A stretch of 64,000 nucleotides of DNA, taken from assembly GCF_010748935.1 (NCBI RefSeq), contig NZ_CP048796.1, positions 3,661,001 through 3,725,000 on the forward strand, read 5' to 3'. Made by a program: the position numbers and the translations under genes. Of the stretch, positions 1 to 64,000 are shown in pieces. Below the pieces are notes generated by a model. That model had not been told where the DNA came from. It did not search any database and saw nothing but the letters and a program-made list of their open reading frames with translations. Positions within the stretch are counted from its first letter, which is position 1; each line of letters begins with the position of its first letter. Source of the stretch: Providencia vermicola (GTDB lineage: Bacteria > Pseudomonadota > Gammaproteobacteria > Enterobacterales > Enterobacteriaceae).

Positions 1-56
1 TAAAAACTCATTACGTGCTACAAAAAGAAGAGCAAAAAAATGAATCAAGTAAATAA
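1..56 (+). CDS. lptC: LptC C-terminus (partial)
   Basis: This is the 3' end of the gene for LptC, the inner-membrane bitopic subunit of the LPS transporter that passes LPS from LptB2FG to LptA. Reading from base 3 gives [17 protein letters not shown] and a TAA at 54-56, which aligns with the polar tail of E. coli LptC (KVRTSYEIQNKQTQP, from memory). The stop lies inside lptA, so the two genes overlap by 17 bases and are probably translationally coupled. The rest of the gene is outside the window. Confidence 0.8.
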   Translation, partial: KTHYVLQKEEQKNESSK

Positions 57-588
57 AAAGCGTTTTATTCAAGGAGCCGTTGCCAGCGCAATTTTTGCTC
101 TTAGCGTACCAGCTTCCGCATTAAAATCTGATACACAACAACCGATGACAATTAACTCAGTCAAGCAGTCCCTTGATTTAGAGAAAAATGTCACCACATT
201 TACAGATGATGTTGTGATTAAACAAGGTTCTATTGATATCAGAGCCAATAAAGTCGTGGTTACGCGTCCTAGCAGTAACTCTGACAAAATTACGATAGAA
301 GCGTTTGGTAATCCAGTAACGTTCTATCAACTACAAGATGATGGTAAGCCAATTAAAGGCCGAGCAGCGAAAGCACGCTACGAAGTGGATAAAGAACTGC
401 TGACATTAACAGGTAATGCCTATCTTGAGCAGTTAGATAGCAATATTAAGGGTGATAAAATTACCTATATCGTGCCGACACAACAGATGGAAGCATTTAG
501 CGATAAAGGCAAACGCGTCACCACAGTATTATTGCCATCACAGTTACAAGAGAAAGGCCCCGCGGCAAACAACGGAAAGAGTAAATAA
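40..588 (+). CDS. lptA: LptA, periplasmic LPS transport bridge
   Basis: LptA forms the beta-jellyroll filament that carries LPS across the periplasm from LptC to LptD. The 182-residue product has a Sec signal peptide: basic start (NKKR), hydrophobic segment, then cleavage expected after VPASA (residue 27). The mature part has the family pattern of 'a d k v v v' jellyroll strands and a polar, flexible C-terminus. Length is close to the E. coli protein (185). It overlaps lptC and is 5 bases from lptB, the conserved lptCAB arrangement. Confidence 0.95.
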
Positions 589-593
589 TCGTT

Positions 594-1319
594 ATGGCGA
601 CATTAACCGCTGAGAATCTGGCAAAAGCCTATAAAAAACGCAAGGTCGTTGAAGATGTCAGCCTTGAGGTGAAGTCTGGTGAAATTGTTGGTTTACTTGG
701 TCCTAATGGTGCGGGTAAGACGACCACCTTTTATATGGTGGTCGGAATCGTCCAGCGAGATGCAGGTAAGATTACCATTGATGGCGAAGATATTAGCCTG
801 TTGCCTCTTCATGAACGCGCACGCCGTGGTATTGGCTATCTGCCTCAAGAAGCCTCAATTTTTCGCCGCTTGAGCGTTTATGATAACCTGATGGCAGTGC
901 TAGAAATACGTCATGACTTAAATTCAGACCAACGTAAAACACGTGCTGAAGAGCTAATGGAAGAGTTTAGTATCACCCATTTGCGCGATAGTATTGGTCA
1001 ATCGTTGTCAGGTGGGGAACGTCGCCGTGTTGAAATTGCTCGCGCATTAGCCGCGAATCCGAAATTTATCTTGTTAGATGAGCCGTTTGCTGGTGTTGAC
1101 CCAATTTCAGTATTGGATATCAAAAAAATCATCCAACATTTACGTGACTATGGTCTGGGCGTGTTGATCACCGACCATAACGTGCGAGAAACACTCGATG
1201 TCTGTGAAAGAGCTTATATTGTGAGCCAAGGGCACCTGATAGCACACGGAACACCTGAGATGATCCTCGAAAATGAACAAGTCAAACGCGTTTATTTAGG
1301 GGAAGGCTTCCGTCTATAA
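594..1319 (+). CDS. lptB: LptB, LPS export ABC ATPase
   Basis: Cytoplasmic ATPase subunit of the LptB2FG transporter that extracts LPS from the inner membrane. The 241-residue protein has Walker A GPNGAGKT (36-43), ABC signature LSGGE (138-142), Walker B ending FILLDE (158-163), and the H-loop in ITDHNVRE (about 195). Length equals E. coli LptB. It follows lptA by 5 bases. LptF and LptG are encoded elsewhere, as in other enterics. Confidence 0.97.
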
Positions 1320-1484
1320 GTTATTAGTCATAGACTCTAAAATAAGTCGAGCATCGCTAGGTGACAGAGACACGATTTGTTGAATGTCTTAATAAATCAG
1401 AAAGCAGGTCAACAACATTCGCTAGCGATACCGTCACTGGTTGTATGACAAATATATTTTTGAGATGGAGATAAAAGACCATTC

Positions 1485-2930
1485 ATGAAGCAAAGTTTGC
1501 AGCTCAGAATCAGTCAGCAACTTGCAATGACACCCCAACTGCAACAGGCTATCCGCCTGTTGCAGCTCTCTACACTTGAGCTACAACAAGAAATCCAACT
1601 CGCTCTAGAAACCAACCCCCTTCTAGAACAAGAAGAAAATGCCAATGAATTAGATTCGCTGGATGACATCGATATCGACACTGATAGTAGCGAAATCGAT
1701 ACCAAAGATGCACTCGAAAAGGGTGATATGCCCGATGAGCTCCCACTGGATGCCAATTGGGATGAGATTTACACCGCTGGCACACCTTCAGGCACCAGCA
1801 ACGACTACAGTTTCGATGAATTACCGGTCTACCAAGGGGAAACGACACAAACCCTACAGGACTATTTGCAGTGGCAATCCGAGTTAACTCCTTTTACCGA
1901 TACGGATCGTGCTATTGCGACAGCAATTATTGATTCTATTGATGATTCAGGCTATCTCACCACATCAATTACCGATATCCATGAAGGTATTGATAACCCT
2001 GATATCACTTTGGAAGAAGTGAGCGCGGTTTTAAAACGAATCCAACATTTTGATCCCCTTGGAGTGGCGGCACAAGACCTTAAAGAATGTTTACTCATTC
2101 AGCTATCTCTCTATCCGAAAAATACCCCTGGGTTAGAGGAAGCTCGCACGATTATTCGCCAACACATCGATTTACTGGCAAATCGCGATTTTCGCCAGCT
2201 CACTAAGCTGACTCGATTAAAAGAAGATGCACTAAAAACCGCTATTGATCTGATATTGACGTTGAATCCCAAACCCGGCCAATCCATCAATACCGGAGAG
2301 TCTGAATATGTCATTCCTGATGTTTTAGTGAAAAAAATCAATGGACACTGGCAAGTTGAATTAAATACAGATAGCATCCCTAAACTAAGTATTAACAATC
2401 ACTATGCTTCACTGATAAAAGATTCAGTAAGCGAAAGTGATTCACAGTATATTCGTAGCAATTTGCAGGATGCTAAATGGCTGATTAAGAGTTTGGAAAG
2501 TCGCAATGAGACCTTGTTAAAAGTCGCAACTTGCATTGTTGAACAGCAACAAGAATTTTTCGAACTCGGCGATGAATATATGAAACCCATGATATTGGCT
2601 GATATTGCTTATCAGGTCGATATGCATGAATCGACAATATCGAGAGTCACAACGCAAAAATATCTCCATAGCCCTAGGGGAATTTTTGAATTGAAGTATT
2701 TTTTCTCTAGCCATGTGAGTACCGATACTGGAGGAGAAGCTTCCTCAACGGCAATACGTGCGTTAGTGAAAAAACTGGTTGCTGCTGAAAATCCAGCAAA
2801 ACCATTGAGTGACAGTAAATTGACCAGCATGCTGGCCGAACAGGGCATTCAGGTTGCTCGTCGAACTGTCGCTAAGTACCGTGAATCGTTATCTATTCCG
2901 CCCTCAAATCAACGTAAAAAGTTGGTTTAA
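1485..2930 (+). CDS. rpoN: RNA polymerase sigma-54 factor
   Basis: Sigma-54 directs transcription of nitrogen and other genes from -24/-12 promoters with enhancer-binding activators. The 481-residue protein has the glutamine- and leucine-rich region I (residues 1-50), an acidic region II (about 55-110), the core-binding and HTH regions, and the RpoN box [10 protein letters not shown] (458-467) that reads the -24 element. It begins 165 bases after lptB, leaving space for its own promoter, and is followed by hpf after 22 bases. Confidence 0.97.
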
Positions 2931-2952
2931 TTGACAAAGTAAGGAAGATTGT

Positions 2953-3240
2953 ATGGAATTTCAGATTACTGGACACAATATCGAAGTCACCCCTGCATTG
3001 CGTGAAACTGTTGAGAAAAAAATCAAAAAATTGGAGCAATTATTTGATCGTATCAATGGTATTCAAGTCGTTTTAAAAGTTGAAAAAGTTCAGCAGATTG
3101 CTGAAGCAACTGTGCAGGTGAATGGTGCAGAACTCCATGCGTCAGCTGAAGAAAACGACATGTACGCAGCAATCGACCTACTGGTAGACAAATTGTCACG
3201 CCAGTTAACCAAACATAAAGAAAAACTGAGACAACACTAG
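2953..3240 (+). CDS. hpf: Hibernation promoting factor
   Basis: Short HPF binds the 30S decoding region and promotes 100S ribosome dimers in stationary phase together with RMF. The 95-residue protein shows the S30AE/YfiA fold pattern: MEFQITGHNIEVTPALRETV at the start and the basic helix ending KLSRQLTKHKEKL. It lacks the C-terminal domain of long HPFs. The start is preceded by an AAGGAAG ribosome site. Second gene of the rpoN operon; an intrinsic terminator follows at 3291-3320. Confidence 0.95.
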   Translation: MEFQITGHNIEVTPALRETVEKKIKKLEQLFDRINGIQVVLKVEKVQQIAEATVQVNGAELHASAEENDMYAAIDLLVDKLSRQLTKHKEKLRQH

Positions 3241-3253
3241 TCTATTTATGGTG

Positions 3254-3270
3254 AAATCACTCAGTGATTT
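3254..3270. repeat. perfect inverted repeat AAATCACT-C-AGTGATTT
   Basis: Eight-base arms separated by one base, between hpf and the terminator hairpin. It could be a protein-binding palindrome for ptsN expression or simply part of the transcript end of hpf. No regulator can be assigned from the sequence. Confidence 0.4.
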
Positions 3271-3290
3271 ATGACCAATAAATAATTAAA

Positions 3291-3320
3291 ACCAGATAGC
3301 GTACCCCGCTATCTGGTTTT
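3291..3320 (+). terminator. intrinsic terminator after hpf
   Basis: Ten-base perfect stem (ACCAGATAGC / GCTATCTGGT) with a 7-base loop followed by TTTTG. It separates rpoN-hpf from ptsN, so the nitrogen-PTS genes downstream must be transcribed by read-through or from another promoter. Confidence 0.8.
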
Positions 3321-3342
3321 GTAGTCCTAAGCGAACAATAAA

Positions 3343-3810
3343 ATGAACAGTGATATAGAAATCCAATTAAGCGCCGTATTATCACCAGCCTGTACACGTA
3401 ATAACCTTGTCTGTACTAGCAAGAAAAGGGCCCTCGAGATTATTAGTGAACTCGCTGCCGCAGAGTTGGGATTACCGGAAAATACGGTATTTGAAGCATT
3501 ACTCACCAGAGAAAAAGTCGGAACAACAGGTATTGGTAGTGGGATCGCCATTCCTCACGGTAAGTTAGCAGAAGGTGAACATACGCAAGCTGTTGGCGTT
3601 TTTTTGCATCTTGAAGAGCCTATTGCCTTTGATGCCATCGACAATCAACCTGTCGATCTGCTTTTTGCATTACTTGTGCCTGCCGATCAGTGCAAAACAC
3701 ACCTGCACACGTTATCGTTAATCGCCAAAAAATTAGCAGACAAATCTTTTTGTAAGCGTCTAAGATCGGCACAAAGCGACGCTGAGCTATATAGTATTAT
3801 TACTGAGTAA
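3343..3810 (+). CDS. ptsN: PtsN, nitrogen-PTS enzyme IIA
   Basis: EIIA-Ntr is the terminal phosphoacceptor of the PtsP-NPr-PtsN chain and regulates potassium transport and other targets rather than sugar uptake. The 155-residue PTS EIIA type-2 domain has the phosphorylated histidine in GIGSGIAIPHGK (His72). It is slightly shorter than E. coli PtsN (163). ATG at 3343 has only a weak ribosome site (GCGAACAATAAA upstream). Located between an upstream terminator and a 168-base spacer before rapZ. Confidence 0.95.
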   Translation: MNSDIEIQLSAVLSPACTRNNLVCTSKKRALEIISELAAAELGLPENTVFEALLTREKVGTTGIGSGIAIPHGKLAEGEHTQAVGVFLHLEEPIAFDAIDNQPVDLLFALLVPADQCKTHLHTLSLIAKKLADKSFCKRLRSAQSDAELYSIITE

Positions 3811-3831
3811 TCTATAATTGAATGACTTTGT

Positions 3832-3900
3832 CATCACAGGGTTACATGTATATAAAATTTTGATATTTTCTATATAGCTGTACTGACATAAACTGTGATG
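3832..3900. repeat. wide inverted repeat in ptsN-rapZ spacer
   Basis: CATCACAG (3832-3839) and CTGTGATG (3893-3900) are perfect 8-base arms 53 bases apart, enclosing a further TATATA/TATATA pair and followed by TTTT. It may fold as a long AU-rich hairpin at the end of the ptsN transcript. The role is unknown. Confidence 0.4.
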
Positions 3901-3978
3901 TTTTAATAAGTAAGCAAAAGTTCGATTCAACTATCGAGATCATATGATCATCGAAAAGAAACAAAAGGGAGTTAGCTC

Positions 3979-4830
3979 ATGGTGCTGATGATTGTCAGCG
4001 GCCGTTCCGGTTCGGGAAAATCCGTTGCCTTACGTGCGCTGGAAGATATGGGTTTCTATTGTGTGGATAACCTGCCGGTTGTGCTGCTTCCAGAACTGGC
4101 CAATTCACTCGCAGATCGTAATATTTCAGCCGCTGTGAGCATTGATGTGCGTAATATGCCCGATAACCCAGAGATCTTTGAAGAGGCATTAGATAGATTA
4201 CCTGCTAGTTTTTCGCCTCAACTCTTGTTTCTGGATGCTGATCGCAACACATTAATTCGCCGCTATAGCGATACGCGTAGGTTACATCCTCTTTCCAGTA
4301 AAAATTTATCGCTAGAGAGTGCGATAGATGAAGAAAACGAGCTGTTAGAACCACTACGCTCTCGTGCTGATTTAGTGATAGACACCTCTGAAATGTCAGT
4401 GCATGAATTAGCAGAGATGTTGAGAACACGTTTAATGGGCAAACGTGAACGTGAGCTCACCATGGTGTTTGAATCTTTTGGTTTCAAACACGGTATCCCT
4501 ATCGATGCGGATTATGTTTTTGATGTCCGCTTTTTACCCAATCCGCACTGGGATCCTAAATTACGCCCAATGACAGGGTTAGATCGCCCCGTTGCTGCAT
4601 TCTTAGATAGGCATACTGAGGTCCATAACTTTATTTATCAAACACGCAGCTACCTAGAATTGTGGCTGCCAATGCTTGAAACAAATAATCGTAGTTATCT
4701 GACTGTCGCTATAGGCTGTACTGGCGGTAAACACCGTTCTGTTTATGTTGCTGAACAGCTAGCTGATTATTTTCGTTCCCGCGGCAAAAACGTACAGTCC
4801 CGCCACCGAACGTTAGAAAAACGGAAATAA
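3979..4830 (+). CDS. rapZ: RapZ, RNase adapter protein
   Basis: RapZ presents the sRNA GlmZ to RNase E and so sets GlmS (glucosamine-6-phosphate synthase) levels. The 283-residue protein has an N-terminal kinase-like domain with Walker A GRSGSGKS (8-15), Walker B-like QLLFLDAD, and a C-terminal RNA-binding domain with [10 protein letters not shown] (about 248-257) and a basic tail RHRTLEKRK. Strong AGGGAG ribosome site. Its stop overlaps the npr start (TAATG). Confidence 0.97.
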
Positions 4831-5102
4831 TGACACTAAAAGCGACCATCACCTTAAAAAACCGGCTTGGCATGCATGCTAGGCCGGCAATGTTACTTTA
4901 TGAATTAGTTCAAAAATTTAACTCTAGAGTTATTTTACGCAATAATAATCATATCGAGGCTGAGGCGGATAGCGTTATTGCGATGTTGATGTTAGACTCA
5001 GAGCAAGGAAGTACCATTGATATTGAGGTTAGCGGCCCTGATGAAGATCAGGCTTTATCCGCGATAATTAACCTGTTCGAAAGTGGATTTGATGAAAGTT
5101 AG
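4830..5102 (+). CDS. ptsO: NPr, nitrogen-PTS phosphocarrier
   Basis: HPr paralogue that carries phosphate from PtsP to PtsN. The 90-residue HPr fold shows the phosphorylated histidine in NRLGMHARPA (His16) and the FNSRV segment near the regulatory serine region. Length equals E. coli NPr. Its ATG shares a base with the rapZ stop, indicating translational coupling. A GC-rich terminator hairpin follows at 5231-5260. Confidence 0.96.
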   Translation: MTLKATITLKNRLGMHARPAMLLYELVQKFNSRVILRNNNHIEAEADSVIAMLMLDSEQGSTIDIEVSGPDEDQALSAIINLFESGFDES

Positions 5103-5230
5103 TATAATCAACCAATTATTTACGAACTAAATATCAGTTGTTTTACAACTATTGGCTCAGAGATCGTGATCATGATCTCTTCCTTTTGGAGCTTGAAGAG
5201 CCTAATATTTTATACAATTTTATCACAGCG

Positions 5231-5260
5231 ACACCCCCTACCTTATTGGGTGGGGGGTGT
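5231..5260 (+). terminator. intrinsic terminator after npr
   Basis: Twelve-base stem of a C-rich arm (5231-5242) and G-rich arm (5249-5260) with one G-U pair and loop TTATTG, followed by TTTGCTTTG. It ends the ptsN-rapZ-npr transcript ahead of rnk. Confidence 0.75.
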
Positions 5261-5290
5261 TTGCTTTGTACGTCTCTATTGGAGTGTGGT

Positions 5291-5701
5291 ATGACAAAGC
5301 CAACAATTATTATCAATGATTTAGATGCAGAGCGCCTAGACGCACTATTGGAACAAGCTGCTTATGCAGGTACCCCAGTTGCTGACGCATTGAATGATGA
5401 ACTTGATCGTGCAGATATCCTGTCACCACAGGAAATTCCTGCTGACGTCGTCACAATGAACAGTACTGTGCGTTTTCTTGATTTAATCAGCAATGAAGAA
5501 CGCACGCGTACGTTGGTTTATCCAGCATCATTAAAAGATAGTGCGGAACAACTCTCTGTAATGGCCCCCATTGGCGCTGCTTTACTTGGTTTACGTGTCA
5601 ATGATGAGATCAGTTGGGCATTACCTAATGGTGTTGAAACTCGCGTTAGAGTACTTGAAATTATTTATCAGCCAGAAGCGGCTGGTGAGTTTCACCGTTA
5701 A
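5291..5701 (+). CDS. rnk: Rnk, nucleoside diphosphate kinase regulator
   Basis: Rnk belongs to the GreA/Gfh-like family and binds the RNA polymerase secondary channel; in E. coli it influences nucleotide pools. The frame is open from 5138, but family alignment and the GGAG ribosome site at 5281 place the start at ATG 5291, giving 136 residues, the same as E. coli Rnk. The N-terminus reads [20 protein letters not shown] and the C-terminal FKBP-like domain contains [17 protein letters not shown]. Monocistronic between two terminators. Confidence 0.94.
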
Positions 5702-5724
5702 TGCCCCGATAACGCGCTAGTACT

Positions 5725-5757
5725 GTGTTAGGGCCCATAAGGGCGCCTAACACATTT
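5725..5757 (+). terminator. intrinsic terminator after rnk
   Basis: GTGTTAGG / CCTAACAC stem extended inward by GGCCC/GGGCG-type pairs, followed by ATTTTGCCTT. Lies 24 bases after the rnk stop and between convergent genes. Confidence 0.7.
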
Positions 5758-5825
5758 TGCCTTACCGTATCACCTTCACTCTTTTCAATCCCCATTTCAT
5801 CACTTCTAAAGATGGGTGACTCAAC

Positions 5826-6347
5826 TCATTCCATCAACAAATTCGTGGCATGTTTTTTTACCATATGCACAAACTGTTGACTTTCCTCTGTCGATACAAA
5901 ACAACGAGCAGGAATAATAATGGTACTGACACGGTCAAAAAACAGGTATAACAAGTCGCCATCTGTTCGGATAAACTTAAATTTTTCCCACTTGATAAAT
6001 GAAGAGCCATATTCGCTGGTTTCATGAATGCCTTGTTCATCAAAATAATACTGCTTTTCAGAAAAAAGTAAGCTATCGGGATCAGGTATTGCACACCGAA
6101 AGGTCTGTAATATTCGAGCAGCTATAAATAAAAATAAGCACAGTGAAATAAGCAATGCCATCGAAATTTGGGCCAATGTGATGTTAAGCAGTTGCAACGC
6201 CACCACAAATACAACAATAAAAATGATAAACATCACCAAAGGAATGGACGAACTTTTCCCCTTATAAAAATAATTATTTTTATAGCAGTAGTTATTGAAC
6301 CGTATATATTCATTACGATTTAATGTTACTCGAATGGGGTCTACCAT
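5826..6347 (-). CDS. YcxB-like membrane protein
   Basis: Function unknown. The frame is open to 6446, but ATG at 6347 (MVDPIRVTLNRNEYIRF) has an AGGATA ribosome site and lies clear of the pmbA terminator, giving 173 residues. Two adjacent hydrophobic segments (about 35-90) form a hairpin membrane anchor. The C-terminal part, with a 'W-EKFKFIRTDGDLLYLFF' strand pattern and IIIPARCF, resembles the YcxB-like C-terminal domain. It lies downstream of pmbA on the same strand but behind an intrinsic terminator, so it probably has its own promoter. Confidence 0.75.
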   Translation of the reverse strand: MVDPIRVTLNRNEYIRFNNYCYKNNYFYKGKSSSIPLVMFIIFIVVFVVALQLLNITLAQISMALLISLCLFLFIAARILQTFRCAIPDPDSLLFSEKQYYFDEQGIHETSEYGSSFIKWEKFKFIRTDGDLLYLFFDRVSTIIIPARCFVSTEESQQFVHMVKKHATNLLME

Positions 6348-6369
6348 ATAAACATATCCTATTGTGAGC

Positions 6370-6397
6370 AAAAAACTGAGGAGCAATCGCTCCTCAG
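6370..6397 (-). terminator. intrinsic terminator after pmbA
   Basis: Perfect 9-base stem CTGAGGAGC / GCTCCTCAG with 4-base loop; on the minus strand it is followed directly by six T residues. It lies 36 bases beyond the pmbA stop. Confidence 0.88.
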
Positions 6398-6432
6398 ACT
6401 CCTTTATACAACAAATGCTCGCTATAATGCCA

Positions 6433-7788
6433 TTATTGGCCTGCAATGCTCATTTCAGGCAGTAGTACTGAACCACACTGAATATTGCTTCGCGTTTCAA
6501 TATCATCTGCGATAGTAACCATATTCGCCCACATCTCTTTGAGGTTACCCGCAATAGTAATTTCGCTCACTGGGTATTGGATCTCACCATTTTCGACCCA
6601 AAAACCGGAGGCACCACGCGAATAATCCCCCGTGATCCCACTGACTCCCTGCCCCATCAATTCAGTGACAATTAGGCCTGTGCCCATTTGTTTTAACAGC
6701 GCTTCAAATGATAAACCTTGCCCTGCAATGCGCCAGTTATGGATGCCCCCTGCATGCCCTGTACTTTGTAGCCCCAACTTTCTAGCTGAATAGGAAGTCA
6801 TCAACCAAGTTTGCAGCACACCCTTTTCAATAATATTGCGCTCGGTAGTACGCACACCTTCACTATCAAATGGTGATGAGGCGAGTCCACCGATTAAATG
6901 AGGCTGTTCATTGATGGTTAGCCATTCAGGCAAAATTTGCTTGCCAAGGCTATCCAATAAGAAAGAGGATTTACGATAAATACTGCTACCGCTGATTGCC
7001 CCAACAAGATGACCAAACAGCCCTGTCGCCACTTCAGCAGCAAAAATAACGGGAGCCTTCATTGTTGGCAGCTTTCTTGGTGATAAGCGTGCCAATGTAC
7101 GACGAGCGCACTCTTGCCCCACCCATTCTGGTGATTTCAAAGCACTCAAGCTGCGTCCAATGGTATAAGCATAATCGCGTTCCATATCACCATTTTGTTC
7201 CGCAATCACACAGCTCGACATAGAATAACGACTTGAACAATAGCTTTGTAGCATACCATGTGAGTTACCAAACACGCGAACACCATAATGACCATTAAAG
7301 CTGCCACCTTCCGTATTCACAATACGTGAATCGACCTGAAGCGCTGCCATCTCGGCTTGTGATGCTAACTTTATCGCTTCCTCTGGTGTAATGTCGCTAG
7401 CCTGAAATAATTGTAGGTCAGGCGCTTCAAAAGCGAGTAGTGATTTTTCAGCAGGGCCAGCACAAGGGTCTTCCGACGTATAACGAGCAATATCGACAGC
7501 GGCTTGTACTGTGCGTTCAATGGCTGCTGGGCTTAAATCGGTAGAAGACGCACTACCTTTACGTTGATTGTGATAAACCGTGATCCCCAGCGCCCCATCA
7601 CTATTGAATTCAACATTCTCTACTTCACCTTGGCGGGTACTGACACTAATTCCAGTGCTTTTATTCACCGCGACTTCAGCCGCATCACAACGGCTTTTTG
7701 CAAAAGAGAGCGCTTGTGCGACCGCATCTTCCAGTTTTTTACGTTGTTCACTGACTTGTTCAGTTAAATTCATCGACTCAATCCACAT
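6433..7788 (-). CDS. pmbA: PmbA/TldE, metalloprotease subunit
   Basis: TldE partner of TldD; the heterodimer is a metalloprotease that degrades unfolded peptides and matures microcin B17 and the CcdA antitoxin in E. coli. The 451-residue protein closely matches E. coli PmbA (450), including [38 protein letters not shown] and the C-terminal [17 protein letters not shown]. It lacks the HExxxH site, which is in TldD. An alternative start at internal Met6 (MNLTEQ) is possible. Divergent from darP; tldD is about 2 kb away on the same strand. Confidence 0.96.
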
Positions 7789-7947
7789 AAAATGGGGTAA
7801 ACCTGGCTTTTTTACACCAACTCACAAATGTCGGGTAGTCATCAGGGCTTTTTCCCAGTTACAATACATAATATATGAATGTTAACATCCACAACGCGGC
7901 AGGTCATGTAATTACATCGCTGCGTTCTGTAAAAAGGAAATTGAGAT

Positions 7948-8493
7948 ATGGCCAAACAGCCTGAAGACTGGCTGGATGATGTACCAGCGCCACAAGATGA
8001 AGACGATGATGAGATCATTTGGGTCAGTAAAAGTGAAATTAAGCGCGATGCTGAAATTCTAAAAAAACTGGGCGCGGAGCTCGTTGAATTAAGCAAAAGT
8101 GAACTTGAGCGCATTCCACTCGATGCTCAGTTACTTGAATCCATTGAACTGGCACAAAAAATTAAGCGTGAAGGTCGCCGTCGTCAACTGCAATATATTG
8201 GCAAGTTGCTACGTTCCCGTGATGTTGATCCTATTACTGAAGCATTAGATAAACTAAAAAATCGTCATAACCAGCAGGTTGTCATTCTACATAAGCTTGA
8301 GGACCTACGTATTCGCCTTGTTGAAGATGGCGACAGTGTGATTGAAGAAGTGGTTACTCTATTCCCTCATGCAGATAGACAACAGCTCAGAGCGCTCGTG
8401 CGCAACGCCAAGAAAGAACGTGAAAGTAACAAACCGCCGAAAGCTTTCCGTCAAATCTTCCAATACCTAAAAGAGCTATCTGAAAGCGCGTAA
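7948..8493 (+). CDS. darP: DarP (YjgA), 50S ribosome assembly factor
   Basis: DarP (DUF615) binds late 50S precursors and helps mature the peptidyl-transferase centre. The 181-residue protein matches the E. coli one (183) closely: [11 protein letters not shown] at the start, an acidic stretch [19 protein letters not shown], and the basic [13 protein letters not shown]. Mostly alpha-helical. Ribosome site AAAGGAAATTGAG. It is divergent from pmbA, the usual enterobacterial arrangement. Confidence 0.96.
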
Positions 8494-8877
8494 ATTATCC
8501 TCCCCTATACCGAGTGAGATATAGGGGAAGATGTCAAAAATAGTGTCCCTCTAAGCACTACTTCGCTTCTTTTATATCAACGTCATATGCACCCATAATA
8601 CCTTTTTAAGGTTCTCTATGGGGATGGCTGCCTCAATAATCGTTGACTCCTCAAAGAGCCCGTCAATTACCAATATATCCCAATTTTTGATCTCTCATCG
8701 TGCTTGAGCCCCCCACTTATCGACGGGAGGAGGGGCGGAGGATCATGATTTAAAAAATTAGCGATATCTTATCGTTTGGGGAAATTTTTGTGGGATCTTA
8801 GTATGGCTTTCTTCCATACATCGCATTGAAAAGAGCGTTTTTAGCTGAGAAAAATGGGAAGCAGATTTTCTCAATAG
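8494..8877. other. 384-base gap between darP and barstar genes
   Basis: No intact gene is seen. A 9-base stem (8501-8528, TCCCCTATA / TATAGGGGA) follows darP but has no T tract. A short open frame without a start codon lies at 8572-8694 on the minus strand. A second hairpin, TGAGAAAA / TTTTCTCA (8846-8873), lies just past the barstar stop and may help end that transcript. Confidence 0.5.
8572..8694 (-). pseudogene. possible gene remnant, unidentified
   Basis: A minus-strand open stretch bounded by TGA (8695-8697) and TAA (8572-8574) encodes about 40 residues with protein-like composition (for example NWDILVIDGLFEESTIIEA) but no usable start. It could be the tail of a lost protein, perhaps an immunity-type gene in view of the adjacent barnase/barstar pair. 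This is weak evidence and chance cannot be excluded. Confidence 0.2.
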
Positions 8878-9186
8878 TTAGATCTGTTTTTCACAGCCTG
8901 ATTGTTCATCATCATTTTCACACACAAATATTAGGTCATCCCCCCATAAATCATGCGCATCGTGCATCATCGCGATGATATCGTCAAACGTCGATTTTTG
9001 CTCATCGCTAAGATGAGTAAAGACGATAGTAACAGGCAATTCGATACCTGCTGACACACTATCCCACAACGCATCAAGGTTTTTACCAAACCAATCTGGC
9101 AATGAAAATTGCAGCTCAAATTGGCGATAAAAATCCTCAATGCTACTAATTTGTTGAAAATTAAAGATAACAACAGGACGGCTCAT
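8878..9186 (-). CDS. Barstar-family ribonuclease inhibitor
   Basis: Cytoplasmic inhibitor that plugs the active site of barnase-type RNases. The 102-residue product has the barstar core: an N-terminal strand VVIFNFQQI, helix ISSIEDFYRQFELQF, then LPDWFGKNLDALWD, the family hallmark whose Asp and Trp sit at the inhibitor helix, and a VTIVFTH strand. Unlike Bacillus barstar it ends in a short acidic tail (ENDDEQSG). It is 11 bases downstream of the RNase gene, as expected of a toxin-immunity pair. Confidence 0.88.
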   Translation of the reverse strand: MSRPVVIFNFQQISSIEDFYRQFELQFSLPDWFGKNLDALWDSVSAGIELPVTIVFTHLSDEQKSTFDDIIAMMHDAHDLWGDDLIFVCENDDEQSGCEKQI

Positions 9187-9197
9187 ATCAATACTCT

Positions 9198-9680
9198 TTA
9201 ATTAATTTCTTGAAAGCTTTTGTAGTGATCTCGCGTGATATAAATCATGCCATCTGAGGAGTATAGCAAACGGTCGGCACCGCGATGCCCACAGTTATAA
9301 TTCAGATCAGCTTCATACCATTGGCGATTTGGTGCAATAGGTAAACGCTGTTCACGATTTGAAAAACGGTCACCACCGATAGCTTTACCTGGGAGCACAT
9401 CACACAAGTTGCCTTGCTTAGGGTTCCATCCTGCCCGACGAGCTTCCTTTTTAGTGACATAAAAACGGGGCAATTGATGGTGTTTTTGCATATACCCCAC
9501 CACATTGGCTTGTTTTGTTAGCTCATCTATTTGTTGAACATGTTGATTCTGTATTGCTTGCTCTGATGTTGAAGCAGGCTTTTCAGCCTGCTTTTTCTCT
9601 TGTTGCTCGCCCGCATTAAAATATAAGCTAAGTGCGATCAACACAGCCATCAACAGCATAGAAATAATACGTTTATTCAT
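9198..9680 (-). CDS. Secreted barnase-like ribonuclease
   Basis: Extracytoplasmic guanyl-specific endoribonuclease of the barnase/N1 family. The N-terminus (MNKRIISMLLMAVLIALSLYF) is a signal peptide or signal anchor, followed by a charged linker. The catalytic domain (about 60-160) shows SIGGD-like AIGGDRFSNRE, the general base Glu in WYEADLNY, the Arg in GADRLLYSS and the catalytic His in TRDHYKSF. Two cysteines (GNLCDV, YNCGH) could form a disulphide. The second of two tandem ATGs (9680) is better spaced from AGGAGGG. Follows tldD by about 20 bases and precedes its barstar inhibitor. Confidence 0.87.
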   Translation of the reverse strand: MNKRIISMLLMAVLIALSLYFNAGEQQEKKQAEKPASTSEQAIQNQHVQQIDELTKQANVVGYMQKHHQLPRFYVTKKEARRAGWNPKQGNLCDVLPGKAIGGDRFSNREQRLPIAPNRQWYEADLNYNCGHRGADRLLYSSDGMIYITRDHYKSFQEIN

Positions 9681-9703
9681 CATTACCCTCCTTGGCTTCT
9701 CGT

Positions 9704-11149
9704 TTAAGCTGTACCACCAACGGTCATTTTATCCAGTTTCAGTGTCGGCTGCCCAACCCCAACAGGAACACTTTGCCCTTCTTTACCACACACGCCAACC
9801 CCTTTATCAAGCGCAAGGTCGTTGCCTACCATGGAAATTTGCTGCATGGCTTCAACGCCAGAGCCAATCAAAGTTGCGCCTTTAACAGGCGAGGTAATTT
9901 TACCCTTTTCAATGAGATAGGCTTCAGATGTGGAGAAAACAAACTTACCCGAAGTGATATCGACTTGGCCACCACCAAAATTAGGTGCATAAATGCCTTT
10001 ATCCACACTAGCAATAATATCCTCAGGTGTTGAAGAGCCTGCTAGCATATAGGTATTCGTCATACGCGGCATCGGTAAATGCGCATACGATTCACGCCGA
10101 GCATTCCCTGTTGGCGCAACCCCCATCAAACGTGCATTCAACTTATCTTGAATATAATTTTTCAAGACTCCGTTTTCAATCAACACATTATATTGACCAG
10201 GAACACCTTCATCATCAATAGCTAAGGACCCTCGGCGACCTGCGATGGTTCCATCATCAACAACAGTGCAAAGCGGAGAGGCGACCAATTCACCAATTTG
10301 CCCAGAGAACACAGAAGTGCCACGGCGGTTAAAGTCACCTTCTAAACCATGCCCAACCGCTTCGTGAAGGAGGACTCCCGGCCAGCCCGCGCCCAATACA
10401 ACAGGCATCATACCCGCAGGCGCAGCTATTGCAGATAAATTAACCAGCGCCATACGCACCGCTTCTTTAGCATACTGCTCTGCTAGCACCTGACCTTGAT
10501 GAATTCCAAGGAAATACTCATAGCCGTAGCGACCACCACCGCCACTACCGCCACGCTCGCGCTTACCTTCATGTTCCACTAGCACACTGACTGATAAACG
10601 AACCAGGGGGCGAATATCAGCCGCTAATGTTCCATCAGTCGCAGCAACGAGTACCTGCTCATAAACACCCGTAAGGCTTGCATTAACTTCGATCACGCGA
10701 GGATCTTCCGCTCGGGCTACCTGATCGACGCGATGCAATAAGGCAATTTTTTCTTCGCGAGATAAGCTTTGTAGTGGGTCCGTTGCCGAGTATAGCTTCT
10801 TGTAATCTACCTCGGTTAAAATCTGTGATTTGCCATGACCTTGTTCGTTAACAATGCTACGTGCAGCTGTCGCACTTTGTTGTAATGCCATCAACGAAAT
10901 CTGATCTGCATAGGCAAATCCTGTTTTTTCACCATTTACAGCTCGAACACCAACACCTTGGTCAATATTATAAGAGCCATCTTTGATAATACGATCTTCT
11001 AACACCCATGCTTCGTGATAGCTCGATTGAAAATAAAGATCGGCATAATCGAGCTTACGCTCAGATAATAAACCTAATGTGTCATACAGTTTTTGGTGGT
11101 CAAGACCATTGGCAGCCAGCAAATGTTCGCTGACAGAAGCTAAACTCAT
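9704..11149 (-). CDS. tldD: TldD, metalloprotease catalytic subunit
   Basis: Catalytic half of the TldD-TldE zinc protease. The 481-residue protein has the HExxxH motif in [14 protein letters not shown] (about 262-275) and a third ligand region in the C-terminal domain. Length equals E. coli TldD. It is in the minus-strand block after yhdP and the nitrilase gene (5-base gap), the normal enterobacterial context. Confidence 0.97.
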
Positions 11150-11154
11150 AGTGT

Positions 11155-12009
11155 TTACTCTTTTTCTGTTTCTTTTTTAATCAATGACGTTAGTTGCGGT
11201 CTAAAGCGGTTATGTTTTACCACTCGAATTTGCTCCCGCATCCCATGTAGACTCTCTGTTTGAATATTTAAAACTGTTGAAGCGACAGCATCAACATTCT
11301 TTTTCATTACTTTGCCCCAGCCATCAACGGCTAAGGTATGTCCCCATGTTCTACGGGTTCCATGCACACCAACCTGAGCAGGTGCGAGTATAAAGCATTG
11401 GTTCTCAATCGCTCTTGCTCTTAACAATGGCTCCCAATGTGCTTTGCCGGTATAACGTGTGAAAGCGGCAGGGACAGAAATAATTTCAGCACCTTGCTCA
11501 CGCAAAGCCTGAAATAAGCCAGGGAAACGAAGATCATAACAAATCGTCATCCCTAAGCGACCGACGGGTGTATCCACCACTGTAATGTGTTCGCCGCGCT
11601 GATAAATCACAGACTCATTATAAGTCCCCTGTTCATCTTCAATATTCACGTCAAACATATGAATTTTGTCATAACGCGCCTGAATTTTTCCTTGGGAGTC
11701 GATTAAAATACTGCTGCTCGTAATCCGCTCAGGATCTTCACGGCTAATCAATGGCATTGAACCAATGAGGATCCATACCTTATAGCGTTTTGCCATCGTC
11801 GCGATAGCTTCTTGCAGAGGACCTTGTCCTTCTATTTCAGCTTGCTTACGGTAAGTCGCCGCATCCGCAAACAACAATGCATTTTCAGGTGTCAATACTA
11901 GCTCAACAGTCTCTGGCAACTGCTTAATTTGCTGCTCAATCTGTGCCAAATTATGTTTAGTATTTTTACCGCTGCATAACTGCAAAAGTGCAACATTGCC
12001 ATTTTTCAT
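11155..12009 (-). CDS. Carbon-nitrogen hydrolase, Nit family
   Basis: Nitrilase-superfamily amidase, probably a deaminated-glutathione amidase (Nit1/YbeM-like), a metabolite-repair enzyme. The 284-residue protein has the Glu-Lys-Cys triad at Glu42 (LTPENALL), Lys115 (RYDKIHMFD) and Cys157 ([11 protein letters not shown]). Its ATG shares one base with the yhdP stop (TAATG), so it is coupled to that gene. E. coli K-12 lacks a gene at this position, while several other enterics have one. Substrate assignment is by family only. Confidence 0.85.
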
Positions 12010-15000
12010 TACTCTTGAGTCTCCTTTAGCTGACGCAATACTTCATCAATTTTTGGTTCATCCAAGCTTCCTGTTACACGATAACGTATTACAGAAATTT
12101 TGCTCCATAACGGACCAAGGACTTTTGATGCAGCAAATACTGCTGCTCCTGCAAATGGGTTAACTGCAAATGCTGTTGCTACTCCTACTGTAGCAGATAT
12201 TTCGGGAGTCACTACTGCTTCACCATTAATTTGGCGTTTCACCAAATCAATTTCCCCACTTAACGCAATATCTGCCACTAACCCATCAATGTATACATCT
12301 TTTGTTGATAGGATACCATTATGGATCTTGGCGCTGCCTTTAATTGAATCAAAGTCGAAGTCATTACTGAAGGTATCGCGAAAATCAAATTGAAGCTTGC
12401 GCAATAGTGCATCAAAGCTCACAAGGCGTAACAACTGCCCAGCTCTTCCCCCGCCCATTTTAGCAATCGCACCTTTACCTAGCTTGGTCGACAATTTGCC
12501 ATCAAGGGTGGCAATATCTGGAGACCATGGAACATCTTGCCAGTTTAATTGAAAGTCAATGGTATAAGGTGCATCAATAATTGGCACTAAAACACCATAG
12601 TAGGCTGCCGTATTATCAAATTGCTCGCCGCTTAGTGAGCCTGCAATCTGTGTCCGATTTTGTTGGCCACTTTGCCAAACTGCATCTAATTTTAATTGAT
12701 TGACGCTATTGGTTAATGTTCCACCACTCAGTTGCAAGGTATTACCTTGAGGCAGCAAGTGAGCGTTGATCTTGCCTAACTTTTGTCCACCTGCCCAACA
12801 ATCTTGGCAATGAATCGTCATTTCAGGCCAATAGCTAAAATCAAATGAAGCGCTATCATTACTGCTCGTGGTTTGTTGTCCCGGAAATGCGGTTGGATTG
12901 TAATACAGATAATCGATATTTAGTGCCCATGGTTGATTAGCAAAGATCTGGAGTTCACCTTTCAGGTTTTCGCTTGAAACCTTTATCAGTTGCTCTTCAG
13001 CTAACAAGCTGAATGAAAGATCTATGTTTTTCCATGCCTGACCACCTAAAGACAGGGAAGGTGTTTTCACCGTCACCGTCTCAGGTAAGCGAATATCGAA
13101 TGGCTGACTCTTTTGTTTTGGTGAAAATAGGGTATCAAGGGTTTTAAACCAATTTGGGTTAGTGATAGGCGGTAAATCTGCCAATAACGTCGATGACTTA
13201 GGTAATTCGGGGGCTTTTCCCTGCCATTGAGCGACTGTCGCTTTATCTAACCCTAATTTCGTTCCACTCAAATCCCATTGGCTATTAAAACCAACACGTT
13301 GACCAATATCACCGCCAATCACAAGGTGGTCCGTTGAGCCTTGAGCCGTCGCATTCATTGAACCTAACTCTTTTAATAAATGGTCATCCAAAGCAGGTAA
13401 ACGACTTTTTAATTTATCTAGCCCTGCCTTGAAAGCGACTTTCAGTGCCATTTTTTCGCTTGCCGCATTCGGTAATAATATTTCAATTTGGCTGCTCCAA
13501 TCACTGCTGCCAGCAAGCTTTTGTTTTATGGAGTCAGGCAATTGCGCAATCTTTGCGAGTTCCCAATTTCCTTTCAAATCCACATTTACTTGATAATTTT
13601 TGGGGTTATCCTGAGTGGAAAAGTCTATTGCTACCGGCTGACCAAACCAATGCCCTGCTAACCTGTTGCCAACTAAGTTGCCATTATTGAATTGGAAACT
13701 TCCACTTAGCGCCGTCAGTTTGCTCGCAATTGGCTTAATAAATAGGTCGTTTTTATCTAAATAAACCTGCCCTTTGGCAACCACCTCTTTACCTGCCGAT
13801 AGTGGAATGGATAATCCAAGCTCCCCTTTCACACTACCGCCAATTTGTAATTCGTCTAGTGTGTCACCAATCGAGTGTTTCATTGGTGTTGTGGTGAAAT
13901 ATTGTTGAATTTGAGAACCTGTCCCCGCGAGATCCGCATTAATAAACAGCATCTCATCTTGATATTCAGGAATGTCTGCCGTTAAATTTGTCGCAATCGC
14001 ATCGCCCAATTTAACTTTTTCGGCACGCATCGCCAAACTGGAACGTTGGAAATCAAGATTAATATCAAGGTCAAATAGCGCAGGCCAGCCTTCATCATAT
14101 TCAAACGTGGCATTATGTAATGGTACGAATACCTGAAACTGTCCATCGTTACCATAAAATGGAAAATGTGCAGGGTCCCCTTTAAACACCAGAGTAGCTT
14201 CATCGACTTTCCCTGCAATGATGGCTTTGGATAAGTAATCCGCTAGCTCTTGCCCCATCAGTTTTTGAGGGAAATAGCGCCATGCATCACCAGCATCAGT
14301 CACACTAATGCCAGCTAATATGCTCAGGTCACTCTCATCACGCTTTTTCGAGGTTAAAAAGTTAAATTGGCCGTTAGCCCAGACTGAGATAGCTTGGATA
14401 TCAATGCTATCGCTCCATAGTCTGAACTGGCTGTCATCATTTTGCCAATAAAAACGCCCAACCGCCTTGCTCACTTTAAACGGCGCTTTAAATTCTGGCT
14501 CATAGTCAACTTCACTATTTTCTAGTGAGGCATCCAAAACACCTCGTTGCATATTGCCCACTAAAACCCCGGTAAAGTGGTCAACTGAAGGCAATTGCTT
14601 CCATTTTTTCCAGCTAACATTCTGCCAGTCCATATCGATTTGCGTATGGTCGAGTTGTTCTGGCGTGATATCCAAAGAAAAAGCAGATAACACCCCTTTA
14701 GGTTGGCGGTGCTGCCAATCTTGTACCGTTTCAGGAGTTACAAATGAGAACGTGGGTAATACTTCACTTAAGCGTTCTAGCTCAATATTTTTAGCTCGGA
14801 TACGCCAATGGTCTTGTTGGTTATATTTCATCGATGAGGGAAGATACAGCACCGAAACACTGCCATTTGGCCAAATATATTCGTTTGTTTTTAATGTATT
14901 TAGCTCAGGAATGTTAAATAACCATCCTTCACCCTGTCTTCTCATTCGAATCAATAAATCATTAACTTGTAGGTTCTGGGCTAAAGGAGCCTCTCCCCAG

Positions 15001-15818
15001 TTGGCTTCACCTTGGCGTAACTGTAGTAACCCGCTATCAATACGATTATTTTTAATACTCACCCAAGAAGATAAGCTGAAATTAGCGTCGCGTAATCCTG
15101 TATTTTCGCGTAACCACCGGCTAAGCCATGGTTGCATATCAATGTTATCGGCTTGCAGATAGACAGTGCCGTCACTCAAGATGCCATTTTTATCTTTCAC
15201 ATCCAGTTTGACCTGCAAAAAACCATGCTGCTTATTAATCGTCTCTAGGCTAACAAAGCCTTGAGCACGATGACGCTCTTGTTCATTAAGCCATGTTAAC
15301 TCAGGTAAAATAAGCGTCGTTTTTTGTTCTGAAGGAGTGAGAAATGTGAGTTGGCTATTTTTCAGCGTAAAATGATTAAACTGTTTTAAAAATAGCCCTT
15401 CAATGCCGTCGCTATCGATCGGTTCAGCGCTGCCTTCGAAACTAAAAGGCACCTTATAATCCACATCAAGTTGATAAAAGGTAATATCTCGAAAACGCCA
15501 TGTTAAAGAAAGAATAGAGCGCCAAATATCCAGTTCAATCGCAATTTTGCTGGCTGTTGCATCAACCTCAGGGTTATGAACAACCACATCCCTCAAGGTA
15601 AAAACAGGTCCAAAAGATTGCCAAGCACCTTCTATCTCACCAATTTGTAGTGAGATATCAGTATTTTTTTCAATATAAGCAATAATGCCTTGCTGATAAT
15701 GATTAACATTCGGTAAGAAGAAACGTAGCCCTGTTAACAGCAATGCACAAAGCAGCAGCACGATAGCCGTGGTCATCCATACTACTCTTGGCAGTCGTTT
15801 CACCCGTTTCTCCTTCAA
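12009..15818 (-). CDS. yhdP: YhdP, AsmA-like phospholipid transport protein
   Basis: Very large envelope protein that, with TamB and YdbH, moves phospholipids from the inner to the outer membrane. The 1269-residue product is anchored by one N-terminal membrane helix (about 13-33) and is otherwise a long repetitive beta-rich periplasmic bridge. It ends in an AsmA-type C-terminal domain with GAIAKMGGGRAGQLLRLVSFDALLRKLQFDFRD split across the last 200 residues. Length is nearly that of E. coli YhdP (1266). Seven bases separate it from rng. Confidence 0.95.
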   Translation of the reverse strand: MKEKRVKRLPRVVWMTTAIVLLLCALLLTGLRFFLPNVNHYQQGIIAYIEKNTDISLQIGEIEGAWQSFGPVFTLRDVVVHNPEVDATASKIAIELDIWRSILSLTWRFRDITFYQLDVDYKVPFSFEGSAEPIDSDGIEGLFLKQFNHFTLKNSQLTFLTPSEQKTTLILPELTWLNEQERHRAQGFVSLETINKQHGFLQVKLDVKDKNGILSDGTVYLQADNIDMQPWLSRWLRENTGLRDANFSLSSWVSIKNNRIDSGLLQLRQGEANWGEAPLAQNLQVNDLLIRMRRQGEGWLFNIPELNTLKTNEYIWPNGSVSVLYLPSSMKYNQQDHWRIRAKNIELERLSEVLPTFSFVTPETVQDWQHRQPKGVLSAFSLDITPEQLDHTQIDMDWQNVSWKKWKQLPSVDHFTGVLVGNMQRGVLDASLENSEVDYEPEFKAPFKVSKAVGRFYWQNDDSQFRLWSDSIDIQAISVWANGQFNFLTSKKRDESDLSILAGISVTDAGDAWRYFPQKLMGQELADYLSKAIIAGKVDEATLVFKGDPAHFPFYGNDGQFQVFVPLHNATFEYDEGWPALFDLDINLDFQRSSLAMRAEKVKLGDAIATNLTADIPEYQDEMLFINADLAGTGSQIQQYFTTTPMKHSIGDTLDELQIGGSVKGELGLSIPLSAGKEVVAKGQVYLDKNDLFIKPIASKLTALSGSFQFNNGNLVGNRLAGHWFGQPVAIDFSTQDNPKNYQVNVDLKGNWELAKIAQLPDSIKQKLAGSSDWSSQIEILLPNAASEKMALKVAFKAGLDKLKSRLPALDDHLLKELGSMNATAQGSTDHLVIGGDIGQRVGFNSQWDLSGTKLGLDKATVAQWQGKAPELPKSSTLLADLPPITNPNWFKTLDTLFSPKQKSQPFDIRLPETVTVKTPSLSLGGQAWKNIDLSFSLLAEEQLIKVSSENLKGELQIFANQPWALNIDYLYYNPTAFPGQQTTSSNDSASFDFSYWPEMTIHCQDCWAGGQKLGKINAHLLPQGNTLQLSGGTLTNSVNQLKLDAVWQSGQQNRTQIAGSLSGEQFDNTAAYYGVLVPIIDAPYTIDFQLNWQDVPWSPDIATLDGKLSTKLGKGAIAKMGGGRAGQLLRLVSFDALLRKLQFDFRDTFSNDFDFDSIKGSAKIHNGILSTKDVYIDGLVADIALSGEIDLVKRQINGEAVVTPEISATVGVATAFAVNPFAGAAVFAASKVLGPLWSKISVIRYRVTGSLDEPKIDEVLRQLKETQE

Positions 15819-15825
15819 GTAAACA

Positions 15826-17295
15826 CTACATCATGATGACGTCAAATTGTTCCTGACTGTATAAAGACTCAGTCTGAACTTTAACCTGCTTACCAACAAA
15901 GATTTCAACTTCGGCTAAAGCATGAGATTCATCACCCATCAGTGCATCAACCACCGCTTGAGAAGCATAAACTAAGAACCTATCTGCATCGATAGTACGA
16001 TGAACACGCACAATTTCTCGCAGAATCTCATAACACACGGTCTCAACAGATTTAACCGTTCCTCTACCTTGACAGGTCGGACACACATCACATAACACAT
16101 GCTCAAGGCTCTCGCGTGTACGCTTGCGTGTCATTTCAACAAGCCCCAATTGAGAAAAACCATTAATCGTGGTTTTCACCTTATCTTTACTCAATGCTTG
16201 TTCCAAAGAGGCCAGAACGCGGCGGCGATGTTCCAAATCACCCATATCGATGAAATCAATGATAATGATCCCACCCAAATTTCTGAGTCGTAACTGACGA
16301 GCGATAGCTTGAGTGGCTTCTATATTGGTATTAAATATAGTCTCTTCGAGATTACGATGACCAACAAATGCCCCGGTATTAATATCGATAGTGGTCATCG
16401 CTTCTGTTTGATCGATAATCAGATACCCACCCGATTTCAGCTCAACTTTACGATCCATTGCGCGCTGAATTTCATTCTCAACATCGAACAAATCAAAGAT
16501 AGGCTGATTGCCTTGATACAATTCAAGCTTAGCCGTCATTTCAGGAACATATTCATCAATAAATTCTTGTAACTGCTTATAGGTTAGACGAGAATCTACG
16601 CGAATTCTATCTAATGAAGCGCCAGCGAAATCACGAATTATCCGGTAAGCGAGTGACAATTCACCATAAATTTTAGTGCGAGTGATATTACGTTTCTTAC
16701 GTTCAATCACTTTTGCCCATAAACGTTTGAGGAAAGCGGCATCTTGCTTCACTTCATCTTCGCCCACCCCTTCCGCGGCGGTACGTATAATAAAGCCACC
16801 GTTTTCATCACAATATTGAGACACACACTCTTTTAAACGTTCGCGTTCACTTTCACTCTCGATACGCTGTGATACCCCGACATGGGATGCGCCGGGCATG
16901 AAGACCAAGTAACGCGACGGTAAGGTAATATCCGTGGTGAGTCTTGCACCTTTGGTTCCTAGCGGATCTTTTACCACTTGAACAATGAGGTCTTGTCCTT
17001 GCTTAACCAGTTCCGCAATATCTCTAACATGAAAGTTTTTCTGCTCTTCACCCGCAATACATTCAGTGTGTGGCATGATATCAGACGCATGCAGAAAAGC
17101 GGCTTTATCGAGACCAATATCAACAAAGGCCGCCTGCATACCGGGCAACACACGGCTCACACGACCTTTGTAAATATTCCCTACAATTCCTCTTTTTGCT
17201 TCTCGCTCTACATGTATTTCTTGCAAAACACCGCCATCTATATAAGCTACGCGCGTTTCAGATGGTGTAACATTTACTAATAACTCAGCAGTCAT
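15826..17295 (-). CDS. rng: Ribonuclease G
   Basis: Endoribonuclease of the RNase E/G family that trims the 5' end of 16S rRNA and cleaves some mRNAs. The 489-residue protein has an S1 domain (about 35-130), the 5' sensor, the DNase I-like catalytic region with [16 protein letters not shown] carrying the metal-binding Asp, and the zinc-link motif [11 protein letters not shown]. It lacks the degradosome scaffold of RNase E. Length equals E. coli Rng. Overlaps maf by 4 bases. Confidence 0.97.
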
Positions 17296-17879
17296 GACAT
17301 CCCCTTACCATCACTTAGCGCTAAAAATCGTTGTATTAATTCATCTGTTTCTACTAAAGGTAAACCGACAACCGCATGGTAACTGCCATTAATTCGCCTA
17401 ACATAGCATCCCCCCTTTCCTTGTATTCCATATGCACCGGCTTTATCCATTGGCTCCCCTGATTTGATATAATCCTTTATTTCCGCTACAGATAATTCGC
17501 GGAACGTCACATCTGTCACAACGAGATGCGTCAATGTGTGATCCTTGTTTGAGATTGCGACAGCGGTCATCACTTGGTGCGTATTACCAGAAAGGGATAA
17601 CAACATTTCTTGCGCATGTTGCTCGTTACGGGGCTTCTCTAAAATTTGATTATTAAGAACAACAATTGTATCAGCGCCAATGACAGGATAATCGTTGGCG
17701 GCTATTTTGACGCCAGCCTGTGATTTTTCTCGAGCCAAACGTTGCACATAAGCTTCTGGGGTTTCACCCTCTTGCCATTGTTCCTCAACGACAGGGCTCA
17801 ATATATCAAAGTGATAACCCAGTAATTGCACTAATTCTCTTCTTCGTGGTGAACCAGAAGCTAAATAGATATAACTCAT
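17292..17879 (-). CDS. maf: Maf-type nucleotide pyrophosphatase
   Basis: Maf/YhdE family enzyme that hydrolyses dTTP, UTP and modified pyrimidine nucleotides to monophosphates. The 195-residue protein has the signature [12 protein letters not shown] at residues 6-17, the catalytic acid region [11 protein letters not shown], and [13 protein letters not shown]. Located between mreD and rng as in E. coli yhdE; overlaps rng by 4 bases. Confidence 0.93.
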
Positions 17880-17917
17880 AAACGATATCCTAGAGATAAT
17901 TGCCCGCCGCTAAAATC

Positions 17918-18406
17918 TTAACACACTGAAAACTGACGGCGAATTTTCCGTAATAGCAAAAACAACCATGGCCACAGGATACCATTCACAAGACTATTCC
18001 AGAATACTTGTGGGTGGAATAATACTTGTGAAGAAACAAATTCTGCCCAAAATACCGTCATATCCAATATCACGGTCAGTAAGACAATCATTAAGGCTTG
18101 CTGCCACAGCGCCATATTTCTCAGTAACTGGTATTTGTAAGAGACAAGATAGCAGATAATACTGTAAGAAAGGGCATGAACCCCTAGCGCTGAACCTTGA
18201 ATAGAATCAACGATGATACCAAGAATAAAGCTTGTGCCAACACTGACACGATGTGGCAACGCCATCACCCAATAAATCAAGATCAACAATAGCCACGATG
18301 GCCTGTAAAACGTAAATTGTTCAGGCCATGGTATCACTTGTAAAATCAATGCGATGAAAAAAGAGATCCAGATAATACTGCGACCATTACCACGATATTC
18401 ATCCAT
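17918..18406 (-). CDS. mreD: MreD, rod-shape elongasome membrane protein
   Basis: Integral membrane partner of MreC and the RodA/PBP2 synthase that supports cylindrical growth. 162 residues, five or so hydrophobic segments, no large soluble domain; length equals E. coli MreD. It is 38 bases from maf and 40 bases after mreC. Confidence 0.95.
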
Positions 18407-18446
18407 TTAGCTTACCCTATTTTACCCATAGCCATTGCACCTTCCT

Positions 18447-19415
18447 TTATGGTTGGGCTTCCTGAGACAGTGATGGAGGTAATGGTGGTCCCTGAATTTC
18501 ACTAGGATTTGGTAATACCTGTGGGAGCACCTTCATCAGACGCTCATTCGCAGCACGATATACCTCAGAAGGCTGTAATGGTGTAACGGTATCATTGTCA
18601 TTACCCCATAATAGCAACAAATAACGTAAGCGTTGTAACTCAGCACTCGGGCGCGCACTAATGATCGTATAAGCTCGCTGAGTATCATGCTTCACGTTTG
18701 AGACAACAGCGACTGGGTATCCTTCAGGGAAACGCCCACCAAGCCCTGACGTCACCAGTACATCACCAACACGAATATCGGTATTTTCAGGTAGTGGCTC
18801 TAACTGTAAATCATCTGCACAGCCAGAACCGGCGGCTATCACACGAATATCATTACGTAACACTTGAACCGGCAGGGCATGCGTAGTATCGCAAATCAAT
18901 AAAACGCGGCTACTAAACTGGCTGACGCCAACAACTTGCCCCACAACACCTTTATCACTGATAACGGGCTGACCTTCATAGACGTTATCATTCTCGCCTT
19001 TGTCGATAACGACTTGATCACGATAAGGGGTATTGGCACCAGAAATGACCTGAGTCACCATCATATGTTCGTCTTGGCGCAGGGGCGACCCGAGAAGCTC
19101 TCGAAGACGTGAGTTTTCTTGCTTGAGTTGCTCTAACAAAAGACTATCGGCTTTTTTTAATAGCAACTCTTGACGTAATGCCTTGTTTTCAAATTGAAGT
19201 TGCTCTCGTAAGGCGAAATTTTCCGACACATTATCAAGAAACTGACGCGGGCCATTCGCCAAAAAGTAAAATGGGCTGACCGCCGTGTCTAAATAGTTAC
19301 GGATTTTATTGAAAGGCTCAAAACGATGGTCAATCACTACCAGTGCTATTGCGGCAATGACAGCAATAAAAATACGCAACTGGAGCGATGGCCCTCGCCT
19401 AAAAATCGGCTTCAT
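18447..19415 (-). CDS. mreC: MreC, rod-shape determining protein
   Basis: Bitopic protein that activates PBP2 in the elongasome. It starts MKPIFRRGPSLQLRIFIAV with a membrane helix at about 11-27, then a coiled coil (ENFALREQLQFENKALRQEL region, 60-115), then the two beta domains with VISDKGVVGQVVGV and VLVTSGLGGRFPEGYPV. At 322 residues it is shorter than E. coli MreC (367), with a proline-rich C-terminus. Gene order mreB-mreC-mreD is intact. Confidence 0.95.
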   Translation of the reverse strand: MKPIFRRGPSLQLRIFIAVIAAIALVVIDHRFEPFNKIRNYLDTAVSPFYFLANGPRQFLDNVSENFALREQLQFENKALRQELLLKKADSLLLEQLKQENSRLRELLGSPLRQDEHMMVTQVISGANTPYRDQVVIDKGENDNVYEGQPVISDKGVVGQVVGVSQFSSRVLLICDTTHALPVQVLRNDIRVIAAGSGCADDLQLEPLPENTDIRVGDVLVTSGLGGRFPEGYPVAVVSNVKHDTQRAYTIISARPSAELQRLRYLLLLWGNDNDTVTPLQPSEVYRAANERLMKVLPQVLPNPSEIQGPPLPPSLSQEAQP

Positions 19416-19502
19416 GTATGGCTGAGTTTCACTAAATTCAGAGGAACAAAAATAGGCAAAGCAGCAGCTGGGGTAACAACCCCAGCTTGCCTATGGCGTT
19501 AT

Positions 19503-21185
<1,683 letters not shown>

Positions 21186-22169
21186 ATGAAAGCCCTCGTC
21201 CTACAGAAAGAAAATGACCAGCTAACAACCGAAATACAGACCATTCCTACCGAGCAACTCCCCGCAGGTGATGTTATCGTTGATATTCATTGGTCTACAT
21301 TAAATTATAAAGATGCCTTAGCCATCAATGGCAAAGCCGGTATTGTCCGCCAATATCCCATGGTGCCTGGTATTGATTTTTCGGGTGTGGTACATCATAG
21401 CGAGGATCCTCGTTTTAGCGTTGGGCAACATGTTTTACTCACCGGTTGGGGCGTAGGCGAAACACATTGGGGTGGACTCGCAACTCGGGCTCGAGTGCCT
21501 GCTAATTTCCTCACCCCGCTTCCTGAACATCTGTCATTACGCCAAGCCATGATCATTGGCACTGCCGGTTTTACAGCCATGCTGTGCGTTAACGCATTAG
21601 AGGATGCAGGGATAACGCCAGATAAAGGGGAAGTGATCGTTAGTGGAGCCAGTGGAGGAGTTGGTTCCACCGCAATCCAACTATTATCATCCCTTGGCTA
21701 CGATGTGGTCGCGATTTCTGGTCGCCAAGAAAATAGTGATTACTTGCAGCAAATCGGTGCCAAAAGCGTGTTACCTCGCAGTGAATTTACGTCGCCCGCG
21801 AAACCCTTAGACAAACAACATTGGGCGGGGGCTATCGATACCGTTGGCGGAGATGTACTGGCAAATATACTGGCACAAACGCACTACAACGGTGCCGTTG
21901 CTGCTTGTGGCCTGGCGGGCGGTTTTTCACTTCCTACCACCGTCATGCCATTTATATTGCGTAATATTCGTCTACAAGGTATCGATTCTGTTTATTACCC
22001 TGCCGCAAAACGCCCAGCAGTGTGGCAGCGCCTTTCTCAATTACTTCCTGAGTCATTTTATACGCATATCACATGCGAAATCACTTTGGAACAATCCATC
22101 GAGTATGCACAAAAGTTCTTAAAAAATCAGATAACAGGGCGTACACTTGTTAATGTTTTAAGTGCATAA
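21186..22169 (+). CDS. acuI: AcuI/YhdH acrylyl-CoA reductase family
   Basis: NADPH-dependent reductase of the medium-chain dehydrogenase family; E. coli YhdH reduces toxic acrylyl-CoA to propionyl-CoA. The 327-residue protein has the quinone-oxidoreductase-like N-terminal domain (WSTLNYKDALAINGK) and a Rossmann segment VSGASGGVGSTAIQLL (about 152-167). No zinc ligands are seen, as usual in this subgroup. Strong ribosome site TAGGAGCGAAGT. It sits before the aroQ-accBC operon, similar to its E. coli neighbourhood. Confidence 0.92.
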   Translation: MKALVLQKENDQLTTEIQTIPTEQLPAGDVIVDIHWSTLNYKDALAINGKAGIVRQYPMVPGIDFSGVVHHSEDPRFSVGQHVLLTGWGVGETHWGGLATRARVPANFLTPLPEHLSLRQAMIIGTAGFTAMLCVNALEDAGITPDKGEVIVSGASGGVGSTAIQLLSSLGYDVVAISGRQENSDYLQQIGAKSVLPRSEFTSPAKPLDKQHWAGAIDTVGGDVLANILAQTHYNGAVAACGLAGGFSLPTTVMPFILRNIRLQGIDSVYYPAAKRPAVWQRLSQLLPESFYTHITCEITLEQSIEYAQKFLKNQITGRTLVNVLSA

Positions 22170-22262
22170 AATACAACGTGTGCGGATAAATTCAAAAATT
22201 TGGATTGCCGCACAATTCAAAAAATAAGTTCGGGTAATTTCTCTGATAAGACCAGTATTTTG

Positions 22263-22290
22263 CTGTCATATGCCACGAAATAATTATAAT
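22263..22290 (+). promoter_or_regulatory. candidate sigma70 promoter for aroQ-accBC
   Basis: A consensus -10 TATAAT at 22285-22290 is preceded, 16 bases upstream, by CTGTCA (22263-22268), a partial -35. This would give an untranslated leader of about 105 bases before aroQ. Prediction only. Confidence 0.45.
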
Positions 22291-22401
22291 AGTGTTTTTT
22301 ATCCGTAAAGATTTCATTTATTTTTATGATAAAAGATGACAAACCATCAACATCAGGTTATGTTGTCAGGTTATTGACATATCGTCGGAGTTAGCAACAC
22401 A

Positions 22402-22854
22402 ATGACAGAAGATACTCACATTTTACTCCTCAATGGACCGAATCTAAATCTACTTGGTACTAGAGAGCCTGACAAATACGGCAATCTCACGCTAGTAGAC
22501 ATAGTTTCCAAACTAACGGCGGAAGCGGAACATCTAGGCGTAAAATTGAGTCATTTTCAGTCGAATGCAGAGCACGAATTGATAGATAAAATTCATGCAG
22601 CAAAGGATAACGTCGATTTTATCCTGATTAATCCAGCTGCATTCACGCATACAAGTGTTGCCCTGCGTGATGCATTGTTAGCAGTTGCACTCCCGTTTAT
22701 CGAGATTCACCTGTCTAATGTGCACGCCAGAGAACCATTTCGCCATCACTCCTATCTCTCCGATAAAGCTGTCGGCGTAATTTGTGGTCTTGGCGCTGAT
22801 GGTTACAGTTTCGCGTTACAGGCAGCGGTTAACCGTCTGTCATCAATTAATTAA
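22402..22854 (+). CDS. aroQ: Type II 3-dehydroquinate dehydratase
   Basis: Catalyses step three of the shikimate pathway, 3-dehydroquinate to 3-dehydroshikimate. The 150-residue dodecameric class II enzyme shows [15 protein letters not shown] at the start, [14 protein letters not shown], the active-site [17 protein letters not shown], and [19 protein letters not shown]. It is unrelated to the class I AroD of E. coli. It leads the accBC operon with a 30-base gap. Confidence 0.97.
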
Positions 22855-22884
22855 ATCCAAATATAAGAGTACGGAATCATATCC

Positions 22885-23361
22885 ATGGATATTCGTAAAA
22901 TTAAAAAGCTGATCGAGCTGGTTGAAGAGTCTGGCATTTCTGAACTGGAGATTTCTGAAGGTGAAGAATCAGTACGTATCAGCCGTGTTTCAGCGACTTC
23001 TCAGGTTATGTCGGCACCTCAACAATTTTATTCAGCTCCAGCTGCACAACCTGCATTAGCAGCGGCTGTTGCACCGGCTCAAGAAGCACCTGCTGCAACG
23101 CCATCCACCGCACCTGCGGCTGTATCGGGTCATCAAGTACGCTCTCCAATGGTTGGTACTTTCTACCGCTCACCAAGTCCAGAAGCAAAACCATTTATTG
23201 AAGTTGGACAAACTGTCAATGTTGGCGATCCACTTTTCATCATTGAAGCGATGAAAATGATGAACCAAATTGAAGCAGAAAAAGCAGGTGTTGTGAAAGC
23301 AATCCTGGCACAGAACGGTGAGCCAATTGAATATGACCAGCCGTTGGTTGTTATCGAATAA
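22885..23361 (+). CDS. accB: Biotin carboxyl carrier protein
   Basis: Carrier subunit of acetyl-CoA carboxylase, the first step of fatty acid synthesis. The 158-residue protein has the N-terminal AccC-binding helix ([20 protein letters not shown]), an Ala/Pro-rich linker (about 45-80) and the biotinyl domain with the modified lysine in EAMKMMNQI (Lys124). Followed by accC after 12 bases. Confidence 0.97.
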
Positions 23362-23373
23362 CGAGGCGTTTCC

Positions 23374-24720
23374 ATGCTGGAAAAAATTGTCATTGCTAAC
23401 CGTGGCGAAATCGCACTACGTATTCTTCGAGCCTGTAAAGAATTAGGTATCAAGACCGTAGCTGTTCACTCCGCGGCAGATAGTGATCTAAAACATGTGT
23501 TGTTGGCTGACGAAACTATTTGTATCGGTCCAGCCGCATCCACAAAAAGCTACCTGAACATTCCCGCTATCATTTCAGCGGCAGAAATTTCAGGTGCTCA
23601 AGCTATTCACCCAGGATATGGTTTCCTGTCTGAGAATGCTGATTTTGCAGAACAAGTTGAGCGTTCAGGGTTTATTTTTATCGGACCTAAAGCTGAAACC
23701 ATCCGCCTAATGGGCGACAAAGTTTCCGCTATCGAGGCGATGAAACTTGCAGGTGTACCTTGCGTCCCCGGTTCCGATGGCCCTCTTGGCAGCGATACAG
23801 ACAAAAACCGAGCTATCGCACAGCGTATCGGTTACCCAGTGATCATTAAAGCATCGGGTGGCGGTGGTGGTCGTGGTATGCGTGTCGTACGCCATGAAAA
23901 AGACTTAGATTCATCAATCAGCCTAACCCGTGCCGAAGCTAAAGCGGCTTTCAACAACGATATGGTTTATATGGAAAAATTCCTTGAAAACCCTCGTCAC
24001 GTTGAAATCCAAGTTATGGCTGATGGCCAAGGTAATGCTATCTATTTAGCAGAACGCGATTGTTCAATGCAACGTCGCCACCAGAAAGTCGTTGAAGAGG
24101 CACCTGCGCCGGGTATCACGCCTGAAGTTCGCCGTAGTATCGGTGAGCGTTGTGCAAATGCCTGTATTGAAATCGGCTACCGCGGTGCGGGAACATTCGA
24201 ATTCCTGTATGAAAACGGTGAGTTCTACTTTATTGAGATGAACACCCGTATTCAAGTTGAGCATCCTGTAACAGAAATGATTACGGGTGTTGACTTAATT
24301 AAAGAACAGCTACGTGTTGCTTCAGGCTTACCGTTGTCTGTCAAACAGGAAGATATCGTTGTTCACGGTCATGCGATTGAATGCCGTATCAACGCAGAAG
24401 ATCCAAACACCTTTATGCCTAGCCCAGGTAAGATCACTCGTTTCCATTCTCCGGGTGGCTTTGGTGTGCGTTGGGAGTCCCATATTTATGCAGGCTATAC
24501 CGTGCCTCCATATTATGACTCAATGATTGGTAAGCTGATCACCTATGGTGAAACTCGTGAAATTGCGATTGTGCGTATGAAAAACGCACTGAATGAGCTT
24601 ATCATCGATGGTATCAAAACCAACATTGAACTACACCAAATGATCATGAATGATGAAAACTTCCAAAAAGGTGGTACTAACATCCACTATTTGGAGAAAA
24701 AATTAGATATTCAAGAATAA
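23374..24720 (+). CDS. accC: Biotin carboxylase
   Basis: ATP-grasp subunit of acetyl-CoA carboxylase that carboxylates biotin on AccB. The 448-residue protein has the BC N-domain ([16 protein letters not shown]), the glycine-rich ATP loop [12 protein letters not shown] (about 159-170), the catalytic [16 protein letters not shown], and the C-terminal domain. Length matches E. coli AccC (449). A strong terminator follows at 24756-24788. Confidence 0.98.
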
Positions 24721-24755
24721 TATTCTGAATCACTAAAATAATTCTTTCATTCATC

Positions 24756-24788
24756 AAATACCGGAAAACACCCTTTCCGGTATTTTTT
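24756..24788 (+). terminator. intrinsic terminator after accC
   Basis: AAATACCGGAAA paired with TTTCCGGTATTT, six-base loop, then a run of seven T residues. It ends the aroQ-accBC transcript 36 bases past the accC stop. Confidence 0.92.
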
Positions 24789-24861
24789 TGCATCATGAGT
24801 AAGAGCTATTTAATATAGTCATTCATTACAATCAATCCAACCAACACAGTGAATAATCGCC

Positions 24862-25209
24862 ATGGCCTTCAAACATCATGATTGGAAAAATATTGGCAAA
24901 ACACCGGACTACCGCTTTTCCCTAGCAAATGAAAGAACCTTCCTTGCGTGGATAAGAACCGCATTGGCCTTGTTAGCAGGGGCAATCGCTATCGAACAGC
25001 TACTGCAAGACTCTTGGTTAAAAACCTTATTAGCGCTTTTTCTGTCATCGGCTGGCGGCATTACCGCAATCATGGCACTGTATCGTTGGCGACAAAACGA
25101 GATTGCAATGCGTAAAGAGGAACCTTTGAAATATACCTCTTTTCTCACCATGATGAGCCTGTTTATTGTCTCTATTGCCTTAATTTCCTTACTTTACATC
25201 TTACTATAG
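24862..25209 (+). CDS. YidH-like DUF202 membrane protein
   Basis: Small inner-membrane protein of unknown function. The 115-residue product has the DUF202 hallmark near the N-terminus, LANERTFLAWIRTALALLAG, and three hydrophobic segments (about 35-53, 56-76, 92-114). It resembles E. coli YidH. The next gene, 8 bases on, encodes a second DUF202 protein, matching the E. coli yidH-yidG pair, but at a different chromosomal site. Confidence 0.82.
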   Translation: MAFKHHDWKNIGKTPDYRFSLANERTFLAWIRTALALLAGAIAIEQLLQDSWLKTLLALFLSSAGGITAIMALYRWRQNEIAMRKEEPLKYTSFLTMMSLFIVSIALISLLYILL

Positions 25210-25217
25210 GTATAGTG

Positions 25218-25520
25218 ATGCGTGACCCTGGCTTACAACCAGAAAGAACACAACAAGCTTGGAGCCGAACTTTACTGCTATTGACGATCAATGGATTGCT
25301 TTTTTTTCGCTTGGGATTATTAGCGTCGTCATGGCTTATGTTTTCTGCTGCACTGATTGCTATCACGCTACTGGGTATCATTAGCTGCAAAAGACATATT
25401 TCACGCTCTTATCAAAACAATGGACTAAAAATTGATAGTGCACTTTTTCTCTACATCACTGCGTTCGCTATCTTCGCGATGTCAATTCTATTTATCCTCT
25501 CTCTATTCGTAGACAAATAA
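25218..25520 (+). CDS. YidG-like DUF202 membrane protein
   Basis: Unknown function. ATG at 25218 directly follows an in-frame GTG (25215); the ATG start gives MRDPGLQPERTQQAWSRTLL, which fits the YidG N-terminus. 100 residues with three hydrophobic segments. The DUF202 core (PGLQPERTQQAWSRT) is present but less complete than in its upstream neighbour. Probably co-transcribed with it. Confidence 0.78.
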   Translation: MRDPGLQPERTQQAWSRTLLLLTINGLLFFRLGLLASSWLMFSAALIAITLLGIISCKRHISRSYQNNGLKIDSALFLYITAFAIFAMSILFILSLFVDK

Positions 25521-25661
25521 TCCCTATTACCCTACATACACGCCATATTATTCGATGACAAATCGAACATATTCAATAGCCTTTATCGGTTTTTTTACAC
25601 ACATCCCTAGGTTTGTCGTACAATCGCTGATTATTTTTATTTCTATGAGGGGGAAATACGT

Positions 25662-25904
25662 ATGGATAAACGTTTTCTTCAATCAAATAAGGAAGCCCGC
25701 TGGTCATTCTATCTGACCATCGCCTATTTAATTGGGTGGGTGATTTGTGCCTATCTTCCAAGCAATACCATTGGAATTACAGGCTTACCTGTATGGTTTG
25801 AATGGTCCTGTCTCATTCTACCCATCATTTTCATTTTACTGTGTATTATGATGGTCAACATTATTTTTAAAGATATTCCATTGGAGGACAAGGATGCAGA
25901 CTGA
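25662..25904 (+). CDS. yhdT: YhdT, DUF997 membrane protein
   Basis: Small two-helix membrane protein of the DUF997 family that always precedes panF in enterics; it may assist the symporter. 80 residues, hydrophobic segments at about 16-35 and 44-69, with WFEWSC between them. Overlaps panF by 11 bases. A ribosome site GAGGGGGAAATACGT precedes its ATG. Confidence 0.9.
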   Translation: MDKRFLQSNKEARWSFYLTIAYLIGWVICAYLPSNTIGITGLPVWFEWSCLILPIIFILLCIMMVNIIFKDIPLEDKDAD

Positions 25905-27360
25905 AGTCCTACTCCCTCTAATAGGCTATCTCGCTTTGGTATTTCTGCTATCTGTGTACGCTTATCGCAAACGCACACAGGGAGCTTTCCTCAATGAGTA
26001 CTTCCTCGGTAATCGTTCGATGGGTGGCTTTGTACTTGCAATGACCATCACCGCGACCTATGTGAGCGCCAGTTCCTTTATTGGTGGACCAGGAGCTGCC
26101 TATAAATACGGTTTAGGCTGGGTGCTACTGGCGATGATCCAATTACCCGCGATCTGGTTATCGTTAGGCGTACTTGGTAAAAAATTTGCTATTTTAGCTC
26201 GCCGATATAATGCCGTAACATTGAATGATATGTTGTATGCACGTTATCAAAGCCGCTTTTTAGTCTGGTTTGCAAGCCTCAGCCTGCTGGTGGCTTTTTT
26301 CGGTGCGATGACCGTGCAATTTATTGGGGGAGCTAGATTGCTCGAAACCGCAGCCGGTATCCCTTATACCTATGGCTTAATCATTTTTGGTGTTTCAATC
26401 GCGCTCTATACCGCGATTGGTGGTTTCCGTGCTAGTGTGCTCAATGACGCCTTACAAGGCCTTGTTATGCTGCTAGGAACAGTGATTTTACTCGTCGCCA
26501 TAATCTACCATGCCGGTGGACTCAGTGCAGCAGTCGGAAAAATACAGACCATTGACCCTAAATTGGTATCAGTAGAAGGCGCCGATGATATTTTGAGCGC
26601 ACCTTTCCTTGCGTCTTTCTGGATTTTAGTTTGCTTTGGCGTTATCGGGCTACCACACACCGCAGTGCGCTGTATCTCCTATAAAGACAGTAAAGCTGTT
26701 CATCGTGGTATTATTTTAGGCACGATAGTCATGGCAATGTTGATGTTTGGTATGCACTTTGCCGGAGCATTAGGCCGTGCAATTCTGCCAGACCTCACTA
26801 TCCCTGATCAGGTTATCCCAACATTGATGGTACAAGTATTGCCCCCATTTGCGGCCGGTATTTTTTTAGCGGCGCCAATGGCAGCGATCATGTCCACCAT
26901 CAACGCACAACTACTGCAATCATCAGCAACTATAGTTAAAGATATCTATTTAAGTGCGGCGCCAGCACAAATTCGAAATGAGAAAAAACTGGCTCGTATT
27001 TCCAGTTTTTCAACCTTGATACTGGGTGCTTTGCTGCTCTTTGCCGCATGGGATCCGCCAAAAATGATTATTTGGCTTAATTTATTGGCGTTTGGTGGAC
27101 TGGAAGCCGTCTTTTTATGGCCACTTGTGTTAGGCCTCTATTGGGAAAAAGCCAATAGTAAAGGTGCTATCAGCGGTATGGTCGTTGGCGGTGTCTCTTA
27201 TGCACTACTGGCATCATTTAAAATCGAGCTGTTAGGCTTTCATGCCATTGTACCTTCATTGGTATTTAGCCTTATTGCTTTTATTATTGGTAATCTTTTC
27301 GGTAAAAATCCAGTACAATCGGCAGCCAATCAATTGGCTACGCCCGCAAAAATTAAGTAA
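25894..27360 (+). CDS. panF: Sodium/pantothenate symporter
   Basis: SSS-family transporter that imports pantothenate with Na+. The 488-residue protein has about 13 membrane segments and the family motifs [37 protein letters not shown] and an [18 protein letters not shown] segment in helix 8-9. Length matches E. coli PanF (483). Coupled to yhdT upstream; prmA follows after 13 bases. Confidence 0.95.
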
Positions 27361-27373
27361 AAAGAGAATCACT

Positions 27374-28258
27374 ATGCCTTGGATACAACTAAGACTTAAC
27401 TCAACTGGACAACACGCCGAAGCACTTGGCGATGAACTCATTGAGAGCGGTGCCGTTTCGGTTACCTTTCAAGATAGCCATGACACCCCAGTATTCGAAC
27501 CGCTCCCTGGAGAAACGCGTTTATGGGGGGATACTGATGTTATTGGCCTCTATGATGCAGAAACGGATATGAAAAGGGTTGTTGCACAATTAGAGAACAG
27601 CCCTCTTCTCGAAAAAGGTTTCATTCATAAAATCGAACAACTTGAAGATAAAGATTGGGAAAGAGAATGGATGGACAATTTTCATCCAATGCGCTTTGGG
27701 CAACGTCTTTGGATCTGTCCAAGCTGGCGAGATGTTCCTGATCCCAACGCCGTCAATGTGATGTTAGATCCCGGCCTTGCTTTTGGCACGGGAACTCACC
27801 CAACCACTTCATTATGCTTAGAGTGGCTAGACGGACTCGATCTTGAAGGTAAAACCGTTATCGACTTTGGTTGTGGATCCGGCATTCTTGCCATCGCAGC
27901 CTTGAAACTCGGTGCAGCGCAAGCCATTGGGATCGATATCGATCCTCAAGCCATAATCGCCAGTCGTGATAATGCTGAACGCAATGGTGTTTCAGAACGC
28001 TTATCACTCTACTTACCTAAGGATCAACCAAAAGAGCTACAAGCTGACGTGGTCGTCGCGAATATTTTAGCCGGCCCATTACGTGAGTTAGCACCTATGA
28101 TCAGCGTACTGCCACGTTCAGGCGGTTTATTAGGGCTTTCAGGTGTTCTGGCTACACAAGCAGAAGGCGTTGCCGACGCATATCGTGAGCTATTTGCAAT
28201 AGACCCTATCGCAGAAAAAGAGGAGTGGTGTCGTATCACTGGTGTCAAGCGTTTTTGA
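27374..28258 (+). CDS. prmA: Ribosomal protein L11 methyltransferase
   Basis: Trimethylates L11 at its N-terminus and lysines. The frame is open from 27242, inside panF, but the conserved start is ATG 27374 ([20 protein letters not shown]), giving 294 residues as in E. coli (293). The N-terminal substrate domain precedes a SAM fold with [20 protein letters not shown] (about 163-182), and the [14 protein letters not shown] motif lies before it. Confidence 0.96.
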
Positions 28259-28508
28259 TAAATTTATAATAAAAATCAGTGAATAATTTCTTTGAAATTG
28301 AAGCGGGAATAGATTATCTTATAGCTCAAATATTGTTCAACTGCTGGTGATTTTCTATCCTGCTTGAGATTTGAACAGGTCAACAATGATTTTTGTGGAT
28401 TTGCTATAAATTCACTTAACCAGTTGTTATATAAGACTAATAGTTGTTTCTTGAAAAAATCAAGATAAAAAAATTAGTAATAAATAACGGTTTGCTCAAA
28501 GTTTGTCC

Positions 28509-28537
28509 TTTCATATCTCGAAAAAAATGCGTAATAT
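28509..28537 (+). promoter_or_regulatory. dusB-fis promoter
   Basis: -35 TTTCAT (28509-28514), 17-base spacer, -10 TAATAT (28532-28537), followed by a GC-rich discriminator ACGCGCCC. From memory this is almost the same as the E. coli fis promoter, whose weak -35 and GC discriminator make it respond to growth rate, CTP level and ppGpp. The preceding 250 bases (28259-28508) are AT-rich and hold no gene; Fis and CRP sites would be expected there but none is called. Confidence 0.82.
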
Positions 28538-28574
28538 ACGCGCCCTTGCAGTCACAGTATGGCCCCCTTTAGTT

Positions 28575-29540
28575 ATGCGAATCGGACAATATCAGTTGCG
28601 AAACTGTCTTATTGCTGCCCCCATGGCAGGCATAACAGATAGACCATTCCGGTCCCTCTGTTATGACATGGGTGCGGGTATGACAGTCTCAGAAATGCTT
28701 TCTTCTAATCCACAGGTTTGGAAGACAGACAAATCGAGACTTAGAATGGTTCATCGCGATGAACCGGGGGTGCGTTCCGTTCAAATAGCTGGCAATGATC
28801 CCGATGAAATGGCCGCAGCAGCTCAGATTAATGTTGAGAGTGGTGCCCAAATCATCGATATCAATATGGGCTGTCCAGCTAAAAAAGTGAATCGTAAGCT
28901 TGCGGGTTCAGCACTCTTACGTTATCCCGACTTGGTAGAGTCTATCCTGTCGGCGGTAGTGAAAGCAGTTGATGTTCCTGTCACACTGAAGATCCGCACA
29001 GGTTGGTCACCTGAAGAACGAAACTGCATAGAAATTGCCAAATTGGCCGAAGATTGTGGTATTCAAGCATTAACTATTCACGGCAGGACGCGTGCCTGTT
29101 TGTTCAATGGTGAAGCGGAGTACGACAATATACGGGCAGTTAAGCAGACTGTTGCCATTCCGGTTATTGCCAATGGCGACATTACTGACCCGCTTAAAGC
29201 CAGAGCTGTCTTGGATTACACAGGGGCGGATGCCCTGATGGTAGGACGAGCGGCTCAGGGAAGACCCTGGATCTTTCGGGAAATCCAGCATTATCTGGAC
29301 ACAGGTGAAATGTTGCCCCCCATGCCAATGGCAGAGGTGAAGCGCATTATGATAGCGCATGTACAGGAGTTGCACGACTTTTATGGTCAAGGCAAAGGAG
29401 CCCGTATAGCGCGCAAACATGTCTCTTGGTATTTGCAGGAGCATGCACCTGATGACCAGTTCCGGCGCTCATTCAACGCCATTGAGGACGCCAGCGAACA
29501 GCTGGAGGTGTTGGAAGCATTTTTTGAATACTTTGCGTAA
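28575..29540 (+). CDS. dusB: tRNA-dihydrouridine synthase B
   Basis: Flavoenzyme that reduces uridine 17 of tRNAs. The frame is open from 28503, but ATG 28575 ([20 protein letters not shown]) is the family start and gives 321 residues, the same as E. coli. Upstream in-frame codons overlap the promoter and would not be transcribed in full. The TIM barrel carries the catalytic cysteine in [20 protein letters not shown]. First gene of the dusB-fis operon. Confidence 0.97.
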
Positions 29541-29564
29541 ATAAAGATAAGAGCTGACAGAACT

Positions 29565-29861
29565 ATGTTCGAACAACGCGTAAATTCTGACGTACTAACC
29601 GTTGCTACTGTAAATTCACAAGATCAAGTAACTCAAAAACCATTGCGTGATTCAGTTAAGCAAGCACTGAAGAACTATTTTGCTCAATTAAACAATCAAG
29701 ATGTTAACGATTTATATGAGCTGGTATTGGCTGAGGTAGAGCAGCCTTTGTTGGACATGGTTATGCAATATACCCGTGGAAACCAGACCCGTGCAGCCCT
29801 GATGATGGGTATCAACCGCGGTACGCTGCGTAAGAAACTGAAAAAATACGGCATGAACTAA
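29565..29861 (+). CDS. fis: Fis nucleoid protein
   Basis: DNA-bending nucleoid protein, abundant in early exponential growth, that activates rRNA promoters and aids site-specific recombination. 98 residues as in E. coli. The N-terminal beta-hairpin region ([20 protein letters not shown]) contacts invertases; the C-terminal helix-turn-helix is [20 protein letters not shown]. Follows dusB by 24 bases. Confidence 0.99.
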
Positions 29862-29889
29862 TCCTAGTCGGTTAATGCCGTGTTTTTAG

Positions 29890-29921
29890 AAGCACTTCTT
29901 GTTTTCAGGAAGTGCTTTTTT
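29890..29921 (+). terminator. intrinsic terminator after fis
   Basis: AAGCACTTC / GAAGTGCTT perfect 9-base stem with a 10-base loop and a run of Ts. Ends the dusB-fis operon. Confidence 0.9.
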
Positions 29922-30831
29922 ATGACCTAAATAAGTCATCTCACTATTGATAACCTCTCCCCACCTGAATATCGATTGATGCTATTTATTGTGCTCACGT
30001 TGCGGCCTTCAGCAATTTGAAAATACCTCGCATGTTCCGCTGCATACTAGAGACTATTTTGTAAAACCGCGCGATATCTACCATGATAGGAAAAATGAAG
30101 CCACACATGACTCTATCAAGGTAAAAGGGCTGTCGTTAAACCTTTCGGCATCAACTACCTTCAAAAGGGGTTAAGCCATCTATGCTTATCCGCAAATCGT
30201 TTTCTATTGGTATGCGATAACTTGATCCTGCTGACAATAAGCCCTCTCAAGAAGCCACTTGAAGATCATCACGATCATATCGTTTCCCATCACACTCTCA
30301 TCGTTCGCTCACTGACTTATCACATTTCGATCTCGCTTTGAGCATATCTCATATAGATTGCAGCGAAAAATCAAATCAACCACAGCACAGATAGTAGATA
30401 AATCAGCGTATATTGTTAGCGTTAGCCGATAAATTCTTTTATCCCCCGCATAATCGACAGACCTCAACCCCTGGTGCTATACATTTAGATGTCATAAAAA
30501 CTGCCACTCATATGCTCAGGTGATGATTTAATGATGATTCGAATTAATTAATCGCCCCTAAAAAGATCACCTTATTCACTTTGAATAATGGTGAGATTAA
30601 AAATATATATGACATCTATTAATTTGGATATTAACTTATTAAAATAATTTAAATTACAACTAATTATAAATCATAAAGCATGATACCGCTCACAATTACC
30701 TTGTTATAAAAAATAAAAACTTGTTTTGTAAAAATATTATTTATAGATTCATAAAAATAATTTATTCCTATTATGACCGAGAAATACCCCCATAATGATT
30801 CAACTTAAAATAATTAGGAATAAAACTATAT
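29922..30831. other. intergenic region at island boundary
   Basis: About 0.9 kb without a convincing gene. The first half (about 29980-30350) is mixed in composition with a short plus-strand open stretch of 61 codons that has no ribosome site and no recognisable domain. The last 250 bases are very AT-rich and presumably hold the promoter of the PLP-enzyme operon. It may be decayed DNA at the junction where the accessory region meets the conserved fis end. No IS ends or tRNA were seen. Confidence 0.4.
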
Positions 30832-31866
30832 ATGGAACTCATTGACCTTCGAAGTGATACATTGACAAAATTAAAGCCTGAAGATTTACTGGATATAAAT
30901 TATGATTACATCGGTGATGATTGTTATAATGAAGACCGTTATGTCAAAATGCTGGAATTTAAAATTGCCGACCTTTTTGGTAAAGAAAGCGCGCTATTTA
31001 TGCCTTCCGGAACCATGAGTAATCAAGTTGCTTTGCGAGTACTATCAAAACCAGGGGAAGAGCTGATAACTGAAGTGGGTTATCATGTTTGTTTTTTTGA
31101 GTCCTCACAAACTGCGGCATTAAATGGCCTAGTGATTAATAATGTGCACACTAAAAGTGGCATATTAACAACGTCTGACGTATTAAATGCGTTCAATAAT
31201 AAAGCTCGTTGGTCAAATTTATATGCTACACCTAAAATTCTATCAATAGAAAGTAGTATTAGCACTTATGGAGGAATGATTTTTCCGCTTGATGAAATAT
31301 CCCAATTAAGAATGTTATGTGATGAAAGAAAAATGTCTCTTTTTTTAGATGGTGCCCGCGTATTAAATGCATGTGTATCGCTCGGTATTTCACCTAAACA
31401 ATATACTGAACACATTGATATGCTAAATCTTTGCCTATCTAAAGGCGTTGGTTCGCCGTTTGGTTCTATACTTATTGGAAGACAAGATGAGATTGATAAA
31501 GCCAAAAAAATAAGAAAATGGTATGGTGGAGCACTACACCAATCAGGGCTGATGGCTGCCATCGCATTAAACAAATTAAAAAATTACTCTTCCCGTCTAG
31601 AACGTGATCATATAAATGCTAAAAGTCTAGAATTAATATGCACTAAATATTTTCAACTCGCTTATCCAGTTGAAACAAATATTGTCATGATAAAAAGTCA
31701 TAATGCGGATGCTCTAGTCAACAAGTTGAAAGAATACGGTGTATTAGCGACGGCATGGACTGCAAATACTGTTCGTTTTGTCACTAGCTCTAATATTAAT
31801 CATGAAATGATTAATCAAATAAAATCCATCTTTGAAACGATAGATAAGCATAAAGGTTTTCTATGA
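30832..31866 (+). CDS. Threonine-aldolase-like PLP enzyme
   Basis: Fold type I PLP enzyme of the beta-eliminating lyase/threonine aldolase family. The 344-residue protein keeps LIDLRSDTLTK, the phosphate loop MPSGTMSN (57-64), a His stacking on PLP (His85), FLDGARVLNA with the PLP-binding Asp (173), and the Schiff-base Lys204 in CLSKGVGSPFGS. The usual LENTHN substrate loop is replaced by SIESSISTYGG, which suggests a different substrate. First gene of an AT-rich three-gene operon; its TGA overlaps the next ATG. It may make or cleave a beta-hydroxy amino acid; the precise reaction is unknown. Confidence 0.82.
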   Translation: MELIDLRSDTLTKLKPEDLLDINYDYIGDDCYNEDRYVKMLEFKIADLFGKESALFMPSGTMSNQVALRVLSKPGEELITEVGYHVCFFESSQTAALNGLVINNVHTKSGILTTSDVLNAFNNKARWSNLYATPKILSIESSISTYGGMIFPLDEISQLRMLCDERKMSLFLDGARVLNACVSLGISPKQYTEHIDMLNLCLSKGVGSPFGSILIGRQDEIDKAKKIRKWYGGALHQSGLMAAIALNKLKNYSSRLERDHINAKSLELICTKYFQLAYPVETNIVMIKSHNADALVNKLKEYGVLATAWTANTVRFVTSSNINHEMINQIKSIFETIDKHKGFL

Positions 31867-33029
31867 TAAATAAAATAATTACGTCGCGTTTTCTTTCTGG
31901 CCTATCTTTTTATAGTTTTTTACCTTTCTATTCAATTTACCTTATAAATTATAAAGGTATTAGTGAAGAAAACGTGGCTGTTATTTTATTTATATTTCTA
32001 TTTATTAGTCGAGCATGTTCATTATTCACGCACTATATTATTGATGCTGTCGGTTATAAACTAACATTAATATTTAGTTATCTTGTCGCGGCCATATCCC
32101 TTCTATCTATCTATGCGATGACTGACGTCATAGCCATTATGTTTATTTCCGCCATCATTGGCGCCGGTTTTTCTATTGCGAATGTTTGCACGAGTCTTTT
32201 TATTGCTGAAAATAATAATCACGCCGAACGTGTTAAAAATTTTTCGATTCTAAATGTTGCCGTCAATATTTCATCTGCGATTGGTGGAGTGATAGGTGAA
32301 TGGTTTTATCATGGCTTTTATTCGGGGATTATTATCCTGCCAGCTGTCGTCATGCTGTCATCGTCGCTCTATTCTTGCACATTAAACAATGTGAAACACA
32401 GTCATAGTAATCAGCAAAATAACGATAAAGTGGTGGCAACCTTTTCTGAGTGGGTGCTATTTGTTTGCTATAGCTCAATCTCTTTTTTTATGATTGGTTT
32501 AATACTCAGGAATCTCGCCTTTCACTTTGAAGCGAATCATAACGAGACTATTCGCTATGTCTCCGTTTCTTCACTATTTGCATTAAACGCGATACTCATC
32601 ATATTGTTACAAGTGAAATCAACCTCTTTACTGTCAAAGCAGAGTACTAAAAGACAGATTATTACTTATAAGTTAAGCCTAGTATTCGTGTCTATCTTAC
32701 TATTGCTATTTGATTTCCAGTCAGCTTTAAGCCTGTATTTATTAATCATACTATTTACGCTAAGTGAGTTAATTTGGAGCCCCTACAACAACAGCCTATC
32801 TATAGAAAAATGCCCTTTTAAAAATAAAAAATTATCACTCTCTCTATGCATCTTTTTCTGGGGATTAGCCGAGTCTGGTGGTGCCTATATGGGAATTATG
32901 GCAGATCGCTATCAGTTGCACGTCCTTATTCCATTTAGCTCATGCCTAACGCTGATTTCTTTATTCTCTATCGAAGGTTTACTCACTAAAAGGAAAAGTC
33001 ATGAAAGCGATTATATTTCTAGAGTGTAA
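31863..33029 (+). CDS. MFS transporter, putative exporter
   Basis: Major facilitator superfamily protein of 388 residues with about 12 hydrophobic segments and a mid-protein cytoplasmic loop around residues 170-195 (NNVKHSHSNQQNNDKVV). No specific subfamily is recognised. It sits between a PLP enzyme gene (4-base ATGA overlap) and an ATP-grasp ligase gene (29-base overlap), so it most likely exports the product of these enzymes, or imports their substrate. Codon use is AT-rich like its neighbours. Confidence 0.8.
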   Translation: MINKIITSRFLSGLSFYSFLPFYSIYLINYKGISEENVAVILFIFLFISRACSLFTHYIIDAVGYKLTLIFSYLVAAISLLSIYAMTDVIAIMFISAIIGAGFSIANVCTSLFIAENNNHAERVKNFSILNVAVNISSAIGGVIGEWFYHGFYSGIIILPAVVMLSSSLYSCTLNNVKHSHSNQQNNDKVVATFSEWVLFVCYSSISFFMIGLILRNLAFHFEANHNETIRYVSVSSLFALNAILIILLQVKSTSLLSKQSTKRQIITYKLSLVFVSILLLLFDFQSALSLYLLIILFTLSELIWSPYNNSLSIEKCPFKNKKLSLSLCIFFWGLAESGGAYMGIMADRYQLHVLIPFSSCLTLISLFSIEGLLTKRKSHESDYISRV

Positions 33030-34209
33030 TCTCTCAGGAACTGGCGTAAGGGCGATTCAGATAGCAAAAAATGCAGGTTACCAGACAATATTATTGACCA
33101 AACAGCGCTCGTTCTATGAGCATATTGCAGACAATCCATTAAATGTTGTCGATCATGTCGCTGAGGTAAATACAGATAGCCTTACAGCGGTCATTAATCA
33201 TGCCATGAATTATCCAACTTATGGTATTGTCGCGTTCGATGACTATCGATTAATTACTGCCGCAGCGGCTTCCCATGCATTAGGTTTACCTTCACCGCCA
33301 ATTAAACCTTTAGTGTTATGCCGATATAAGCAAAAGACTCGTGAACGATTGAGCCAATACCATCAAGGTTTTCAATATCATGTTATCAATATTAAGGACA
33401 CTATCGATACCTCAAATCTATCATTTCCATTGGTCGTAAAACCTTGCGACGATAGTGGTAGCAGTAAAGTCACGATTTGTCATACGCCTATAGAACTGAC
33501 CAACGCAATCCAAGAGATCTGTCACTTTAGGGTTAATCAACGTGGCTACGAATTATCTTCAGATTATCTTATTGAAGAATTTATTCATGGTGATGAATAT
33601 AGTGCCGAGGCCTACTGGGATACCTCCTCAAATCAATGGGAAATACTGGGAATAACCAAAAAATATACAACGACAGGGCAATATTCCGTCGAGGTAGGTC
33701 ATGACTTCCCTTGTGAATTACCCTCCTACCCTGAGATTAAAACCACCTTAATTAGTTGGCTTAAACACATTGGGTTATCTCATACCGTCGTACACGTCGA
33801 GTTTAAATTACAGAATGATTCCATCACACTGATTGAAATCAATCCACGGGTTGCAGGAGGAATGATCGATAAACTGTGTCAAATCGCGACAGGGTTCGAC
33901 CTTGTTCATTGCTATTTATCCCAGTTCGTAAAAGATATGGAATATACCCCTCAGTTAACGCCAGAAAAATGTTATGCTTCGATTCGATTTTTAACAGCGG
34001 ATAAAGCCGGAATAATTAACAGTATTAAACCCACATTTCTATCATCCCAGCCATTATTATCTAATTTTGTTCCTACGCCTTTAAAAGTTGGTTCGCTGAA
34101 AGATAGTTATAGTCGTTTAGGTTACGTTATTACACATGCAACAACCCAAGAAAAAGCCATTGCCGATGCCGAAACTTATATAAAACAGATCAAAATAACT
34201 TACGCATAA
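33001..34209 (+). CDS. ATP-grasp ligase, L-amino-acid ligase type
   Basis: Carboxylate-amine ligase that activates a carboxylate as acyl phosphate. The 402-residue protein has an N-terminal pre-ATP-grasp domain, the ATP lid VVKPCDDSGSSKVTIC (about 149-164), YLIEEFIHGDEYSAEAYWD, and the Mg-binding HVEFKLQNDSITLIEINPR. A C-terminal segment starting YASIRFLTADKAG resembles the LAL_C2 domain of dipeptide ligases such as BacD and carnosine synthase. The start lies inside the MFS gene behind AAGGAAAAG. Inferred role: joins two amino acids or an amino acid and another acid. Confidence 0.82.
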   Translation: MKAIIFLECNLSGTGVRAIQIAKNAGYQTILLTKQRSFYEHIADNPLNVVDHVAEVNTDSLTAVINHAMNYPTYGIVAFDDYRLITAAAASHALGLPSPPIKPLVLCRYKQKTRERLSQYHQGFQYHVINIKDTIDTSNLSFPLVVKPCDDSGSSKVTICHTPIELTNAIQEICHFRVNQRGYELSSDYLIEEFIHGDEYSAEAYWDTSSNQWEILGITKKYTTTGQYSVEVGHDFPCELPSYPEIKTTLISWLKHIGLSHTVVHVEFKLQNDSITLIEINPRVAGGMIDKLCQIATGFDLVHCYLSQFVKDMEYTPQLTPEKCYASIRFLTADKAGIINSIKPTFLSSQPLLSNFVPTPLKVGSLKDSYSRLGYVITHATTQEKAIADAETYIKQIKITYA

Positions 34210-34222
34210 CCTGGTGACTTTG

Positions 34223-34268
34223 TTCCAAGAAAGCTAAGTCATGGTCATAATACGCAGCCTTCTTGGAA
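34223..34268. terminator. possible bidirectional terminator
   Basis: Inverted repeat of 13 bases with one mismatch (34223-34235 and 34256-34268), 20-base loop, between the convergent ATP-grasp and chemoreceptor genes. No long T run on either side, so the terminator call is tentative. Confidence 0.4.
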
Positions 34269-34282
34269 TAAAAGAATGATGA

Positions 34283-35869
34283 CTATAAGGGTATCGAGAG
34301 ATTCGCCGCTGACTGTATAGTCTCTTTTGTTAAGTGAAATTTTTTCACCGATTGCTGTAGGTCTTCTGTCTGTTGTTCCAGTAAACTTGCAGCCGTTGCG
34401 ACTTGCTCAACTAAAGCTGAATTCTGTTGGGTTACACCATCCATTTGATGGATCGCCACACTCACCTGAGAGATACCTTTACTTTGTTCATCAGAAGCGT
34501 CAGCTATTTGCTTCATCAGGGTTGTGACTTGATTAATACTTTCCAGAACATTTTCCATTGTTCTTCCCATTTCATTCACTAGCTGTGTGCCTTTTACAAC
34601 ACAAGAAGTTGAGTTATCAATCAAACGTTCAATTTCTTTAGCGGCATCGGCACTGTCGCTCGCTAATTTACGAACTTCATCGGCAACCACCATAAAGCCC
34701 CGTCCGTGCACTCCCGCACGAGCTGCTTCGATGGACGCATTGAGTGCCAGTATATTAGTTTGAAAGCTTATGTTATTAATAATACTAATAATATCAGCAA
34801 TTCTTTTTGAGCTATCATCAATTTCATCCATCGTGGAAACAACCGATTTGATCATGGAATCGCCTTGATTTGCCATTGTTGATGCAACATCTGCTAATTC
34901 ACTCGCTTGATGGGCATTTTCCATATTAAGTTTTACCGCAGCGGTTATTTGTTCCATGCTCGCTGCCGTTTCTTCCAATGCTGCGGCCTGCTCTTCAGTG
35001 CGTGATGAAAGGTCATGATTTTCTTTAGAGATATCAGCAGCACTACGATAAATATTATCACTCCCCGCACGGATTGTTGTTACCGCCTCACGTAAGCTAT
35101 TTTGCATCTCATCAAGTAAAGGAAACAGTTTACCAACACAATTTCGCCCAAATGGCTTAATAGGCTCACTTAAATTACCCTTTGCTATTTGTGCAAAATA
35201 TTGGCGAAGTAAATCGAGTGGTTTTTGGAGCATGTTGACAAGATAGCGATCGGTAAAAATAACAATCAATATTCCCAATAATGCCGCTGTAATAATGACG
35301 ATTAACGTGGTTTGCATTAATTCATCCACCACATCACGCGTATGTTCAATCATTTGTTCTGCCGTTTGGTTAAACAGAGTAATCGCTTCACCAAATGAAC
35401 GACTCAAAGCAGGAGTGATATCATGGGAATGTTGAGTATATGCAGCCATATCATTTGAGATTGCTAGCGCTAATTGTGGCGTCACCCCCTCATTTAATAA
35501 CGCTTGCCATGTTTTAATCACTTGATCAGAAATTTGCTTATCCATTGGGCCAGGCGAAATGGATTTCATTTCATTCAGATAGTGTTCCATATTGTCCATC
35601 GCTTCTTTCACCGATGAATAATCAGACTTCTCTCCTGATTTTTTGGTTTCCATAACTCGACTCAGCCGAGTGACAACGCGAAAATATTGGTCGTTCCCCT
35701 GACTCAACACCGTCATTTGTTTAACTAATTGTCTATCAAGTGTATTTCCATCTGACATTCGAGATAATGACCATACACTATATAAGCTTACACCGACTAA
35801 TATCATGCCTAGAATACCTAACAATATTAGCATCACAGCACGAATAGAATAATTTCGAAGTTTCTGCAT
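34283..35869 (-). CDS. Methyl-accepting chemotaxis protein
   Basis: Transmembrane chemoreceptor. The 528-residue protein has a first membrane helix (about 11-33), a four-helix-bundle-like periplasmic sensor (34-188), a second helix (about 190-208), HAMP, then the signalling coiled coil with a hairpin tip [20 protein letters not shown]. Methylation segments include [20 protein letters not shown]. The C-terminal NWETF tether for CheR is absent, so adaptation would rely on other receptors. The ligand is unknown. A sigma28 promoter lies just upstream. Confidence 0.93.
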
Positions 35870-35910
35870 ATTATTTCTCTTTTGGTAAGATAAAATGACA
35901 ATATTTCACT

Positions 35911-35937
35911 TTATCGGCACCATCAGAGAAAATTTTA
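35911..35937 (-). promoter_or_regulatory. sigma28 (FliA) promoter of chemoreceptor gene
   Basis: Reading the minus strand: TAAA (35937-35934), 15-base spacer, GCCGATAA (35918-35911), a perfect match to the FliA consensus. It lies about 42 bases upstream of the receptor start, placing this gene in the late flagellar regulon. Confidence 0.88.
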
Positions 35938-36045
35938 GTTCTTTACAAAAGTACCCACATTATATTTAAGCCTTTCCACATTCCTGTATTTATTAATCAA
36001 ACGTTTTACATCGATAAGTTATTTTTAATTTATCGCCTCCATCCC

Positions 36046-36079
36046 ATAAAAAAGGCACAGCAAAACTTGCCGTGCCTTT
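36046..36079 (-). terminator. intrinsic terminator after tnaB
   Basis: On the minus strand AAAGGCAC pairs with GTGCCTTT, extended inward by a GCAA/TTGC pair after one mismatch, and is followed by a T-rich tract. Lies 29 bases past the tnaB stop. Confidence 0.82.
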
Positions 36080-36107
36080 GACAGTGAGTGAAAAGTATAA
36101 TTAAAAA

Positions 36108-37355
36108 TTAGCGGTATATTGGTAATAAATTAAATTGTGCGAGTAATTGACAAATAATGCCCACAATTCCAAAAGTAATCACTGCATATATTAATCCTTT
36201 ACCTCCCCATACTTTAAATCTTGAATTCGGGAAACGTTCTCGCGCTTTCAAAGCCATTACCGCAGGACAAATAATGGCCCAAATACAGGCTGCCATTCCG
36301 GCATAAGCAATAGCAATTAAGAACCCATTAGGGAATAACATGCAGAGTATCAATGGGGGTAAAAAGCATAATAATGCCGATTTCATACGCCCTGAACTAT
36401 TATCTTGGAAATTTAAAGAGGCCAATATATAGTCAAATAAACCTATCGCAACACCTAAGAATGAACAGAATACAGCACTAATCGAAAACCATAATAAGAA
36501 AGTGGCAATATGTTGGCTGTTAAGTACGGAATACAGCGATTCAATAAAGGCATCAAGATTACCGCCTTTATTGATAATGGTTAAAAACTCCGGTCTTGGC
36601 AGATTCCCCATCGTACCCAATACCCATAAAAAATACAGGACCAATGCCAGCAAACACCCAATAATACAGCTCTTGACCACCTTACGTTCATTTTCATGAT
36701 ACAGCTTATATAGGCTACATACATTACCATGATAACCAAATGAAGTGATTGCATAGGGAATAATGATAAAAATAAAGGGAAGTAATGTTAACTGACTTTC
36801 TTTAGAGGGAATGGTTAATAATAAATCAGTTTTAACAATTAAAAAGAGCCCTGAGAATGCTAATATAAATAATATGATTTTAATTAATAAAAATATTGAT
36901 GTTAAACGGCTAGCACCAATACCACTCCACCAAATACTTGCACCTAATATAAAAGTAAAGATAACAAATATTAGCCTTAAATTAACATCAAATCCATATA
37001 TCGATGCAGCCTCTTTAATGACTGATCCCGCAGCAGAGATATAAGCATAAATTAAAATATATAATACAAATATTAAGGCTGCATTAGCAATATAACAAGC
37101 CCATTTAGGTAACAGCTCTTTGGAGATATAAAAATAATTAGTCCCTGAACCATATTTTGATATACATTCAAGAATATAGATTCCCGAATGAAACATAAAA
37201 AAACAAACAACTAATAGAATAACAACTGAATTAATAAACCATGCTCCTGCCATAATCGTGGGCAAACTAAACATACCTGCCCCTATCATAGCGCCACCGA
37301 GCACAAAGCCCCCTACCAATATGGAGGGTTCTTTCTTCGCTGTAGAATTATTCAT
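36108..37355 (-). CDS. tnaB: TnaB-like tryptophan permease
   Basis: Inner-membrane aromatic amino acid permease of the HAAAP family, importing tryptophan for tryptophanase. The frame is open to 37412, but ATG at 37355 has an AAGGT ribosome site and gives 415 residues, the same as E. coli TnaB. It shows GGAMIGAGMFSLPTIMAGAWF at the start, 11 hydrophobic segments, FGYHGNVCSLYK and FLPPLILCMLFPNGF. Its place 68 bases downstream of tnaA, before a terminator, supports TnaB over TyrP or Mtr. Confidence 0.9.
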   Translation of the reverse strand: MNNSTAKKEPSILVGGFVLGGAMIGAGMFSLPTIMAGAWFINSVVILLVVCFFMFHSGIYILECISKYGSGTNYFYISKELLPKWACYIANAALIFVLYILIYAYISAAGSVIKEAASIYGFDVNLRLIFVIFTFILGASIWWSGIGASRLTSIFLLIKIILFILAFSGLFLIVKTDLLLTIPSKESQLTLLPFIFIIIPYAITSFGYHGNVCSLYKLYHENERKVVKSCIIGCLLALVLYFLWVLGTMGNLPRPEFLTIINKGGNLDAFIESLYSVLNSQHIATFLLWFSISAVFCSFLGVAIGLFDYILASLNFQDNSSGRMKSALLCFLPPLILCMLFPNGFLIAIAYAGMAACIWAIICPAVMALKARERFPNSRFKVWGGKGLIYAVITFGIVGIICQLLAQFNLLPIYR

Positions 37356-37423
37356 GGTATTTACCTTAGAGAAATAAGGGGGGAGACTCCCGCGTTGCAC
37401 GGGAATCTCCAAATTATTACCTA

Positions 37424-38827
37424 TTATTTGATTGGTTTTAATCTCGCTGTAAAATGCCTTAATACTGGAGGTTCATATTCAAAATCCAGTCCTTTTAATG
37501 TTGGAAACTTATCTTTAAGACCAATTAATGCATCCGCAATATAATCCATATGATCATTGGTATAGACGCGCCTTGCTATTGTTAAACGCATAAACTCCAT
37601 ATCCGCATGTTTTTGTTTACCTGTTTCAGGATCTCGACCTAATAAAAATGAGCCAATTTCAACGGCACGAACCCCCGATTCAAGATACAGTGCATTGATA
37701 ACTGCTTGTGCAGGGAATTGATCCCCTGGGATTTGCGGAACCAATTTTTTACAGTCAACAAATACTGCATGTCCACCTGTAGGATATTGAATCGGGATCC
37801 CTCCTTCACGCAGCCGATCTCCTAGGTATTTGACTTGACCGATACGATAATGAAGATATTCTTCGTTAGCACCTTCTTCAAGCCCTTGTACCATGGCAGC
37901 CATATCACGGCCCGCTAAGCCACCATAAGTGACAAACCCTTCCATTGGTACGCAACGTTGCCTTGCTAAAGTAAATATATTTTCATCATTCTTAATCGCC
38001 ACTAAACCACCGATATTTAATAGCGGGTCTTTCTTCGCTGACATTGTTAACGCATCAGCGTATTTGTACATATCAAATATAATTTCTTTTATCGTTGCAT
38101 TTTTATATTTTGGGTCACGCTCTTTAATAAAATAGGCATTTTCACAGAAACGTGCCGAATCCATCACGACAAAAATATTGTGTTGTTTTGCAATCTCATA
38201 CACTTCTTTAAGATTTGACATTGCAACCGGTTGACCACCCGCACTATTACAGGTTACGGTTGAAACAATAGCAACTACGTTTTCAGCCCCATACTGAGCT
38301 ATATTATCTTTCAACTTCTGAATATCAAAATTGCCTTTCCAGTCATCATAGGTTTCAGAGTCATAGGCTTTTTCCGTAACAATATTAATCGCTTTACAAC
38401 CGTTTAACTCCACATGCGCTGCGGTTGTATCAAAATGGAAGTTCGAAATAAATACAGGCTTTTTGGCTCCTCCTTGTTGCCTTTTAACATTCAACAATAC
38501 AGGAAATAACATATTTTCAGCGCCACGTCCTTGGTGTGCAGGAATGGCATAATCATAGCCAAACATCTCTTTAACTTTATTTTTTAAATCGTAATAGTTA
38601 CGCGATCCTGCATATGCTTCATCACCCGTGATCATCGCTGCCCACTGGTGGTCACTCATTGCGTTAGTGCCTGAGTCAGTTAATAAATCGATATAAACAG
38701 CGCTACTGGGTAATAAGAACGGGTTGTAACCTGCCTCTTTTAATGCAGCTTCCCGCTCTTCTCGAGATGGAATACGAATATTTTCAACCATTTTAATACG
38801 GAACGGTTCTACGATTCTTTTAGCCAT
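37424..38827 (-). CDS. tnaA: Tryptophanase
   Basis: PLP-dependent lyase that converts L-tryptophan to indole, pyruvate and ammonia. The 467-residue protein is, by memory, nearly the same as Proteus vulgaris tryptophanase, including length. PLP lysine is Lys266 in MSAKKDPLL; other active-site segments are HQGRGAEN (98-105), [12 protein letters not shown] and [12 protein letters not shown]. It is tryptophanase and not tyrosine phenol-lyase because of the N-terminus [15 protein letters not shown] and the extra residues around 111-125. Ribosome site AAAGG. Preceded by tnaC. Confidence 0.97.
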
Positions 38828-38893
38828 GATAATACCTTTAATTTTTCATTAAATAACAAAATAGCGGTTCGTGCCTATTATGAATAAGCTAAC

Positions 38894-38919
38894 GATAATT
38901 GAGAGAAAAGAAGAAAGGA
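38894..38919 (-). promoter_or_regulatory. pyrimidine-rich tract after tnaC, possible rut site
   Basis: Directly after the tnaC stop the minus strand reads 26 bases of almost only C, T and A with no G in the first 25. This fits a Rho-utilisation site of the kind that terminates tna transcription when tryptophan is low. The whole tnaC-tnaA spacer is 92 bases, with no intrinsic terminator. Confidence 0.6.
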
Positions 38920-39021
38920 CTATTTATGAGGAAAAAAGAAAGCTAAAGAAACATCCATATTGAACCATTTCTTCATATAGAAGAAACACCTTGATATTAG
39001 CAGTTCATTTAACAAAGACAT
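38920..39021 (-). CDS. tnaC: TnaC leader peptide
   Basis: Regulatory nascent peptide of 33 codons, MSLLNELL...KKWFNMDVSLAFFFPHK, ending in TAG. When tryptophan is bound the ribosome stalls on TnaC and blocks Rho access, so tnaA and tnaB are transcribed. Diagnostic features are present: WFNxD with Trp19 and Asp23, and Pro31 exactly 12 residues after the Trp, the same spacing as Trp12-Pro24 in E. coli TnaC. The two residues after the Pro (His-Lys) recall the Proteus leader. Start has a strong AAAGGAG site six bases upstream. Confidence 0.93.
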   Translation of the reverse strand: MSLLNELLISRCFFYMKKWFNMDVSLAFFFPHK

Positions 39022-39718
39022 ACTATTCTCCTTTAATTAAGGATTAGTACAACATTTGACATTATATATATAACAACCGAGCTGATATTTTAATCACAAG
39101 TGTCATGATATTGTACATACATCACACTCTTTTTCATTTACCCAACAACATTATGAACTATATCACAATCCTATTGAGATTATTGAAACTTACTCAATAA
39201 AAATAAAAAAATATTTAACCGATTGTTTTATAATGAAAATAAAATAAAAACCACAGATTAATAACAGCTTTTTAAATATAAAAATTTAGATGAAAGACTA
39301 TTTCATATAAAAAATACAACTTAAGTTAAATAAAAATAGCCATTATACTAAGTGAGATTTTTAACTATATTCATTAACTCAAAAACCCTGCTAGATTTTT
39401 ATTAGTGGCTTAATTTACGGGTAAATTATATTTAAACAAAACATCTACATTAATAACTTATTCGTTACGTTTGCTGGAATGAGTCGTATTAACGCAACAT
39501 AAATACTGATAAGAAATAACGAAACAATCGCTTTACATCCCTAAACACTTCGGTCACCAGTAGAGAATTTTGTTGCTCATAGCTTACAATTCATTAGAAG
39601 CCATATTTGAGGGATCCCATGAGCCACTTCGTATACGATAACATGCTGTGACTTATTCCGTCTTAAAAAGACAATCAGTTTATTGGTGGTTTTGTTTTCT
39701 ACATTCATTTGATAAGTC
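39022..39718. other. tna promoter region and upstream gap
   Basis: AT-rich 0.7 kb region. The part next to tnaC (39022-39170) carries the CRP site and probable promoter; a TATCAT -10-like hexamer at 39105-39110 (minus) would place the start site near 39098, putting the CRP site at about -61. From about 39200 to 39718 no gene, RNA or repeat is recognised. Confidence 0.5.
39152..39167 (-). promoter_or_regulatory. CRP site of the tna operon
   Basis: Minus strand TGTGA-TATAGT-TCATA, one mismatch from the CRP consensus TGTGA-N6-TCACA. It lies 131 bases upstream of tnaC, consistent with the known catabolite repression of tryptophanase in enterics. Confidence 0.75.
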
Positions 39719-39742
39719 AAAACGGGCTAGATTGCCCGTTTT
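39719..39742. terminator. intrinsic terminator, bidirectional
   Basis: AAAACGGGC / GCCCGTTTT perfect 9-base stem, 6-base loop. Six bases beyond the stop of the minus-strand gene at 39749; four Ts follow on the minus strand and five on the plus strand. Confidence 0.7.
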
Positions 39743-39748
39743 TATTGA

Positions 39749-40873
39749 CTATCTGGCCACACTGTATTTCACTAATCCGCCATTGTTTATTTCAATATCA
39801 TTAGAATAACTATTCGCTAATTTAATAAAAGTATTATCGACATTATTGAAGAGTCTATTGAAATCACTAAGCTCAGCTCGATGAGTTATATTACCGTCTG
39901 TTACGTTCATCAGTAAATATCCCCACTGACCTCGCCAATCTTCATTTAACAACACCGTTTGATTACTCACATGTAAACTATGCAAATGGTTGTATCCATT
40001 TTCAGTGATCACGGAAAATTCACCATTATCATTAAATTGTAACAATGAAAATAGCTTACGTGATGGCTCTTGTGCAATCGCATAAATATTGCCATTTGGT
40101 GATTGTTCAACTTCATTGATCCGTAACGGCAACCATTTATGTCCAACGACCTTTCCTTTATCAGTATCAAGGGTAATCTCAAGTGACCCCATGTCGTTAC
40201 CATAGCTATACCAGATAATAAGTTCATTGTTTTGGGTTGCAAATGAGAAGTTAGAATTATCCGCAATTTCTTCTGGATAATAAGACTTAACTAAGTCACG
40301 TACATTAGCCAAATATTGCCATGTGCTACCTTTATCAAGCGTTTTAAAAATAGCTTCATTACTCACGGATAAATAGGTTTGATCATTTTGTGTATGCAGT
40401 ATTTTCCCCATAATTAACGTAGAAAATTGTTCTCCATATTTATCCTGCCAAGGCTGCATCTTCGTGATGGAATAATCAGATAAATTTAAAACTCGACGAC
40501 CATCGTCAAAAAACAGTACACATTCCGTTTTATCACAGGCCGCATTATAAAAACTGTTATCCCCTTTATCTATATAATGTATTCCTGTCTCATCAGCAAA
40601 AAGCACCTGATAATTATAGTCATGGTAAGGTAGATTATAGGAAGAGTAATAGGCTGTATTGCGGCTACTTTGCGCAATAATCAACATTCCTGTTTCTGTA
40701 GGGTACGATTTTAACCAATCAAAGTCTGCAATTTCCATCGCATTCGCTTGGGGGTTATCCTGCCATGTCCACCCTTGTGCATTACCTCGGAAATGAAAAG
40801 CGATGGTTAAAATTACACAGATAATGAATGCTAACGTAATAATAATAAAATTCTTACTGAGAAATGGGTTCAT
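39749..40873 (-). CDS. Unknown membrane-anchored protein
   Basis: Not recognised. 374 residues with one N-terminal membrane helix (about 9-27: FIIITLAFIICVILTIAF) followed by an extracytoplasmic part rich in Trp, Tyr and beta-type repeats (IFKTLDKGSTWQYLANVRDL, HSLHVSNQTVLLNEDW), suggesting a beta-propeller such as a sortilin/BNR-type fold. Its ATG overlaps the upstream gene's stop (ATGA), so the two are coupled and probably form a complex. A terminator follows. Confidence 0.7.
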   Translation of the reverse strand: MNPFLSKNFIIITLAFIICVILTIAFHFRGNAQGWTWQDNPQANAMEIADFDWLKSYPTETGMLIIAQSSRNTAYYSSYNLPYHDYNYQVLFADETGIHYIDKGDNSFYNAACDKTECVLFFDDGRRVLNLSDYSITKMQPWQDKYGEQFSTLIMGKILHTQNDQTYLSVSNEAIFKTLDKGSTWQYLANVRDLVKSYYPEEIADNSNFSFATQNNELIIWYSYGNDMGSLEITLDTDKGKVVGHKWLPLRINEVEQSPNGNIYAIAQEPSRKLFSLLQFNDNGEFSVITENGYNHLHSLHVSNQTVLLNEDWRGQWGYLLMNVTDGNITHRAELSDFNRLFNNVDNTFIKLANSYSNDIEINNGGLVKYSVAR

Positions 40874-42132
40874 ACACGTACCTCAGTAACATAACCTGAC
40901 TTTCCACGTTTTAAGCGTAAATAACGTAAATAGTATTGAGTTTGAAAATGTATTCGGCCACGTTGCGACACCGAAAAATAAATTGTTATGCATAAAGCGC
41001 TCAAAAAGCCAATGCCTAATGAGATAGAGGATGCCATGCCAATAAACTCAATGCCATTATCCATCATATATTGCCAATCCCAACGATCCCAGTATCCCCC
41101 TCTTTCCAAGATATCAGCGATATTCATAGACAAAACCATAAGGGTAAAAAATGCGATCATTCCCACCATGAATATCCACAATAAATAATAAAAACTACGT
41201 TCTGGTGGCCAGCCCCCTCTACTTATTGAGTAAGCAAGCTGATCTTGCCGATTAAAAATACCAAAAACGATTTCTTCATTCTCAGCCTGACGTAATTTTT
41301 TATGGTAGACTTCAATGTCATCGCCTTGAGCCATAAATAAGCTATGGTTATTAAATACAGGTTCATTTACTGGTGTTATTACCGTAAATTGTTTTCTATC
41401 AATCTGTATTATTGTTATATTGCAAATTTCCTGAGGGCCTCGATATCTCATAATCGCACTCTGAAATGATTCCACTAAATTAACTTTGCCGCGAGTCAAA
41501 TTAAGCTCATCCTCCTGTGACATTTTAGGTTCACGGACAGCCTTAACTTTCATTGGTTTTATCTTAGGATTACGTGTACCTAATATATTAATTTGTGGTG
41601 TGTTTTCAGGTGTAATTTGATATTGCCCAGCAATAACCTTATCTAACGCTTTTAATATCCATTTTCTACGTGGGCTAATAATATAGCAGATCTCTTTTAT
41701 AACCAGAGCCACCATAACCACACCGCTAAATACGGCAAGACATGCCAATGACCCCAACAGAATGAGCCAAAAACTCTCTTCACCATAAGCAAAGCAAAAA
41801 TAAGCTAATATTGAGAATGAGGATAATCCAAGCGCCCATAAAAGTGATTTTAGCATTCCTCGATGAAAGCCAACCTCTCTATCAGGCTCCAACCGCCCCT
41901 TTGTTTGATGAAACACCCAATTAATCCAATAACTCCCATCATTTAATCTTTCAGCACAGATCACCAGTTCATCACCTTGTTCGAGTTTTTTTAAAAAAAC
42001 CTCACCGTGTTTAAAATCTGCAAGATTAAAAAAGAAGACGAGGTCAGACGCTATCAATCGAACCATTCCTGTCGGAATAACTTTTTGATAATCACACTGA
42101 GATAAAGTGACATTAAAATATTGAACACCCAT
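40870..42132 (-). CDS. Unknown polytopic membrane protein
   Basis: Not recognised. 420 residues with two pairs of membrane helices (about 92-112 and 122-146; about 312-336 and 360-388), each preceded by a soluble domain of similar pattern. Both soluble parts contain 'F...L..GD.I.V...L' stretches (VFLKKLEQGDELVICAERL and HSLFMAQGDDIEVYHKKL), so the protein looks like an internal duplication. First gene of a two-gene operon with the beta-rich protein at 39749. Possible roles include a sensor or an immunity complex; neither is supported directly. Confidence 0.7.
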   Translation of the reverse strand: MGVQYFNVTLSQCDYQKVIPTGMVRLIASDLVFFFNLADFKHGEVFLKKLEQGDELVICAERLNDGSYWINWVFHQTKGRLEPDREVGFHRGMLKSLLWALGLSSFSILAYFCFAYGEESFWLILLGSLACLAVFSGVVMVALVIKEICYIISPRRKWILKALDKVIAGQYQITPENTPQINILGTRNPKIKPMKVKAVREPKMSQEDELNLTRGKVNLVESFQSAIMRYRGPQEICNITIIQIDRKQFTVITPVNEPVFNNHSLFMAQGDDIEVYHKKLRQAENEEIVFGIFNRQDQLAYSISRGGWPPERSFYYLLWIFMVGMIAFFTLMVLSMNIADILERGGYWDRWDWQYMMDNGIEFIGMASSISLGIGFLSALCITIYFSVSQRGRIHFQTQYYLRYLRLKRGKSGYVTEVRV

Positions 42133-42412
42133 TTGCTGTGCCTATCTTGTTTATTAGAATTTAACTATCTTAGTCAAAAAAGATTATGCTCCCAATAAGA
42201 ATTAGGCTTTAATATTAGAATTCAGATAATTACAGGCTAACATCCGTAACACGCCAAAAAATCACAATCAATGATATTTTTCGACATAACCGGCAAGGGT
42301 GGCTAGCAAAGAAAGTTTTTACTGTTAAACTTGAACAAACCGTCGATTTGGTGCGGTAAAACGGAAAATGAGCGGACTCTCACAAAACTCTATGATCGAT
42401 TAAATAATCACG

Positions 42413-43129
42413 ATGACTTCACAACCAGCATACAAGCAAATTCAATCTTATATTCTGCGTAGTATTGATTTAGGTATTTTTAAGCCTGAAACACAGATAC
42501 CCACAGAACTAGAACTGTGCGCACAATTTAATGTGAGCCGCATGACAGTGAATAAGGCCATTTCGGAACTGAGCCAAAAAGGCATACTGAATCGCATTGC
42601 TGGTAAGGGAACCTTTGTCGCCTCGCAGAAACACGAGCTGCCTGTCACAAAAGCATTTGATATTTTCGATGAAATTTCATTAAGCGGTAATAAATATAGT
42701 GGTCATCAATTGCAACTCAAAGTCATTGCCGCTTCGGCTGAAATTGCTTTACAGCTCGGCGTGATGGAAGGCAGTGATATAAGCTATTGTAAGGTATTAC
42801 ATTTTGAAAATGATATTCCACTGATGCTTGAAGAACGCTATGTAAATCATGCCCTCGCACCTGATTTTGTGAAACAACACTTTGGTGATACTGAAACGCC
42901 GAGCGGCTACTTACAACGAAATTTTCCTGTCAGTGAGATGGAACATACCATTGAGGCCGCATTAGCGACTAAAGCGATTGCACAATCTTTATCAATTAAA
43001 GAAGGCTCACCGTGCTTACAGCTTAGCCGCCGTACGTGGACGGGTTCCACATTAATCAGCTATGTCCATATGATAACTGCCGGCTCGCGTTATAAATTAA
43101 AGCTACATTCACGTATTGATACACCTTAA
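42413..43129 (+). CDS. hutC: HutC-type GntR repressor
   Basis: GntR-family regulator of histidine utilisation that is released from DNA by urocanate in known systems. The 238-residue protein has a winged HTH (residues 1-72: ELCAQFNVSRMTVNKAISEL) and a UTRA ligand domain (about 90-232) with LMLEERYVNHALAPDF. No clear Shine-Dalgarno sequence precedes ATG 42413. It converges on the minus-strand operon that begins with hutU, so it most likely controls that operon. HutC is preferred over other UTRA regulators because of the hutU linkage and overall match. Confidence 0.85.
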   Translation: MTSQPAYKQIQSYILRSIDLGIFKPETQIPTELELCAQFNVSRMTVNKAISELSQKGILNRIAGKGTFVASQKHELPVTKAFDIFDEISLSGNKYSGHQLQLKVIAASAEIALQLGVMEGSDISYCKVLHFENDIPLMLEERYVNHALAPDFVKQHFGDTETPSGYLQRNFPVSEMEHTIEAALATKAIAQSLSIKEGSPCLQLSRRTWTGSTLISYVHMITAGSRYKLKLHSRIDTP

Positions 43130-43137
43130 TTTGATCG

Positions 43138-43166
43138 AAAAAAATGGGGCAAATCTATATGCCCCA
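43138..43166 (-). terminator. intrinsic terminator of the hutU-ETF operon
   Basis: TGGGGCA / TGCCCCA perfect 7-base stem with 8-base loop; on the minus strand followed by a T run of seven. It lies 73 bases past the ETF-QO stop and also sits just behind hutC, where the preceding A run makes it useful mainly for the minus strand. Confidence 0.85.
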
Positions 43167-43238
43167 AAGCGACTGATAAAACAAGCACAACTAACACCTG
43201 TTACTTATTGAACAGGAATACATCACAACAAATTTAAA

Positions 43239-44921
43239 TTACATACCTTGGTAGATTGGCCCTTCTCCCCCTTGTGGAGCTGTCCAACAAATATTTTGTG
43301 TTGGGTCTTTAATGTCGCAAGCCTTACAATGTAGGCAGTTCTGCGCATTAATCTGCAACTTAGGCTGGTCTTCAATACTCACAATTTCATACACTCCAGC
43401 GGGACAATAACGCGTCTCAGGAGCTGCATATTTAGGTAAATTCATCTTTGTCGGTACATGATTATCTTTTAATTTCAGATGACAAGGCTGGTCTTCCTCA
43501 TGATTTGTATTCGACAAAAAGACCGACGATGGCTTATCAAAGGTCAGAACACCATCCGGCTTTGGATAATCTATTGGCTGAAAATTATGAGCTTCCTGTA
43601 AACATTCATGGTCGGCCTGTTTTAATTTAAGAGTCCAAGGGGTTCGCCCCTTTAGTAAAAGCTGTTCAGCACCAAATAATAAGGAGCCTAAATACAAGCC
43701 TTTTTTCATATAAGGTTTGAAATTACGTGTTTGATGTAATTCTCGATACAGCCAGCTACGCTCGAATTTTTGACGATACTCTGTTTTAAACCTTGCATAA
43801 TCAATCACATCATCATTCATTGATTCAAACAATGCTTCCGCAGCAAGCGCACCACTTTTCACTGCACAATGGCTTCCTTTGATCCGTGCTGCATTTAAAA
43901 AACCGGCATCATCCCCTATTAATGCTCCACCTGGAAAACTCAATTCTGGTAATGCTGCCAATCCTCCAGCCACTAACGTGCGCGCACCGTAGCTAATTCG
44001 TTTACCACCTTTTAAAAAAGCACTGAGTGATGGATGCGTTTTGAGTCGTTGAAATTCATCAAAAGGTGATAAATAAGGATTTTCATAATTAAGGCCTACA
44101 ACTAAGCCAATAGCAACGAGGTTTTCACCATAATGGTAAGCAAAGCCACCACCGTACGTACGGCTATCTAAAGGCCAACCAATTGAGTGAACAACCAAGC
44201 CTGCTTGATGTTGTGGTTTAGGAATTTGCCAAATTTCTTTTAATCCTAACCCATAAGTTTGCTTTCCACGTCCACTGTCTAAATCAAAACGTTCTATAAG
44301 TTGCTTACCTAATTGGCCTCGACAACCTTCGGCAAAAAAGGTCATTTTAGCCAATAAGTTCATACCGGGCTGATACAGTGAAGTGGGGTTGCCTGATTTA
44401 TCAAGCCCCATATCCCCGGTTGTTATACCAATAACGGTGCCTTCATCATCGTAGAGTATTTCCGTTGCCGCAAAGCCTGCAAATACGTCGACGCCAAGCT
44501 GCTCTGCTTGTGAGGCTAATGCCGCACACACTTGGCCAAGGCTACCAATTAAATTCCCACTATTTTTTAAGCTAGCGGGCAATAAAGCCAGTGGTAACCG
44601 GCTTGCTTTCTGTTCTTTTAATAACAAAAAGCGGTCTTCTGTTACAGTTGTCAGCTCACTTGGCAGCATCTGCTGCCAATTCGGTAATAATTCATTCAAA
44701 GCTCGTGGATCAATAACCGCACCTGATAAGATATGAGCCCCTATTTCAGCACCTTTATCAATTAAACAAACAGATAACTCTTTGTTTTTCTCTGCCGCAA
44801 GTTGCTTTAGACGAATTGCAGCGGATAATCCTGCTGGCCCACCACCGACAATCAGGACATCAAACTCCATCGATTCCCGCTCGGGAGCCTCACTTACATT
44901 GACACTATTGTCGATAGCCAT
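43239..44921 (-). CDS. ETF:ubiquinone oxidoreductase
   Basis: Membrane-associated iron-sulphur flavoprotein that moves electrons from reduced ETF to quinone. The frame is open to 44999, but ATG 44921 (MAIDNSVNVSEAPERESM) has a GGGGGG ribosome site and gives 560 residues, typical of full-length ETF-QO. FAD-binding VLIVGGGPAGLSAAIRL (about 22-38), a central quinone and membrane-dipping region, and a C-terminal 4Fe-4S ferredoxin domain with CPAGVYE and CLHCKACDIKDP are fused in one chain, unlike E. coli FixC plus FixX. Last gene of the operon. Confidence 0.93.
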   Translation of the reverse strand: MAIDNSVNVSEAPERESMEFDVLIVGGGPAGLSAAIRLKQLAAEKNKELSVCLIDKGAEIGAHILSGAVIDPRALNELLPNWQQMLPSELTTVTEDRFLLLKEQKASRLPLALLPASLKNSGNLIGSLGQVCAALASQAEQLGVDVFAGFAATEILYDDEGTVIGITTGDMGLDKSGNPTSLYQPGMNLLAKMTFFAEGCRGQLGKQLIERFDLDSGRGKQTYGLGLKEIWQIPKPQHQAGLVVHSIGWPLDSRTYGGGFAYHYGENLVAIGLVVGLNYENPYLSPFDEFQRLKTHPSLSAFLKGGKRISYGARTLVAGGLAALPELSFPGGALIGDDAGFLNAARIKGSHCAVKSGALAAEALFESMNDDVIDYARFKTEYRQKFERSWLYRELHQTRNFKPYMKKGLYLGSLLFGAEQLLLKGRTPWTLKLKQADHECLQEAHNFQPIDYPKPDGVLTFDKPSSVFLSNTNHEEDQPCHLKLKDNHVPTKMNLPKYAAPETRYCPAGVYEIVSIEDQPKLQINAQNCLHCKACDIKDPTQNICWTAPQGGEGPIYQGM

Positions 44922-44931
44922 GATCCCCCCT

Positions 44932-45882
44932 TTAAGCCAACGCTTTATCAAATTCAGGTAAGATCTCGAATAGATCACCCACAATGCCATAATCAGCAAC
45001 TTGGAAAATCGGTGCTTCTGGATCGCGATTTATCGCCACGATCACTTTGCTCTCTTTCATACCTGCTATGTGCTGGATCGCACCTGATATTCCTACCGCA
45101 ATATAGAGATCGGGCGCAACGATCTTACCGGTTTGCCCAACTTGATAATCATTCGGTACATAACCTGCATCAACGGCAGCTCTCGATGCACCAACCGCGG
45201 CCCCAAGCTTATCAGCGATAGTTTCAAGCAGCGCAAAGTTTTCACTCGAATTTAAGCCTCTACCGCCTGATATCACGACCTTAGCAGAGCTCAATTCAGC
45301 TCGGCTCATTTGCGTTAATGATTGGCTTTTTAATTGAGATAACGGACTAAAATGATTAACAGTGCATTCTTCAATGGCAGCTGGACTTTGCGTTTCAGTC
45401 GTACCAGAAAAAGCGGAACTACGGATTGTTAATACAACTTGCTGACCATTATTTTGTACCGTTGCTAATGCGTTACCTGCATAAATAGGACGCACAAAAG
45501 TCTGTGCATTAATCACTTCAGTAATGTCAGAGATTTGTGCAACGCCTAACGTTGCTGCAACACGTGGAGCGATATTTTTACCGTAGGTTGTGGCAGGAAA
45601 TACTAAATGGCTATAGTTTTCAGCAACCGCAATCACGGCATCAGTCACAGTTTCAGCAAGCGGGTGAGCGAGCTCACTGTTATCTATGAGGATCACGTTT
45701 TCAACACCCGCGATCGTTGCCGCTTGCTCTGCCACCTGCTTACATTGATGTCCTGCAACAAGCAGATGCAGCTGTCCTTGCCCTGATAACATCTGTTTTG
45801 CGGCAGTCACACTATGGTACGTTGAAGATTTAATTGTTTGGTTATCGTGTTCAACCATAACTAATATGGATAATTGGCTCAT
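44932..45882 (-). CDS. etfA: Electron transfer flavoprotein alpha subunit
   Basis: ETF-alpha holds FAD and accepts electrons from acyl-CoA dehydrogenases. The 316-residue protein has the N-terminal domain I (MSQLSILVMVEHDNQ) and the C-terminal FAD domain with VVISGGRGLNSSENF (about 208-222), VGQTGKIVAPDLYIAVGISG and AINRDPEAPIFQVADYGIVG, the classical motifs. It is 14 bases after etfB and 10 bases before the ETF-QO gene. Confidence 0.94.
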   Translation of the reverse strand: MSQLSILVMVEHDNQTIKSSTYHSVTAAKQMLSGQGQLHLLVAGHQCKQVAEQAATIAGVENVILIDNSELAHPLAETVTDAVIAVAENYSHLVFPATTYGKNIAPRVAATLGVAQISDITEVINAQTFVRPIYAGNALATVQNNGQQVVLTIRSSAFSGTTETQSPAAIEECTVNHFSPLSQLKSQSLTQMSRAELSSAKVVISGGRGLNSSENFALLETIADKLGAAVGASRAAVDAGYVPNDYQVGQTGKIVAPDLYIAVGISGAIQHIAGMKESKVIVAINRDPEAPIFQVADYGIVGDLFEILPEFDKALA

Positions 45883-45896
45883 GATGATTCCCCCGA

Positions 45897-46652
45897 TTAA
45901 ATGACTTCTTTTGCTTGTAATTCACTGACTAATGCATTGACATCATTAAACAATGTGCACTGGCCTGATCGCTTTTTCGGTTCAGTCACGGTCAATATTT
46001 TTACCTGCCCTAATGGGGTAAAATTCATTTCAGAGATGTCTTGTATTTCAAGCGGCTTTTTCTTCGCTTTCATAATATTAGGCAGTGTTGCATAGCGAGG
46101 TTCATTCAAACGTAAATCGGTTGTTACGACCGCAGGTAGCGGTAAAGACAGCGTCTCTAAACCACCATCAATTTCACGTGTGACCTGTAATGATGAGCCT
46201 TCAACTTCAATGGAAGACGCAAAGGTTGCTTGCGCGCATTTAAGTAATGCCGCTAGCATTTGCCCTGTTTGATTACAATCATTATCAATCGCCTGTTTAC
46301 CGAGCAGAATTAAATCAGGCTGTTCAGCGATGACCACTTGCTGCAATAAACGAGCAATATCGAGAGGTTCTAGCACTAAATCATGAGGTCTTTGCATTAA
46401 AATTGCGCGATCAGCTCCGATTGCCATCGCACTACGCAACGTTTCTTGGGCGCTGTTATCCCCTATTGATACCACAACAATTTCATTCGCTTTACCAGCT
46501 TCTTTCAGGCGGACAGCTTCTTCAACTGCAATTTCATCGAAAGGATTAATCGCCATTTTGACATTCGCTAATTCCACACCGGAGCCATCCGCTTTCACAC
46601 GAACTTTAACGTTGTGATCAATAACTCTTTTAACAGCCACTAAAATTTTCAT
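45897..46652 (-). CDS. etfB: Electron transfer flavoprotein beta subunit
   Basis: ETF-beta binds AMP structurally and docks on dehydrogenases. The 251-residue protein has MKILVAVKRVIDHNVKVRVK at the start, the ETF-beta signature around VTTDLRLNEPRYATLPNIMKAKKKPLE split near residues 165-190, and the LILLGKQAIDNDCNQTGQML segment of group I (housekeeping, respiratory) ETFs. Ribosome site AGGAG. Preceded by a perfect hairpin at 46706-46730. Confidence 0.94.
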   Translation of the reverse strand: MKILVAVKRVIDHNVKVRVKADGSGVELANVKMAINPFDEIAVEEAVRLKEAGKANEIVVVSIGDNSAQETLRSAMAIGADRAILMQRPHDLVLEPLDIARLLQQVVIAEQPDLILLGKQAIDNDCNQTGQMLAALLKCAQATFASSIEVEGSSLQVTREIDGGLETLSLPLPAVVTTDLRLNEPRYATLPNIMKAKKKPLEIQDISEMNFTPLGQVKILTVTEPKKRSGQCTLFNDVNALVSELQAKEVI

Positions 46653-46705
46653 AAAGACTCCTAATTACTCTCTGCCAGAAGGTGTTTTTCAGGCTGAGCG
46701 GATCC

Positions 46706-46730
46706 TTAGCAGTGATTATTTCACTGCTAA
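46706..46730. repeat. perfect 10-base inverted repeat upstream of etfB
   Basis: TTAGCAGTGA - 5 bases - TCACTGCTAA between the permease and etfB genes. No T run follows on the minus strand, so it is more likely an mRNA processing or stability element, or an operator, than a terminator. Confidence 0.6.
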
Positions 46731-46787
46731 TATTCCCGCTTATTTTTGTTTTAACGTTATTTGTTACTTATATTTATTTGCTATGGG

Positions 46788-48230
46788 TTATGCATTTGAT
46801 GATGGCAGTATCAATCTGTCCGCTACTGACATTGGCCATATTTTAATTGCTGCATAGTAAATAATACTGGTAGCCACTAAGCCAACAATCCATGAGATAT
46901 CAACGCCCCCCAGTTGCTCAACCAAAGGCCCTGTATAGAAACCGGTTGCAATAAAAGGCAGTTGAATGAGGACGCCAATCACATAGGTAATAATGCCCAC
47001 TTTATTCCAACGCCCATAACGACCATTAGGATTTGATAATTCAGGGACGTCATAACGTCCTTTCGTTACCCAGTAGTAATCCACAAGATTGATTGCACTC
47101 CATGGTGTAAAGAATGCGAGTAAAAACAGTAAGAAGGCTGAAAATAGTTTTAAGAACGAGTGTTGTCCAGCAAGACCGAGAACCGTCGAAAAACTCACCA
47201 TCAAGATGATGAAAAACAACCTTTGACCACGAGAAATTTGCTGCTTACCACGGAAGCCACAGAAAATAGCCGCCATTGACATAAAACTGCCATATGCATT
47301 AAGTGCAGTGATCGTCACCTTACCAAAGAAAATACTGATATAGAGTAATGCTGCGATCAGTCCAGTACTACCAAGACCAACAATATAGGCAACTTCATGA
47401 CCCGCAAATGCATTACCTGCTAGGGCCGCCGCAAAGACCCCTAAGATCATTGATGCTTGAGTTCCAATAACCGTTCCCGAACCTACCGCTAAAAATGCTT
47501 TAATGGTTGGTGTTTTTGTCGGTAGATAACGAGAGTAGTCCGCAACATAAGGACCAAATGCAATTTGCCATGATGCCGACAAAGACATCGCGAGTAAGAA
47601 GTTAGTCCAACTGAAATGGCGATTTTCCAATAAAACCGACACATCATTCATATAGAATAAGCGGAAGAATAGGTAGAAGAAGGCGATCACACCAATCACA
47701 CTCGCCGCTTTACCTAACATGTGAATGATTCGATAACCACAGATCGTGATTGCGATGATCACGGCACCAAAGATCAAAATTCCTACCCAATCACTGACAT
47801 TCAGTAATTGCCCAACAGCTTGCCCTGCCAATACGGTACCACTAGCAGAGAAACCGACGTACATCATGCACACTAACAGTATTGGGATTACCGCACCATA
47901 TACACCAAACTGAACACGACTTGAGATCATTTGTGGCAGTCCGAGTTTTGGCCCTTGCACGGCATGCAATGCCATAACAGCTCCCCCCAACAATTGGCCA
48001 ATAAATAAACCAATTAATGACCAAAATACATCACCTCCTAACACGACAGCCAATGCCCCTGTCACGATAGCCGTAATTTGTAAGTTGGCACCGAACCAAA
48101 GGGTAAATTGGCTCGATAATGTCCCGTGGCGTTCCGACTCAGGAATATAGTCTATTGATCGTGCTTCGATTAAAGGAACATTATCCTGCCGATGTTTTTT
48201 GTCTGCGGTTATGTCGTTTGAAACTGTCAT
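46788..48230 (-). CDS. NCS1-family permease, putative imidazole-acid importer
   Basis: Nucleobase:cation symporter-1 family (cytosine/purine permease type). 480 residues with about 12 membrane segments after a soluble N-terminus carrying RSIDYIPESERHGT. Family features include FTLWFGANLQITAIVTGAL in helix 1, GPYVADYSRYLP in the helix 6 region, and a C-terminal NLVDYYWVTKGRYDVPEL. Related permeases carry urocanate in Pseudomonas hut clusters, from memory. Placed inside the hutU operon, it probably imports imidazole propionate or urocanate; a nucleobase is the alternative. Confidence 0.87.
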   Translation of the reverse strand: MTVSNDITADKKHRQDNVPLIEARSIDYIPESERHGTLSSQFTLWFGANLQITAIVTGALAVVLGGDVFWSLIGLFIGQLLGGAVMALHAVQGPKLGLPQMISSRVQFGVYGAVIPILLVCMMYVGFSASGTVLAGQAVGQLLNVSDWVGILIFGAVIIAITICGYRIIHMLGKAASVIGVIAFFYLFFRLFYMNDVSVLLENRHFSWTNFLLAMSLSASWQIAFGPYVADYSRYLPTKTPTIKAFLAVGSGTVIGTQASMILGVFAAALAGNAFAGHEVAYIVGLGSTGLIAALLYISIFFGKVTITALNAYGSFMSMAAIFCGFRGKQQISRGQRLFFIILMVSFSTVLGLAGQHSFLKLFSAFLLFLLAFFTPWSAINLVDYYWVTKGRYDVPELSNPNGRYGRWNKVGIITYVIGVLIQLPFIATGFYTGPLVEQLGGVDISWIVGLVATSIIYYAAIKIWPMSVADRLILPSSNA

Positions 48231-48452
48231 GGTAACTCCTCTTTAAGCAAGGCTGGCTTAAAGAATGAACCAATTTGTCATAATGGTTGTTGTAGGGTAC
48301 AGCCATTAGACGCTAAGTCGGACGTTATTATGTTTTTATAAACAGCCCGCCATTAAAAATTGAAATACATTCTTAAACCTGGTTGTTGTTGTGTTTTTAA
48401 TTCCATGATCCTGTTATCAGGTCGTTCATCCTATTGCAGTTTTTACTCATTA

Positions 48453-48477
48453 CTGGTGGATCCTGTCCATCCACCAG
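48453..48477. repeat. perfect inverted repeat between acyl-CoA dehydrogenase and permease genes
   Basis: CTGGTGGAT - 7 bases - ATCCACCAG within the 265-base intercistronic gap, 19 bases beyond the dehydrogenase stop. No T run on the minus strand. It may protect the upstream mRNA or partly reduce expression of the downstream genes. Confidence 0.55.
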
Positions 48478-48495
48478 CGTATTCATCTTTCACGA

Positions 48496-49635
48496 TTAAA
48501 CCGAATCTAAAACCGCTCGCGAAATAATGATCTTTTGAATTTCTGAAGTGCCTTCAAAAATTCGTAAAATGCGTGCATCACGTACATAACGTTCTAAAGG
48601 TAAATCACGAATATAACCGTAGCCACCATGCAGCTGTAATGCCGCATCGGTCACAAAGCCAGCGCACTCCGCGGCAAATAATTTTGCTGTTGCGGATTGC
48701 AAACTAAAACGCTCTCCTGAGTCACGGCACTCTGCCGCATGCCAAGTCAGCATACGCGCTGCTTCTAACTGTGTGTACATATCTGCAAGACGCCACTGGG
48801 TGCCTTGATAAGCCGCTAATGGCTTTTTACCGATTTGACGCTCTTTAACCCAATTTAAAGCACATTCCATCGCTGCACGAGCGATCCCTAATGACGTGGC
48901 TGCCACTTCAACACGCCCTTTATCTAAGACTTCCATGGCTGTATGAAAGCCTTTATTTTCTTCGCCTAATAGGGCCGACTCAGGCAACCAGCAGTTCAAT
49001 GCAAGCTCATAGATTGTACTCCCACGTAGCCCCATGGTTTTTTCTGGGGAAGAAAACTCAACACCCTCAGTACCTTTAGGGATCATAAATGCACTGATAC
49101 CACGGGCACCGGCTTCTGGGTTTGTTTTGGCATATAAGACAATAAAATCAGCTTCTTTAGCATTGGTAATATAATGTTTATTTCCGCGAATTCGCCAGCC
49201 TCCATTTTCTCGGGTAGCGACAGTGCGCATATCTGCTGGATTTGATCCTGCTGCGGGTTCTGTCAGACCAAAAGCGCCTAACATCTCACCACTTGCTGCT
49301 TTAGGTAACCAATACTGCTTTTGCTCCTCGGTACCCCCTATTAGGATCGAATCTGTTGCAAGGAAATGAGCCGTTAACGCGGATGAAGTTGATGCGCAAG
49401 CGGCCGCTACGGCTTCGACGATCATACTCATCGCAATACTACCAATGCCGAACCCACCATATTGCTCAGGTAAATTGATCCCCCAACATCCCATCTCCCC
49501 TAGAGCAGCCAAACTTTCCGCACAAAAAGTTTCTGTCTCATCATAACGTTGTGCATTCACTTGCAGAATGTCACGACAAACCTTTTCAACAGCATCGACA
49601 ATTGCTTGTTCTGTCTCATCTATTTGAAAGCTCAT
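48496..49635 (-). CDS. Acyl-CoA dehydrogenase
   Basis: FAD-dependent alpha-beta dehydrogenase acting on a CoA thioester and passing electrons to ETF. The 379-residue protein has FGLTEPAAGSNPADM (flavin and substrate binding, about 126-140), the second signature LQLHGGYGYIRDLPLERYVRDARI, and the catalytic Glu in RIFEGTSEIQKIII, the position used by short/medium-chain enzymes. It overlaps the CoA-transferase gene by 4 bases (ATGA). In this context the likely substrate is imidazolepropionyl-CoA, giving urocanoyl-CoA. Confidence 0.92.
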   Translation of the reverse strand: MSFQIDETEQAIVDAVEKVCRDILQVNAQRYDETETFCAESLAALGEMGCWGINLPEQYGGFGIGSIAMSMIVEAVAAACASTSSALTAHFLATDSILIGGTEEQKQYWLPKAASGEMLGAFGLTEPAAGSNPADMRTVATRENGGWRIRGNKHYITNAKEADFIVLYAKTNPEAGARGISAFMIPKGTEGVEFSSPEKTMGLRGSTIYELALNCWLPESALLGEENKGFHTAMEVLDKGRVEVAATSLGIARAAMECALNWVKERQIGKKPLAAYQGTQWRLADMYTQLEAARMLTWHAAECRDSGERFSLQSATAKLFAAECAGFVTDAALQLHGGYGYIRDLPLERYVRDARILRIFEGTSEIQKIIISRAVLDSV

Positions 49636-50816
49636 TGTATTGCCTCCGCATTTTTAATTGTTATATTGGCTGATTTATAAGCATGATTGGCTTCGCCCAA
49701 GCGAGGTGCTCTTTGCATGGCTCGCGGCTTGCTACCATTAAAGAAAACAGGTTGAGATACTAACGGGGTTCCACCATCATCAAGGTAAGTGAGAACTTGA
49801 CGAGCCTTTGCATGTTCGCTTTGTGTCGCTTGCTGCAAATTTTGGATCGGTGAAGCAGGCACCCCTGCGTTTAGCAGTTGCTCACACACTTCTTCAACCG
49901 TTTTTTGTGATGTCCAATGTTCGATTTCTTTTCTAAGATCCGCGTGGTAAAGGGTTCGCGTTGGATCATCTTTATAGCGAGGATCATTGCGTAGTTCAGG
50001 CCGCCCCATACACTCACAGAAACGTTGGAAAAGCTTTTCACTGGCAATAGCAATAACAACTTGCCCATCTCGTGCTTGATAGGTATCAAAAGGTGTTGAA
50101 ACAGGATGACGATTTCCCACTAAGCCCGGCGCTTGACCGTGTGCAAATAGATTTGATAGTCCTGTCAGCTGCATACTCAACAGCACATCGACCATCGCAA
50201 CATCAATATATTGAGCATGTTCTTGGTGAGCTTCTCGCGCAAACAAGGCGCTGCTGATCGCCCAAGCAGCAAAGATGCCAGCACAGACATCCCCTATCGA
50301 CTCCCCACTACGTGTTGGGCCTGTTTCAGGAAACCCCGTTACACTCATTAATCCTGACATTGCTTGTGCAACAATGTCATAAGCAGGATAGTTAGCAAGT
50401 GGGCTGTCTTGCCCAAAGCCAGATATGCTGGCATAGATAAGTCTAGGGTTATGCTGTTTCAAACTGTCAAAATCAATTCCCAATCTTGCCGTAACACCCG
50501 GTCGAAAATTTTCGACGACCACATCACTCTCTTTCACGAGTTGATATAAGATCTCTAGGTCGTTCTCGGATTTAAGATCAAGCTCAATACTGCGCTTTCC
50601 TCGATTGATCAGCCCGTAATAAACACTTTCACCCTCAATAAAGGGACCTAAATGACGACTGTCATCACCATGGTCAGGCACTTCTATTTTGATCACTTCA
50701 GCACCTAGGTCAGCCATCATGCCTGTACAATAAGGCCCTGCAAGCACACGACTGAGATCGATCACTTTGATCCCTGATAATGGCCCTGCTCTTTTTTGTG
50801 TTGACACCATTTTCAT
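49632..50816 (-). CDS. CaiB/family III CoA-transferase
   Basis: Transfers CoA between a CoA ester and a free acid through an aspartyl intermediate. The 394-residue protein has GIKVIDLSRVLAGPYCTGMM at the start, VVVENFRPGVTARLG, the catalytic Asp in NYPAYDIVAQAMSG (about 150-163), and TRSGESIGDVCAG. Strong AAGGA ribosome site. Located 51 bases after hutU and coupled to the dehydrogenase. Inferred role: activates imidazole propionate with CoA from urocanoyl-CoA, so that one transferase starts and ends the cycle. Confidence 0.92.
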   Translation of the reverse strand: MKMVSTQKRAGPLSGIKVIDLSRVLAGPYCTGMMADLGAEVIKIEVPDHGDDSRHLGPFIEGESVYYGLINRGKRSIELDLKSENDLEILYQLVKESDVVVENFRPGVTARLGIDFDSLKQHNPRLIYASISGFGQDSPLANYPAYDIVAQAMSGLMSVTGFPETGPTRSGESIGDVCAGIFAAWAISSALFAREAHQEHAQYIDVAMVDVLLSMQLTGLSNLFAHGQAPGLVGNRHPVSTPFDTYQARDGQVVIAIASEKLFQRFCECMGRPELRNDPRYKDDPTRTLYHADLRKEIEHWTSQKTVEEVCEQLLNAGVPASPIQNLQQATQSEHAKARQVLTYLDDGGTPLVSQPVFFNGSKPRAMQRAPRLGEANHAYKSANITIKNAEAIQ

Positions 50817-50867
50817 ACTGATATCCTTATAAAACGAGCCAGCCTCAAATAAGGCTGGCCAAAAGCG

Positions 50868-52535
50868 CTACTTGACCATCGGTAAGTTCAGCCCTTGCTG
50901 TTTTGCGCAGTTAATGGCAATGTCATAACCCGCATCAGCATGACGCATCACCCCAGTCGCAGGGTCGTTATGTAAAACACGAGCCAGACGTTTGTCTGCG
51001 GCATCTGTCCCATCACAAACAATGACCACACCAGCATGTTGGGAAAAGCCCATTCCTACACCACCACCATGATGCAGGCTGACCCATGTTGCGCCTCCCG
51101 CGGTATTCAATAACGCATTTAATAGAGGCCAATCAGAGACCGCATCCGAGCCATCTTTCATTGATTCTGTTTCGCGGTGTGGACTTGCCACAGAGCCTGA
51201 ATCCAAGTGATCACGGCCAATGACAATAGGCCCTTTCAACTCACCATTTTTTACCATTTCATTAAACGCACGACCGAGTCTTTCACGATCTTTTAAACCA
51301 ACCCAACAAATACGTGCTGGCAAACCTTGAAATGCAATGCGTTCACGAGCCATATCCAGCCAATTATGCAGATGCTTATCGTCAGGAATTAACTCTTTTA
51401 CTTTTTGATCTGTTTTATAGATATCTTCAGGATCGCCAGATAAAGCAACCCAGCGGAATGGCCCGATGCCTTCACAGAATAGAGGGCGAATATAAGCCGG
51501 AACAAAGCCCGGAAAATCAAAGGCATTACTGATACCTTCATCTTTAGCCATTTGACGAATGTTATTCCCATAGTCAAATGCCGCTGAGCCGCGTTTTTGC
51601 ATGGTTAACATCGCATCAACCTGTACCGCCATACTTTTCTTAGCCGCTTTCGTGACTTCAGCCGGTGCTGTTTTTTGCTTCTCACGCCACTGTGTTAATG
51701 TCCAGCCTTGAGGTAAATAACCATGAACAGGGTCATGTGCACTCGTTTGGTCGGTAACAGAGTCAGGAATAATGTTACGTTTAACTAATTCGCTATAGAC
51801 ATCGGCTGCATTTCCTAATAAACCGACAGAAACAGGCTTGCCGTCATTTTTGGCTTGTTCAATATATTGCAATGCCTCATCCAGGGATGTGGCTTTTTTA
51901 TCGACATATCGAGTTCTTAGGCGAAAATCGATACGACTTTCATCACATTCAACGGCAATCATGCTAAAACCTGCCATTGTCGCTGCTAAAGGTTGAGCGC
52001 CCCCCATTCCCCCGAGACCACCGGTCAGGATCCAACGACCCGCAGGGTTACCCTTAAAATGCTGTTTAGCTAAAGAAACAAAGGTTTCATAGGTACCTTG
52101 AACAATGCCTTGTGAACCTATATAGATCCAAGAACCCGCGGTCATTTGACCGTACATCATCAAACCTTTTTTATCTAGCTCATTGAAATATTCCCAATTT
52201 GCCCAATGAGGGACAATATTTGAGTTAGCAATTAATACACGGGGTGCATCCGGATGAGTTGGAAAAACACCAACAGGTTTGCCGGATTGCACAAGTAAAG
52301 TTTGATCATCTTCGAGTGTTTTTAATACCTCTAAAATTTTGTCATAACATTCCCAATCACGAGCTGCACGACCAATTCCACCGTACACGACTAAGCTTTG
52401 TGGATGTTCAGCCACATCAGGATCTAAGTTGTTTTGGATCATGCGGTACACGGCTTCAGTGAGCCAGCTTTTACAAGTTTTCTCGCTGCCACGTGGAGCG
52501 CGGATAACACGTGTAGAGTCAGTACGGTTTAGCAT
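50868..52535 (-). CDS. hutU: Urocanate hydratase
   Basis: Hydrates urocanate to 4-imidazolone-5-propionate using NAD+ as electrophile; second step of histidine breakdown. The 555-residue protein has [20 protein letters not shown], the NAD-binding [37 protein letters not shown] and [20 protein letters not shown], all classical. Ribosome site GAGGA. It leads a minus-strand operon with CoA-ester desaturation and ETF genes, and no hutH, hutI or hutG is nearby. Confidence 0.97.
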
Positions 52536-53174
52536 TGCTGTATCCTCTATTTCTTTATTTTACTTAACATTTTTACAACAATAAATGATGTTTATAATGA
52601 GTCATTACTTATCACGTAAAAATCCCTTTTGGATAAAAAACGCATATAATCAATCTATTAGTGGTATTTTCAGTGCTGGTTTTTATCCTCTCCGGAGGAT
52701 TCGTCTTCGACTTGCCTTTAAATATATATACATTTAATTCACAAAGTATATACATTTAAATTTGAATTTTTGTATAAAGATTAGATAGAAAGAGGATGAG
52801 CAACTATACAACAAAGGTTAACTCGCTATTTATTCACAACAAAATGTATAGACAATTGAACACTTCTCTAAACATAAACAAATAGCTGAAATGCGAAGTG
52901 CTTCACATTACTGGCTCACAAAAAGCTGTCACTAGCATGGCAACTCTATTTCTAAACACGACCATTCTCTCAATCAATGGAAAATTGATTGAGTTTCATT
53001 ATTTTTTGCAATATCGGTTTATTCAAAAAGATTACAATTATTTCTAATTTAATAAATAGTAAATAATATAAAACCTAAACTCTGAAAAATAAATTAAGGC
53101 CATTAATCATTCAATAAAAAGTCATCAATAACACCTTTTAATAAAATAGCATTAATCATAAAGGAATAGCCTCA
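52536..53174. other. 639-base divergent spacer upstream of hutU
   Basis: AT-rich region with no gene. It holds the operator candidates at 52724-52759 and a possible minus-strand promoter near hutU: TTTACG (52620-52615), 17-base spacer, TTATAA (52597-52592). A short palindrome ATCCTC-TCCG-GAGGAT lies around 52685-52700. The right half (52800-53174) also serves as leader of the plus-strand gene at 53175. Confidence 0.5.
52724..52759. promoter_or_regulatory. candidate tandem HutC operators
   Basis: Two copies of TATATACATTTAA (52725-52737 and 52747-52759) are 22 bases apart, two helical turns. The second contains GTATATAC (52746-52753), an exact match to the HutC-subfamily pattern GTnTAnAC; the first has ATATATAC (52724-52731), one mismatch. 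They lie about 190-210 bases upstream of hutU. Confidence 0.5.
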
Positions 53175-54173
53175 GTGAGAGTTTCAAATAAAGCAGTCAT
53201 GGATATTACAACGTTAAACAATAGAGCTGTTGAGCCTAGAAAAATATCTAAGATCACTGCAAAAAATTTATTTAGCTTCCCTTTTTTTAAAAAGAAGCCA
53301 CAACAACATATCCCCCATCTCAATGAAATATTTTATCCACCAGCAAGCTATTTTAGCCATATCACTCAGGCGGTAGAAACACAACAACACCGAACCCTCT
53401 CTAGCCAATCTATTTCTGTATTGTGTCGGTCTGAAAACTATCGATACACCATAAAACCAGAAAACTACTCATTTAAAATAATATCTTTTAAAATCAATGA
53501 AAAACCCCCCATTTCATTCGTAAGCGATATTCAGCGATTTCGCTTAAATTATATTACTGATAAAAATCAAACAATTAGAATCACAACATCACAAGATGTT
53601 GCCAATCGTTTTTCCAGCAACACATTACCTATTATGAAATTTATTGAGCAAACTTATCAAGACGATCTGCGAGAGACACTGGATAAACTCATTATTGATA
53701 AATCTCAATATAAACTACTCTGCCTAGATGGAGTGAATAATCATGAGATAAATATAGGGAAAGTCGCCTCATCTAACGCTATCGATAGTGAGTTTGGTTT
53801 TCAAGGGTTAAGAAATCTCTCTTCAATATTAGACATGGATGTAGAGAATATTATCCAAACATACCGTGTGCTTGAAGACCAAAATAAATTACAAGAAATG
53901 CCCGTTAAGATGCTAGTCGATCATCTCTTATTAAGGGATCTTAATAATGGTTCTGTTTTATTACTCAAACAAAAGTTAGCGGATATTTATGAAACGACCT
54001 ATCAAGTGACCAGTAATAAATGCTTTGAACTCATCAATATTAAAAATAAGCAATCGTATTCAAATATCAAAATAAAAACGTCAACAGCGAGTGTTATTAC
54101 TCTGTATAAAAAGAAAAATCAATTTATCATGAAGTATGTTAATGCCCCATTAACGGTCAACATTAAACGTTAA
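53175..54173 (+). CDS. Hypothetical protein, unrecognised
   Basis: 332 residues from a GTG start preceded by AAGGA at nine bases; an ATG at 53199 is the alternative. No signal peptide, membrane helix or known motif is seen. The N-terminus is basic and disordered-looking (SKITAKNLFSFPFFKKKPQQ), and the rest is mixed alpha/beta with many Asn, Ile and Lys. Codon use is AT-rich, like horizontally acquired genes. Located between the hutU operon and livF, possibly on the island edge. An effector-like or orphan protein is possible; nothing supports a specific role. Confidence 0.6.
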   Translation: MRVSNKAVMDITTLNNRAVEPRKISKITAKNLFSFPFFKKKPQQHIPHLNEIFYPPASYFSHITQAVETQQHRTLSSQSISVLCRSENYRYTIKPENYSFKIISFKINEKPPISFVSDIQRFRLNYITDKNQTIRITTSQDVANRFSSNTLPIMKFIEQTYQDDLRETLDKLIIDKSQYKLLCLDGVNNHEINIGKVASSNAIDSEFGFQGLRNLSSILDMDVENIIQTYRVLEDQNKLQEMPVKMLVDHLLLRDLNNGSVLLLKQKLADIYETTYQVTSNKCFELINIKNKQSYSNIKIKTSTASVITLYKKKNQFIMKYVNAPLTVNIKR

Positions 54174-54227
54174 TTAAAAATAAGACTCATCAACCTTATC
54201 TTATCAATTATTGTGCCTCGCTGGGGA

Positions 54228-54259
54228 AGACGTCGGTTATCTCAATCACACCGACGTCT
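54228..54259. terminator. hairpin between convergent gene and livF
   Basis: AGACGTCGGT / ACCGACGTCT perfect 10-base stem with a 12-base loop, between the stop of the gene at 53175 and the livF stop. No T run, so it may act as a weak bidirectional terminator or 3' stabiliser. Confidence 0.5.
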
Positions 54260-54267
54260 CATTGTCG

Positions 54268-54969
54268 TTATCCGCCTAAATAGGCATTACGTACGGCTTC
54301 ATTAGCAAGTAAAGCTTTGCCGCTATCTTCCAGCACAATACGTCCATTCTCAAGCACATACCCGCGATCTGCTAGCTTTAGTGCCTGATTTGCATTTTGC
54401 TCGACAAGAAAGATAGTCATGCCCTCTTCACGTAACTGCAAAATAGTATCAAAAATTTGCATAATAATAATTGGGGCTAAGCCAAGGGAAGGCTCATCAA
54501 GAAGCAATAATTCCGGTTGGCTCATCAAAGCACGACCGATGGCTAACATTTGCTGTTCACCACCAGACATTGTGCCAGAACGTTGACTACGCCGCTCATG
54601 CAAGCGAGGAAACAACGTATAAACACGTTCAATACGCTCTTGGTATTGCTGCCTATTCGCAAAAAAGCCGCCCATAGCCAAATTTTCTTCGACAGTCATT
54701 CGTGAAAATACACGACGCCCTTCAGGAACTAATGCGATATCCTCGCGCATAATTTTAGCGGTTGGTAGTTGAGTAATATCCACGTCTCGGTAAAGAATTT
54801 TCCCTTCAGAAGCCCGCGGATCACCACATAACGTACTTAACAATGTGGTTTTACCAGCCCCATTTGCTCCAATGAGTGTGACAATTTCCCCTTTTTGAAT
54901 ATTCAAGCTGACTTGATGTAATGCTTGTATTTTTCCATAGTGGGCAGAAACTTGTTTAAATTCTAACAT
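54268..54969 (-). CDS. livF: LivF, branched-chain amino acid ABC ATPase
   Basis: One of two ATPases powering the leucine/isoleucine/valine importer. The 233-residue protein has Walker A GANGAGKT (about 33-40), signature MSGGEQQMLAIGRAL and Walker B LLLLDEPSLGLAP. Length is close to E. coli LivF (237). Its ATG overlaps the livG stop by one base. Confidence 0.95.
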   Translation of the reverse strand: MLEFKQVSAHYGKIQALHQVSLNIQKGEIVTLIGANGAGKTTLLSTLCGDPRASEGKILYRDVDITQLPTAKIMREDIALVPEGRRVFSRMTVEENLAMGGFFANRQQYQERIERVYTLFPRLHERRSQRSGTMSGGEQQMLAIGRALMSQPELLLLDEPSLGLAPIIIMQIFDTILQLREEGMTIFLVEQNANQALKLADRGYVLENGRIVLEDSGKALLANEAVRNAYLGG

Positions 54970-55748
54970 TAGTAAGCCTCCCCCAGATAAGCTTTAATCA
55001 CATCAGGGTGCTGACGAATTTGATCAGGCGTGCCGTCGGCCAAAGGTGTACCTTGATTGACAACATAAATGCGATCTGAAATCCCCATCACTAACTTCAT
55101 ATCATGTTCAATCAACAAAATAGACACTTGATAATGAGAACGTAATTCAGCGATCAGCTCATCAAGGTCATTCGTTTCTTTTGGGTTTAAGCCCGCGGCA
55201 GGCTCATCCAACATTAAAATTTCAGGTCGCGTCACCATACAACGTGCTATTTCTAACCGGCGTTGCTGCCCATAAGCTAAGTTCCCCGCTTGACGATTTG
55301 CAAATGGCAATAGGTCGACTCGTTCCAACCATTTGACTGCATTATCAATCGCTTCTGATTCAGCTCGGCGAAATGCAGGGGTTTTCAGCAAGCCAGAAAA
55401 AATACCGCTTTTTAAATGTTGATGTTGAGCCACCAAAAGGTTTTCAATCACCGTCATCTCTTTAAATAAACGCACATGTTGGAACGTTCGAATGACGCCT
55501 AGACGCGCAATAGCCTGACCCGATAAGCCTTCTAAATGCTTTTCACGATATAAAATTGCCCCACTGGTCGGTTTATAAAAACCCGTTAAACAATTAAAAA
55601 TCGTTGTTTTACCCGCCCCATTAGGACCAATTAAAGAGACTATTTCGCCTTGGTTTAAAGTCAACTCAACGTTGTTGACGGCTAAAAGTCCACCAAAACG
55701 CATAGTAAGCCCATTAACTTGCAACAGAGGGGTCATAGATGCACTCAT
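54969..55748 (-). CDS. livG: LivG, branched-chain amino acid ABC ATPase
   Basis: Second ATPase of the LIV importer. 259 residues; Walker A GPNGAGKT (about 37-44), signature [14 protein letters not shown] typical of LivG, Walker [16 protein letters not shown]. Overlaps livM by 4 bases and livF by 1, so the subunits are made in step. Confidence 0.96.
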
Positions 55749-57028
55749 GCTTTCTCCCCCTCATTCGCTAATTGCTCTGCATTTTTTAACTTCATTTGGC
55801 GACGCTTCATGGGTAACAGCCCTTGTGGACGCCAAATCATCATTAGCACCATTAATGCCCCCAACAGCAGCATGCTGTAAGCATTCAAATCTCGCATCAT
55901 CTCACGAGAAACAACCAGTATAATTGCTGCTAATATCACCGATGTTTGCGATCCCATGCCACCAAGTACGACAATCGCTAATACGAAGGCTGACTCCACA
56001 AAGGTAAAGGACTCCGGACTAATAAAGCCTTGTCGTGCAGCAAATAATGTTCCCGCAAATCCCGCAAAAGCCGCACTAATTGTAAATGCAGTTAACTTAA
56101 TTTTCGTTGGTGATAAACCGAGAGAACGACAAGCAATTTCATCTTCTCTTAAAGCTTCCCAAGCACGTCCTAATGGCATACGTAATAATCGATTAATGAC
56201 AAATAACGTCAATACCACTAAAAGTAACGCAACAAAATAGAGGAAAATAATCCTATCGCCGGCGCTATAGTCAATACCAAAGAAGTTATGGAAGGTATCC
56301 CACCCCTCTTTTGCTGAACGGCTAAACTCTAGACCAAAAAAGGTGGGTTTCGGTAGCTGGCTAATACCATTTGGCCCCCCTGTAATTTCCGTGTTATTGA
56401 GCAATAAAATACGCACAATTTCACCAAACCCTAAGGTCACAATCGCTAAATAGTCTCCTCGTAACCTTAATACAGGAAAACCCAATAAAAAACCGGCTAA
56501 AGCCGCCGTAAGACCAGCAATTGGCAAACTTTCCCAAAAACCAAAACCATAGTAATGATTAAGCAATGCAAAAGTATAAGCTCCAATAGCATAGAAGCCT
56601 GCATAGCCTAAAACCAATAGCCCAGATAGCCCTACAACGACGTTCAAACCCAGCCCTAACATCACATAAATTAATGTCAGTGTGGCGATGTCCACGCTCC
56701 CCCGAGACACAATAAAAGGCCAAATAATTGCGGCAATAATAATCACCACCGCAAGGATTTTTTGCCTCGTTGTTGAACCATCAAAGTCAGGAATTGACCA
56801 CGATTTTTTAGGAACTCCCTGCCACACTCTCGTTAATGATGGGCGTATTAGTTGAAAAACAAAGATCACCGCTATTCCCGCAAAGATCCAATTCCAACGA
56901 ACAGAATCCCCACTGGATACGACTAATTTTGTACCATCAAGGGTTAATTGTAGCCCCATCATAAAGACGGCCAGAATAAAGAACATCACCGAAGCAACAA
57001 TGGCGTTAATCCAATTTTCTTTTCTCAT
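55745..57028 (-). CDS. livM: LivM, branched-chain amino acid permease
   Basis: Membrane subunit of the LIV importer. 427 residues with an N-terminal extension of two membrane segments (as in E. coli LivM, 425) and the BPD_transp_2 domain with [20 protein letters not shown] and the EAA-like loop [19 protein letters not shown] contacting the ATPases. Overlaps livH and livG by 4 bases each. Confidence 0.96.
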
Positions 57029-57951
57029 ACTTTTTCGACCTCCGGGCGTCCCAGAATGCCGGTTGGCATGATCAACAACACACCAATCAATAAACCAAAT
57101 GACACAACATCTTTATATTCGGTGCTTAAATAAGCCGAGGTCATTGCTTCAGCAACACCTAAAATTAACCCACCAAGCATAGCGCCAGGAATACTACCAA
57201 TCCCACCTAATACTGCGGCAGTAAAGGCTTTCATTCCCGCCATAAAACCAATATAAGGATTAATAACCCCATAAAATTGACCGAGTAATACGCCTGCCAC
57301 CGCGGCCATCGTGGCACCAATGACAAAGGTTAATGAGATAACACGATCTGTGTTAATACCTAACAAACTGGCCATTTTTAAATCTTCAGCGCAAGCACGA
57401 CAAGCTCTTCCCATACGTGAATAGCGAATAAATAAAGTCAGTGCCAACATCGCTAATAGCGTCACCACCCAAATGGTCAGTTGCATTTTTGTAATGGTGG
57501 CTTCAAAGCCATCACTTTCACCTAAAACCCACTGTCCCGTAATCAGACTCGGTAGTGCCAGATCACGTGAGCCTTGTGATAGGCTGACATAGTTTTGGAG
57601 AAAAATTGACATACCGATCGCAGAGATCAGTGCAATCAATCGTTTAGAATGGCGAACAGGTCGGTATGCAACGCGCTCAATACTCCAACCATAGGAACTT
57701 GACACCACAATGGCGGCGACAAAAGCAGCGGCAATCAGGATCCAACCGACATCAATACCTAACATCATCAAGCCCGCGATCACAATGAAAGACACGTAGC
57801 TGCCAATCATATAGACTTCACCATGTGCAAAGTTGATCATACCGATGATGCCATACACCATCGTGTAGCCAATCGCGATCAAGGCATAAGTGCTGCCTAA
57901 CGTTAAGCCATTCAGGAACTGTTGGATAAAATAAAGAATTTGATCTGACAT
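57025..57951 (-). CDS. livH: LivH, branched-chain amino acid permease
   Basis: Partner permease of LivM. 308 residues, same as E. coli LivH, about eight hydrophobic segments; [16 protein letters not shown] near residues 40-55 and the ATPase-contact loop [19 protein letters not shown]. Ninety bases downstream of livK, with a hairpin between them. Confidence 0.96.
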
Positions 57952-57989
57952 AGGACTATCCTTTCATACTACCTTCCCTAAACAGAATA

Positions 57990-58022
57990 GAATCCGGAAG
58001 TGAGTAAACTAACCTCCGGTTC
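57990..58022 (-). other. intercistronic hairpin livK-livH
   Basis: GAACCGGA / TCCGGATTC-type imperfect stem on the minus strand with a weakly T-rich tail. Such a structure between a binding-protein gene and its permease genes commonly lets the binding protein be made in excess. Confidence 0.45.
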
Positions 58023-58040
58023 ATAGTCTGAATAGTGGAA

Positions 58041-59150
58041 CTACTTCACTGCAGTGGATGTACCATCCGCATGCCACTCAAATACACCGAATTCAAAGCC
58101 TTTCAGGTCCCCATTTGGCTGCCAAGTTAATGACCCCATAACAGTATCGACTGGATTGGCTTTTAGATCTTTCACGAGATCTTCGGGTTCACGGCTTCCC
58201 GTACGTTCCATTGCTGTGGTTAGGCCTTGAATGGCGGCATAAGTTGTCCAAACAAAGGGACCGGTAGGATCTTCTTTTTTCGCTTTAATAGCATCAACAA
58301 TAGGCTGGTTAGTCGGCACTTGGTCATAACGTTTAGGCAGTGTAACTAACATGCCTTCGGAAGCCTCTCCTGCAATGTTTGACAGTGATGAGTTACCGAC
58401 GCCTTCTGGCCCCATAAAGCGGATATTTAAACCTGACTGTTTCGCTTGACGCAAAATTTGTCCCATTTCAGGGTAATAGCCACCAAAGTAGACAAAATCG
58501 ACATTCTCTTTTTTCAGTTTTGCCACAAGTGCGGAGAAATCTTTATCACCTGCGGTGATACCTTCAAACATAACCTCTTTAACACCGGCTTTGTTCAGGT
58601 TTTCACGCACAGAACGTGCTAAACCTTCCCCGTACTGCTGCTTATCATGAACAACCGCAATACGTTTTGGTTTGATATCATCGATAATATATTTTGCAGC
58701 TGTTGGTCCTTGGTCTGAATCAAGGCCAGTGGTACGCATAATCATTTGATAACCGCGTGTGGTTAAATCCGCATTGGTTGCTGCTGGGGTGATCATGATA
58801 ACGCCTTCATCTTCATAAATATCAGAAGCAGGCTGTGTTGAAGAAGAGCAAAGGTGACCAATCACATAACGGATACCGTCATTAATCACTTTGTTCGCGA
58901 CCGCAACAGCTTGTTTTGGGTCACATGCATCATCATATTCAACGGCAACTAAGGTGTCGCCATTGATGCCGCCTTTTGCATTAATATCTGCAACAGCTTG
59001 ACGTGCGCCCGTAAATTCCATATCGCCATATTGAGCAACAGGACCAGACATAGCACCAACGACGGCAATTTTCACTTCTTTAGCCCATACTGATTGGCTA
59101 AATGCCATCGCAATAGATCCTGCCAGTAATACTTTATTAATATTTTTCAT
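58041..59150 (-). CDS. livK: LivK-type branched-chain amino acid binding protein
   Basis: Periplasmic binding protein feeding LivHMGF. The frame is open to 59222, but ATG at 59150 starts a proper signal peptide [20 protein letters not shown] with cleavage after VWA (residue 23). 369 residues, as E. coli LivK, with [53 protein letters not shown] and the C-terminal WHADGTS. E. coli has separate LivJ and LivK; only one is in this window. Regulation by Lrp is likely but no site is called. Confidence 0.95.
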
Positions 59151-59532
59151 TCTGTCGTCCCCATCTCTATGGTTCTGAGTGTTTGTGTTTGATTTATAGT
59201 AGATTATTATAGTCAGCACCATCGAGTGCTATGAATTTTAATAACATAGCCAATAAGGCTATATATTTCATAATATTAAACAAGATAAATATGCTAAATA
59301 GCAAATGGATATGGTAGGTAATTACGTTATAAGCAGAATAAAAATCTATCGTTAATGAGTGGGTTTTAGATAAATGCCAGTGTTATATTCTAGTTAAATT
59401 TAAATTAATCCGAGCTAAACTCGGAAGATCTACAAAGACGAAATCTTTATCCCTAAAATCAAAAAATCGGCTACAGATCACTCTGTCTATAGGAGTGACT
59501 GAAAAATAAGCAAGGAAATAGATAGAAGTATT
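59151..59532. other. 382-base divergent spacer, livK / panM
   Basis: AT-rich leader and promoter region for the liv operon (minus) and panM (plus). One short inverted repeat, TCCGAG-CTAAA-CTCGGA, lies at 59409-59425. No gene or RNA is recognised, and no promoter can be fixed with confidence. Confidence 0.5.
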
Positions 59533-59937
59533 ATGAAACTAACAATTATTCCCGTGGTTGATCCTACTGACCAACAATATCTTGACCTGTACAAAATCTG
59601 GCCAGACCAGAATCAACATCAGATCCAGACTTTACTTCAATCTGGCGAAAAAATTTATGCCGCGCGTTTTAATGATCGCTTATTAGCCGCCGCAAAAATG
59701 AAAGTCGATCATCAACAAGGCACCATTTATCATTTCCTCGTGCGTGAGGTGACTCGCCGACGTGGCGTTGGGCTTTATTTACTTAATGAAATTTGTCGTC
59801 AAGAGGCTCAGGTGACGCATTGGGGATTTAGTTTAAAAGAGATAGATGAAGAACAGAAAGCAGTCATGGCGTCCTTTTTATTCGCCTGTGGTTTTACACC
59901 GACACCAGAAAATGACCTATGGGAAAAACGGATGTAA
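59533..59937 (+). CDS. panM: PanM (PanZ), aspartate decarboxylase maturation factor
   Basis: GNAT-fold protein that binds acetyl-CoA and triggers pyruvoyl self-processing of PanD, so linking CoA level to pantothenate synthesis. The 134-residue protein has the acetyl-CoA loop VREVTRRRGVGLYLL (about 70-84) and the C-terminal FACGFTPTPENDLWEKRM. Near livK in E. coli too. The next gene starts 4 bases after its stop. Confidence 0.9.
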   Translation: MKLTIIPVVDPTDQQYLDLYKIWPDQNQHQIQTLLQSGEKIYAARFNDRLLAAAKMKVDHQQGTIYHFLVREVTRRRGVGLYLLNEICRQEAQVTHWGFSLKEIDEEQKAVMASFLFACGFTPTPENDLWEKRM

Positions 59938-59941
59938 TACA

Positions 59942-60328
59942 ATGAAATTAAAACGGCTCCACCACATTGCGATCATCGCTTCTAATTACTCTGTCAGTAA
60001 GCATTTTTACTGCCAAATTCTTGGCTTAACCTTATTAGAAGAACATTATCGGTCAGACTCGAATTCATGGAAGGCCGATTTAGCGTTAAATGATCAATAC
60101 CAAATTGAGTTATTTAGCTTTCCTAACCCACCAGCCAGACTGAGCTATCCTGAGGCGTGTGGTTTAAGGCATTTAGCTTTTAGCGTAGACGATCTTGATA
60201 AATGGATAGACTATTTGAAACAACATGATGTGATTTGTGAAGCGCCAAGACGAGATCCTTACACACAAAAAAGATTCACTTTTTTTGCTGATCCTGATGG
60301 GCTTCCTCTTGAATTGTATAGCGAATGA
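59942..60328 (+). CDS. gloA2: VOC-family protein, GloA2/YaeR-like
   Basis: Glyoxalase/VOC metalloprotein of the YaeR type. The frame is open from 59846, but ATG 59942 gives the family start MKLKRLHHIAIIASNYSVSK and 128 residues. Metal ligand candidates are His8 (LHHIAI), Glu in YQIELFSF, His in GLRHLAFSVDD and Glu in GLPLELYSE, arranged as in glyoxalase I. The physiological substrate is uncertain. Likely co-transcribed with panM. Confidence 0.85.
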   Translation: MKLKRLHHIAIIASNYSVSKHFYCQILGLTLLEEHYRSDSNSWKADLALNDQYQIELFSFPNPPARLSYPEACGLRHLAFSVDDLDKWIDYLKQHDVICEAPRRDPYTQKRFTFFADPDGLPLELYSE

Positions 60329-60339
60329 TATTGTATTTT

Positions 60340-60380
60340 CTGCATTTATTGCGTCATCATCATGACGGCAATAAATGCAG
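60340..60380. terminator. long hairpin between gloA2 and rpoH
   Basis: An 18-base-pair stem with one bulged G: CTGCATTTATTGC + GTCAT, 4-base loop, ATGAC + G + GCAATAAATGCAG. It lies between convergent genes and would fold in both transcripts. Lacks a T run, so it may act as a 3' stabiliser or a factor-assisted terminator. Confidence 0.6.
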
Positions 60381-60405
60381 TAACAAGAAAAAAGGAAGGT
60401 AAAAT

Positions 60406-61281
60406 CTAATCGCTTTCTTCGTCGTCTTCCATTGCAGCGCGCAACTTTTTCATTGCATTTTTTTCAAGCTGACGTACTCGTTCGGCAGAAACACCATACT
60501 TATCAGCCAACTCTTGCAATGTGGTTTTATTGTCGTCATCAAGCCAACGCGCACGAATAATATCTTGGCTACGTTCATCTAACGATTCTAATGCTTCCGT
60601 TAAACGATCGGTTGCATGACTTTCCCAGTTATCTTCTTCGATAGAACCAGCAAAATCCGATGATTTATCTTGTAAGAATAAGACAGGTGCAACCGGTTGA
60701 CCTAAGTCACCACTGTCATCGTCGTCAGACATATCAAAAGCCATATCCTGTGCAGCCATACGTGATTCCATTTCACGTACATCTTTGGTGCTAACCCCTA
60801 ACTCTTTAGCAACCATATCAACTTCATCTTGGTTAAACCAACCAAGGCGTTTTTTATTTTTTCTCAAATTAAAAAATAACTTACGCTGAGATTTAGTTGT
60901 GGCAATCTTAACAATACGCCAATTGCGCAACACATATTCATGAATTTCAGCTTTGATCCAATGGACTGCAAAGGAGACTAGGCGAACACCGATTTCAGGG
61001 TTAAAACGACGAACGGCTTTCATTAAGCCGATATTCCCTTCCTGAATTAAATCTGCTTGCGGTAGGCCATAACCTGCGTAGCTACGAGCAACATGGATCA
61101 CAAAACGTAAGTGCGATAAGATCAGCTGCTTTGCCGCATCCAGATCACCATGGTAATGCAGCCGTTCAGCAAGTTCCTTTTCTTCCTCAGCGGTTAGCAT
61201 AGGATAAGCATTGGCAGCCCGCATATAAGCTTCAATACTCCCTTGCGGAACAAGTGCTAATGATTGCATGTCTTTGGTCAT
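60406..61281 (-). CDS. rpoH: RNA polymerase sigma-32 (heat shock)
   Basis: Heat-shock sigma factor. The 291-residue protein has [20 protein letters not shown], region 2 with [36 protein letters not shown] distributed over residues 59-94, the RpoH box [16 protein letters not shown] (about 132-147), and region 4 with [19 protein letters not shown]. It is slightly longer than E. coli RpoH (284), with an acidic C-terminal tail EDDEESD. It has a sigma-E promoter upstream, and its early codons form the mRNA thermosensor in relatives. Confidence 0.98.
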
Positions 61282-61409
61282 TCAGATCCTCTTTGAAAAA
61301 TAATAAAAAAAGGGATTACTTCGATGCGAAATACAAGATTAAGTAAACCGTAGTCTACCAGTTTTATTGAGTTAAATAAATTACACTTATGTGATTACTA
61401 CAGTCTATG

Positions 61410-61436
61410 TCAGACACGTTAGGAAGAGAAAAGTTC
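61410..61436 (-). promoter_or_regulatory. sigma-E promoter of rpoH (P3-type)
   Basis: Minus strand GAACTT (61436-61431), 16-base spacer, TCTGA (61414-61410). This matches the sigma-E consensus and the spacing of the E. coli rpoH P3 promoter. It lies about 130 bases upstream of the start codon, in the ftsX-rpoH gap, and links envelope or extreme heat stress to sigma-32. Confidence 0.85.
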
Positions 61437-61493
61437 CCTGCAATATTGGTTTTTTATCGGCACAGTGGGAAACCATGCCGATAGGATAGACGA

Positions 61494-62471
61494 TTATTCA
61501 GGTGTGAAATGGCGCAAATGCTGTACCGTTGCTAACCACGCTGCAACCCATCCAATCATGGCTGACATCAATATCACCAGCAATGATTCTTCCCATAGCA
61601 ATCCTTCGATATGAAATTGCGTACCAAAAACGCTGGCTACTTGAGTGACGACGGCCGACAATTTCCAAACGAGCAGTGCTGACATAATCAATGAGATTAC
61701 CGCGCCTAATGCCCCCATCAATAGACCGCCATGTAAAAACGGTCGCATGATAAAGCCATCAGTTGCACCAATAAGTTTCATCACATTGATAGTATCTCGA
61801 CGGGCAAAAATATTGAGTCGAACGCTATTACCAATGACTAGGAATAGTGAAACAATCATTAAAATACCAATGACTGAAGCAACTTGCCCTACCAGCTGAG
61901 TCAAGGCTGCAAGGCGAGAAAACCAACTATCGTCCATGCGCACTTCTTCAATACCATGGACTTGGCTGACGCGGTCACGCAATGTGGTCAACACATCCGA
62001 CCCCTGAAAATCAATTTTTGGGGTAATGATCGCAACAGCTGGTAATGGATTTTCCTCAAGCATATCAAGCGCAGTACTAAATCCAGACCAGCTACGGAAT
62101 TCACTCATTGCTTGGTCACGTGATAAATAGTTTACATGGTCTACACCATCAAGCGCTTGTAATTGTGTTACCACGTTTTGACCGCCTTGTTCATCTAATG
62201 ACTTATCTAGATAAACCGTCAACTGAGGCGTTGGATACCATTGTTCAGCGGCTTGAGACACATTCTTCCAGACGATGTAACACAGGCTTGGCAAAGTGAG
62301 CGAAATTGCAATAACCATCACGGTGAGAAACGTTGCCAAAGGTTGCCTTAACATGTCTGCCAAGGTATTCAACCAAGCGTAACGCCACTGCTCTCGCCAT
62401 CCCCCTTTTAGTGCTTTACTCTTTGACTGCATAGGACGTTCAGACTTAGCTTTACGAACGTTTTTAGCCAT
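61494..62471 (-). CDS. ftsX: FtsX, cell-division ABC-like membrane protein
   Basis: Membrane half of FtsEX, which activates septal amidases through EnvC. The 325-residue protein has a basic cytoplasmic N-terminus, a first membrane helix (about 45-70), a large periplasmic loop that binds EnvC (about 72-195), and three more helices. Length is close to E. coli FtsX (352). Overlaps ftsE by 8 bases. A hairpin at 61455-61483 follows its stop. Confidence 0.96.
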
Positions 62472-63129
62472 GTTGACCTCCTATCATTCTTCCTTCACTT
62501 AGGGTAAGCACACGGTAGTTACGACGCTCAATCAAAGCAATATCATGAGTGGCCATTAACACCGTTACGCCAACTCGGTTAAACTCTTCGAATAAGCGCA
62601 TAATGCCTTCAGATAGTTCACCGTCGAGATTTCCCGTCGGCTCATCCGCAAGTAACATCGTCGGTTTATTCACAACCGCTCGCGCGATACCTACACGTTG
62701 TTGTTCACCGCCTGACAGCTGAATAGGAAAATTTTTCGCTTTATCGAGTAGACCCACTTTGTCCAATGCAGCTGATACTCGTCTACGAATATCTTCTGAG
62801 CTCGCACCCGAAATAATCAGTGGCATCGCAACATTGTCATAAACGGTTCTATCAAATAGCAGGTGATGATCTTGAAAAATCATTCCAATTTGCCTACGCA
62901 AAAATGGGATCTCCCGATTTTTTAGACGGCTGATATCGTGACCATTAAACAATATATGCCCTGCACTTGGGCGCTCAATACCACAAATGAGTTTCAGTAA
63001 GGTACTTTTACCTGCACCTGAGTGACCAGTTAAAAACGCCATTTCCCCAGGTTGTAAATGAAAATCTACCCCTTGGAGAGCCTGTCGGCCACCGCGATAA
63101 GCTTTACTGACATGTTCAAAGCGAATCAT
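62464..63129 (-). CDS. ftsE: FtsE, cell-division ATPase
   Basis: ATPase partner of FtsX. The 221-residue protein has Walker A GHSGAGKS (about 35-42), signature [15 protein letters not shown], Walker [13 protein letters not shown] and H-loop MATHD. Length is that of E. coli FtsE (222). Begins 6 bases after the ftsY stop. Confidence 0.97.
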
Positions 63130-63135
63130 CGAAAA

Positions 63136-64000
63136 TTATTCCTCTCGGGCAAATAGAGCCTCGATAAAGTCATCGGCTTTAAATGGACGTAAGTCCTCAA
63201 TACCCTCACCAATACCGATATAACGAATAGGAATACCGAATTGATCAGCAATAGAGAAGATCACCCCACCTTTTGCTGTGCCATCGAGCTTAGTCAATGT
63301 GATACCTGTCAGACCTACAGCATCATTAAAAAGTTTTGTCTGACTGACAGCATTTTGTCCAGTACTGGCATCCAGTGTTAACATAATTTCATGTGGCGCT
63401 TCCTCATCCAATTTTTTCATCACTCGGACGATTTTTTTCAGCTCTTCCATTAGATGCGCTTTATTTTGTAAGCGACCAGCGGTATCGGCGATGAGAACAT
63501 CGACACCTTTCGCTTTAGCGGATTGAATCGCATCGAAAATAACCGATGCTGGATCCGCTCCGGTATGTTGTGCAACCACAGAGATATGGTTTCTTTCTCC
63601 CCAAACTTGTAATTGCTCAACCGCAGCAGCACGGAAAGTGTCTCCAGCCGCTAACATGACTGTTTTACCTTCAGATTGATACTGGCGGGCCAATTTACCA
63701 ATCGTCGTTGTTTTACCAACACCATTGACCCCAACCATAAGAATAACATAGGGTTTCTTGTCTTCAATGACTAGCGGTTTATCTACACCAACTAAAATAT
63801 CAGACATTTCTTCACGTAATCTACTGTATAACGCATCAGCGTCTTTTAGTTCTTTACGGCTAGCATGTGTCGTTAAGTTATCAATGATTTTGCGTGTTGT
63901 TTCAACCCCAACATCAGCGATCAGTAACTGTTCTTCTAGCTCATCAAAAAGATCATCATCAATTTTCTTACCTGTAAACAGTCCAAGAAAACCAGAACCT
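63136..64000 (-). CDS. ftsY: FtsY, SRP receptor (5' end outside window)
   Basis: Membrane-targeting GTPase that receives the signal recognition particle. The open frame runs to the window edge; 287 codons are visible, covering the whole NG domain from GSGFLGLFTGKKIDDDLFDE. G domain motifs: G1 GVNGVGKTT, G3 DTAGRLQNK, G4 TKLDGTAKGG, and IRYIGIGEGIEDLRPF near the end. The acidic N-terminal A domain is not in the window. The Met at 63807 is internal and not the start. Confidence 0.97.
   Translation of the reverse strand, partial: GSGFLGLFTGKKIDDDLFDELEEQLLIADVGVETTRKIIDNLTTHASRKELKDADALYSRLREEMSDILVGVDKPLVIEDKKPYVILMVGVNGVGKTTTIGKLARQYQSEGKTVMLAAGDTFRAAAVEQLQVWGERNHISVVAQHTGADPASVIFDAIQSAKAKGVDVLIADTAGRLQNKAHLMEELKKIVRVMKKLDEEAPHEIMLTLDASTGQNAVSQTKLFNDAVGLTGITLTKLDGTAKGGVIFSIADQFGIPIRYIGIGEGIEDLRPFKADDFIEALFAREE

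Follow-up and report, generated by a model that had tools for sequence, protein, structure and literature searches.

A cluster of genes in Providencia vermicola probably forms a satellite hut operon, predicted from its sequence to oxidise imidazole propionate (dihydrourocanate) to urocanate through CoA thioesters and to pass the electrons to quinone. We analysed a window of 64,000 nt, the whole stretch of NZ_CP048796.1 (GCF_010748935.1) from 3,661,001 to 3,725,000 on the forward strand. A first-pass annotation of this DNA had proposed imidazole propionate oxidation, and the proposal gains support from the linkage of the enzymes to hut genes in Pseudomonadota and in a Bacillota family, from the several origins of the hutU genes involved, from HutC-type operators, and from a canonical ETF accompanied by the only ETF:ubiquinone oxidoreductase (ETF-QO) of the window's genome. 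Diabetes and heart failure have both been linked to imidazole propionate, a metabolite made by gut microbes. Among the matches listed in a literature search that covers few subscription journals, work on it concerns its production, and no removal genes are named. If the reading is true, bacteria bearing the operon could feed on imidazole propionate, the genes would be markers for predicting its consumers, and the pathway would be a candidate route to remove it. It would also give a genetic basis to the activity in the title of a 1973 report by Coote and Hassall, in which Pseudomonas testosteroni is said to degrade imidazolylpropionate, the same proposed substrate, likewise in a bacterium.

Gene content and order of the locus

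Seven genes on the minus strand follow one another with intact open frames. The first is hutU2 (urocanate hydratase, 555 aa, 50868..52535, TIGR01228 979.5 bits), followed by a family III (CaiB/BaiF-type) CoA-transferase (394 aa, 49632..50816, PF02515 411.5 bits) and an acyl-CoA dehydrogenase (379 aa, 48496..49635, PF00441, PF02771 and PF02770), whose genes overlap by 4 bp. The NCS1 permease (46788..48230, PF02133), etfB (45897..46652, 288.1 bits to 1efp_B), etfA (44932..45882, closest to human and Paracoccus ETF alpha) and ETF-QO (43239..44921, 631.3 bits to 2gmh_A) come next. For ETF-QO, the listed TTG start overlaps etfA; a better candidate is the ATG at 44921, which is preceded by AGGGGGG and yields a protein of 560 aa. 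Its quinone-binding and 4Fe-4S domains are both present. An eighth intact gene, hutC2, encodes a GntR/UTRA regulator of HutC type (42413..43129, TIGR02018 244.3 bits, cut-off 220). The first-pass annotation had placed this regulator at the end of the minus-strand unit; the order and families of the unit stand, but hutC2 lies on the plus strand, convergent with it, and falls outside the interval 43239..52535 given for the operon. The gap between hutU2 and the transferase gene holds a hairpin on the minus strand (50837..50860, 10-pair stem and T-rich tail), possibly a partial terminator. Sequence resembling an inverted repeat, judged by eye, is seen in the corresponding gap of several Providencia.

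All eight genes keep the same order in 11/11 other Providencia loci compared, and the dehydrogenase is present in 23 of 24 Providencia genomes (that of P. vermicola counted), so the arrangement is not due to chance. In a sample drawn across the order, a transferase at E <=1e-150 was found in 1/394 genomes, P. vermicola's own, although two Citrobacter also carry the cluster. A second hut set in the same genome (hutI, hutC1, hutU1 and hutH) lies at about C1:1770300-1777130. The absence of histidine ammonia-lyase noted earlier is thus true for the window and not for the genome, and the term "complete" was too strong for the operon, since hutI and the later enzymes required for onward breakdown are encoded elsewhere. 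With hutH, another hutU and hutI elsewhere in the genome, the cluster would be a feeder branch.

Proposed pathway and related systems

We infer the substrate, the direction, the CoA donor, the transport and the induction of the following pathway. The NCS1 permease would import imidazole propionate, and the transferase would load CoA onto it, with urocanoyl-CoA as the most likely donor, which would both recycle CoA and free urocanate. The dehydrogenase would then introduce the alpha,beta double bond to give urocanoyl-CoA, with electrons passing from the dehydrogenase to ETF, to ETF-QO and on to quinone, and HutU2 would hydrate the urocanate, with hutI and the later steps supplied by other parts of the genome. 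HutC-type regulators would repress the operon, and urocanate or imidazole propionate would relieve the repression.

The cluster resembles the known hut pathway in that its HutU and HutC score over curated cut-offs, that its promoter has sites like TGTA-N2-TACA, and that its NCS1 permease is near those found in HutTu position; it differs in having no hutH or hutI, and in the CoA-transferase, acyl-CoA dehydrogenase, ETF and ETF-QO added ahead of urocanate. In the carnitine (CaiA/CaiB/FixABCX) and caffeate (CarC/CarDE) systems, a transferase cycles CoA between the substrate and product acids. Such CoA cycling is also what we propose here, and the acyl-CoA dehydrogenase fold with an ETF is a further likeness; however, those systems reduce an enoyl-CoA, whereas the cluster has a canonical-type ETF and a respiratory ETF-QO, a pairing that points to oxidation.

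Linkage of the transferase-dehydrogenase pair to hut genes

The two enzymes belong to their families by domain content and by key residues. The transferase has PF02515 and Asp176, which we presume, from formyl-CoA transferase, to be the catalytic residue, and the dehydrogenase has three ACAD domains and Glu361, presumably the catalytic base; the aligned sequences have D and E, respectively, at these positions in 53/53 cases. Transferase orthologues were defined as those with at least 60% identity, a line set after the list was known, which gave 45 of 80 loci (L016 and L037 among the transferase loci are the same strain); 30 of the orthologous loci are from Pseudomonas. The dehydrogenase adjoins the transferase in 45/45 orthologous loci, and hutU lies within 2.5 kb, midpoint to midpoint, in 25 of the 30 loci with at least 1.9 kb upstream, the 15 loci with less being omitted from this count. 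The remaining 5/30, with no linked hutU, have a HutC-type gene within 4.5 kb. Neighbours were called as the best tblastn matches to Providencia queries, supplemented by Oceanobacillus queries in the survey described below. In Pseudomonas L014 and L022 the pair follows the genome's only hutU, with hutH divergent and hutI downstream, and in Ignatzschineria L043 hutI is inside the cluster.

Among the 35 more distant transferase loci, hutU within 2.5 kb was found in none (0/35), and in L049, L052 and L048 it is present beyond that distance, L049 being a real hut locus. The genome of L049 is the seed of a survey of the Oceanobacillus family, in which the pair was found in 7 of 159 genomes (the seed and 6 others, 6/6), and all 7 have hutU, hutI and hutH. 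Their enzymes are 43-50% and 39-44% identical to the window's pair, and L049 carries an SSF transporter, not NCS1. Two Oceanobacillus proteins were identified as an AraC-type regulator and an SSF transporter; neither is NCS1.

These loci bear on a simpler account of the cluster, in which the NCS1 permease and hutU2 merely serve the use of external urocanate, and the acyl-CoA enzymes, ETF and ETF-QO are unrelated acid-degrading neighbours. The window's permease is indeed 70-71% identical to the HutTu-position permeases of four Pseudomonas hut loci, as such an account would have it, but hut genes accompany the transferase-dehydrogenase pair in two phyla, even where the enzymes have diverged and, in L049, the transporter is of another kind, which makes this account hardly credible. 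In a permease tree that also took in three unlinked close copies and three NCS1 proteins at 40-41%, the four HutTu-position permeases (HutTu being assigned by position, between hutU and hutH, and not by name) form one clade (95/99), with the window's permease outside and the backbone unresolved. We thus rejected the identification of the permease as HutTu, which for its part may have arisen within the set of cluster-type permeases, the backbone being open. That the permease imports imidazole propionate is a guess, because HutTu, the named protein to which it is nearest, is a urocanate importer.

Identity and phylogeny of HutU2

The hutU2 gene is the second hutU of the genome, 76% identical to hutU1 (C1:1773935). 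Its product matches TIGR01228 over its full length (979.5 bits, cut-off 375), has 1uwl, a urocanate hydratase, as its best PDB match, and is predicted by family membership to be a urocanate hydratase. With thiourocanate hydratase (699.9 of 930) and S-methylthiourocanate hydratase (718.7 of 880) it stays under the cut-offs, and a thiourocanate cluster was rejected on this ground. The same scores weigh on a broader alternative, in which the chemistry is as proposed and the substrate is a substituted imidazolyl- or heteroaryl-propionate (methylated or thio-imidazole, for example), giving a urocanate analogue for HutU2. This would suit a distinct paralogue with the thiourocanate hydratases as known relatives; yet HutU2 scores as a urocanase, and in the hutU tree the Pseudomonas cluster copies are intermixed with ordinary hutU, and in two genomes they are the only hutU, so that we regard another substrate as decidedly improbable.

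In the same tree (long-branch warnings for L096, L048, L052 and L049; the row L098, automatically labelled "main", is the window's own locus), the cluster hutU genes do not form one clade, and two of them each pair with the other copy in their own genome. We therefore rejected the idea that the cluster spread as one block together with its hutU. Our reading is that hutU may have been recruited repeatedly to the pair; gene conversion between a genome's two copies could give the same pattern.

ETF, ETF-QO and the direction of the reaction

Both ETF subunits are closer to canonical ETFs than to those of reductive complexes, and a bifurcating or reductive ETF of the CarDE or FixAB type was rejected for that reason. 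EtfB, whose closest matches are Paracoccus and human ETF beta, scores 288.1 bits to 1efp_B against 100.5 to CarD of the caffeyl-CoA reductase complex, and EtfA scores 312.6 bits to human ETF alpha against 153.9 to CarE. The closest solved relative of ETF-QO is 2gmh, which we take to be the porcine enzyme, and the cluster thus has a canonical ETF with ETF-QO. On the other hand, among NCBIfam profiles the dehydrogenase and both ETF subunits match those of the reductive acryloyl-CoA reductase complex best, with scores far under the cut-offs (384.7 of 640, 169.1 of 600 and 121 of 475), which does not place them in that family. In this genome etfA is the only ETF alpha found (a single PF00766 match), and ETF-QO the only copy found (single PF21162 and PF05187 matches). 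The ETF-QO count covered 19 of 22 genomes (all but G002, G020 and G021), and each of the 19 has one ETF-QO, within the cluster in 9/9 non-Pseudomonas hosts and elsewhere in 10/10 Pseudomonas, as judged by hand from positions. An Escherichia coli genome taken as a control lacks any PF05187 protein. Five Pseudomonas loci have etfB as well, and three of these etfA, so clusters with ETF genes are not restricted to hosts that lack a housekeeping set.

Acyl-CoA dehydrogenases and ETF-QO are reversible in principle, which counts against the direction assigned here, and the route could conceivably run in reverse, with urocanate as an electron acceptor that is converted through urocanoyl-CoA to imidazole propionate by quinol electrons flowing through ETF-QO and ETF. 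It would then be a CoA-dependent counterpart of UrdA, a flavoprotein with an FMN_bind domain that joins the same two metabolites, in the opposite direction to our proposal and with an enzyme of another family than the cluster's. UrdA is the urocanate reductase that makes imidazole propionate, according to PMC13320830. The two FMN_bind matches in the genome lie in open frames of 211 and 290 aa, and it has no protein of this kind of UrdA size that would make the reverse route redundant. The acryloyl-CoA reductase profiles and the likeness of the permease to a urocanate permease speak for reverse operation too, as does the fact that Providencia is a facultative anaerobe. However, canonical ETFs are the nearest relatives of the ETF, ETF-QO most resembles the full respiratory enzyme, orthologues occur at 30 loci of Pseudomonas, mostly respiratory aerobes, and a dedicated hutU that consumes urocanate would compete with its reduction. 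Reverse operation is therefore unlikely, and we favour oxidation of imidazole propionate.

More speculatively, and with considerable doubt, interconversion of imidazole propionate and urocanate by a CoA-dependent route might be a widespread histidine module, assembled separately in Pseudomonadota and Bacillota, oxidative in respirers and reversed in some gut anaerobes, where it would make imidazole propionate without UrdA. An example would be the chicken MAG L054, which has an arginase-family gene, two dehydrogenases, a CoA-transferase, etfBA, a formate-tetrahydrofolate ligase and a HutI-like amidohydrolase, and no hutU match within the stretch examined.

HutC-type operator sites

By its candidate operator sites the cluster would belong to the HutC regulon. 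Its promoter holds three sites on the minus strand, each with one mismatch to TGTA-N2-TACA: the first, at 52723..52732, lies in a conserved promoter block, the second, at 52745..52754, is 22 bp from it, and the third is at 52845..52854. Three such sites, exact or with one mismatch, are found per promoter in 12/12 Providencia; the first two have identical ten bases in all 12, and the third has one mismatch in the window and in L051 and is perfect in the other 10. The window as a whole has 22 matches when up to one mismatch is allowed, fewer than the shuffle mean of 30, so that the weight rests on clustering and on conservation in the 12/12 promoters, and the A+T-rich stretch makes chance matches more frequent. 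The region upstream of hutC2 showed no HutC-type site. Among seven transferase genes with no adjacent hutU, three (L036, L041 and L046) have a perfect site upstream, L044 has one-mismatch sites only, and none was found upstream of the distant L047, L050 and L053. HutC-type sites are also present in the promoter of the genome's own hutU1.

Cluster layout and host genome

The minus-strand unit of seven genes that the first-pass annotation had assigned to these families is present at 43239..52535 of the window, itself C1:3661001-3725000 of the 4.43 Mb genome of Providencia vermicola. The unit runs in the order hutU2 (urocanate hydratase), family III CoA-transferase, acyl-CoA dehydrogenase, NCS1 permease, etfB, etfA and ETF-QO. 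Intergenic gaps do not exceed 51 bp, bar 265 bp ahead of the permease gene and 135 bp ahead of etfB, so that the unit is likely to form a single transcript. The observation of the cluster stands, with three corrections. The HutC regulator placed at the end of the unit is indeed found there, after ETF-QO, but it (hutC2) lies on the opposite strand and is convergent. For ETF-QO, the ATG at 44921 (560 aa) is a likelier start than the listed TTG, which overlaps etfA. The claimed absence of histidine ammonia-lyase holds for the window but not for the genome, where a classical hut locus encodes an amino acid permease alongside hutI, hutC1, hutU1 and hutH; since this locus has its own hutU, the gene is doubled, with the second copy in the window cluster. 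ETF alpha and ETF-QO were found in one copy each, both in the cluster, and none of the FMN_bind proteins found in this genome has the size of UrdA, the urocanate reductase that produces imidazole propionate. The dehydrogenase is 93-99% identical to its counterparts in 22 other Providencia genomes, and the nearest named locus is that of P. stuartii NCTC11800 (transferase 94%, dehydrogenase 99% identical).

The intergenic region downstream of hutU2 (window 50817-50867), ahead of the transferase gene, contains a hairpin that is perhaps an element of differential expression; judged by eye, inverted-repeat-like sequence with varying letters occupies the same gap in several other Providencia.

Linkage of the enzyme pair to urocanate hydratase

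Loci were drawn from genome contigs with the CoA-transferase as sole query (best 80 of 180 relatives), and neighbour genes were scored with queries from the window and its own genome. Among these best 80, the transferase is at least 60% identical in 45 loci (30 Pseudomonas, 11 Providencia, 2 Citrobacter, 1 Ignatzschineria and 1 Wohlfahrtiimonas), and the dehydrogenase adjoins it in all 45. The check proposed earlier, co-occurrence of hutU with these genes across genomes, gave this result: where at least 1.9 kb of upstream sequence was available (30 of the 45), hutU lies upstream in 25 loci, and the remaining five have a HutC-type gene within 4.5 kb. The 35 more distant transferase loci have hutU within 2.5 kb in no case and a dehydrogenase match within 2 kb in five. 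All 21 genomes searched whole have hutH above the cut-off; 14 have two full hutU genes and seven have one, two of these seven with extra fragments. At two loci from other genomes, L014 and L022, the cluster copy is the genome's only hutU, and L022 reads hutH (divergent), hutU, transferase, dehydrogenase, NCS1, hutI, N-formylglutamate amidohydrolase. The Ignatzschineria locus (L043) has hutI between NCS1 and etfB. The Wohlfahrtiimonas cluster is without hutU; the single HutU of that genome, in a hutH-linked locus (L096:5171-6787), is very divergent (37% to HutU1, 437.7 bits).

We also found the pair in a diverged form in the Oceanobacillus family, where locus L049 reads hutU, hutI, arginase-family gene, transferase, dehydrogenase, SSF transporter, hutH, aminotransferase. 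Transferases of this type (E up to 1e-120) occur in 7 of 159 genomes of the family, seed included, in every case beside the dehydrogenase and with hutU, hutI and hutH within about 9 kb. Identity to the window's enzymes is 43-50% for the transferase and 39-44% for the dehydrogenase. Judged from sequence comparison, the strongest support for the predicted pathway is that two such distant versions of the pair are both linked to urocanate hydratase. Two further loci of this family, L108 (11017, 12780) and L109 (3898, 11802), each contain two HutU-like genes, of which one has diverged further.

The HutU tree (43 rows) joins the Providencia cluster copies to Ignatzschineria's non-cluster HutU, the one linked to hutH (99/97); cluster copies from Citrobacter sit apart, and those from Pseudomonas are intermixed with hutH-linked ones. 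In two cases (L033 and L092, 100/96; L042 and L090, 99/96) a cluster HutU is paired with its own genome's other copy. This scattered placement suggests that hutU was recruited more than once, or that gene conversion overwrote copies; under either history, the pair appears to accompany working urocanase genes of differing origin.

Predicted electron route and direction

EtfB and EtfA score far higher against Paracoccus and human ETF than against bifurcating ETFs, and the cluster ETF-QO matches ETF-ubiquinone oxidoreductase (2gmh) across nearly its full length. Each of 19 genomes searched yielded one ETF-QO: inside the cluster in all nine non-Pseudomonas hosts (5 Providencia, 2 Citrobacter, Ignatzschineria and Wohlfahrtiimonas) and outside it in all ten Pseudomonas; a search of an Escherichia coli control genome gave no match. 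The cluster would supply a quinone route in hosts otherwise without one. Against a tidy rule by which ETF genes occur only where the host lacks a route, five Pseudomonas loci (L027, L034, L036, L038, L039) carry etfB, three of them also etfA.

Likewise against a tidy reading, the best-scoring NCBIfam profiles for the dehydrogenase and ETF are of acryloyl-CoA reductase, every one below cut-off. Oxidation is the likely direction, since the urocanate-consuming HutU belongs to the cluster unit. The mode of action of related transferases is the model for a proposed CoA cycle, in which urocanoyl-CoA would pass its CoA on to the next imidazole propionate.

A locus in a chicken-gut Clostridium MAG (L054:5475-21060) combines a CoA-transferase, two acyl-CoA dehydrogenases and etfBA with an arginase-family gene, a HutI-like amidohydrolase and formate-tetrahydrofolate ligase; it is a candidate for an anaerobic and possibly reductive version.

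Permease and regulation

HutTu, according to PMC12977541 and PMC12772324, is the urocanate transporter PA5099, adjoining hutH (PA5098) and hutU (PA5100). Four Pseudomonas proteins labelled by this position form one clade (95/99) with all 44 cluster permeases outside, and four genomes (G006, G007, G011, G012) have both kinds; coexistence and clade split are compatible with two related substrates. The backbone of this tree is unresolved. The reading of the cluster permease as a proven sister of HutTu was withdrawn.

Pseudomonas HutC binds TGTA-N2-TACA, according to PMC12977541. The hutU2 promoter has three predicted HutC-type sites, each with one mismatch. The two inner sites lie 22 bp apart and do not vary among 12 Providencia promoters, of which ten have a perfect outer site and two an outer site with one mismatch. 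The hutU1 promoter has a perfect site, and none was seen in the region upstream of hutC2. Among 14 hutU promoters of other clusters, 12 have a perfect site and two a one-mismatch site, which is weaker evidence as ordinary hutU promoters share such sites.

Relation to earlier work

The literature searched contained no mention of urocanoyl-CoA or imidazolepropionyl-CoA, nor the specific wordings searched for on degradation or consumption of imidazole propionate; the broader matches listed concern production and disease links. By their titles, Coote and Hassall (1973) reportedly studied imidazolylpropionate degradation by Pseudomonas testosteroni, so the activity itself was already known, and Schlesinger and Magasanik (1965) are said to have treated the compound as a nonmetabolizable inducer in Aerobacter aerogenes. 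A gene cluster for its degradation was not found in this literature. Imidazole propionate oxidation is well supported by comparison and is probably what the cluster encodes; neither the permease withdrawal nor the contrary results added later alter this estimate, which depends on linkage and ETF-QO.

Adjoining genes

Upstream of hutU2, a 332-aa open frame (53175-54173, plus strand) had no match in Pfam or PHROGs. Two overlapping genes of 374 and 420 aa adjoin hutC2 (39749-42132, minus strand), with no match in Pfam/NCBIfam (0.001) or PHROGs (0.01) and only weak Pfam matches at E up to 1. At 36108-38827 (minus strand) lies a beta-eliminating lyase, presumably of the tryptophanase/tyrosine phenol-lyase family, followed by a gene that by eye resembles an amino acid permease.
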